Shown: positions 1 to 27,853 of the stretch, piece after piece | How positions within the stretch are numbered: the stretch's first letter is position 1 | Layout of the letters: every line of letters starts with the position of its first letter | Virus record (IMG/VR): IMGVR_UViG_3300030430_004151 | Coordinates: 6,749-34,601 of that record | DNA length: 27,853 nucleotides | Source: a virus | Reading direction: 5' to 3' (one strand) | Made by a program: the position numbers and the translations under genes | Notes under the pieces: generated by a model | Told to the model about the DNA's origin: nothing | The model's database searches: none | What the model saw: only the letters and a program-made list of their open reading frames with translations

Positions 1-1049
1 CAAGAGAAACAGTAATACAAAAAACGAAGTCTGCACCAAAGCAAGTTGCACAACAACAGAAAGTTAAAACTGTAGATCCACAGAAAGTTAAATCAAAATC
101 AACTGATGATATTGGAGAAACTGGAAGTAAAAATTTAGTTGTTGTATTTGGAAGATTTAATCCACCCACAGTTGGTCACGAAAAATTATTAAAAGCAGCA
201 GCAAATGAAGCAAAGAAAGGAGAAGCAGATCTAAAAATATATCCAAGTCGTACACAAGATTCGAAAAAGAATCCTTTAGATGCTGGTGTAAAGATTGGTT
301 TTATGAAAGATATGTTTCCTGATTATGAGGACAACATTGTAAATGATGCAGAGACTAAAACAATATTTGATGCATTAACATCCGCATATGGTAATGAGTA
401 TTCAAATGTCACGATTGTAGTTGGTCAAGATCGTCTATCAGAGTTTCAAGGATTAGCACAAAAGTATAATGGAACAGATCTTTATAACTTCGAAAATATA
501 GTTGTTATATCTGGTGGAGCAAGAGATCCTGATGCAGATGATGTTACAGGTATGTCAGCTTCCAAGATGAGAGCATATGCTGCAGATAATGATTTTGAAT
601 CATTTTCGAAAGGTGTTCCTACTGCGTTAGACTCAAAGAAAAAACGTGAGTTATTTTCTGCAGTTAGATCATCAATGAATATGAAAGAATCTTTCCTATG
701 GGAAATTGCACCAAAACTTGATCCAGAATCATTAAGAGAGTCTTATATCAACAAAGAGATTTTCAATCTTGGTGATAATGTTCAAAATGTAAATACAGGA
801 ATTATTGGTCGAGTAATGCGTAGAGGTGCAAACTATCTAATTTATGTAACTGAAGGTGGAATGATGTTTAAATCTTGGTTGAAAGATCTAGCAGAATATA
901 CCGAAGTTAAAATGGATAGAATGATGAGAGATAAGACTCATCCAAATACTCTTGTAGGTACAAAAGGATTCTTTGATTATGTTCGTAAATTAACTGCTGG
1001 TTCTGAAAAAGGAATCAAAATTAGTAATCCTTACAAAGGTTATAAATAA
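1..1049 (+). CDS. Nucleotidylyltransferase (cytidylyltransferase-like), 5'-truncated
   Basis: The reading frame is open from nucleotide 3, so the gene begins upstream of the window; the first ATG in view (303) is internal. About 40 Lys/Gln-rich linker residues precede a core that opens with hydrophobic VVVFGRFNPPTVGH (nt ~138-179), the GxFxPxxxGH nucleotide-binding signature of the HIGH-type nucleotidylyltransferase superfamily. Near nt 555-580, SASKMR resembles the second (ISSTxIR-like) motif. The C-terminal ~100 residues form a separate module with FNLGDNVQNVNTGIIGRVMR, perhaps a small beta-barrel. Such proteins are common in marine T4-like phages; the substrate (NMN, pantetheine phosphate, CTP-linked) cannot be read from sequence. 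Its last codons plus stop (TAT AAA TAA) double as a late-promoter motif for the next gene. Confidence 0.8.
   Translation, partial: RETVIQKTKSAPKQVAQQQKVKTVDPQKVKSKSTDDIGETGSKNLVVVFGRFNPPTVGHEKLLKAAANEAKKGEADLKIYPSRTQDSKKNPLDAGVKIGFMKDMFPDYEDNIVNDAETKTIFDALTSAYGNEYSNVTIVVGQDRLSEFQGLAQKYNGTDLYNFENIVVISGGARDPDADDVTGMSASKMRAYAADNDFESFSKGVPTALDSKKKRELFSAVRSSMNMKESFLWEIAPKLDPESLRESYINKEIFNLGDNVQNVNTGIIGRVMRRGANYLIYVTEGGMMFKSWLKDLAEYTEVKMDRMMRDKTHPNTLVGTKGFFDYVRKLTAGSEKGIKISNPYKGYK
1041..1048 (+). promoter_or_regulatory. T4-type late promoter TATAAATA, fused to the upstream stop codon
   Basis: A perfect match to the T4 late promoter element recognised by gp55/gp33-modified RNA polymerase. It lies 25 nt before the ATG at 1073 and overlaps the Tyr-Lys-stop end of the preceding gene. 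In such AT-rich DNA a few chance matches per strand are expected, but this one sits at the right distance from a start codon. Confidence 0.6.
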
Positions 1050-1072
1050 TTTCTATAACAAAGTTTTTCTAA

Positions 1073-1774
1073 ATGGATAAGATAGATAGAATCAGAAAAA
1101 TAATATCAGAGGCAAAAGTTACTTCCTCGGAAGATCGCCCATCTTCTTCACCACAAGATGCAGCAAAACAAAGAGCTCTAGCACAAAGAGAAAAGCAGAA
1201 AAAAATTTTAGGTAAAATTAAAGAAAGACAAGCAGATAGAAAAAAATATGTCCCACAAAAACCTCTTGAGAATATAAGTCAATCAATTAAAAAAGCAAAA
1301 TTTTCTAAATTGAATAAAGTATCTGATAGAGGAAGAACAGGTGTAACCGCAGTTGGACAGACAGCAGGAAATGTCGTAAAAGCAGTTGGTAATATTGCAA
1401 AAGTTGGAGCAAAGGTAGCTAGAAAAGGTATTAAAGCAGGAAAAGCAGTCGGTAATGAAGTTAGAATGTCAGCAAATAGAGGAGAACTTCGATCAGGGTT
1501 TGGTAGAAAAAATCCAGTTAAAAAATTAGGTAGAACTGTAGATAAATCTGTTAGTAAAGTAAAAACATCTACTGGAAATATGATAAACAAAATTAAACAA
1601 AGAGCAAGTGATAAGTTTAAAGCAAAACCAGGTATGTTTAGAACCTATAAAGAAGAGTTTATTCAAGAAATTGAAGACAAAAAAGATAAGGTAGATAAGG
1701 TGATTGATATTATGAGAGGAAAGAATAAAATTAAAATCAATCCTGATGTAAAAGAAAGCGTAGATAAAACTTAA
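1073..1774 (+). CDS. Basic Lys/Ala/Gly-rich hypothetical protein, probable virion component
   Basis: 233 residues, very basic. The N-terminal third is charged and probably helical (Lys/Arg/Gln-rich, residues 25-60). Residues ~90-135 are a low-complexity Val/Ala/Gly/Lys stretch (AVGNIAKVGAKVARKGIKAG) resembling histone-H1-like tails. The C-terminus carries FRTYKEEFIQEIE, an acidic/aromatic tag-like segment of a type common in marine myovirus structural proteins. A late promoter ending 25 nt upstream suggests late expression. No enzymatic motif is visible. A DNA-binding or internal head protein is plausible from charge alone but is inference. No clear Shine-Dalgarno sequence precedes the ATG. 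Confidence 0.75.
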   Translation: MDKIDRIRKIISEAKVTSSEDRPSSSPQDAAKQRALAQREKQKKILGKIKERQADRKKYVPQKPLENISQSIKKAKFSKLNKVSDRGRTGVTAVGQTAGNVVKAVGNIAKVGAKVARKGIKAGKAVGNEVRMSANRGELRSGFGRKNPVKKLGRTVDKSVSKVKTSTGNMINKIKQRASDKFKAKPGMFRTYKEEFIQEIEDKKDKVDKVIDIMRGKNKIKINPDVKESVDKT

Positions 1775-1795
1775 TTATCATTAACTTTTTATATT

Positions 1796-2899
1796 ATGAT
1801 TAAAATAGCGATTATAGGTGCAGGTAATGCAGGTTGCATAACTGCTCTTCATTTTTACAAATATTTGTCAGAAGATGAGATATGTGATAGTTTTGAAATA
1901 TCAATATATCACAGTCCAGATGAACATCCGATTGAGAAGGTAGGACAAGGAACGACATTAACTGTTGTGGGTTTAATTGATTCAACATTAGGTTTAAATT
2001 GGTATGATAATAAGATAGGATCAACTTTTAAATCTGGTATACTTTATGAAAATTGGGGAAAGAAGAATGATAAGATATTTCATCCCTTTGGAATGGCAGA
2101 TATGTCAATGCATTTTGTTCCTAAGAAATTATCAGAGGAGGTAATAAAATCTAATTTGTTTAAAGTATATGAAAAAACTATTATCAATCCTGAAAAAGAA
2201 ATAGATGCTGATGTAATATTTGACTGTAGAGGAAGACATAATCGAGATGAAAGTAACTATGAATCTATAGTCAATCCCTTAAATAGTGTTCTCTTATCAA
2301 AGAAAAAAGGAAGAGATAGTAATTTAATTTACACAAAAGCAGTTGCAACACCAAACGGATGGACATTTGTTATTCCAAATCAAGATAGTGTATCATATGG
2401 ATACTTATTTAATAACACAATAACAGATAGAAAGGATGCAATTATTGATTTTGTTGAAAGATTTGATGTTGATGAGGTACATGATGAATTAAATTTTAAA
2501 AATTATAGAGCAAAAAATTTTTATAATGGAAGTAGAACAATATTACAAGGTAATATGTATGGATTTGTAGAACCGATGGAGGCAACATCTCTTGGATTTT
2601 ATCAATTTATTTGCAGACAAGCTTGGGATTTTATATTCAAAATACAATCGTTAGATTATTGTAACGAACAGATAAGAACTAATATGAAGCAACTTGAAAA
2701 TATTATCTTGTGGCATTATCAATTTGGTTCAAAGTTTGATACACCATTTTGGGAATATGCTAAGTCTTTACCATTCAATCCTGATGATAAATTCTATGAA
2801 ATGATAAGTGATGAGAAAAATGACCCAGAGCAATATGGTCAATGGAAAAAATTTAATTTTACTAATTGGAAAGATGGTATGAATAAAATAAAAATTTAA
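1796..2899 (+). CDS. prnA-like: Flavin-dependent tryptophan halogenase homologue
   Basis: 367 residues. The N-terminal GAGNAGC (8-14) is the FAD-binding GxGxxG. TFKSGILYENW places a lysine at residue 79, the position of the catalytic Lys79 of PrnA and RebH, which forms the chloramine or hypochlorous-acid relay. GWTFVIP (188-194) corresponds to the halogenase WxWxIP signature, with the second Trp replaced by Phe. EPMEAT (259-264) matches the EPLES/EPLEAT motif whose second Glu is the other catalytic residue. The protein is shorter than bacterial tryptophan halogenases (~510-540 aa), so the substrate-binding region is reduced and the substrate is unknown. A reduced-flavin supplier is not encoded nearby. 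Homologues are known in cyanophages; their role is not established. Confidence 0.85.
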   Translation: MIKIAIIGAGNAGCITALHFYKYLSEDEICDSFEISIYHSPDEHPIEKVGQGTTLTVVGLIDSTLGLNWYDNKIGSTFKSGILYENWGKKNDKIFHPFGMADMSMHFVPKKLSEEVIKSNLFKVYEKTIINPEKEIDADVIFDCRGRHNRDESNYESIVNPLNSVLLSKKKGRDSNLIYTKAVATPNGWTFVIPNQDSVSYGYLFNNTITDRKDAIIDFVERFDVDEVHDELNFKNYRAKNFYNGSRTILQGNMYGFVEPMEATSLGFYQFICRQAWDFIFKIQSLDYCNEQIRTNMKQLENIILWHYQFGSKFDTPFWEYAKSLPFNPDDKFYEMISDEKNDPEQYGQWKKFNFTNWKDGMNKIKI

Positions 2900-2932
2900 C
2901 TGCTATATAGTGTAGTAATTCAAATTAAGATC

Positions 2933-3127
2933 ATGTTATCATTTTTACTACCATTCGCATCAAAAATTATTAGTAGTGCAGTGGACAAAATCCCTGACGA
3001 TGCAGAATTAGGAGAAAAATTAATCGACATTTGCCTAAAAATTATAGGTAAAGCAGTCAAACTTACCAAAACAGATGCAGACGATAAATTATTTGCACAA
3101 GTAGAGAAAGCAATTAAGGCACGTTAG
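2933..3127 (+). CDS. Small amphipathic hypothetical protein (holin-like N-terminus?)
   Basis: 64 residues. The first 17 (MLSFLLPFASKIISSAV) are hydrophobic and could insert in or lie on a membrane. The segment IPDDAELGEKLIDI resembles the IPDPAE... stretch of some small phage holin-type proteins, but only one short hydrophobic segment is present, too little for a classical multi-TM holin. The remainder is a charged helix rich in Lys and Asp. It stands alone between the halogenase homologue and a late promoter. Function is not established; a lysis accessory or membrane-associated virion peptide are possibilities. Confidence 0.6.
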   Translation: MLSFLLPFASKIISSAVDKIPDDAELGEKLIDICLKIIGKAVKLTKTDADDKLFAQVEKAIKAR

Positions 3128-3137
3128 TTGATGTTTT

Positions 3138-3145
3138 TATAAATA
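3138..3145 (+). promoter_or_regulatory. T4-type late promoter TATAAATA
   Basis: A perfect TATAAATA in the 51-nt gap, 33 nt upstream of the ATG at 3179, followed at once by a 7-bp inverted repeat (3144-3150 with 3154-3160). Position and exact match strongly suggest late, virion-phase transcription of the downstream gene. Confidence 0.75.
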
Positions 3146-3178
3146 TCTTTATAAAAGATAATTTATTAGGTAAAACAA

Positions 3179-3712
3179 ATGGCTCTTTGGGGTACAAAAG
3201 ACACAGTATACTCTACAGGTAAGGTTGACGTCAATGTTACCACAGGAGTAGTCACAAGATCAGCTGGCACTATTAATTGGACATCAGGTAATGGTGTAAA
3301 GGTTGGGCAGGTAATTACCATAGATGGAACTGCTGAAGGTGTTATTAAAAGTATTGATACACCAAGTGGTAACAGTGCTCAATTAACAATCACCACTAAA
3401 CACCTACCTGCTGCTAATATTAGTAATAAGAATTATGAAATTCGTGAGAAACCCAAATCAACACTTGGCGATACAAATTACGGAGCAGGTGAAATTTACG
3501 GTGTAGATGTAACTGAAGCACAATTAATAGGTTCAGGAACAACAGCAACTGCGACACAGAAAAAATTCAGTCCTGCTCACGCTGGCTGGGTTGGCATTAC
3601 TACATATGTTGACGGTAATGGGAATTTCAGAGTAAAAACAGAAGTATTAGTTGCTGGCAGTTCAATATCTGGTGACGCATCAGACGACGCTAAACTTCCT
3701 GATGCTTTATAA
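3179..3712 (+). CDS. Conserved virion-type structural protein
   Basis: 177 residues, beta-rich, with many Thr, Gly, Val and Asn. It begins MALWGTKDTVYSTGKVDV and ends with a conserved-looking block containing SPAHAGWVGITTYVDG, a combination found in small structural proteins of marine T4-like phages. The middle (KVGQVITIDGTAEGVIKSID) reads as short beta strands. No enzymatic signature or signal peptide is present. The perfect late promoter upstream fits a virion component. The exact location (head decoration, neck or tail) cannot be told. A weak AGG lies ~10 nt before the ATG. Confidence 0.75.
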   Translation: MALWGTKDTVYSTGKVDVNVTTGVVTRSAGTINWTSGNGVKVGQVITIDGTAEGVIKSIDTPSGNSAQLTITTKHLPAANISNKNYEIREKPKSTLGDTNYGAGEIYGVDVTEAQLIGSGTTATATQKKFSPAHAGWVGITTYVDGNGNFRVKTEVLVAGSSISGDASDDAKLPDAL

Positions 3713-3738
3713 AGTATAAAAAAATTAAATGATTTAAT

Positions 3739-4110
3739 ATGAAATTTGATGAATTGAATGAATCCAATTATATAATGTTTGCTATAAAGCATTATAATAA
3801 TCCTCAAGCTGTTACGCAAGAGGATTTTTATGATGATATGAAACGGTTTAAATGGATTAAACGTCTTTTGAATAAGTATAAAAATTCAGGAGAATTAAAT
3901 GTTCATCTACTTTTAAATCATTTCATCATTCTTTATAATATTTTCGGAGAAGCAACAACACCTTTATTATTTTTTAGAATAGATAGGGACTTATGGAATA
4001 TTCTTAAAACATTCTTGGTTTATTTGCAAAGAATACCAGAGTACCCTCATTCAGCATTACATGACATTGAAGTTGATAAAAAATGTTTAAAGATTTTAAA
4101 TGAACTATGA
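3739..4110 (+). CDS. Conserved hypothetical protein
   Basis: 123 residues, helical, mixed charge. A hydrophobic helix-like block (LLLNHFIILYNIFGEATTPL, ~53-72) is followed by a possible second helix (LWNILKTFLVYLQRIP). FYDDMKRFKWIKRLLNKYKNSGEL precedes them. The pattern is that of a small soluble helical protein found widely in marine myoviruses next to virion genes; no function is known to me. The end overlaps the next gene by 4 nt (ATGA), so the two are probably translationally coupled. Confidence 0.7.
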   Translation: MKFDELNESNYIMFAIKHYNNPQAVTQEDFYDDMKRFKWIKRLLNKYKNSGELNVHLLLNHFIILYNIFGEATTPLLFFRIDRDLWNILKTFLVYLQRIPEYPHSALHDIEVDKKCLKILNEL

Positions 4111-5678
4111 TGTTAGAAGAAAGTAACCCTCGTATTCCAAGAAAGAAGGGTCAACCAGCAAATTCTAAAAAACATTCTGATTTATATACAGATGAAAATC
4201 CTAAAGGAACTATTCACGGACTCGGTTTTAAGGACGTGGCTACTGCTAAAGCATCTGTTTCAAAGATACGTAATTCTTCAAGATCGCATGCTCATAAAAT
4301 TCAAGCGGCTGTTGCTATGGAACAAAGGGCGAGAGAGATGGGTAAAACCTCTGAAGCAGCAGTGTATCGAAAATTCATCAATACGATGAAGAAAAAGACT
4401 AAGAAAATGAATGAGGAAAAGCATGGTGATCATGAACCTGAGATGATTCGTAGTCAATTGAAAACTGCAGGTAGAGCATCTAAACGTATTGAAAAGCATT
4501 CACGTAAGAAAGATAATTTCAAAGCTTGGGTACAATCAAAAATAACCAAAGCATCTGATTACTTGGATACTGCTGCAGATTACCTTGATAGTAAGGATAT
4601 GAAAAAGGAAGCAGCGAATCCTGCTCAACAAGCTGCAATTGCTATAAATATGAAGAAGAAGGGTAAAAAACCAAAAAACATGAATGAGAGCAAAAGAGTT
4701 GAAAAAATTATAAGTCAACTTAAAAATTCTTCTAAAATGCATAAAGCTCAAGCACAAAAACTTGAGAAAGAGTTAGATGAGGGTTCTCTTCATAAATGGT
4801 TCAAGGGTTCTAAATCCAAAGACGGAAAAGGTGGTTGGGTTAACGTAGTCACAGGTGGAACTTGTGCAAGTGACGAACCTGGTGAAGGAACACCAAAATG
4901 TGTTTCATCTTCTAAAAGAGCAAGTATGACAAAGGCAGAAAGATTATCTGCTGCACGTCGTAAGAAAAAAGCAGATCCTGGTCAACAACAAAAAACTGGT
5001 GCTGCAAAACCAACCTATGTTTCAACCGATAGTCCAAGGAAGAAAAAAATGAAAGAAGAAATTGAACTAACTGAAGTCAAAGATAAGAAAGGAAAGGGTA
5101 GTGGGTCTAAAGACGCTTGCTATCATAAGGTTAAGTCAAGATATTCTGTATGGCCAAGTGCGTATGCATCAGGTGCATTAGTTAAGTGTCGTAAGGTAGG
5201 TGCTGCAAACTGGGGTAATAGTAGTAAAAAAGAAAGTTATTCTTGGAGAGATGATTTTGATTATGTACAAGAAGGTGCAGCTTGGACAAAAAAGGAAGGT
5301 AAGAATAAATCTGGTGGTTTAAATGAGAAAGGAAGAAAGTCATATGAAAGAGAAAATCCTGGTTCTGATTTAAAAGCACCAAGTAAGAAAGTTGGAAATC
5401 CACGTAGAGCATCATTCTGTGCTAGAATGAAAGGAATGAAGAAAAAGTTGACAAGTGCAAAGACTGCAAGAGATCCAGATTCAAGAATAAACAAATCATT
5501 GAGAGCATGGAATTGTGACTATCAACCACAGGGTAATTATATAAAAGAAGATATGCCAACAAATAGCGTTGGTGGTGGTAATATCGCAGGTCTACCACCA
5601 GATGAACCTCCAGTAAAGAAAAAGAAGAAGAAATATATGTCCTTGGGTCGTGGATCCCGTAAGGCTTGGATGACATAA
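4107..5678 (+). CDS. Multi-module basic virion-associated protein, unknown function
   Basis: 523 residues, highly basic, built from distinct modules joined by charged linkers. Module A (residues ~5-100) has SDLYTDENPKGTIHGLGFKD and a helix containing AHKIQAAVAMEQRA. Module B (~230-310) has KWFKGSKSKDGKGGWVNVV, then two cysteines in GGTCASDEPGEGTPKC. Module C (~335-375) has ACYHKVKSRYSVWPSAYASG and LVKCRKVG. Module D (~395-470) has GGLNEKGRKSYERENPGSD and SFCARMKGMKKKLTSAK, ending with RAWNC. Linkers carry Lys-rich tracts and the tag-like ESYSWRDDFDYVQEG. I recognise the modules as recurrent domains of unknown function in marine phage and large-virus proteins. Conserved cysteines suggest metal or disulfide sites. 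It starts inside the previous gene (ATGA); a second ATG at 4110 is an alternative start. Confidence 0.75.
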   Translation: MMLEESNPRIPRKKGQPANSKKHSDLYTDENPKGTIHGLGFKDVATAKASVSKIRNSSRSHAHKIQAAVAMEQRAREMGKTSEAAVYRKFINTMKKKTKKMNEEKHGDHEPEMIRSQLKTAGRASKRIEKHSRKKDNFKAWVQSKITKASDYLDTAADYLDSKDMKKEAANPAQQAAIAINMKKKGKKPKNMNESKRVEKIISQLKNSSKMHKAQAQKLEKELDEGSLHKWFKGSKSKDGKGGWVNVVTGGTCASDEPGEGTPKCVSSSKRASMTKAERLSAARRKKKADPGQQQKTGAAKPTYVSTDSPRKKKMKEEIELTEVKDKKGKGSGSKDACYHKVKSRYSVWPSAYASGALVKCRKVGAANWGNSSKKESYSWRDDFDYVQEGAAWTKKEGKNKSGGLNEKGRKSYERENPGSDLKAPSKKVGNPRRASFCARMKGMKKKLTSAKTARDPDSRINKSLRAWNCDYQPQGNYIKEDMPTNSVGGGNIAGLPPDEPPVKKKKKKYMSLGRGSRKAWMT

Positions 5679-6061
5679 TGGATGACAATACGAACGTTAA
5701 TGCAGCAATATTAGAAAGATTAGAAAAAGTTGTCGAATCTCTACAGGAAAACTCTGTAAAGATGGGACAACTTCTTGCTGTTCATAATGAGAAGTTAGAT
5801 AAGCAAGATCGCATTGACGCAGTATTATTTGAAAAGATCGAGCAGGTAGATCAGAAATTAGATCGTCACGCAGAAAGTATTAAGAAAGGATGTGAGAGAG
5901 ATATAATGCTCGTAGATAATCGTTTGAGAGTCATAGAGAAAAAGATGTGGACAATCGCAGGTGCACTGACTATTATAAGTTTTGTAGTATCACCGATTGG
6001 ACAAAGATTTGTAAAAGGATTGACAACTACACCACAACAGAGTATACTTATAGAAAAGTAA
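5678..6061 (+). CDS. Coiled-coil protein with one C-terminal membrane segment
   Basis: 127 residues from the ATG at 5678, which overlaps the upstream stop (TAATG). An upstream in-frame TTG at 5666 adds four residues but is less likely. Residues 10-90 show heptad-like hydrophobic spacing (ILERLEKVVESL, KIEQVDQKLDRHAESI), suggesting a long coiled coil. Residues ~90-108 (MWTIAGALTIISFVVSPIG) form one transmembrane helix, leaving a short tail. The architecture (soluble coiled coil plus single TM) resembles XhlA-type haemolysin or lysis accessory proteins, or an oligomeric membrane anchor. That comparison is structural only and the role is not established. Confidence 0.65.
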   Translation: MDDNTNVNAAILERLEKVVESLQENSVKMGQLLAVHNEKLDKQDRIDAVLFEKIEQVDQKLDRHAESIKKGCERDIMLVDNRLRVIEKKMWTIAGALTIISFVVSPIGQRFVKGLTTTPQQSILIEK

Positions 6062-6070
6062 ACTTTTGTA

Positions 6071-6544
6071 ATGAGTGACGTTGAATTTAAGAAGCATCGT
6101 GTGTTCCGTGAAACACAGGATGTTATTTTTTATGACATATCAGTTGATGAATCAAATGCAGCTGATCTTGTAGTTCATACTGGTGCTGCTGTATCACCTC
6201 CAGATGATACTGTAGGAGCAAAACAGTTTTATCTACACGAATATCAAGATGACTATAATCGGGTGGTGTCAGGAGAAAGAACCTTTGAGTTAGTTAATCT
6301 TGATTGGAAGTATCCATATCATATTGTTCATTTAAATCGTGCGAGTGGGGCATTAGTTATACCAAGAAATACATATCATCGCTCAATATCAGGAGAGAAC
6401 GGTTCAATCGTAATCAATCAGGCAAAGAGATATGATGGATTTAATGCAAGTGAAGAGTTTATACCAAGATCCTCTGCTATAAATCCAGATTTATATGCTA
6501 TACTACTAGCAGAAAAACCTGTAATTCATACATTAGGTGAGTAA
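6071..6544 (+). CDS. Cupin-like conserved hypothetical protein
   Basis: 157 residues, beta-rich. The C-terminal half has the turn pattern of a cupin barrel: SGALVIPRNTYHRSISGENG, where IPRNTYHRS resembles the IPxGxxHR strand of cupins, followed by SIVINQAKR. The first-motif H-x-H-x(n)-E set is not clear, so metal binding is uncertain. The N-terminus (VEFKKHRVFRETQDVIFYDI) is charged. The gene overlaps the primase start by 1 nt (TAATG) and is probably co-transcribed with it. Function is unknown; the cupin call is inference from fold pattern. Confidence 0.6.
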   Translation: MSDVEFKKHRVFRETQDVIFYDISVDESNAADLVVHTGAAVSPPDDTVGAKQFYLHEYQDDYNRVVSGERTFELVNLDWKYPYHIVHLNRASGALVIPRNTYHRSISGENGSIVINQAKRYDGFNASEEFIPRSSAINPDLYAILLAEKPVIHTLGE

Positions 6545-7536
6545 TGAGTTTTGTTGATACAAAGTATATTGGACTAGTTTCCGTCCGATTACAAAAATTC
6601 AGTAAGAAGAAAGAAGGACTGTATGCTTTCCGTTGTCCCTATTGTGGTGATTCGCAGAAAAATAAAAACAAGACAAGAGGATACATTTATAAATTAAAGA
6701 ACGACCATAACTTTAAATGTCATAATTGCGGATTGTCAAGAACTTTTACAAACTTTCTTAAAGATCAAGATGTAGTGTTGTATGATCAATATGTGATGGA
6801 GAGATACAAGTCTGGACTGACTGGAAAAATGTCCAACACACCAGATATAGTTGTCAAATCTAGTAAACCAAAATTTACAAAAAAAGATTTTGATCTCCAA
6901 AGAATCTCAGAACTAAATAAAACACACCCTGCAAAAATCTACCTTTCCAACAGAAGAATACCAGAGGATAGATTTAAGGATTTGTATTATTGTGAAAACT
7001 TTAAACAATGGACAAATGATCAAAAATATACGTTTAGTGACACAAATAATGATGAACCAAGAATCATTATACCATTAAAAGATCGTAGCAAAATCTTTGG
7101 ATTCCAAGGTCGATCACTCGACCCAAGAAACAAACTACGATACATCACAATCATGCTCGACGAGGAGGCACCAAAAATTTATGGATTGGATAAAATCAAC
7201 GAGAACAAAACAGTTTACGTTGTCGAAGGTCCTTTCGACTCCCTTTTCTTGGAAAACTGTGTTGCTATGGCTGGGGCCGATCTTGATCTTCGGACGTGTG
7301 GTTGGAGCGATTATATTTGTGTTTATGATAACGAACCTCGCAGCAGAGAAATCGTTAAAAGAATCGACAAAACCATTGATAGAGGAGGTAAGGTAGTAAT
7401 ATGGCCAAGTAATATTAATCAAAAAGACATAAACGATATGTTTAATTCTGGCATTAATGTAAAAGATGTGGTAGAATCAAACACATATCAAGGACTAAAA
7501 GCAAAAATCAAACTCAACAATTGGAAACGAATATGA
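6544..7536 (+). CDS. 61: DNA primase, T4 gp61-like (DnaG-type)
   Basis: 330 residues, close to T4 gp61 (342). An N-terminal zinc ribbon is formed by C31, C34, C59 and C62 (CPYC ... CHNC). The catalytic half has TOPRIM signatures: VYVVEGPFDSLFLEN with E228 and D232, and VYDNEPR (260-266) with the second acidic cluster. It would synthesise RNA primers for lagging-strand replication in complex with the gp41 helicase, which is not in this window. It begins inside the preceding stop (TAATG) and ends overlapping nrdA by 4 nt, forming a replication and nucleotide-supply block. Confidence 0.93.
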   Translation: MSFVDTKYIGLVSVRLQKFSKKKEGLYAFRCPYCGDSQKNKNKTRGYIYKLKNDHNFKCHNCGLSRTFTNFLKDQDVVLYDQYVMERYKSGLTGKMSNTPDIVVKSSKPKFTKKDFDLQRISELNKTHPAKIYLSNRRIPEDRFKDLYYCENFKQWTNDQKYTFSDTNNDEPRIIIPLKDRSKIFGFQGRSLDPRNKLRYITIMLDEEAPKIYGLDKINENKTVYVVEGPFDSLFLENCVAMAGADLDLRTCGWSDYICVYDNEPRSREIVKRIDKTIDRGGKVVIWPSNINQKDINDMFNSGINVKDVVESNTYQGLKAKIKLNNWKRI

Positions 7537-9842
7537 CCAACGGAACAAAAGTCTTAAAGAGAGATGGACACAGTGAACAGTTGAACCTTGATAAGGTTCA
7601 TAAGATGACAGAAGAAGCGTGTGAGGGTCTTGCAGGAGTCTCTGCGAGTCAAGTTGAAATTAATTCTGGAATACAATTCTATGACGGAATTAGAACCAGA
7701 GAGATACAAGAGATTCTTGTAAGGTCTGCATCAGACTTAATTGATCTTGATGCACCCAATTATCAATATGTTGCTGCAAGACTATTATTGTATGGTCTAT
7801 ACAAACAAGTGTTTGGTGATTGGAAAGATGGATTTCCAAGTGTTGTTGACCATCTTAAGTCAGGATCTGATAAAGGAATATATGATAAAGATCTAATTAA
7901 TTTATATTCTCAAGAAGAGTGGACAAAGATAAATTCTTGGATAGATCACAGTCGTGATCTAACTTTTACTTACGCAGGTTTAAGACAAGTTGTTGATAAG
8001 TATCTTGTACAAGACCGAAGCACAGGAGAAGTATATGAGTCTCCACAGTTCATGTATATGCTCATAGCAGTGACTATATTTTCTAAATATCCACAGGAGA
8101 CAAGACTCGATTATGTCAAAAGATACTACCAAGCAATCAGCAAGCACAAAATCAACATTCCCACGCCTATCATGGCAGGAGTTAGAACTCCAATTAGACA
8201 ATTTGCTAGCTGTGTTCTTGTTGATATTGATGACACCCTCGATAGCATCTTTAGTTCTGATATGGCTATCGGCAAATATGTTGCACAAAGGGCGGGTATC
8301 GGCATCAACGCAGGTCGCATCCGTGGCATCAACAGTAAAATCAGGGGTGGCGAAGTACAGCACACAGGTGTTGTACCGTTCCTCAAGAAGTTTGAGGCAA
8401 CTGTCAGATGTTGCACTCAAAATGGCATTAGAGGGGGATCAGCGACTGTCCACTTTCCGATCTGGCACCAAGAAATCCAAGACATAATAGTATTAAAAAA
8501 TAACAAAGGAACAGAAGATAATCGAGTTCGTAAACTCGATTATTCAATTCAAATTAGCAAATTATTTTATGAAAGATTTTGTGACAACAAGGAAATTACG
8601 CTTTTTTCTCCTCATGACGTTCCAGAGTTGTATGACAGTTTTGGTACTGAATTATTTGATGAACTATATTGCTCTTATGAGAGTGATGAATCTATCCCCA
8701 AGATTAGGGTAAGTGCTCAAGAACTTATTCTTAATATCTTAAAAGAAAGAGCAGAGACTGGTCGTATTTACATTATGAATATTGACCATTGTAATAGTCA
8801 CAGTTCATTTAAGGACAAAGTTAATATGAGTAATCTTTGTCAAGAGATTACATTACCTACAGATCCAATCAATCATATAGATGATAAGGATGGAGAGATT
8901 GCTTTATGTATTCTTTCTGCAATCAATATTGGAAAGATAAGAAATCTAGATGAGATGGAGGAGTTATGTGATCTATCTGTCAGAGGTCTTGAAGAGTTAA
9001 TTGATTATCAAGATTACCCTGTAGCAGCTGCAGAGATTGCTACGAAAGCAAGAAGGTCACTTGGTGTTGGATTTATTGGATTAGCACATTATCTTGCAAA
9101 AAATAATGTTAAGTATTCAGATCCAAAAGCACTTTCTTTAGTCCACGACATCACTGAAGCCTTTCAGTATTATCTTCTTAAATCAAGTAGTGAAATTGCG
9201 AAAGAGAAAGGTGCTTGTTCAGGATTCAAGAATACTAAATATTCTAACGGAATCTTTCCTATAGATACTTATAAGAAAGATGTTGATGAATTAGTACCTA
9301 ATAATTTGAAGTATGATTGGAATTCTTTACGGAATCATGTACAGGAGTTCGGATTACGACACTCAACGCTTTCGGCACAAATGCCATCGGAGAGCAGTTC
9401 TGTTGTCTCTAATGCAACAAATGGAATCGAACCACCAAGAGGATTCTTGTCAATCAAAAAATCAAAGAAAGGACCTTTGAAGCAAATTGTTCCATCATAC
9501 GGAACTCTCAAAAATAACTATACGCTTCTCTGGGATATGATGAGTAATGAAGGATACATTAACATCGTTGCAGTTATGCAAAAATTCTTTGACCAAGCGA
9601 TCTCTGGTAACTGGAGTTATAACCCAGTTAACTATCCTAATTCAGAAGTTCCAGTTTCTGTAATGGCACAAGATCTTCTCACAACATACAAATATGGTTG
9701 GAAGACAAGTTATTATCAGAACACTCATGATATGAAAACTGATGAGATTGACGAACCATCAGATCAAAATGATAATATCGAATCATTAGTTAACGATCTT
9801 TTACAAGCTCAGGAGGAAACTTGTGACAGTTGCACAATCTAA
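7533..9842 (+). CDS. nrdA: Ribonucleoside-diphosphate reductase, class Ia, large subunit
   Basis: 769 residues from the ATG at 7533, which overlaps the primase stop (ATGA); a TTG 12 nt upstream is in frame but unlikely. An N-terminal ATP-cone starts at VLKRDG (7-12). Active-site residues match E. coli NrdA: C227 and C459 (redox pair), C436 (thiyl radical) in NMSNLCQEI with N434 and E438, and the phosphate-binding block with SNATNGIEPPRG. The C-terminus ends CDSC-T-I, the swinging dithiol (C764, C767) reduced by glutaredoxin or thioredoxin. It reduces NDPs to dNDPs with NrdB for phage DNA synthesis. No nrdC is visible nearby. Confidence 0.97.
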   Translation: MTNGTKVLKRDGHSEQLNLDKVHKMTEEACEGLAGVSASQVEINSGIQFYDGIRTREIQEILVRSASDLIDLDAPNYQYVAARLLLYGLYKQVFGDWKDGFPSVVDHLKSGSDKGIYDKDLINLYSQEEWTKINSWIDHSRDLTFTYAGLRQVVDKYLVQDRSTGEVYESPQFMYMLIAVTIFSKYPQETRLDYVKRYYQAISKHKINIPTPIMAGVRTPIRQFASCVLVDIDDTLDSIFSSDMAIGKYVAQRAGIGINAGRIRGINSKIRGGEVQHTGVVPFLKKFEATVRCCTQNGIRGGSATVHFPIWHQEIQDIIVLKNNKGTEDNRVRKLDYSIQISKLFYERFCDNKEITLFSPHDVPELYDSFGTELFDELYCSYESDESIPKIRVSAQELILNILKERAETGRIYIMNIDHCNSHSSFKDKVNMSNLCQEITLPTDPINHIDDKDGEIALCILSAINIGKIRNLDEMEELCDLSVRGLEELIDYQDYPVAAAEIATKARRSLGVGFIGLAHYLAKNNVKYSDPKALSLVHDITEAFQYYLLKSSSEIAKEKGACSGFKNTKYSNGIFPIDTYKKDVDELVPNNLKYDWNSLRNHVQEFGLRHSTLSAQMPSESSSVVSNATNGIEPPRGFLSIKKSKKGPLKQIVPSYGTLKNNYTLLWDMMSNEGYINIVAVMQKFFDQAISGNWSYNPVNYPNSEVPVSVMAQDLLTTYKYGWKTSYYQNTHDMKTDEIDEPSDQNDNIESLVNDLLQAQEETCDSCTI
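9811..9816 (+). promoter_or_regulatory. Strong Shine-Dalgarno AGGAGG inside the end of nrdA
   Basis: AGGAGG lies within the Gln-Glu-Glu codons near the NrdA C-terminus, 6 nt before a GTG at 9823 that is in frame with nrdB. It is ideally placed for the GTG start but too far (36 nt) from the ATG at 9853 that matches T4 NrdB. It may drive coupled initiation at the GTG. Confidence 0.5.
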
Positions 9843-9852
9843 GATTGAAGGA

Positions 9853-10983
9853 ATGACAGTATTTAATACTGAAAACACTGACACTAAAAAACAACCAATG
9901 TTTTTTGGTCAACCTTTAGGTGTTCAAAGGTATGACAATTTTAAGTATCCAAACTTTGAAAACTTAACAAAATCTCAGTTAGGATATTTCTGGAGACCAG
10001 AAGAGGTATCTCTACAGAAAGATCGTGGAGACTATCAAACATTACGTCCAGAACAAAAACATATCTATACTTCAAATCTAAAGTATCAGATTATGCTTGA
10101 TTCTGTTCAAGGTCGTGCACCAGGTATGGCATTTTTACCATACTGTTCTTTACCAGAATTAGAGGCATGTATGTCTTGCTGGTCATTTATGGAGATGATT
10201 CATTCACGTTCATATACATACGTAATTAAAAATGTTTATCCTGATCCATCTGAAGTTCTTGATAAAATTTTAGATGATCCTCGTATATTAGAACGTGCTT
10301 CAAGCGTAACTGAGTCTTATGATGATTTTATTAATGACGCACAAGAGTGGGGAACTGGTAATATGTGGAAGAACGAATGGAAAGAAAGTCCTACTTCTTC
10401 ATATGAAATCAAAGAATTAAAAAGAAAACTTTATCGTGCGGTAGCCAATGTTAACATACTGGAAGGAATTCGCTTTTACGTTAGCTTTGCTTGTAGCTTT
10501 GCTTTCGGAGAACTTAAACTCATGGAGGGATCAGCAAAAATTATCTCCCTCATTGCCAGAGACGAAAATCAGCATCTCGCAATAACTCAAAACATATTGA
10601 ACTATTGGAGAAAAGGTGATGATCCAGAAATGAAAGAGATAGTCAGAGAAGAAGAAGACTGGACATATAAAATGTTTGGTCGTTGCGTTGATGAAGAGAA
10701 ACGTTGGGCAGAATATTTGTTTAAAGATGGTAGTATGATTGGATTAAATGACAAGTTACTACATCAGTATGTTGAATGGATTGCAAACAAGAGAATGAAA
10801 TCAATTGGTCTAAAACCAATATATGATATACCAGCAAGAAATAATCCATTACCTTGGACTGCACATTGGATATCCTCAAAAGGATTACAAGTCGCACCAC
10901 AGGAAACTGAAGTTGAGTCATATATAGTAGGTGGTATTAAACAAGATGTCAAAAAAGATTCATTCGCAGGATTCAAACTCTGA
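9853..10983 (+). CDS. nrdB: Ribonucleoside-diphosphate reductase, class Ia, small subunit
   Basis: 376 residues from ATG 9853, chosen because MTVFNTENTD...QPMFFG aligns with the T4 NrdB start (MSTVFNTNP...EPMFFG). The alternative GTG at 9823 has a much better ribosome-binding site and would add ten residues, overlapping nrdA by 20 nt. Di-iron ligands are all present: D83, E114, H117, E204, E238 and H241 (RDENQH), plus the radical tyrosine Y121 in EMIHSRSYTY. These positions nearly coincide with E. coli NrdB. It generates the tyrosyl radical passed to NrdA. FWRPEEVS is the typical N-terminal block. Confidence 0.96.
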   Translation: MTVFNTENTDTKKQPMFFGQPLGVQRYDNFKYPNFENLTKSQLGYFWRPEEVSLQKDRGDYQTLRPEQKHIYTSNLKYQIMLDSVQGRAPGMAFLPYCSLPELEACMSCWSFMEMIHSRSYTYVIKNVYPDPSEVLDKILDDPRILERASSVTESYDDFINDAQEWGTGNMWKNEWKESPTSSYEIKELKRKLYRAVANVNILEGIRFYVSFACSFAFGELKLMEGSAKIISLIARDENQHLAITQNILNYWRKGDDPEMKEIVREEEDWTYKMFGRCVDEEKRWAEYLFKDGSMIGLNDKLLHQYVEWIANKRMKSIGLKPIYDIPARNNPLPWTAHWISSKGLQVAPQETEVESYIVGGIKQDVKKDSFAGFKL

Positions 10984-11101
10984 TATTGAATGGGATATGA
11001 ATGCTTTATATGATTCTTTTCGTGATGCTGCAGATGACTATAAAAAAGTTATGAAACAATTAGAAGATGAAAACTCAGAGTGCGAAAGCAAAGGGACGTA
11101 A
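10946..11101 (+). CDS. Small acidic hypothetical protein between nrdB and the nuclease
   Basis: 51 residues: MSKKIHSQDSNSDIEWDM then NALYDSFRDAADDYKKVMKQ and LEDENSECESKGT. The first 38 nt overlap nrdB and the last 35 nt overlap the nuclease gene, both in other frames. An internal ATG at 10997 would give a 34-residue protein starting MNALYDSF. The helical, charged pattern and its filling of the only gap between two conserved genes argue that it is real. Function unknown. Confidence 0.5.
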   Translation: MSKKIHSQDSNSDIEWDMNALYDSFRDAADDYKKVMKQLEDENSECESKGT

Positions 11102-11414
11102 TTTACAAAAGTGGGTTGTTCAACAACTCATAGAAACTTTTGATATACATCCAGAAGATATTAAATCTTGTTCAATGGGAGCAGGAGGTGAAGATGTTGT
11201 GATGGCAAGAGCAGCAAGAGAAAAGTTTCCTTTTAGTGTAGAGTGTAAGAACCAAGAGAAACTAAATGTGTGGGATGCCTATGAACAGGCAAAAGAAAAC
11301 TGCAATGGTTATGAACCCATTGTGGTGATGAAAAAAAATCGGAAACAACCTTTAGTTGTTATTGATGCCGAACATTTTATTTCACTATGTTCTAGGATTG
11401 GTTATAATAAATAA
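11067..11414 (+). CDS. Small PD-(D/E)XK nuclease, resolvase-like
   Basis: 115 residues. The catalytic pattern is clear: SMGAGGEDVV with D43, then FSVECKNQEKLNVW with E59-x-K61 followed by an N-Q pair, and Glu/Arg-rich helix 1 (KGRNLQKWVVQQLIETF). This is the compact PD-(D/E)XK fold of Holliday-junction-resolvase-like or VSR-like nucleases seen in many phages just after nrdB. Substrate specificity cannot be told; recombination or DNA repair during replication is likely. The C-terminal KKNRKQPLVVIDAEHFISL is the conserved closing strand and helix. It overlaps the small gene upstream. Confidence 0.85.
   Translation: MKTQSAKAKGRNLQKWVVQQLIETFDIHPEDIKSCSMGAGGEDVVMARAAREKFPFSVECKNQEKLNVWDAYEQAKENCNGYEPIVVMKKNRKQPLVVIDAEHFISLCSRIGYNK
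11406..11413 (+). promoter_or_regulatory. Late-promoter-like AATAAATA
   Basis: NATAAATA-type late element overlapping the stop codon of the nuclease gene (TAA at 11412-11414), 20 nt before the ATG at 11433. It has the same stop-codon-embedded arrangement as the element at 1041. It is one mismatch from TATAAATA and lies in AT-rich DNA, so only moderate support. Confidence 0.4.
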
Positions 11415-11432
11415 AAATAAAGCTATAGGAAA

Positions 11433-11591
11433 ATGAAATCAACACCTCGCCAAGTTAAAGAAGCAAAGAAAACATATGAAAGAGTCGTTGATCATTTAGT
11501 ATCAGAAGGATACGCAAAAAATAAAACAGATGCAGATAATATTATTGGAGGAATGAGCGAAGAGTGGTATAATATGATTATTAATAACTAA
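11433..11591 (+). CDS. Small conserved hypothetical protein
   Basis: 52 residues: MKSTPRQVKEAKKTYERVV, then DHLVSEGYAKNKTDADNII and GGMSEEWYNMIINN. It is preceded by ATAGGAAA, a fair ribosome-binding site 4-5 nt before the ATG. The helix-loop-helix pattern and the terminal SEEWYNMI block look like a small protein conserved in T4-like cyanophages. Function is unknown. It precedes the 2OG oxygenase by 17 nt and probably shares a transcript with it. Confidence 0.7.
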   Translation: MKSTPRQVKEAKKTYERVVDHLVSEGYAKNKTDADNIIGGMSEEWYNMIINN

Positions 11592-11608
11592 TTCTTTATT
11601 TTTTTATT

Positions 11609-12271
11609 ATGGAAAATTTGAACGCTACTGTGTATGATACCCCCTTTCCTCATATAATATATGATAATTTTTATAATCAAGAGGAGTTAGATTTAATTTG
11701 GGAAGAACTTAAATTTTATACGAAACCAGGAAAACTTCTTGAAGCAAAAGACTTTGGAGGAGTGGTAGATAAAACAAATTCACACGCAATTGCTTTAGAC
11801 GCTGTTTATATAAATGACATTAAAAATAAAGTAAACTACCGAAAACTATCTAGTATTTTAACTGTAAATAGAAAATTATTTTTACCAGAAATATTAGAAC
11901 CTTTTGCTAATATTCATGATTGCTGTTCAATTGCACCACTGGCAAGTTATGATGTTACAAAAATAAGATATTATCACGATGAAGAGTATTATGATGCACA
12001 CATAGATAAAACATTTCAGTTCTTAGCATTCTCATACTTTTATAAAGAACCGAAGAAGTTTGAAGGAGGCGAGTTATATTTCCCTAAGTATAACTATGAA
12101 GTTCCGTGCACAAATAATTCAATGATAATTTTACCTGGTTGGGTAAGACATGGTGTAAAGAAAGTAAGTATAAAAAATTCTGACTATTATGATGGTTGGG
12201 GTAGATATTGTATTTCGAGTTTTTTCTGTTGTGCCAATGAGTTAATGATGGAAACTGCTGGAATTAATTAA
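11609..12271 (+). CDS. 2-oxoglutarate/Fe(II)-dependent oxygenase (prolyl-hydroxylase-like)
   Basis: 220 residues. The facial triad is visible: H131-x-D133 in YDAHIDKTF and distal H181 in WVRHGVKKV; R199 in GRYCISSFF would bind the 2-oxoglutarate C5 carboxylate. EGGELYFP (152-159) and NNSMIILPG (169-177) are typical jelly-roll strands of the prolyl-4-hydroxylase branch. It would hydroxylate a protein side chain or a small substrate. It lies directly beside the convergent tail-fibre genes, so a virion target is a guess. Several 2OG-Fe(II) oxygenases occur in T4-like cyanophages; substrates are largely unknown. The gene converges with the minus-strand adhesin, with 5 nt between stops. Confidence 0.88.
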   Translation: MENLNATVYDTPFPHIIYDNFYNQEELDLIWEELKFYTKPGKLLEAKDFGGVVDKTNSHAIALDAVYINDIKNKVNYRKLSSILTVNRKLFLPEILEPFANIHDCCSIAPLASYDVTKIRYYHDEEYYDAHIDKTFQFLAFSYFYKEPKKFEGGELYFPKYNYEVPCTNNSMIILPGWVRHGVKKVSIKNSDYYDGWGRYCISSFFCCANELMMETAGIN

Positions 12272-12273
12272 CC

Positions 12274-12283
12274 TGCTTAAGCA
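12274..12283. other. Perfect 10-bp palindrome at the convergent gene junction
   Basis: TGCTTAAGCA spans the 5-nt gap between the converging oxygenase and adhesin stops. It has no T-tract and only a 5-bp stem, so it is not a convincing terminator, although no other terminator is visible here. Confidence 0.3.
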
Positions 12284-14064
12284 TGTGTAACTCCAGTTGC
12301 AGTTTGACTTCCAGTAACACTTCCAGTTTGTGCATTACTACCAAATAAAGTTGAATTTGCTGCATTAGATATAGTTACAGTAATACTACCACTTGTTTTA
12401 CGGATGGCAGCACCTGATGCACCACCAGTTCCACCTTCTCCTGTTACGTTTTCTTCATTTTCTGGAGTTCCTGTGTGCACACCTTGTGCTCCGTTTCCAC
12501 CTTTAGATGTTGTTCCATCACCTCCATTATTTCCATTGTCTGTTGGGTTTCCTTCACCATCAGTTCCAGCTCCACCTCTTCCACCTTCGCCAGCAAGACC
12601 ACCACCGCCACCACCACCACCGTGGGCTAGTTTATTTTCTCCCCCATTTCCACCTTTACCACCAGCAGTATTACTACCACTTTCACCAGCATTACCACTT
12701 GCATTTACTGTTTCTAATTCTTGTTCCTCTATTCTCCATAGTTGGTTAACAGGAGAGTTATCAACTTGTACATTTGGTATTCCATTTGTGGAACCAGTAC
12801 TACTGTTTCTTAAATATCTTTTAGAACCAACACCACTACCAACTACAAGTGGATCACCATTTGTATTAATACCAACAATCTGATCACTTCTTACAAATTT
12901 AAATTCTTCACTAATTGATGCAACATCAAATTTAAAATTAGAAGTACCTCCACCAAGATTATTAGTAACTGTAATTGTATCGTTTACTACATATCCTTTA
13001 CCACTCTGGTTAACAGCGACATTAGTAACTACACCACCAGTGCCAACCGTTATAGTAAAAGTAGCAGTATTGTTGCCAGCTCCTTCATTAGTATACTCTG
13101 AAGCACTGATACTGTAGTTTCCAACACTTCTACCTGAATCTGTAGTATTTTTGAAATTATCTACACTTTGAATTATACCCATCTTTCTAAACACTCCATC
13201 AGTGACATCTGCAACATTTACTACTGTGGAAGTAGTATTAAAAAAAACACCTTTGTCAGCGTAAGCTTCTACAGTTCCTCCACTACCCTGTACACCACCA
13301 CTGCCATTCGGTATTCCTTGACCGCCACCACCGCCACCACCATTAGCTCTGTATACTGGTCCTTGCCAAGCTTCTTCTTTTTCTAAGCGTCTATAACCAC
13401 CACCGCCACCACCGCCACCACCAGCAAGGATTGATCCATTATTGATAATTGCTGTTCCCTCATATTGAATACCTAGACCACTACTTCCATCTGTACCATT
13501 TCCTCCATTATTTGCAGGTACTGATTCTTCGGAACCTCCACTAGTTCCACCAGCACCGCCATCTCCACCTGCACCACTTATCAAACCAGAAGATCCAACT
13601 TCAACACTTAAAACTGTTCCAGTCTCCCACTCATTTCCAGTTCTTACAGCACAGTGAGTGACGTTACCTTTTGAAGAACCAATATTTTTATTAACGTGTA
13701 TTCTTACTTTACTACCAGATGAATCATTTACAATTCTATCTTTTGTTGCAGGAAATCCAATCACAGTTCTATTTCCACTCGCTGATCCTGTCTGATATTT
13801 TTCTCTTGCATCAGCTGGATTATTTGCATCAGAAGTATAATAATCTATAATCACATTTAATCTTTTACTGTAAAAATCACTAAATGAAATTTGACTAGAA
13901 CCAACAGCAACAGATTGTGGTATACCAGTATCTAATGGTTGATTAATTAATCCACCCACAGTTTGACTAATTCTATAAGCACCAAGATTATTGTTAGGTG
14001 CTTCACCAAACTCAAATTCTATTTCACTAAATGCTAATGAACTTCCAGAATTTTTAATTGCCAT
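12277..14064 (-). CDS. Glycine-rich tail adhesin-like protein
   Basis: 595 residues. The N-terminus (SLAFSEIEFEFGEAP, then GLINQPLDTGIPQ and SFSDFY) is a conserved leading module of marine phage tail proteins. Two glycine-rich regions follow (residues ~159-263 and ~457-550) with uninterrupted Gly runs at 215-223, 242-248 and 482-489; they are separated by a non-Gly domain (~265-455) containing a NYSISASEYTN and GTGGVVTNVAVNQSGKGY beta-repeat unit. The pattern recalls the polyglycine-II sandwich of T-even gp38 adhesins, where variable loops between Gly motifs bind the receptor. It starts directly after the S74 fibre stop, with GGAGAG as ribosome-binding site. Receptor binding is inference. The polyglycine tracts use GGT/GGC codons and raise local GC. 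Confidence 0.75.
   Translation of the reverse strand: MAIKNSGSSLAFSEIEFEFGEAPNNNLGAYRISQTVGGLINQPLDTGIPQSVAVGSSQISFSDFYSKRLNVIIDYYTSDANNPADAREKYQTGSASGNRTVIGFPATKDRIVNDSSGSKVRIHVNKNIGSSKGNVTHCAVRTGNEWETGTVLSVEVGSSGLISGAGGDGGAGGTSGGSEESVPANNGGNGTDGSSGLGIQYEGTAIINNGSILAGGGGGGGGGYRRLEKEEAWQGPVYRANGGGGGGGQGIPNGSGGVQGSGGTVEAYADKGVFFNTTSTVVNVADVTDGVFRKMGIIQSVDNFKNTTDSGRSVGNYSISASEYTNEGAGNNTATFTITVGTGGVVTNVAVNQSGKGYVVNDTITVTNNLGGGTSNFKFDVASISEEFKFVRSDQIVGINTNGDPLVVGSGVGSKRYLRNSSTGSTNGIPNVQVDNSPVNQLWRIEEQELETVNASGNAGESGSNTAGGKGGNGGENKLAHGGGGGGGGLAGEGGRGGAGTDGEGNPTDNGNNGGDGTTSKGGNGAQGVHTGTPENEENVTGEGGTGGASGAAIRKTSGSITVTISNAANSTLFGSNAQTGSVTGSQTATGVTHA
12598..12621 (-). repeat. (GGN)8 tract encoding eight consecutive glycines
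   Basis: Trinucleotide tract in the adhesin-like gene, residues 482-489 (GGT and GGC codons on the minus strand). Such tracts are prone to slippage by whole codons, which would change Gly-run length without breaking the frame. Confidence 0.8.
13321..13341 (-). repeat. (GGN)7 tract encoding seven consecutive glycines
   Basis: Residues 242-248 of the adhesin-like protein. It follows the loop EAWQGPVYRAN, which separates it from the nine-glycine run; this loop is a candidate variable tip. Confidence 0.8.
13396..13422 (-). repeat. (GGN)9 tract encoding nine consecutive glycines
   Basis: Residues 215-223 of the adhesin-like protein, the longest Gly run, directly before the charged aromatic loop YRRLEKEEAWQGPVYRAN. 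Confidence 0.8.
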
Positions 14065-14745
14065 TTATCTCTCCAAAGTTTTTAATTCATCTACTTCTGA
14101 TTTAAGTTCTTTGATTGCTTCGATTAATAATGGAACGAGTTTATGATATTGTACTGATTTATACCCAGAATCTTGATCTTTGACTATTCCAGGTAATCCG
14201 AGTGCTTCAATTTCTTGTGCAATTATACCAGTATCTTCTCCTTCATAATAAGAATTTCCTTCCTTCCAAGTAAATGTATTACCACTAATTGAAAGCACCT
14301 TAGCAAGAGGATCTTCAATAGGTGTGATGTTATCCTTTAAGTTTTCATCTGATGAAGAATAGAAAGCAGTAATATCTCCAGTTACACGTAATGCTCCAGT
14401 AATATCTATACCTGTACTAAGAGTCTTTAATTTTTCATTACCACTAGCAGCATGACATAGTTTTACCTCACCAGTAGAGTGAGTCATGACTATAAAATTA
14501 TCGCCATTACTCTTTTCAAATACCATTTGATTGCCAGCAATTTGCAATCTCAAATCATCACCACTTCCAGTTGATACGTTATGTAAAATTTTACTGATTC
14601 CGCTAGAAGTGTGTTGTATTGATAATTCTCCTGAATTTCCTAATTTTATAGAATTAGAATCATTCAATTGTAAACTATCACTAGTGGGCAATTCTTGTAT
14701 CTGATTTGCATCACTATTAACTATCAGGGGGATTCTATCTGCCAT
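14065..14745 (-). CDS. Short tail fibre with C-terminal S74 intramolecular chaperone
   Basis: 226 residues. The N-terminal ~125 (ADRIPLIVNSDANQIQELP onward) is a small beta-rich fibre segment. Residues ~130-226 are a Peptidase_S74 chaperone: SDENLK places Ser132 and Lys137 in the S-D-x-x-x-K arrangement of the self-cleaving Ser/Lys dyad, followed by DTGIIAQEIEALGLPGIV, YKSVQYHKLVPLLIEAIKEL and a short coiled coil. In this family the chaperone trimerises the fibre and then cuts itself off just before the serine. Here cleavage would leave a fibre of only ~131 residues, unusually small. A late-type CATAAATA lies 24 nt upstream. The stop abuts the adhesin start. Confidence 0.88.
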   Translation of the reverse strand: MADRIPLIVNSDANQIQELPTSDSLQLNDSNSIKLGNSGELSIQHTSSGISKILHNVSTGSGDDLRLQIAGNQMVFEKSNGDNFIVMTHSTGEVKLCHAASGNEKLKTLSTGIDITGALRVTGDITAFYSSSDENLKDNITPIEDPLAKVLSISGNTFTWKEGNSYYEGEDTGIIAQEIEALGLPGIVKDQDSGYKSVQYHKLVPLLIEAIKELKSEVDELKTLER

Positions 14746-14768
14746 TGATATATAAAGACTTTTGTTTC

Positions 14769-14776
14769 TATTTATG
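14769..14776 (-). promoter_or_regulatory. Late-promoter-like CATAAATA (minus strand)
   Basis: Reads CATAAATA on the minus strand, 23 nt before the fibre ATG, one base from the T4 late consensus. It is the only promoter-like element for the leftward tail genes. Confidence 0.55.
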
Positions 14777-14795
14777 TTATTAAAAATAAAGGATT

Positions 14796-14803
14796 CTAAA
14801 TAA
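14796..14803 (+). promoter_or_regulatory. CTAAATAA element 1
   Basis: First of three identical CTAAATAA octamers that precede small plus-strand genes in this region (others at 15082 and 15732). It lies 30 nt before the ATG at 14834. It may be a variant phage promoter element; function not shown. Confidence 0.4.
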
Positions 14804-14833
14804 GAATGATTTGGTAAATTGAAAATTATTAAA

Positions 14834-15085
14834 ATGTTAGTTATTAAGTGTAAAGTTTGTAATACAGAGTTAAGTAATAAGAGTAAAAAATCTCAATGCT
14901 GCGGTTGTCCAAATATGACCAGTATTTTTGATGAGAAGATTACAGCAAAAGACTTGTCAAAAGTTTTGATAGTCAATTCTGGTGTCAAAAAAAGTAAAAG
15001 AGATGCTCTAACTGACTCTGAATTACAATGGCAAGAGCAAAGAAGAATGAGAAAAGTTCGTCGGTTAGATTTTGAAATTCGCTAA
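14834..15085 (+). CDS. Small zinc-ribbon-like conserved protein
   Basis: 83 residues from ATG 14834; a TTG at 14819 adds five residues but lacks support. The N-terminus is LVIKCKVCNTEL and then KSQCCGCPNM, a CxxC ... CCxC cysteine pattern suited to zinc binding. The C-terminus is a charged helix (WQEQRRMRKVRRLDFE). The layout matches a small conserved protein of marine T4-like phages whose function I do not know. Size and basic tail are compatible with nucleic-acid binding or a transcription modifier, which is inference. No strong Shine-Dalgarno is visible. Confidence 0.7.
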   Translation: MLVIKCKVCNTELSNKSKKSQCCGCPNMTSIFDEKITAKDLSKVLIVNSGVKKSKRDALTDSELQWQEQRRMRKVRRLDFEIR

Positions 15086-15089
15086 ATAA
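15082..15089 (+). promoter_or_regulatory. CTAAATAA element 2
   Basis: Second identical octamer, overlapping the stop codon of the zinc-ribbon-like gene (TAA at 15083-15085), 71 nt before the next ATG. Confidence 0.35.
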
Positions 15090-15160
15090 AAATACTTAGA
15101 TCAATAACTTGTCGTGGAGAAATAGACGAGGAGATCATAAGGGAAGAATTTTTTACCAGA

Positions 15161-15298
15161 ATGGATATTCAAAAAGAATTAAAAAATGTTCATAAAAAGT
15201 TAGAAGATATTGAGAAAAAACAAGAAATGTTAAATCGAATACAAGAATTAGAGAGGATTCGTGAGGAAACCCAAGCAAAGAGACCTACTGGACATTAG
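15161..15298 (+). CDS. Small coiled-coil hypothetical protein
   Basis: 45 residues: MDIQKELKNVHKKLEDIEKK, then QEMLNRIQELERIREETQ and AKRPTGH. Leucine/isoleucine spacing suggests a short coiled coil. The frame stays open upstream to 15086 without a standard start codon. AGGGAA (15140-15145) is 15 nt from the ATG, too far for a normal ribosome-binding site, and GAGGAG (15128-15133) is farther. Either initiation is weak or a non-standard start is used. Function unknown. Confidence 0.55.
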   Translation: MDIQKELKNVHKKLEDIEKKQEMLNRIQELERIREETQAKRPTGH

Positions 15299-15316
15299 GT
15301 AAAACTTTGCTATAAT
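15289..15316 (+). promoter_or_regulatory. Sigma-70-like promoter with extended -10
   Basis: TGGACA (15289-15294), 16-bp spacer, TATAAT (15311-15316) with an upstream TG (TGCTATAAT). It overlaps the stop of the coiled-coil gene and lies 23 nt before the membrane-protein ATG at 15340. The near-consensus match suggests early transcription by host RNA polymerase. Confidence 0.65.
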
Positions 15317-15339
15317 ATAGATATTAAAAAATACAAATC

Positions 15340-15723
15340 ATGATCAGAACTTTATTTACAGAATTTCCTGTATCTGATGTTCCTGTAGAAAGGAGTATTA
15401 GTCAGGAGAAGATCAAAAAGTATACTTACTCCAAAGCAGAAGTAGATGTGCTCATTGATGCTGCTGTTGAAAAGGCTGTTGCTGAAGCAAGAAGAATTGA
15501 TGAAGAGTCAATGGCAAAGCACAATCGTGATGCTACTGTCATCAGTATGATTCTTGGATTCACAACTCTTGCATTATTTGTAGACGGTTTGTTAAGAATG
15601 TTGGGAATCATTCCACCCTTTATGGAGATCGATATTAACATCCTAGATAAGATAGAAACAGATATGATAGATAAGATAAAACAAGTTCCTGTACAAAAAT
15701 TATTTCAACACGGTTTCAGATAA
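15340..15723 (+). CDS. Single-span membrane protein, unknown function
   Basis: 127 residues. Residues 30-60 are a charged alanine/glutamate helix (SKAEVDVLIDAAVEKAVAEA). Residues ~66-92 are one hydrophobic span (ISMILGFTTLALFVDGLLRM) followed by GIIPPF. The C-terminal 35 residues form an amphipathic acidic/basic helix. There is no signal peptide; topology is probably N-in. The near-consensus sigma-70 promoter just upstream suggests early expression, so host-membrane interaction early in infection is possible. I do not recognise a family with known function. Confidence 0.7.
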   Translation: MIRTLFTEFPVSDVPVERSISQEKIKKYTYSKAEVDVLIDAAVEKAVAEARRIDEESMAKHNRDATVISMILGFTTLALFVDGLLRMLGIIPPFMEIDINILDKIETDMIDKIKQVPVQKLFQHGFR

Positions 15724-15731
15724 TAAAATAA

Positions 15732-15739
15732 CTAAATAA
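15732..15739 (+). promoter_or_regulatory. CTAAATAA element 3
   Basis: Third identical octamer, 21 nt before the ATG at 15761, in the 37-nt gap after the membrane-protein gene. Confidence 0.4.
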
Positions 15740-15760
15740 ATTGATATATTTTTTTATTCA

Positions 15761-15901
15761 ATGGATAAGGAACCTAAATTTAAAGTAACTTTTGATGGAT
15801 GCTATAATTATAAAAAACTTAAGGATGAAGGATTAGTCGATGATAATTCAGAAGATGATCCGATAGTTCTTATACACACCACACATAATGACGGTTGTTA
15901 A
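15761..15901 (+). CDS. Small acidic hypothetical protein
   Basis: 46 residues: MDKEPKFKVTFDGCYNYKKL, then KDEGLVDDNSEDDPIVLIHT and THNDGC. There is no recognisable domain and no good Shine-Dalgarno. It is supported mainly by filling the gap between two promoter elements and by its CTAAATAA leader. It could be a non-coding spacer instead. Confidence 0.45.
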   Translation: MDKEPKFKVTFDGCYNYKKLKDEGLVDDNSEDDPIVLIHTTHNDGC

Positions 15902-15916
15902 AGTGTCACATTTATC

Positions 15917-15945
15917 TTGACTTAATTTTTAAATTAATCTATAAT
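15917..15945 (+). promoter_or_regulatory. Sigma-70-like promoter TTGACT-17-TATAAT
   Basis: TTGACT (15917-15922), 17-bp spacer, perfect TATAAT (15940-15945), 23 nt before the ATG at 15969. Near-ideal host-type promoter, probably early, serving the small genes at 15969-16408. Confidence 0.75.
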
Positions 15946-15968
15946 GTGTATGTAAATGATTCAAAGCA

Positions 15969-16175
15969 ATGACGCTTACTACTAAATTCAAAAAAGATCT
16001 CAACACTCTTAAAGCAGCTGCCGAAAGAGAAATTTATTTGGATGTAAAACATCCCAAATTATATAAAAAGGTATGTAGATACTATCAGAATGAAGTTGAG
16101 TTAGTTGGAGAAGATCCAGATGCAGATTATAATTTAATCATTGAGTGCATCAAACAAGATTTAGCGGAGGTTTAA
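15969..16175 (+). CDS. Small conserved hypothetical protein
   Basis: 68 residues, charged and helical: MTLTTKFKKDLNTLKAAAER, then EIYLDVKHPKLYKKVCRYYQ and an acidic tail ending CIKQDLAEV. It sits behind a near-consensus sigma-70 promoter, so early expression is likely. It resembles a small protein common in T4-like cyanophages. No catalytic or binding motif is visible; function is unknown. Its end precedes the next ATG by 5 nt. Confidence 0.7.
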   Translation: MTLTTKFKKDLNTLKAAAEREIYLDVKHPKLYKKVCRYYQNEVELVGEDPDADYNLIIECIKQDLAEV

Positions 16176-16180
16176 TTATT

Positions 16181-16408
16181 ATGATTGAAGTGATTCGTCA
16201 AAAAGATCCTTACAGGTATGTGAAGATGCCTGATCTACTTGAGAATGGTCAACCAGACTATCGTATTCAGAAATGGAATAATTATAATGGTTACAAAGAT
16301 ATGTACCTTTGTGATAATTGGATGCAAATGAAAACAGCTATTCAAGATTTTGAATACACAAAATGGTTAGATCCTGCAGGTGTACCTTGTTATATTAAAG
16401 ACGAATGA
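16181..16408 (+). CDS. Small conserved hypothetical protein
   Basis: 75 residues from ATG 16181, chosen because GGAGG (16166-16170) lies 10 nt upstream; a GTG at 16145 would overlap the previous gene by 31 nt. The protein is rich in aromatic residues ([20 protein letters not shown], then [16 protein letters not shown]) and Pro/Gly turns. No motif is recognised. Its stop overlaps the first gene of the sugar cassette by 4 nt (ATGA). Confidence 0.65.
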
Positions 16409-16743
16409 AATATGAAAGACCTTGGGGATGGTATATAACAATTGATGAGGGGTATGGGTATAAGGTAAAAAGAATAGAAGTTAAACCTAATGCAAAACTT
16501 TCATTACAGTTGCACCATCATCGTGCAGAACATTGGATAGTTGTAAAAGGAACTGCTTTGGTTGAAGTGGGTAAAGATCAAATAATACTACACGAAAATC
16601 AAAGCACTTATATTCCTATAGGATCAAAACATCGACTTTCAAATCCAGGTTCAATACCTCTTCAGATAATTGAAGTTCAAAGTGGAATGTATCTTGAAGA
16701 AGATGATATTGTCAGGTTTGAAGATTCTTATGGAAGAAGTTGA
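16405..16743 (+). CDS. Cupin phosphomannose isomerase-like protein (type II MPI domain)
   Basis: 112 residues, a single cupin corresponding to the C-terminal isomerase domain of ManC/type II mannose-6-phosphate isomerases. It starts with ERPWGWY and has [20 protein letters not shown] (H37-H39, E42, H43), [14 protein letters not shown] with H76, and closes [20 protein letters not shown]. It would interconvert fructose-6-P and mannose-6-P, feeding GDP-mannose synthesis. The GDP-mannose pyrophosphorylase half is absent and no pyrophosphorylase or phosphomannomutase is in the window, so host enzymes would have to complete the route. It opens the glycan cassette, before the sigma-70-like promoter. 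Confidence 0.85.
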
Positions 16744-16768
16744 CAATTTGTGTAGATAGTAGTAATAT
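16740..16768 (+). promoter_or_regulatory. Sigma-70-like promoter TTGACA-17-TAATAT for the glycan cassette
   Basis: Perfect -35 TTGACA (16740-16745) overlapping the stop of the cupin gene, 17-bp spacer, TAATAT as -10 (4 of 6 bases). AAGGAA follows just before the ATG at 16796. Placement in the only sizeable gap of the cassette suggests it drives the downstream operon early in infection. Confidence 0.6.
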
Positions 16769-16795
16769 AGATATATTATTACTCAAGGAAAAAAA

Positions 16796-17875
16796 ATGAG
16801 TCAATACAAAAAAACAGCATTAGTATTAGGTGCAGGTGGATTCATCGGTAGTCATATGGTGAAGAGACTTCGTTCTGAGGGATACTGGGTACGTGGTGTT
16901 GATCTTAAAGAACCAGAGTTTTCAAAAACAGAAGCAAATGAATTTGTTATCGGTGATTTAAGAGAAGTTAGTTTTGTTCGTCGTGTAATTCAATTCAAAG
17001 GTTATCAAGGTAACTTTTATAATTCAGTCCCATATCGATTTTTAGAATCATTCGATGAGATTTATCAGTTTGCTGCTGATATGGGTGGTGCAGGTTTTGT
17101 ATTCACTGGTGAAAATGATGCAGATATTATGCATAACTCTGTATCAATTAACTTAAATGTTCTTGAGGAGCAACGTAAATTTAATGAAGATTATAAAGTA
17201 AATAAAACAAAAATATTTTACTCTGGTTCAGCATGTATGTATCCAGAGCATAATCAACTTGACCCTAATAATCCTGATTGTCGTGAATCATCAGCATATC
17301 CAGCAGACCCAGACTCAGAGTACGGATGGGAGAAACTCTTTTCTGAACGTCTATACCTCGCTTACAGTCGTAATTACGATATTCCTGTGCGTATTGCCAG
17401 GTATCATAATATCTTCGGACCAGAAGGAACTTGGGAAGGAGGTAGAGAAAAAGCACCAGCAGCAATCTGTAGAAAAGTAGCTTATGCAGGTCTTGCCGAT
17501 ACTATCGAAGTATGGGGTGATGGTGAGCAGACTCGATCATTCCTTTACATTGATGAATGTATTGAAGCAACACGTAGATTGATGGAATCTGATTTTATAG
17601 GACCTGTGAATATTGGTTCAGAAGAGATGGTTACTATTAATGAGTTAGTAAGAATAACTGCAAAAGTAGCACACAAATCTATAGGCAGAAATCACATTGA
17701 AGGTCCTTTAGGTGTTCGTGGACGTAACTCAAATAATGATCTCGTTAGAGAAAAATTAGGATGGGATTATTCACAACCTCTTGAAGAAGGTATTCGCAAA
17801 ACTTATGAGTGGATTGAAGAGCAAGTAGAACCATTAAAAGCAGAGGAGGATCTCGAATTACTTTATAATTCATAA
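16796..17875 (+). CDS. GDP-mannose 3,5-epimerase homologue
   Basis: 359 residues, extended SDR. GAGGFIG (12-18) binds NAD. Features shared with plant GDP-mannose 3,5-epimerase (GME) are unusually complete: AADMGG, SACMYPE with C147 (catalytic acid/base), EYGWEK with Y176 and K180, RYHNIFGP, GGREKAPAA with K219 (second acid/base), WGDGEQTRSF, FIGPVNIGSEEMV and GPLGVRGRNS. GME converts GDP-D-mannose to GDP-L-galactose (and GDP-L-gulose). An apparent insertion of ~20 residues (about 66-86, GYQGNFYNSVPYRF) precedes AADMGG. GDP-mannose is the natural substrate of the family; a GDP-heptose is an alternative here. It overlaps the next gene by 1 nt. Confidence 0.88.
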   Translation: MSQYKKTALVLGAGGFIGSHMVKRLRSEGYWVRGVDLKEPEFSKTEANEFVIGDLREVSFVRRVIQFKGYQGNFYNSVPYRFLESFDEIYQFAADMGGAGFVFTGENDADIMHNSVSINLNVLEEQRKFNEDYKVNKTKIFYSGSACMYPEHNQLDPNNPDCRESSAYPADPDSEYGWEKLFSERLYLAYSRNYDIPVRIARYHNIFGPEGTWEGGREKAPAAICRKVAYAGLADTIEVWGDGEQTRSFLYIDECIEATRRLMESDFIGPVNIGSEEMVTINELVRITAKVAHKSIGRNHIEGPLGVRGRNSNNDLVREKLGWDYSQPLEEGIRKTYEWIEEQVEPLKAEEDLELLYNS

Positions 17876-18723
17876 TGAAAGTTGCTATTCTTGGTTCAAG
17901 TGGTCAGATAGGTGCATATCTTACAGAGTATCTTCGTAAAAAAGAACATTTAGTAAGAGAATTTGATATTGTAAATGATCCACATGAAGATATGACTCAC
18001 ATCCCAAATCCATTTTTACGAAATGTAATTATGGATTCTGATTTTGTTTTCTTTCTTGCATTTGATGTTGGTGGTTCACACTATCTAAAGAAGTACCAAC
18101 ATACTTTTAAGTTTCTTGATAATAATGCAAGAATGATGGCAAATGTTTTTGGTCATTTGAGTGATTATAAAAAACCATTCGTATTTGCATCATCTCAGAT
18201 GAGTAATATGAGTTACTCTCCATATGGTGTGATGAAAAGAGTTGGTGAGATGTATACAAAATCTCTAGATGGATTAATTGTTAAGTTTTGGAATGTATAT
18301 GGCATTGAAAATGATATGGAGAAAGCACATGTAATCACAGATTTTATACGAAAAGGGTTTGAAACTGGCATTATAGATATGATGACAGATGGAACTGAAG
18401 AAAGGGAGTTTCTTTATGCCGAAGACTGTTGTGAAGCGTTGGAGTCCGTTATGCAAAACTATGATCGACTCACTTCTAATGACGAACTTCATATTACTAC
18501 TGGTAATTCCACAACTATATTGGAAATTGCACAAAATATACAAAAATTATTTTCCAACATTGGAAAAGAAGTTGTAATTAAACCAGCAGATTCTAAAGAT
18601 GAAGTACAGAAAGATGCTAGAAATGTATCAGATCCTTACATACAAAAATTTTGGAGATCTACAACTTCAGTAAAAGAGGGTTTGACAAAAGTATTTTATG
18701 AAATGAAAAAAAATTATGAGTAA
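17875..18723 (+). CDS. NAD-dependent sugar epimerase/dehydratase (extended SDR)
   Basis: 282 residues. GSSGQIG (7-13) is the dinucleotide-binding loop, FASSQMS supplies the serine (S106/S107), and Y117-x3-K121 (SPYGVMK) the catalytic pair. KFWNVYG and TDGTEEREFLYAEDC are the standard substrate-domain blocks, so the fold is complete. The specificity is not evident: it is not a clear GDP-mannose 4,6-dehydratase or GDP-fucose synthase. Being next to the GME homologue suggests a GDP- or UDP-sugar substrate. It overlaps the GT10-like gene by 8 nt. Confidence 0.8.
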   Translation: MKVAILGSSGQIGAYLTEYLRKKEHLVREFDIVNDPHEDMTHIPNPFLRNVIMDSDFVFFLAFDVGGSHYLKKYQHTFKFLDNNARMMANVFGHLSDYKKPFVFASSQMSNMSYSPYGVMKRVGEMYTKSLDGLIVKFWNVYGIENDMEKAHVITDFIRKGFETGIIDMMTDGTEEREFLYAEDCCEALESVMQNYDRLTSNDELHITTGNSTTILEIAQNIQKLFSNIGKEVVIKPADSKDEVQKDARNVSDPYIQKFWRSTTSVKEGLTKVFYEMKKNYE

Positions 18724-19516
18724 GTTTAAATTTAATCTTTATTGTAATGATACATTAGAACCATCAAGTTCTGATAAAAATACACCAAAATATGTAGAAT
18801 GGGATTATCACGGAAATGGTGATGTTAATTTATATGTTAGTCAAAGAGCTCTCGATGCGATTAATGATAGATCAGGAAAACCAACTTATATTTGGTTATT
18901 AGAATCAAGACAAATTATTCCTCAATTTTATGATTGGGTTTTGAATAATTATGATTTTGTGATGTCAAGAGTTGATGGTATTTTTAGTTGTGATGAATCT
19001 GTTTGTGAAAAGTATGAAGGTGTATCTTATGGTATTACAAACGCAGCACCTTGGGTAGTAGATAGACAGATCTATAAAAAAACTAAATTAGTATCAATGA
19101 TTGCATCAAATAAAAGAATGTGTGAAGGTCATTTAAAAAGATTATCTTTCGTTGATAAGTTCAGAGATAAATTAGATTTTTATGGTCGTGGTTTTAACGA
19201 AATATCTTGTAAAGAAGAAGGATTGAAAGATTATATGTTTTCTGTTGGTATTGAAAATGCAGTTTATGATACTTACTTTACAGAAAAACTAACAGATTGT
19301 TTTGCTTGTGGGACGATTCCAATATTTTACGGGTGTAGAGGAGTTACAAAATACTTTAATGAAGATGGTATTATATTTTTAGATGACAACTTTGATTTAT
19401 CTACCTTGACAGAAGACTTATATTACTCTAAAATAGAAGCAGTAAAAGATAACTTTGAAAGAGCTATCAATTTTCCAGTTGCGGAAGACTATCTTTATAC
19501 AACTTATTTTAAGTAA
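18716..19516 (+). CDS. Glycosyltransferase, GT10 fucosyltransferase-like
   Basis: 266 residues. The C-terminal half has the GT10 donor-site blocks: IASNKRMCEGHLKRLSFVDK (129-148), similar to the xxSNCxxxxxR..xV motif, and GIENAVYDTYFTEKLTDCFA (178-197), matching FENSxxxDYVTEKLYDAL, followed by CGTIPIFYGC. In this family these residues bind GDP-L-fucose (alpha-1,3/1,4-fucosyltransferases). The protein is shorter than most bacterial GT10 enzymes and lacks a membrane anchor, so it acts in the cytoplasm. The actual donor may be another GDP-sugar. A 3-nt gap separates it from nadE. Confidence 0.75.
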   Translation: MSKFKFNLYCNDTLEPSSSDKNTPKYVEWDYHGNGDVNLYVSQRALDAINDRSGKPTYIWLLESRQIIPQFYDWVLNNYDFVMSRVDGIFSCDESVCEKYEGVSYGITNAAPWVVDRQIYKKTKLVSMIASNKRMCEGHLKRLSFVDKFRDKLDFYGRGFNEISCKEEGLKDYMFSVGIENAVYDTYFTEKLTDCFACGTIPIFYGCRGVTKYFNEDGIIFLDDNFDLSTLTEDLYYSKIEAVKDNFERAINFPVAEDYLYTTYFK

Positions 19517-19519
19517 CTT

Positions 19520-20296
19520 ATGAACCGTATAGAAAGTTATCCAAAGTTAACAATTGATATTGTAAAATGGATAAAAGATTATTATTACTATAATAATATT
19601 GACACTCTTGTTGTTGGTGTGTCTGGTGGAATTGACTCTGCTGTTGTATCTACATTATGTGCAGAGACAGGTCTTCCAACTTATGTGATTACTATGCCAT
19701 TAGATTCAAAGAAAGAGAATACTGAGTTGTCAAATTTACATGCTAAAGAACTTGATGAGAAGTATGAAAATGTCGAAATTTTAGATATAGATTTATCAGG
19801 AGTATTTCATACTTTAATCTCTACTATAGGACTTCAAACAAGTAAAGAAGGATATACTTATAATCGAGATTTAATTACGAATGAACATTCAAATGCGAAT
19901 ACTAAATCAAGATTACGTATGGTAACTCTATATCAGATTGCAGGTTCAGTTGGTGGTATCGTTGTTGGTACAGGAAATAAGGTAGAAGATTATGGTGTAG
20001 GATTCTATACAAAGTATGGTGATGGTGGTGTTGATATTGCACCGATTGCTGATTTATATAAAACTGAAGTATGGGAATTAGGAAAACATTTAAAAGTCAA
20101 TGAACTTATAATCAAAGCTAAACCAACTGATGGTTTATGGGGTGACTCAAGAACTGATGAAGATCAACTTGGAGCATCATATGAACAGTTAGAAGAGGCA
20201 ATGGAATATGGCACAGGTCCTGCTGTAAAAATATTGGGTGAATATAATGAAAGAAATAAACATAAAATGAATCCTATACCTACATTTAAATTATGA
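19520..20296 (+). CDS. nadE: NH3-dependent NAD synthetase
   Basis: 258 residues, single-domain type without a glutaminase module. SGGIDS (35-40) is the ATP-pyrophosphatase PP-loop. ANTKSRLRMVTLYQIA and GTGNKVEDYGVGFYTKYGDG, then IAPIADLYKTEVWELG, are the family signatures for NaAD and ATP binding. It converts nicotinate adenine dinucleotide, ATP and ammonia to NAD. Its place inside a sugar cassette between a GT and an NAD-linked dehydrogenase suggests NAD support for those enzymes or restoration of NAD during infection. A related PP-loop amidotransferase acting on a sugar is a weaker alternative. The stop overlaps the next start (ATGA). Confidence 0.88.
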   Translation: MNRIESYPKLTIDIVKWIKDYYYYNNIDTLVVGVSGGIDSAVVSTLCAETGLPTYVITMPLDSKKENTELSNLHAKELDEKYENVEILDIDLSGVFHTLISTIGLQTSKEGYTYNRDLITNEHSNANTKSRLRMVTLYQIAGSVGGIVVGTGNKVEDYGVGFYTKYGDGGVDIAPIADLYKTEVWELGKHLKVNELIIKAKPTDGLWGDSRTDEDQLGASYEQLEEAMEYGTGPAVKILGEYNERNKHKMNPIPTFKL

Positions 20297-21459
20297 AAAT
20301 AGGAGTTATTGGAGCAGGAAGATTAGGAATATGTTTTGCTCTTCTTTGTGAAGCAGCAGGATATGAAGTAGTCGTTTCTGATATTAGAGAAGATTATGTA
20401 AATGATCTCAATCAAAGAAAAATTGAAACTACTGAACCAGAGGTAGAGAATCTTTTAAAGGTAGCAAAAAACTTTAGAGCAACCACAAGCAATCAACAAA
20501 TTATTAGAGAATGCGATTTAATTTATACACTAGTACCAACACCATCATTAGAAGATGGTTCTTATGATGTATCTGCAGTTTGGGAAGTTGTAGAAGATTT
20601 CAAACAAGAAATGAAAATAGCAAACTATCCTAAAAATTTTATTGTAGGATGTACGACAAATCCTGGTGATTGTGAATTGTTCCGAAAAGAATTACCACAG
20701 AGTGTAAGTGTATATTATAATCCAGAATTTATTGCACAAGGATCGATTGTTAGAGATTTGAGAAAAGCAGATATGGTTCTACTTGGATACAGTCCTTCTA
20801 ATTCTGAATATGAAAAAACAATATATGAAATTGAAGAGTTATATAAAAAGATACAAACAACCAGAGCAATCGTTTGTGTGATGTCAAATACATCTGCAGA
20901 GATTACAAAGATAGCTTTGAATTGTTTTCTTACAACTAAAATCAGTTATGCAAATATGCTTGGTGATGTTTTAAGAAATGCTGGTTGTGGAGATGAAATA
21001 CCAACTGTATTGAGTGCAATTGGAACTGATAGTCGAGTCGGTAGAAAATATCTTAGATATGGATTCGGTTATGGCGGTCCTTGTTTCCCTAGAGATAATA
21101 GAGCATTTGCTTCATTTGCAAAAAATGTTGGTTTAGATTATAATTTAGGATATGTTACTGATGCAATCAATAATCAACATGCTAAATTATTATGTGATTA
21201 CTATGATCAAGTCAACGAAAATCTACCTTTCTTTTTCTCATATATAACTTACAAGAAAGGAACTGACATCTTAACTGAAAGTCAACAATATCGTTTGTGT
21301 ATTGATCTTTTAGATAGGGGTCGCAAGGTTTACATTCAAAATGATACTCGTGTCATACCACAAATTAGATCTGAACTAATTGATAAGTATGGAGATAGAG
21401 TAAAAATTGTAGATAACAAAGAAAACATTACTGAAAAGATTTTTATTATTGAATTATGA
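20293..21459 (+). CDS. UDP-glucose/GDP-mannose-type 6-dehydrogenase
   Basis: 388 residues, the usual family length. GAGRLG (7-12) begins the NAD domain. YNPEFIAQGSIVRDL, NCFLTTKISYAN (K216, N221) and GYGGPCFPRD with catalytic C264 are the family signatures. A C-terminal YKKGTDILTESQ matches the FKxxTDDIRES donor-domain motif. It would oxidise the C6 hydroxyl of a nucleotide sugar to the uronic acid in two NAD-dependent steps. UDP-Glc, GDP-Man and UDP-ManNAc cannot be told apart by eye. It is a large NAD consumer directly after nadE, overlapped by 4 nt. It overlaps the following GT11 gene by 4 nt. Confidence 0.9.
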   Translation: MKIGVIGAGRLGICFALLCEAAGYEVVVSDIREDYVNDLNQRKIETTEPEVENLLKVAKNFRATTSNQQIIRECDLIYTLVPTPSLEDGSYDVSAVWEVVEDFKQEMKIANYPKNFIVGCTTNPGDCELFRKELPQSVSVYYNPEFIAQGSIVRDLRKADMVLLGYSPSNSEYEKTIYEIEELYKKIQTTRAIVCVMSNTSAEITKIALNCFLTTKISYANMLGDVLRNAGCGDEIPTVLSAIGTDSRVGRKYLRYGFGYGGPCFPRDNRAFASFAKNVGLDYNLGYVTDAINNQHAKLLCDYYDQVNENLPFFFSYITYKKGTDILTESQQYRLCIDLLDRGRKVYIQNDTRVIPQIRSELIDKYGDRVKIVDNKENITEKIFIIEL

Positions 21460-22316
21460 TTGGATATGATAGATTAGGTTGTAATGGTCGTCTGGGTAAT
21501 CAGATGTTTCAATATGCAGCATTAAGAGGTATTGCTGCAAAAAGAAATTTTGAATGGAAAATACCTCCAGAGGATTATGACCATACAGCTAACTATGGTC
21601 TTTTTGAAACATTTGAAATGTCAGATGTTAAAGAAAATAATTTTGGATTTATCAATGGTGAAATTGCATCAGAAAATGATCACTGTTTTATTGAAGAATT
21701 TTTTACTGAATGTCCAGACAATATATCTTTAGATGGTTTCTTTCAAACAGAAAAATATTTTAATCATATAGAAGATCAAATTCGTAAAGAGTTTACATTC
21801 AAAGAACAATATTTAAAACCTTGTAGAGATTATATTGATTCACTAGATAAAGCACCTATTTTTTTACATATTCGCCAAGCAGATAATATAGGAAGAGAAC
21901 AATATCATCCAATACTACCTATATCATATTTTGAAGAATGTCTTCAAGAATTTCCAGAAGATACACCTTGTTTTGTTTTTACTGATGATTTGAATTGGTG
22001 TAAATCTCAAGATTACTTTAATCAAGATAAGTTTTTATTTAATGAAAATGCCGACAGGTATGACTATGTAAGTATGGATGGTCTTGGTAAAATGCAGAAT
22101 ACATTGTTACCACAAGTTGACTTATGTTTGATGTCTTTGTGTTCTGGTGCTATAATAGCAAATAGTTCTTTCTCTTGGTGGGGTGCTTGGTTGCAAAATG
22201 ATCGTGGAAAAGTGATTGCTCCAGATCCTAAAAAATGGTTTGGAACATCAATGACACATTTGGATACATCAGATGTTGTACCTGAACGTTGGTTAATTAA
22301 AGAATGGAGTAAGTAA
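21456..22316 (+). CDS. Glycosyltransferase GT11-like (alpha-1,2-fucosyltransferase fold), copy 1
   Basis: 286 residues. GRLGNQMFQYAALRG (11-25) is the GT11 motif near the N-terminus, DLCLMSLCSGAIIANSSFSW and WGAW (222-244) the closing motif. The donor-binding HxRRxD motif reads HIRQAD (138-143), with the second Arg replaced by Gln. GT11 enzymes transfer L-fucose from GDP-fucose to form alpha-1,2 linkages. The substitution may shift donor preference or lower activity. First of three paralogues in 4.1 kb. The gene is followed by an FkbM-like methyltransferase (1-nt overlap). Confidence 0.88.
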   Translation: MIGYDRLGCNGRLGNQMFQYAALRGIAAKRNFEWKIPPEDYDHTANYGLFETFEMSDVKENNFGFINGEIASENDHCFIEEFFTECPDNISLDGFFQTEKYFNHIEDQIRKEFTFKEQYLKPCRDYIDSLDKAPIFLHIRQADNIGREQYHPILPISYFEECLQEFPEDTPCFVFTDDLNWCKSQDYFNQDKFLFNENADRYDYVSMDGLGKMQNTLLPQVDLCLMSLCSGAIIANSSFSWWGAWLQNDRGKVIAPDPKKWFGTSMTHLDTSDVVPERWLIKEWSK

Positions 22317-23014
22317 TGCTTGATTATAAAACTTTAAGTTATGCAAATGACATTGGAGCAGGTGGTCTTCAAGATATATTTGCTATGATTGTTTTTGGTA
22401 AAGAATACAAAGGAACTTTTGTTGATATTGGATGTCGTCATCCAGTATTACATAGTAATAGTTATTTGTTGGAACAATATGGTTGGAAAGGATTTGCAGT
22501 TGACTTAGAATTTTATACTCCAGAGTGGAAACAATATAGACCAAATTCTGTATATAAAAATATGGATGCTTTTATGGTAAATTATGAGCAACAGTTTAAA
22601 AATTTAGAAATGGAATCACCAATAGATTTTCTTTCTGTTGACTTAGAACTTCCTGGTGAAAGATTGAATATATTAAAAAAAGTATTTGAAACTGGTTATG
22701 AATTTAAAACGATTACAATTGAGCATGATGCATATTGCCAACCAGTAGAATTAGAAAAAATACCGCAAAGAGAATATCTCACAGAAAAAGGATATACTCT
22801 TGTAAGGAAAGATGAGATTATTGAAGACTTTTGGATTAATCCAAAGTATATTAATGAGGATCAATATCAATTATTAAAATCACATAATACTGGTCCTGAA
22901 GAAATACATCCTTGGATATTTTTAAAACAAGAACATAATTATGATTGGATGCACTTCTATGATCAAATAGATTTTAATAGTATTCCTGAATTTGTAGACT
23001 CTAAACCTTATTAA
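22316..23014 (+). CDS. FkbM-like SAM-dependent methyltransferase
   Basis: 232 residues. The core FVDIGCRHPVLHSNSYLLEQ (35-54) has the SAM-binding glycine-containing loop and the N/S-rich helix of the FkbM family; GFAVDLE follows as the second acidic motif, and PIDFLSVDLELPGERLNIL and ITIEHD the later strands. FkbM-type enzymes often O-methylate sugar hydroxyls in glycan clusters. Acting on a glycan product of the neighbouring transferases is likely but inferred. No signal or TM segment. Confidence 0.75.
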   Translation: MLDYKTLSYANDIGAGGLQDIFAMIVFGKEYKGTFVDIGCRHPVLHSNSYLLEQYGWKGFAVDLEFYTPEWKQYRPNSVYKNMDAFMVNYEQQFKNLEMESPIDFLSVDLELPGERLNILKKVFETGYEFKTITIEHDAYCQPVELEKIPQREYLTEKGYTLVRKDEIIEDFWINPKYINEDQYQLLKSHNTGPEEIHPWIFLKQEHNYDWMHFYDQIDFNSIPEFVDSKPY

Positions 23015-23018
23015 TACA

Positions 23019-23906
23019 ATGACTATATCATTTAATGGACTTGGTAATGAAGGTCGTCTTGGCAATCAAATATTTCAATATGCTTTCATTCGTGGATTAG
23101 CTGCAAAAACAGGATACGATTGGATGATACCACCAGATGGATCTAGTCGTTTTGATAATTATGGTTTATTTGAATGCTTTGAATTGACTGGATGTAAACA
23201 AACTGGAGAAGGATCATTTCAAACATTAGAATGTAGAGATACTTTATTTCATCCAGAAATATTTACAGATGCAAGAGATAACATTAATTATTCTGGAACA
23301 TATCAAACAGAAAAATATTTTGAACATATTGATACTGAGATAAGAAAAGATTTAACTTTTCAAAAGGGTTACTTAGAACCCTGTCAAGAATTTATTGATA
23401 GTCTTGGTGGCAGAGATAATTGTATATTTCTACACGTACGTAGAGGAAATCCAAACATAACAGGAAGAAGAGGAGAAAAATGGTCATATCAAATGCTACA
23501 GGAGTATCATCCATTATGTAAGAAAGAATATTATATTGAAGCACTAAAAAAATTTCCAAAAGATAAAAATGTAATTATTGTTTCAGACCTTATTGATTGG
23601 TGTAAGAAACAAGATTGGTTGCAAGAGGATAGATTTTATTTTTCTGATTCTTCTTATGAAACTTTTGGTGATGGTGCAAGTGTTCCATATATTGATTTAT
23701 GTTTGATGTCATTATGTGGTGGCGGTATTATTGCTAACTCATCATTATCATGGTGGGGAGCGTGGTTACAAAATAATACTGGTAAAATAGTTGCTCCTGA
23801 TCCTTGGTATGGATCAGCAAATGCACATCTTGATACAAAAGATCTAATACCAGATAGATGGATAAAAATTCATAATGATCCTACACCAATTACTCCAGAA
23901 GAATGA
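23019..23906 (+). CDS. Glycosyltransferase GT11-like, copy 2
   Basis: 295 residues. EGRLGNQIFQYAFIRG is the N-terminal motif, IDLCLMSLCGGGIIANSSLS and WWGAW the C-terminal motif. The donor motif reads HVRRGN (139-144), with the final Asp of HxRRxD replaced by Asn and followed by an unusual Arg/Gly insert (PNITGRRGEKWSYQMLQEYH) absent from copy 3. Both arginines that grip the donor diphosphate are kept. Fold and family are clear; donor specificity is not. It forms a pair with the GT-A gene downstream (4-nt overlap), repeated in the next two genes. Confidence 0.88.
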   Translation: MTISFNGLGNEGRLGNQIFQYAFIRGLAAKTGYDWMIPPDGSSRFDNYGLFECFELTGCKQTGEGSFQTLECRDTLFHPEIFTDARDNINYSGTYQTEKYFEHIDTEIRKDLTFQKGYLEPCQEFIDSLGGRDNCIFLHVRRGNPNITGRRGEKWSYQMLQEYHPLCKKEYYIEALKKFPKDKNVIIVSDLIDWCKKQDWLQEDRFYFSDSSYETFGDGASVPYIDLCLMSLCGGGIIANSSLSWWGAWLQNNTGKIVAPDPWYGSANAHLDTKDLIPDRWIKIHNDPTPITPEE

Positions 23907-24703
23907 ATTTAACATTTCTAATTCCAGTTAAAATTGAATCAGAAGATCGTGTAAGAAATCTTACTACAGTATTGACGTATATACTGAATAAGTTTGATGC
24001 AAAAATTTTAGTTCAAGAACATGATAAAGTTCAAAGATTTAATGATCTTATTCTACCTAATATTCCTAAATCAGATAATATTGAATATACTTTTGATCTT
24101 CAAACAAATAATTATTTTCACAAAACCAAAATACTTAATGATCTTTTATTGAGATCTGATACTGAAGTTGTCTGCAACTATGATACTGATGTTCTTCTTC
24201 CAGAAAAAACATATACAGAAGCATATCGATTAATTAAGAGTAAACAATATGATGCTGTGTATCCATATGGTTGCGGTATTTACCAAAAAGCTGTAACATA
24301 TACACAGGAAACTTTTGAAAAGTTTTTAAATTCAGACTTAAATGTTCAGAGTTTGGATAAACATGCTAGAATACATAACTCAACTATTGGATGGTGTCAG
24401 TTTGTTCGTAGGGAAAATTACATTAAATCATTTATGATGAACGAAAATTTTCATGCATGGGGTCCTGAAGATTCTGAATTTTATTATCGATTGAGTGTGC
24501 TTGGTAATCGAATAGCTCGAATAAATGATTTTGTATATCACTTGGAACACTCAAGATCAAATGATTCTTGGTTTTCAAATCCTCTATGGAGAGAAAACAC
24601 ACAACTCTGGCATTGGATTCAATCTCAATCTGGAGAAACTTTTTTGAACTATTATCAAAATCAAGATTATTATAAAAGGAGATTGAAAGATGTTAGGTCT
24701 TAA
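23903..24703 (+). CDS. Glycosyltransferase, GT-A fold, copy 1
   Basis: 266 residues. The N-terminus (LTFLIPVKIESEDRVRNLTT) is the first GT-A strand and donor loop. YDTDVLLP (93-100) is the DxD motif (D94, D96) that binds the metal and nucleotide sugar. NFHAWGPEDSEFYYRLSVLG (182-201) with WGPED is the C-terminal acceptor/catalytic block of galactosyltransferase-like (GT7-type C-terminal) enzymes. It ends YHLEHSR. Family assignment beyond GT-A/GT2-like is uncertain. It is paralogous to the gene at 25493. No membrane segment. Confidence 0.8.
   Translation: MNLTFLIPVKIESEDRVRNLTTVLTYILNKFDAKILVQEHDKVQRFNDLILPNIPKSDNIEYTFDLQTNNYFHKTKILNDLLLRSDTEVVCNYDTDVLLPEKTYTEAYRLIKSKQYDAVYPYGCGIYQKAVTYTQETFEKFLNSDLNVQSLDKHARIHNSTIGWCQFVRRENYIKSFMMNENFHAWGPEDSEFYYRLSVLGNRIARINDFVYHLEHSRSNDSWFSNPLWRENTQLWHWIQSQSGETFLNYYQNQDYYKRRLKDVRS
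24676..24681 (+). promoter_or_regulatory. Strong Shine-Dalgarno AAGGAG for the third GT11 gene
   Basis: AAGGAG inside the end of the GT-A gene, 8 nt before the ATG at 24690, supporting this start despite a 14-nt overlap with the preceding gene. Confidence 0.6.
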
Positions 24704-25496
24704 TTATCTTGGAAAGATGGGACAACTTGGTAATCAAATGTTCCAATATGCAGCATTAAAAGGTATTGCTACTAAACATAATTATCAATGGTGTATTCCA
24801 AATCATAAACAAGTAGTTGATGATGGAATAGGAAACAAATTAAGAATCGAATTATTTGATTGTTTTAAATTAGAAAGTGTTCAAGCATTTGGAATGTTGC
24901 ATAATGGTCATGCACCTATTGTGCAAGAAAAACACTTTCATTTTGATAAAGATCTTCTTGAATTGTGTCCAGATGAAATTTCTTTGGTTGGATATTTTCA
25001 GTCTGAAAAATGGTTCAAACATATTGAAAAAGATATAAGAAAAGACTTCCAATTTCACGATGAAATTCTAAGTCCTTGTAAGGAGATGATAGAAGGAGTA
25101 ACTTCTCCAGTGGCAGTTCACATTCGAAGGGGTGATTTTATAATTAATTCTGCAAGACATCATAATTTATCTTTAGAATATTATGAGAAAGCATTAAAAC
25201 ATTTTGATAAAACTTCTACCATTATTGTATTTTCAGATGATCCAGATTGGTGTAAACAACAAAAAGTATTTGATGATGATCATATATTAGTTGCAGAAGG
25301 AAATACAAATTATGTTGATTTATGTTTGATGAGTTTATGTGAGGGACATATAATTGCAAACAGCACTTTTTCTTGGTGGGGAGCTTGGTTAGCAGATAGT
25401 CAAAAAGTTATAGCACCAAGTATATGGTTTGGTGAGGAACTCAAATCAGTAAATGATATTAAAGATCTTTATCCTAAATCATGGGAGGTTCTATGA
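24690..25496 (+). CDS. Glycosyltransferase GT11-like, copy 3 (canonical motif)
   Basis: 268 residues. GQLGNQMFQYAALKG (11-25) opens the fold; the donor motif HIRRGD (144-149) is the canonical HxRRxD, unlike copies 1 and 2; VDLCLMSLCEGHIIANSTFS and WWGAW close it. It would transfer L-fucose or a related GDP-sugar in alpha-1,2 linkage. It starts behind a strong AAGGAG inside the preceding gene. Its stop overlaps the next start by 4 nt (ATGA). Confidence 0.9.
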   Translation: MLGLNYLGKMGQLGNQMFQYAALKGIATKHNYQWCIPNHKQVVDDGIGNKLRIELFDCFKLESVQAFGMLHNGHAPIVQEKHFHFDKDLLELCPDEISLVGYFQSEKWFKHIEKDIRKDFQFHDEILSPCKEMIEGVTSPVAVHIRRGDFIINSARHHNLSLEYYEKALKHFDKTSTIIVFSDDPDWCKQQKVFDDDHILVAEGNTNYVDLCLMSLCEGHIIANSTFSWWGAWLADSQKVIAPSIWFGEELKSVNDIKDLYPKSWEVL

Positions 25497-26317
25497 AGAA
25501 AGATTTAAAAGATTGTACTTTTATTATTCCAATTCGTATTGAATCAACTGATAGACTTCGAAATGTAATTACTATTCTTTGTTATCTTAATTCTAATTTT
25601 GATACTAATATAATAGTAAAGGAAGTAGACAAAGAATCAGTATTCGATAAAGATGCATTACCACAAGTTGAAGAGTATTGTGGGGATGTTTCTAATATCA
25701 AATACATATTTGAAAAATCTGATGATCCAATATTTTTAAGAGAGAAAATTTTAAACGAAATGTTAGTTTTAACATCAACAAATGTTGTTGTTAATTATGA
25801 TTGTGATGTTGTATTTCCAGTAACATCTTACTTGGAAGCATATAGAAAGATTATGGAAAATGAAAGTGATATGGTTTATCCATATGGTGAAGGTCCTTGG
25901 CAATATAAAATTTTCTGTGATGATCAAATGGTATCAGACTTTTTAAATAATGATTATGATTTTAATATTCTAAAAAGAAAATCATATAACGACAATGCAG
26001 GAGAAGGATGGGTGCAGTTTATAAAAAGAGATGTTTACTTTGAAGCAGGTATGGAGAATGAAAATTTTATGGGATCTGCACCTGATGACTTTGAAAGAAG
26101 ATATAGATTTACAACTTTAGGATATAGAGTTGACAGAGTAAATGATTACATCTATCATTTAGAACATAGTCGAGGTATGAATTCTTATCCACAGTCTATG
26201 TCACAGCATCCATATTGGAAACATAACTGGGGATTATGGGAACAATTAAAAGAATATTCCAAAGAACAATTAATTGACTATTATTCAAAACAAGAATACT
26301 TGAACAAATATAATTAA
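25493..26317 (+). CDS. Glycosyltransferase, GT-A fold, copy 2
   Basis: 274 residues from ATG 25493, chosen for the ATGA overlap and GGGAGG just upstream; an ATG at 25481 adds four residues. It is paralogous to the gene at 23903: CTFIIPIRIESTDRLRNVIT, YDCDVVFP with D103-x-D105, GYRVDRVNDYIYHLEHSR. The catalytic block differs: GSAPDDFERRYRF replaces the HAWGPEDSEFYYRL of copy 1, so the Trp-Gly is lost and the acidic pair is Asp-Asp. The copies probably act on different acceptors. It overlaps the kinase gene by 1 nt. Confidence 0.8.
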   Translation: MKKDLKDCTFIIPIRIESTDRLRNVITILCYLNSNFDTNIIVKEVDKESVFDKDALPQVEEYCGDVSNIKYIFEKSDDPIFLREKILNEMLVLTSTNVVVNYDCDVVFPVTSYLEAYRKIMENESDMVYPYGEGPWQYKIFCDDQMVSDFLNNDYDFNILKRKSYNDNAGEGWVQFIKRDVYFEAGMENENFMGSAPDDFERRYRFTTLGYRVDRVNDYIYHLEHSRGMNSYPQSMSQHPYWKHNWGLWEQLKEYSKEQLIDYYSKQEYLNKYN

Positions 26318-27264
26318 TGTACGTTGCATCTTGCCCACTTCGAATCTCTTTGTTTGGAGGTTCTACAGATAACCCTTACTTTGTTGAGAAGTATGGTCGT
26401 GGTTCTGTGATTAGTTTTACATCCACATTAAAAACTTATGTCACTATTAGTCAGGATAAATTTGGTTTTAATAAAGACAAGCACAAATATATTATAAATT
26501 ATTCGAAGAGAGAAGAAGTTTCAAGTATTGATGATATACAGAATGAAGTAGTAAGAACAGTATTAAAGTATTATAATATGCCTCCTGTATTAGTCGCTTT
26601 AACAAGCGATGCGTATTCGCAAGGAAGTGGTTTAGCATCTTCTTCATCTTATACAATTAGTCTTATTAAAGCTTGTTGTTTATTTTTAGGCAAATCAATT
26701 ACAGATAGTGATGCCTGTAAACTTGCATATAATTTGGAAAGAACTTATAACCCTTATTGTGGGTATCAAGATCCATATGGTTGCGGTGTTGGTGGGTTTA
26801 AAAGGATTAATTTTATGGGCGATAACTCTATTACATATGAGTTTCTATCTACTGATATATTTAAGCACTATGATACTCATCTTGTCTTTACTGGTGTTAC
26901 GAGAAACTCGAAGAAAATCCTCAAAGATATTACAGAAAATTTAGATAAAATTAAACCACTTTTAAAGACTGCCGATACTGCATATGATGTTCTACAGTCA
27001 AATGATTATGAAAAATTTTTATATTTAATTGGAAAGAGCTGGCATCAGAAAAAAGAAACATCTTCTACGATTATGGAGAGTGATATTATAATAGAAATGG
27101 ATTATATATTAGAAAAAAATGAAACTGTATGTGCACATAAATTATGTGGTGCAGGTAATGGTGGATTCTTTTTAATATTTTCTGAAAAAGATACCTTGAA
27201 TATTCCACTTCATTGTGTTAAAATAGATATTGAGACATCGGGTGTATATGGTAAATCCATTTGA
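26317..27264 (+). CDS. hddA-like: GHMP kinase, D-glycero-D-manno-heptose 7-phosphate kinase-like
   Basis: 315 residues. PLRISLFGGSTDNP (7-20) is the N-terminal signature of heptose-7-phosphate kinases (HddA). GSGLASSSS (103-111) is the GHMP ATP-binding loop, and HKLCGAGNGGFFLIF (~280) the third motif. HddA phosphorylates heptose-7-P at C1 in the GDP-heptose route. The GmhA-like isomerase directly downstream supports heptose over other GHMP substrates such as fucose or mevalonate. Overlaps the next gene by 17 nt. Confidence 0.82.
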   Translation: MYVASCPLRISLFGGSTDNPYFVEKYGRGSVISFTSTLKTYVTISQDKFGFNKDKHKYIINYSKREEVSSIDDIQNEVVRTVLKYYNMPPVLVALTSDAYSQGSGLASSSSYTISLIKACCLFLGKSITDSDACKLAYNLERTYNPYCGYQDPYGCGVGGFKRINFMGDNSITYEFLSTDIFKHYDTHLVFTGVTRNSKKILKDITENLDKIKPLLKTADTAYDVLQSNDYEKFLYLIGKSWHQKKETSSTIMESDIIIEMDYILEKNETVCAHKLCGAGNGGFFLIFSEKDTLNIPLHCVKIDIETSGVYGKSI

Positions 27265-27754
27265 TGAATACATAGAGACTTTAAAATCTGCACATATGGA
27301 AGTTGAGTTCTTCAAGTTTCAGAAAGCATTTTATACTCACAATAGAATAATAGTATTGGGTAATGGTGGTAGCAACTCTGTTGCTTCTCATATATCTCAA
27401 GATTACATGAAGTTTCATAATAAGAAAGTTTCAATACTTTCTGATCCTTCTATGATCACAATGCTTACGAATGATTTTGGTTATGAGTTTGCATATCAAA
27501 AATTTTTAGAATATTATGTTGAGTCAGATACTCTTGTGATTATTATAAGTTCTGGCGGTGAATCACCAAATATGATTAACTGTTTGAACTGGTGTGAAAA
27601 AGAAAATATAGATTATGGAGTATTGACAGGATTCGAAGGTGATAATACAATAAGAACGGTTGCAAAAAATGCACTTTGGAATTACTATATTGATAGTAGT
27701 AACTATGGTGTGGTTGAGTGTGTACATCAAATTTTTCTTCATGGAGTTGTATGA
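27248..27754 (+). CDS. gmhA-like: SIS-domain phosphoheptose isomerase, GmhA-like
   Basis: 168 residues from ATG 27248; a TTG at 27230 and GTG at 27242 are in frame but less likely. IIVLGNGGSNSVASHISQDY (34-53) is the SIS sugar-phosphate-binding loop and IIISSGGESPNMI (98-110) the second loop. A late VVECVHQIFLHGV supplies the histidine expected near the GmhA active site. GmhA converts sedoheptulose-7-P to D-glycero-D-manno-heptose-7-P, the substrate for the kinase just upstream. The usual active-site Glu after the first loop appears as Asp (QDY), so activity is likely but not certain. It overlaps the HAD gene by 4 nt. Confidence 0.82.
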   Translation: MVNPFDEYIETLKSAHMEVEFFKFQKAFYTHNRIIVLGNGGSNSVASHISQDYMKFHNKKVSILSDPSMITMLTNDFGYEFAYQKFLEYYVESDTLVIIISSGGESPNMINCLNWCEKENIDYGVLTGFEGDNTIRTVAKNALWNYYIDSSNYGVVECVHQIFLHGVV

Positions 27755-27853
27755 ATTATTGTTTTGATTTGGATGGAACTATTTGTGATACTCCATTACG
27801 TAAAGAAGATTTAAAACCAGAATACTTAGAATCAGTACCATTTCCTTATATGG
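27751..27853 (+). CDS. HAD-family phosphatase, 3'-truncated by the window edge
   Basis: Only the first 34 codons are visible. MNYCFDLDGTICDTP is the HAD motif I DxDxT with nucleophile Asp6. It could be the heptose-1,7-bisphosphate phosphatase (GmhB) step that follows the isomerase and kinase, but short N-terminal sequence cannot separate that from a generic HAD hydrolase. The start overlaps the isomerase stop (ATGA). Confidence 0.7.
   Translation, partial: MNYCFDLDGTICDTPLRKEDLKPEYLESVPFPYM

Follow-up and report, generated by a model that had tools for sequence, protein, structure and literature searches.

A short S74 fibre gene and an adjoining gp38-like polyglycine adhesin gene form a putative receptor-binding tip module in a T4-like cyanophage contig

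The minus strand of an uncultivated virus contig encodes a short fibre with an S74 domain and, directly after it, a gp38-like polyglycine adhesin. We think it likely (probability about 0.8) that the two genes, P0002 and P0001, form a late operon making a receptor-binding tip, with cleavage, docking and cassette exchange. Under this model, both genes would be transcribed as one late two-gene unit, and P0002 would trimerise via its S74 domain, which would then cut itself off at Ser132 and leave a short trimeric stub of ~131 residues. P0001 would dock on the exposed stub end by its conserved N-terminal anchor and project a polyglycine sandwich of the gp38 kind. The distal loops of this sandwich, including one that a ~200-residue domain makes larger, would touch the host surface. 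The S74 domain and the adhesin may be swapped as a cassette between close phages, leaving the mature stub unchanged. Little is known about the receptor-binding tips of T4-like cyanophages, and the pair supplies a recognisable, widespread adhesin family that probably decides which marine cells such phages infect. The pair would also carry the gp37-gp38 scheme over to a fibre of minimal length.

Gene pair, genomic setting and neighbouring genes

The window, meaning the whole stretch of DNA analysed, is 27,853 nt long and corresponds to bases 6749–34601 of a 34.6-kb uncultivated virus record that is itself a fragment. Profile searches found ribonucleotide reductase and tryptophan halogenase among its genes and, judged by sequence, the window genes and their relatives are those of T4-like cyanophages. 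Photosystem II reaction-centre genes occurred in all five related contigs of at least 84 kb. By way of these relatives the host is probably a marine cyanobacterium, that of the window phage itself being presumed.

The first-pass annotation described a minus-strand S74 fibre and a directly adjoining protein with Gly runs of 9, 7 and 8, and this stood in full. Both ORFs lay exactly where it put them, P0002 at 14065–14745 (226 aa) and P0001 at 12277–14064 (595 aa), and the runs span P0001 residues 215–223, 242–248 and 482–489. Three Gly runs of at least seven appeared in 0 of 20,000 composition-preserving shuffles of P0001. The fibre TAA (14067–14065) abuts the adhesin ATG at 14064 with a gap of 0, and this junction (14062–14074, minus strand) includes a Shine-Dalgarno-like GGAGAG at 14074–14069, just upstream of the adhesin ATG. 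Such abutting codons suggest that fibre and adhesin are translationally coupled. A late-promoter-like site, CATAAATA, lies 23 nt upstream of the fibre ATG (14769–14776, minus strand), and the ATAAATA at 14769–14775 is the sole minus-strand copy in the window. The sequence NATAAATA, which we take to be the cyanomyovirus late promoter, was found 19–23 nt before the ATG in 8/8 related fibre genes listed. Over the whole window ATAAATA occurred 5 times against 18 expected by chance, possibly through avoidance outside late promoters. A plus-strand ORF at 12404–12883 was taken as no gene, being a Pro-rich antisense reading of Gly codons.

Other window genes also drew our attention. The tryptophan halogenase (PF04820, E = 3e-36) lies at 1796–2899, and genes of this kind recur near the fibre-adhesin cluster, including in L006 and L007 (judged by eye from sequence similarity) and as gp052 of S-SRM01, between fibre and adhesin. 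Positions 16405–27754 hold a nucleotide-sugar/glycan cluster with epimerases, UDP-sugar dehydrogenase-like, GHMP kinase-like and SIS-domain genes and three related fucosyltransferase-like genes, all names being judged from sequence. The gene at 6071–6544 matched phrog_9052 (E = 2e-86), whose label 'hemagglutinin' is doubtful, and stood at 99.4% in the sibling contig discussed below.

The convergent neighbour of the adhesin, P0003 (11609–12271, plus strand), is a 2OG-Fe(II) oxygenase (phrog_61, E = 9.2e-20). Oxygenases of this class, of three kinds and either co-directional or convergent, were the next gene in 57 of the 71 loci with enough downstream sequence. Those same loci were the source of the profiles, and since the loci share ancestry the count is not a formal statistic. 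A check with public families placed one immediately downstream in 7/10 contigs, and several long contigs carried other 2OG genes elsewhere. Phage 2OG oxygenases have been proposed to act in DNA repair (PMC9146016), and our literature search found no paper tying them to fibres. Fibre, polyglycine adhesin and oxygenase might form a conserved three-part unit in which the oxygenase chemically modifies the adhesin or the fibre ahead of assembly, for instance by hydroxylation, much as collagen is treated by prolyl hydroxylases. The stretch from the autocleavage site on would then be an exchanged cassette by which host recognition is reset. We consider this quite improbable. The recurrent neighbour suggests a role open to experiment for enzymes that have so far been guessed to serve in DNA repair (PMC9146016). 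In the sibling, the P0003 homologue (G001:C1:8638-9281) is broken into two reading frames at about residue 148–154, by a frameshift or an assembly error.

The fibre stub and the predicted adhesin fold

Residues 1–131 of P0002 (14353–14745, minus strand) comprise a virion-type head (MADRIPLIVN...) and a short beta stem and are the predicted mature fibre; a MADRFPLIVN head also occurs on virion structural proteins, those of Syn1 among them. Residues 132–226 (14065–14352, minus strand) make up the S74 intramolecular chaperone/autocleavage domain with a coiled-coil-like C-terminal end (PF13884, 46.9 bits vs a cut-off of 22, E = 3.3e-12). Among its best PDB matches was S16 gp37 in the S16 gp37-gp38 structure (6f45_A, E = 7.6e-6). 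The Ser132-Lys137 dyad is intact, both residues are invariant in alignment A4, and their +5 spacing is that of the endoNF catalytic dyad S911/K916 (PMC8326128). Given this Ser-Lys motif, P0002 would be expected to cleave itself. If it is cut like other S74 domains, the mature protein would have ~131 residues, a stub rather than a fibre of gp37 length, and L018-type relatives would be left with a mature fibre of ~60 residues. The earlier claim of an S74 fibre was right about the domain and needs correcting on the fibre, which is predicted to be a ~131-residue stub. One related S74 fibre (L059:1004-1846) was without the SDxxLK dyad motif and is possibly non-cleaving.

Searched against 350,542 PDB chains, the P0001 model had one match at E ≤ 1e-3, the PP01 gp38 RBD (9v85_A, E = 5.1e-4, probability 1.0). 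The compact relative L018, without the insert described below, was modelled at pLDDT 84 and pTM 0.86 and also had a single significant PDB match, again PP01 gp38 (9v85_C, E = 8.6e-5, TM 0.52 on target). A BFVD search with the P0001 model gave three significant matches, two of them annotated Gp38 (1.7e-9 and 6.8e-6). Foldseek rmsd values for the gp38 matches were high (7.6–7.9 Å), and some of the identical positions are simply Gly in both proteins. L001, which comes from annotated phage records, was left out of the structure-prediction alignment. P0001 may adopt polyglycine II packing.

Sequence searches found the likeness among the relatives. Of 69 relatives, 14 matched PF05268 (GP38) at E ≤ 10, the best of them at 3.4e-7; no other Pfam family was matched by more than two relatives, and phrog_2056 ('tail fiber protein; host specificity') was matched by 21 (best 1.9e-10). 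P0001 itself had no PF05268 match in the Pfam search, direct Pfam and PDB sequence searches with it gave compositional matches only, and the anchor profile compared with PDB by sequence returned no gp38 and only chance matches to hemagglutinin.

From its N-terminus, P0001 consists of an anchor domain (residues 1–75, 13840–14064), a beta domain (76–156, 13597–13839; AF2 pLDDT about 72–94), a first Gly-rich part (157–262, 13279–13596) with G9 at 13396–13422 and G7 at 13321–13341, an inserted domain (263–461, 12682–13278; pLDDT largely <50), a second Gly-rich part (462–552, 12409–12681) that includes G8 at 12598–12621, and a C-terminal beta part (553–595 plus stop, 12277–12408), all on the minus strand. 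The anchor carries the conserved pattern FSEIExEFG...LGxYR...SGxIKFSDFY and was modelled with short helices at 12–19, 27–30 and 61–64. The ~200-aa insert follows the fifth Gly motif and had been overlooked in the earlier description of P0001. It is common to L021 and partly to L024, is absent from compact relatives, and by parity of the Gly motifs would sit at a distal loop. Its repeat-like core had no match in phage records.

Low-complexity composition and the low-confidence insert could be taken to mean that P0001 serves as a disordered or collagen-like spacer with no receptor role. Against this, the Gly runs keep their positions across 69 sequences, AlphaFold confidence in the Gly-rich parts is mostly 75–97 (with two weak stretches, 501–515 and 522–530) rather than that of a disordered region, and the model matches gp38, so that we find a spacer very improbable. 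A non-virion assembly chaperone would have its precedent in the T4 gene 38 product, which helps gp37 fold and is absent from the mature tip (PMC6851490, PMC12892980). However, T4 gp38 is unlike the Gly-rich gp38 in sequence (PMC6851490), the fibre already brings its own chaperone in the S74 domain, and it is the adhesin type that P0001 matches in fold; this role seems very unlikely for P0001.

A tip adhesin remains our preferred reading of P0001, and its resemblance to gp38 extends to topology. In S16 gp38 the short extension has two Gly helices and the long extension eight (PMC6851490). L018 and P0001 have two Gly motifs before the strands at ~188–213 and about nine after them (counted by eye), a modelled arrangement that fits S16 gp38. 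The attachment domain of S16-type gp38 has three helices, each with a conserved Trp (PMC6851490), whereas P0001 residues 1–75 contain no Trp at all and so lack these plugs. For want of such Trp-bearing helices we did not file P0001 as S16-type gp38; we regard it as a gp38-like variant outside the strict type that would act like an S16-type gp38. PP01 gp38 needs its loop-B for OmpC adsorption (PMC6851490, PMC12892980), and the P0001 loop YRRLEKEEAWQGPVYRAN (residues 224–241, 13342–13395, minus strand), between the third and fourth Gly motif, may be the positional equivalent, going by the apparent location of loop-B. The gp37-gp38 analogy drawn in the first-pass annotation is stronger than sequence alone suggested, with the gene order found in ~75 relatives, the fold match to PP01 gp38, the PF05268 matches in 14/69 and an S74 domain like that of S16 gp37.

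Conservation, divergence and exchange

Across the 69 sequences, Gly positions formed near-invariant columns (median entropy 0.62 bits) and non-Gly positions in the Gly-rich parts had the highest values (2.87 bits), followed by the beta domain (1.86 bits) and the anchor (1.35 bits), the lowest of the non-Gly segments. The hypervariability expected between Gly runs was found; its confinement to them was not, since sibling divergence extends to the beta and inserted domains. Loop YRRLEKEEAWQGPVYRAN, previously singled out as a receptor-contact candidate, varies across the family but is fairly conserved in the closest clade, where R[KR]xE[KR]EE..GPV is mostly kept in the nearest eight sequences.

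The sibling contig, IMGVR_UViG_3300029319_007281, has ~95% identity to 25 kb of the window. The fibre stem (residues 1–129) was 99% identical at the amino acid level (dN 0.003, dS 0.037), mismatches in P0002 turned dense from codon 131–134, which is the predicted autocleavage site, and the S74 domain dropped to 72% (dN 0.21, dS 0.498). P0001 was the most divergent of 28 genes (dN 0.258; most others 0.000–0.013). By segment, its dN was 0.11 in the anchor, 0.35 in the beta domain (61% amino acid identity), 0.21 and 0.29 in the Gly-rich parts and 0.31 in the insert, with segment dS values of 0.19–0.47. The anchor was the least changed part of the adhesin, as expected if it has to fit a constant stub. 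These sequence comparisons suggest that the S74 domain and the adhesin are an exchangeable tip cassette. Fast drift of the ordinary kind, with selection relaxed or diversifying and no cassette exchange, would fit the high dN throughout the adhesin, but dS jumps from stem to S74 domain and adhesin as well, and the change starts at one point. The dS jump alongside dN therefore favours recombinational import, and we hold drift to be distinctly unlikely. The sibling pair is a natural experiment, two phages differing mainly in the tip cassette. The second most divergent gene between them lies at window 3179–3712 (82.7% amino acid identity; phrog_3086, no known function).

The anchor was common to 77 non-redundant proteins, 75 of the Gly-rich type, from marine contigs and two single-cell viruses. 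Because the Gly pattern dominated the results when viral contigs were searched with the full-length alignment (A1), the N-terminal alignment (A2) was used instead; 247 of the first 600 candidate IMG/VR stretches matched and ~75 members were kept. Isolates of the phage collection included no close member of the P0001 family. The gene upstream was an S74 fibre in 26 of the 77 relatives and another fibre type in 42, usually at a gap of -4 to +8 bp. These 42, whose directly upstream fibre is without S74 (MANIKKxFNFRNGVQVDDDNL type), count against our model and make it uncertain which fibre is capped. P0001 could be gp38-like and cap a different long fibre, with P0002 an independent short fibre that merely adjoins it. 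Several loci had an S74 long fibre one gene further upstream, and other fibres of the virion are out of view in the window record, a fragment of 34.6 kb. In the clade of the window (L014, L017–L024, L035), however, the short S74 stub alone precedes the adhesin at a gap of 0–4 bp, the late-promoter-like site is conserved, and S74 and adhesin diverge together. We regard a different capped fibre as unlikely, though deserving real weight, and favour docking of P0001 on the P0002 stub.

A divergent anchor heads the gene directly after an S74 fibre in vB_OspM_OC (fibre S74 E = 2.8e-15, gap 2 bp), Itty13 and phiXF1. It is joined to a Gly-rich domain in the first two, to an Ig-like-looking domain in phiXF1 and possibly to a lectin in S-CREM2 gp86. 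The immediate upstream genes of the anchor genes in DLP_6 and KVP40 had no S74. The anchor looks like a candidate general plug for S74 fibre ends. Anchor-like stretches in KVP40 and the Vibrio F86/K575 group were set aside, with no identified fibre adjoining. Unnamed in Pfam, the domain occurred with differing C-terminal domains directly after S74 fibres of unrelated phages (L132:3001-3840, L135:3001-3675, L131:3001-3483, L108, L109, L110, S-CREM2 gp86). In the vB_OspM_OC anchor, Trp recurs at three repeat-like positions (GWIS, RWLSW, IWLSQFYG).

Comparison with known tip systems

The S16/T2/PP01 gp37-gp38 tips (PDB 6F45, 9V85; PF05268) share with the window pair an S74-ended fibre followed by a Gly-rich adhesin. 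The S74 domain is homologous to that of S16 gp37, the predicted P0001 fold matches PP01 gp38, and both systems have two Gly-rich extensions between beta segments and variable segments between Gly motifs. The window pair differs in its 131-residue fibre stub, its anchor without the three Trp plugs, its probable marine cyanobacterial host, and a longer adhesin with the ~200-residue domain after the fifth Gly motif. Jiaodavirus gp38 (175 aa) was dropped as a comparison, not being Gly-rich.

Among cyanophages, the closest annotated relative of P0001 is S-SRM01 gp053 (hhalign with the family E = 1.7e-5, probability 78), described as part of a 'gp37-gp38 adhesin tip complex' (PMC8557907). It too is a Gly-rich adhesin within a Kyanoviridae fibre cluster, but the tryptophan halogenase gene intervenes between fibre and gp053, and it has a Cys-rich loop and a freshwater host. 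Pam3 gp24, a myocyanophage fibre (PMC9608196), shares the Gly-rich motif lattice and variable distal loops. It differs as a single trimeric fibre with a TNF-like domain and a separate chaperone, gp25, with S74 not described (PMC9608196). A Pam3-type fibre was ruled out for the window pair, whose fibre and adhesin are separate ORFs with the S74 chaperone inside the fibre.

S-CREM2 gp85-gp86 pairs an S74 long fibre with a tip-type protein, present in virions, whose gene comes next at -1 bp, and ORF86, whose virion detection rests on one peptide, is the nearest proteomic precedent for P0001. Unlike P0001, gp86 has a laminin-G lectin domain, just a short Gly run and weak anchor similarity. The vB_OspM_OC p046-p045 and Itty13 pairs share the arrangement of an S74 fibre followed within 2 bp by an anchor plus Gly-rich protein, and differ in their hosts, Ochrobactrum and Pseudomonas, and in lacking the large insert.

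Follow-up and report, generated by a model that had tools for sequence, protein, structure and literature searches.

We interpret the sugar-gene operon described here as a cell-surface (LPS- or capsule-type) glycan cassette of a T4-like marine cyanophage, in which a GDP-mannose 3,5-epimerase (GME) would supply GDP-L-galactose for transfer by glycosyltransferases of families GT10 and GT11, a reading to which we assign a probability of about 0.5. The operon occupies 16405–27754 of the window, by which we mean the whole 27 853-nucleotide stretch analysed, ending where its 34.6-kb source record (IMG/VR IMGVR_UViG_3300030430_004151) ends. Its genes are tightly packed head to tail, with intergenic gaps of −35 to +52 nt (Table 1). 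The open reading frames lie where a first-pass annotation had placed them, and Pfam scores and residue mapping bear out its inventory of one operon with a mannose-6-phosphate isomerase (PMI)-like cupin, a GME homologue retaining its key residues, one GT10 and three GT11 proteins. To these we add SDR2, an NAD synthase-like protein (NadE), a UGD-like dehydrogenase, GT7C-like proteins, a GHMP kinase and a SIS protein.

Table 1. Genes of the sugar-gene operon, in window coordinates
Feature	Position	Strand	Evidence
Type II mannose-6-phosphate isomerase cupin, stand-alone (predicted fructose-6-P to mannose-6-P)	16405..16743	+	PF01050 171 bits (gathering 23.6)
GDP-mannose 3,5-epimerase (GME) homologue	16796..17875	+	2c59 E 1.5e-88; 8/8 diagnostic residues
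SDR2, short GDP-sugar-type SDR, frequent GME partner	17875..18723	+	YxxxK; model and Foldseek
GT10 (fucosyltransferase-family) protein	18716..19516	+	PF00852 44 bits (gathering 23.9)
NAD synthase-like protein (NadE)	19520..20296	+	PF02540 159 bits; TIGR00552 169 bits (cut-off 63.65)
Nucleotide-sugar dehydrogenase (UDP-glucose/GDP-mannose DH family)	20293..21459	+	TIGR03026 208.6 bits (cut-off 189.8)
GT11a	21456..22316	+	PF01531 62.8 bits; motif HIRQAD
Unclassified 232-aa protein	22316..23014	+	No Pfam family; FkbM methyltransferase-like by eye only
GT11b	23019..23906	+	PF01531 56.7 bits; motif HVRRGN
Glycosyltransferase, galactosyltransferase C-terminal type	23903..24703	+	PF02709 26.7 bits (gathering 23); phrog_15655
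GT11c, canonical HxRRxD	24690..25496	+	PF01531 91.2 bits; model pLDDT 92; Foldseek NodZ 3six E 3.4e-7
Second phrog_15655 protein, probable glycosyltransferase	25481..26317	+	phrog_15655 366 bits; weak galactosyl transferase phrog; no Pfam family
GHMP kinase, HddA-like, heptose-like second module	26317..27264	+	NF049969 97.7 bits (cut-off 600); 4n3o E 1.5e-20
SIS protein, GmhA-like, second module	27230..27754	+	GmhA/phosphoheptose-isomerase models at most 50.7 bits, all under cut-offs

The closest solved structures to the window epimerase are plant GDP-mannose 3,5-epimerases (2c59 and 8sg0). Mapped by hand on the 2c59 alignment, where chain numbers run 2 ahead of native ones, Arabidopsis GME residues S143, C145, Y174, K178, N203, K217, R243 and R306 are all conserved, at window GME positions 145, 147, 176, 180, 205, 219, 247 and 310. 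These residues, comprising the S-Y-K triad, the Cys/Lys acid-base pair, Arg306, Arg243 and Asn203, are the diagnostic set given in PMC8787198, which also separates GME from Fcl by Lys rather than His as base and Arg rather than Lys at the Cys-acidifying site; unlike Fcl, the window protein has K219 and R310 there. Compared with the epimerases covered in PMC8787198, the Methylacidiphilum enzyme included, ours is viral and its activity predicted from sequence. The S/Q/H/R residues of the MPI motif, as defined in PMC9602691, are visible by eye in the cupin (LSLQLHHHR), and TIGR01479 covers its C-terminal part only. SDR2 has Gln108 at the position of the GME catalytic Cys, as placed by eye, and its predicted structure (pLDDT 88.6) has as best Foldseek matches MlghC, Cj1428, GDP-4-keto-6-deoxymannose reductase and E. 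coli Fcl.

Genomic context links the epimerase with GDP-mannose and not with GDP-heptose, because GME, SDR2 and ManC/PMI occur together in two Prochlorococcus genomes (ManC 683 and 691 bits, cut-off 373), and a PMI cupin is present in the window operon and in 10/80 GME-seeded viral loci. The first-pass annotation offered GDP-heptose as an alternative. On that reading the substrate of the epimerase would be a GDP-heptose supplied by the operon's own SIS and GHMP proteins, which do resemble GmhA and HddA, respectively; GHMP kinases are moreover found in 10 of 80 GT11-seeded loci. However, only 1/80 GME-seeded loci has one (all seeded-locus counts in this text extend no further than the flanks retrieved, which reach 10 kb on each side at most and are often shorter). 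The kinase is HddA-like only, scoring well under the NF049969 cut-off. Contig L173, which is 97.8% identical to the record and runs 2.1 kb further downstream, continues with an HAD-like (by eye) plus CTP_transf_like protein and a GalE/HldD-like SDR. The former matches the TagD and HldE-C models at 54 bits each, under their cut-offs, and is not of the HddC type. The GHMP kinase and SIS genes look like part of a separate heptose-like module continuing past the window, and we regard GDP-heptose as a highly improbable substrate and reject it as the main reading.

Known GT10 and GT11 enzymes use GDP-L-fucose as donor, and the GT11 family consensus motif is HxRRxD. All three GT11 proteins exceed the PF01531 gathering threshold (23.9), and one of the three, GT11c, has the canonical motif. 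This protein was the sole GT11 modelled, and its predicted structure matches NodZ, POFUT1, FUT8 and AtFUT1; the GT11 profile itself found no match among PDB sequences. By phmmer, the GT10 protein is weakly similar to solved structures of alpha-1,3-FucT enzymes. That fucosyltransferases accept GDP-L-galactose is known from in vitro work and, in vivo, from the mur1 mutant of Arabidopsis, a use described as promiscuity in PMC8787198. A GT11 gene lies directly 3' of GME in five phages (S-CAM9, Bellamy, S-PRM1, S-8S56 and SynMITS9220M01). Of 37 phage records with GME (GenBank and RefSeq copies counted separately), 33 were checked for a GT11 and all 33 have one.

Transfer of L-galactose by this cassette is plausible. 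We propose that the PMI cupin would raise mannose-6-phosphate, which host phosphomannomutase and ManC would convert to GDP-mannose. Judging from its residues, phage GME would then oxidize, epimerize at C3/C5 and reduce GDP-mannose to GDP-L-galactose, this product or an intermediate perhaps being processed by SDR2. The GT10 and GT11 proteins would move an L-galactose-type residue (or, promiscuously, host L-fucose) onto a host or virion glycan, with the dehydrogenase and the heptose-like module further downstream providing its other sugars. The effect may be a surface change such as superinfection exclusion.

The first-pass annotation had found no recognisable gmd in the window, and we extend this to the whole 34.6-kb record, where the gmd model gives no match and the Fcl model detects GME (88 bits) and SDR2 (40 bits) only, against a cut-off of 500. 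Neither gene was found in the extra 2.1 kb of L173, nor in P-TIM68, S-SSM7, S-SCSM2R and Sf-FS3, four cyanophages with complete genomes whose operons are related to this one. Among 15 named GME-bearing records searched whole, one of them a 149-kb single-cell sequence, 14 lack a gmd over cut-off and any Fcl-model match above 110 bits. In contig G024, second only to L173 in synteny, a Gmd-like gene scoring 373 bits (below the cut-off of 415) lies some 20 kb away from GME, and weaker Gmd-like SDRs are present in Bellamy (165 bits), SynMITS9220M01 (164 bits) and contig G027 (170 bits). Of the originally suggested pathway, the GDP-L-galactose branch is favoured by an intact GME beside GT10 and GT11, by four complete relatives devoid of gmd/fcl and by the GDP-mannose context, while its GDP-heptose branch is not supported.

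Named phages, picked by GME or GT11 matches, hinted that GME and gmd+fcl exclude one another, with 14/15 GME bearers lacking gmd+fcl and 3/4 GME-lacking GT11 bearers having them. In seeded loci, gmd/fcl accompanied GME in 0/80 and GME accompanied gmd in 4/80, while 80 GT11-seeded loci comprised 48 with GME only, 6 with gmd/fcl only, 6 with both and 20 with neither (Fisher p 0.19). Pooled GT11 groups gave p 8e-10, which is a seeding artefact, because 132 fresh GT11 groups (50 with GME, 12 with gmd/fcl, 11 with both, 59 with neither) returned an odds ratio of 1.08 and p 1.0. We therefore reject strict exclusivity as a rule.

Host GDP-L-fucose could instead serve the GT10 and GT11 proteins, with GME feeding another transferase or merely competing for GDP-mannose. 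Among 201 host-family genomes, gmd is found in 128 and an Fcl-like gene in 119, so host GDP-fucose would be available to the transferases. S-SRM01, DSL-LC02 and ACG-2014f C8 each combine GT11 genes with gmd+fcl, and on a GT11 tree (127 of 279 rows, near-copies and rows labelled 'none' removed) related GT11 proteins are associated with one supply module or the other, the supply label switching 19 times against 39 when shuffled, a clustering that may be mere co-inheritance. Nevertheless, 82/201 host-family genomes (completeness not given) yield no Fcl-like match at the chosen limit, GME and GT11 adjoin in the five phages named above, and the epimerase retains every diagnostic residue, and we consider supply by host fucose somewhat unlikely. 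The L-galactose reading has to accommodate these host gmd and Fcl-like genes, the Gmd-like gene of G024, two GT11s that depart from HxRRxD, and GT11 loci with gmd+fcl, with both modules or with neither, and SDR2 may convert the product to another sugar.

This last point leads to a reading that overlaps our own, in which GME and SDR2 jointly make a different GDP-L-sugar for the transferases, SDR2 acting on GDP-L-galactose or a 4-keto intermediate. SDR2 directly follows GME in the window and in the two Prochlorococcus genomes, is present in 33/80 GME-seeded viral loci, and has relatives of 50–53% identity next to GME or close by in contigs of Marinimicrobia and Patescibacteria; its model fold is nearest to GDP-sugar 4-reductases and Fcl. 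Since no SDR2 was found in the flanks of the other 47/80, however, GME alone may suffice in some loci, and we judge a joint product unlikely.

Several candidate observations were set aside. Positions 148, 150 and 226 of GT11 were picked after looking at the data as a possible donor-pocket signature. In 119 GT11 rows, F150 (27/67 GME rows versus 1/35 gmd/fcl rows) and T226 seemed linked to GME supply, although independent-pair tests gave a median p of 0.125, and T226 did not hold up in fresh rows. In each set, T148 was more frequent alongside gmd/fcl (27/62 versus 20/149 and 11/18 versus 16/108). None passed on the pooled tree (median p 1, 0.5 and 0.625 for positions 148, 150 and 226), and the signature was dropped. 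Grouping loci by shared 60-mers was discarded because loci chained together (482 loci into 67 groups). No match to the wcaG RNA leader (RF01761), whether by Rfam or by R1, precedes the operon or lies elsewhere in the window or its record, and we make no claim for this RNA as a GDP-mannose sensor, its partners being too mixed.

GME was detected in 1/201 host-family genomes, the one chosen as centre, so most hosts would have no GDP-L-galactose of their own. We tentatively suggest, at less than even odds, that cyanophages install a sugar nucleotide beyond the reach of nearly all their hosts, GDP-L-galactose or a derivative made by SDR2, that it is the natural donor of these fucosyltransferase-fold enzymes, and that this L-galactosylation system replaces phage gmd+fcl in some lineages. 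If so, GT10/GT11 enzymes would be using GDP-L-galactose in nature and a phage would be introducing sugar chemistry new to its host, and the cultured phages Bellamy, S-CAM9 and Sf-FS3 would allow a direct look for the sugar.

That such a modification was undescribed for a phage, as first proposed, proves too strong. A literature search on K10046 found nothing related. PMC9602691 (2022) already names GME in cyanophage S-SCSM1 and its reaction to GDP-L-galactose, ascribing the transferases to fucosylation. S-SCSM1 is likewise T4-like and groups GME (62% identical to ours), an MPI cupin and a GT11 gene within a single region, its cell-wall genes being given there as gmd, fcl, GME, alpha-1,2-fucosyltransferase and MPI. 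It differs in having its own gmd and fcl beside GME (569 and 455 bits) and no NadE, UGD or GT10 annotated in the stretch compared. The Prochlorococcus phage P-TIM68 cluster (NrdB 87% identical) shares GME, NadE, UGD and GT11 in order, although it has no SDR2 match, a Glyco_trans_1_2 protein rather than GT10 follows GME, and its annotated heptose genes differ. In the complete genomes of Sf-FS3, S-SCSM2R and S-SSM7, GME, SDR2, GT10, NadE, UGD and GT11 run as in the window, with methyltransferase or hypothetical genes interspersed and no SIS or GHMP annotated in the stretches compared. Related sugar-gene sets are already known in other cyanophages, and the inventory is an ordinary one for large T4-like cyanophages.

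The window (G000:C1:6749-34601) ends where its 34,601-base virus record ends. It has NrdA/NrdB-like genes, with NrdB nearest to that of Prochlorococcus phage P-TIM68 (87%), and a gp61-like primase with counterparts among annotated cyanophage genes. From these and from synteny to Kyanoviridae records we infer that it is part of the genome of a T4-like cyanophage. The cassette genes described in the first-pass annotation are indeed there, and are more than chance. The operon as a whole runs in the order PMI cupin, GME, SDR2, GT10, NadE, UGD-like dehydrogenase, GT11a, an unclassified protein, GT11b, a galactosyltransferase-type protein, GT11c, a second phrog_15655 protein, GHMP kinase and SIS protein.

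Coordinates of features in the window and in related contigs
Feature	Sequence	Position	Strand	Remark
Tryptophan-halogenase-family flavoprotein	window	1796-2899		PF04820, 125 bits
Glycine-rich protein, tail-fibre-like by eye, and S74-chaperone protein	window	12277-14745	-	directly ahead of operon
Stretch shared with L173 (IMG/VR 3300029319_007281)	window	14691-27853		97.8% identity
Operon	window	16405-27754	+	all genes on + strand; intergenic gaps -35 to +52 nt
GME	window	16796-17875	+	directly downstream of PMI cupin
SDR2	window	17875-18723	+	YxxxK retained; Gln where catalytic Cys would be
GT11 with HIRQAD	window	21456-22316	+	altered HxRRxD
GT11 with HVRRGN	window	23019-23906	+	altered HxRRxD
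manA RNA (RF01745)	L007, close relative with PMI cupin	3667-3854		194 bits; ~5 kb upstream of GME
wcaG RNA (RF01761), examples among many more	L111	5829-5928
	L118	9822-9921
	L074	9833-9930
	L251	9842-9939

The best solved-structure matches of GME are plant GDP-mannose 3,5-epimerases (E 1.5e-88), and all eight residues given in an excerpt of the review PMC8787198 are present. In Prochlorococcus AG-349-P01 and AG-347-J14, GME and SDR2 are followed by a bifunctional ManC/PMI (683 and 691 bits; cut-off 373). As judged from this gene context and from the PMI cupin ahead of GME in the window, the epimerase appears tied to GDP-mannose. Formation of GDP-L-galactose is likely. The SDR2 model (pLDDT 88.6) is nearest to GDP-heptose 4-reductases, GDP-4-keto-6-deoxymannose reductase and Fcl, followed closely by UDP-sugar epimerases. 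GDP-heptose, offered earlier as an alternative epimerase substrate, has to be weighed against the near-identical contig L173, which extends 2.1 kb further and encodes a HAD-like (by eye) and cytidylyltransferase-like protein, a GalE/HldD-like SDR and a GT25 truncated at the contig end. Together with SIS and GHMP they appear to form an NDP-heptose-like module. TagD and HldE-C models match its nucleotidyltransferase equally (54 bits, under their cut-offs), which sets it apart from the GDP-forming HddC type; GDP-heptose is therefore an unlikely substrate.

Structural modelling of GT11c (pLDDT 92) placed NodZ, POFUT1, FUT8 and Arabidopsis FUT1 at the top Foldseek ranks (best match per protein E 3e-7 to about 5e-6; TM about 0.5 and rmsd 6-12 Å over the rows listed), which supports a predicted fucosyltransferase fold for this protein; GT10, GT11a and GT11b were assigned by Pfam scores. 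The HxRRxD motif is altered in GT11a and GT11b. Since similar motifs (HIRQSD, HVRRGN) recur in further GME-labelled GT11 rows, the changes appear to be conserved variation and not errors.

Neither gmd nor fcl was found in the window's record or in the 2.1-kb continuation in L173. The cut-offs for the two genes were passed by none of the 30 records searched, which were 28 virus contigs plus S-SM2 and P-TIM68. G024, the contig with the most syntenic operon after L173, has a Gmd-like gene at 373 bits (cut-off 415), ~20 kb from GME and adjoining a psbA fragment (by eye); contig G027 has a Gmd-like gene at 170 bits. Four of 19 named phages (S-SCSM1, ACG-2014f C8, S-SRM01 and DSL-LC02) exceed the gmd cut-off and have Fcl matches of 422-473 bits, under an Fcl cut-off of 500 passed by 0/19 named phages, 0/201 host-family genomes and 4/14 control genomes. 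Only S-SCSM1 of these four has GME at E 1e-60. Gmd-like SDRs occur in Bellamy (165 bits) and SynMITS9220M01 (164 bits). Both gmd and fcl are absent from the complete genomes of P-TIM68, S-SSM7, S-SCSM2R and Sf-FS3, which have related operons.

Of 37 phage records with GME, at least 33 also have GT11 (MH319757, MH319723, GU071098 and HQ317391 being outside the check), and GT11 comes immediately after GME in S-CAM9, Bellamy, S-PRM1, S-8S56 and SynMITS9220M01. It was found in 38/80 GME-seeded and 50/80 gmd-seeded IMG/VR loci (flanks up to 10 kb; for each seed the 80 top-ranking of some 600 or more matches), and thus accompanies either GDP-L-sugar supply, as well as both or neither. Strict alternation of the two supplies failed in fresh data, and no GT11 residue signature of donor choice survived testing. 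The transferases might instead use GDP-L-fucose made by the host. Within 201 genomes from the family of Prochlorococcus AG-409-M05, a centre picked for having GME, gmd was detected in 128 (E 1e-100; 124 over cut-off) and an Fcl-like gene in 119 (E 1e-90), whereas GME (E 1e-80 or better) was confined to the centre itself; a genome-contig scan found it in four or more single-cell genomes of Prochlorococcus (L293, L294, L295, L299). GME thus exists in hosts but is rare, so GDP-L-galactose would be new to most of them and GDP-fucose would not, which keeps the host-fucose explanation alive. Two further contigs, labelled as Rhodobacteraceae (L296) and Euryarchaeota (L292) MAGs, appear to be mis-binned cyanophage DNA: both have wcaG RNA upstream of GME, and L296 has an Sf-FS3-like operon with a GME 90% identical to one phage reference.

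This wcaG RNA, a riboswitch candidate according to the text available of PMC2864571, often precedes GME and gmd genes as a leader in related phages and is absent from the window. It exceeded the cut-off in 26 of 47 records chosen for GME or GT11; in 17 its end lies 46-153 nt upstream of GME. Our own model of it (R1) matched 51/80 GME-seeded loci, 15 of them training loci, and 68/80 gmd-seeded loci, none of them training. From at least 80 loci picked by RNA pattern alone, the 68 listed with at least 700 nt downstream were counted; GME or gmd lay within 3 kb in 41 (adjacent in 22), and 27 had other genes (hli, porins and dTDP-sugar genes, by eye). Because GME and Gmd both use GDP-mannose, a ligand linked to this sugar nucleotide is a testable idea, weakened by the mixed partners; our literature search found no ligand.

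Use of GDP-L-galactose by the four predicted transferases is plausible, fucosyltransferases being described as promiscuous for it in the excerpt of PMC8787198. Among the open-licence papers that our searches listed, no other one proposes, by title and abstract opening, that phage GT10/GT11 use this donor. The operon itself is best read as a surface-glycan cassette of a kind already known from cyanophages: the portion available of PMC9602691, which PMC10665884 cites in its accessible part, describes cyanophage S-SCSM1 with gmd, fcl, GME and an alpha-1,2-fucosyltransferase, and gives the GME reaction.
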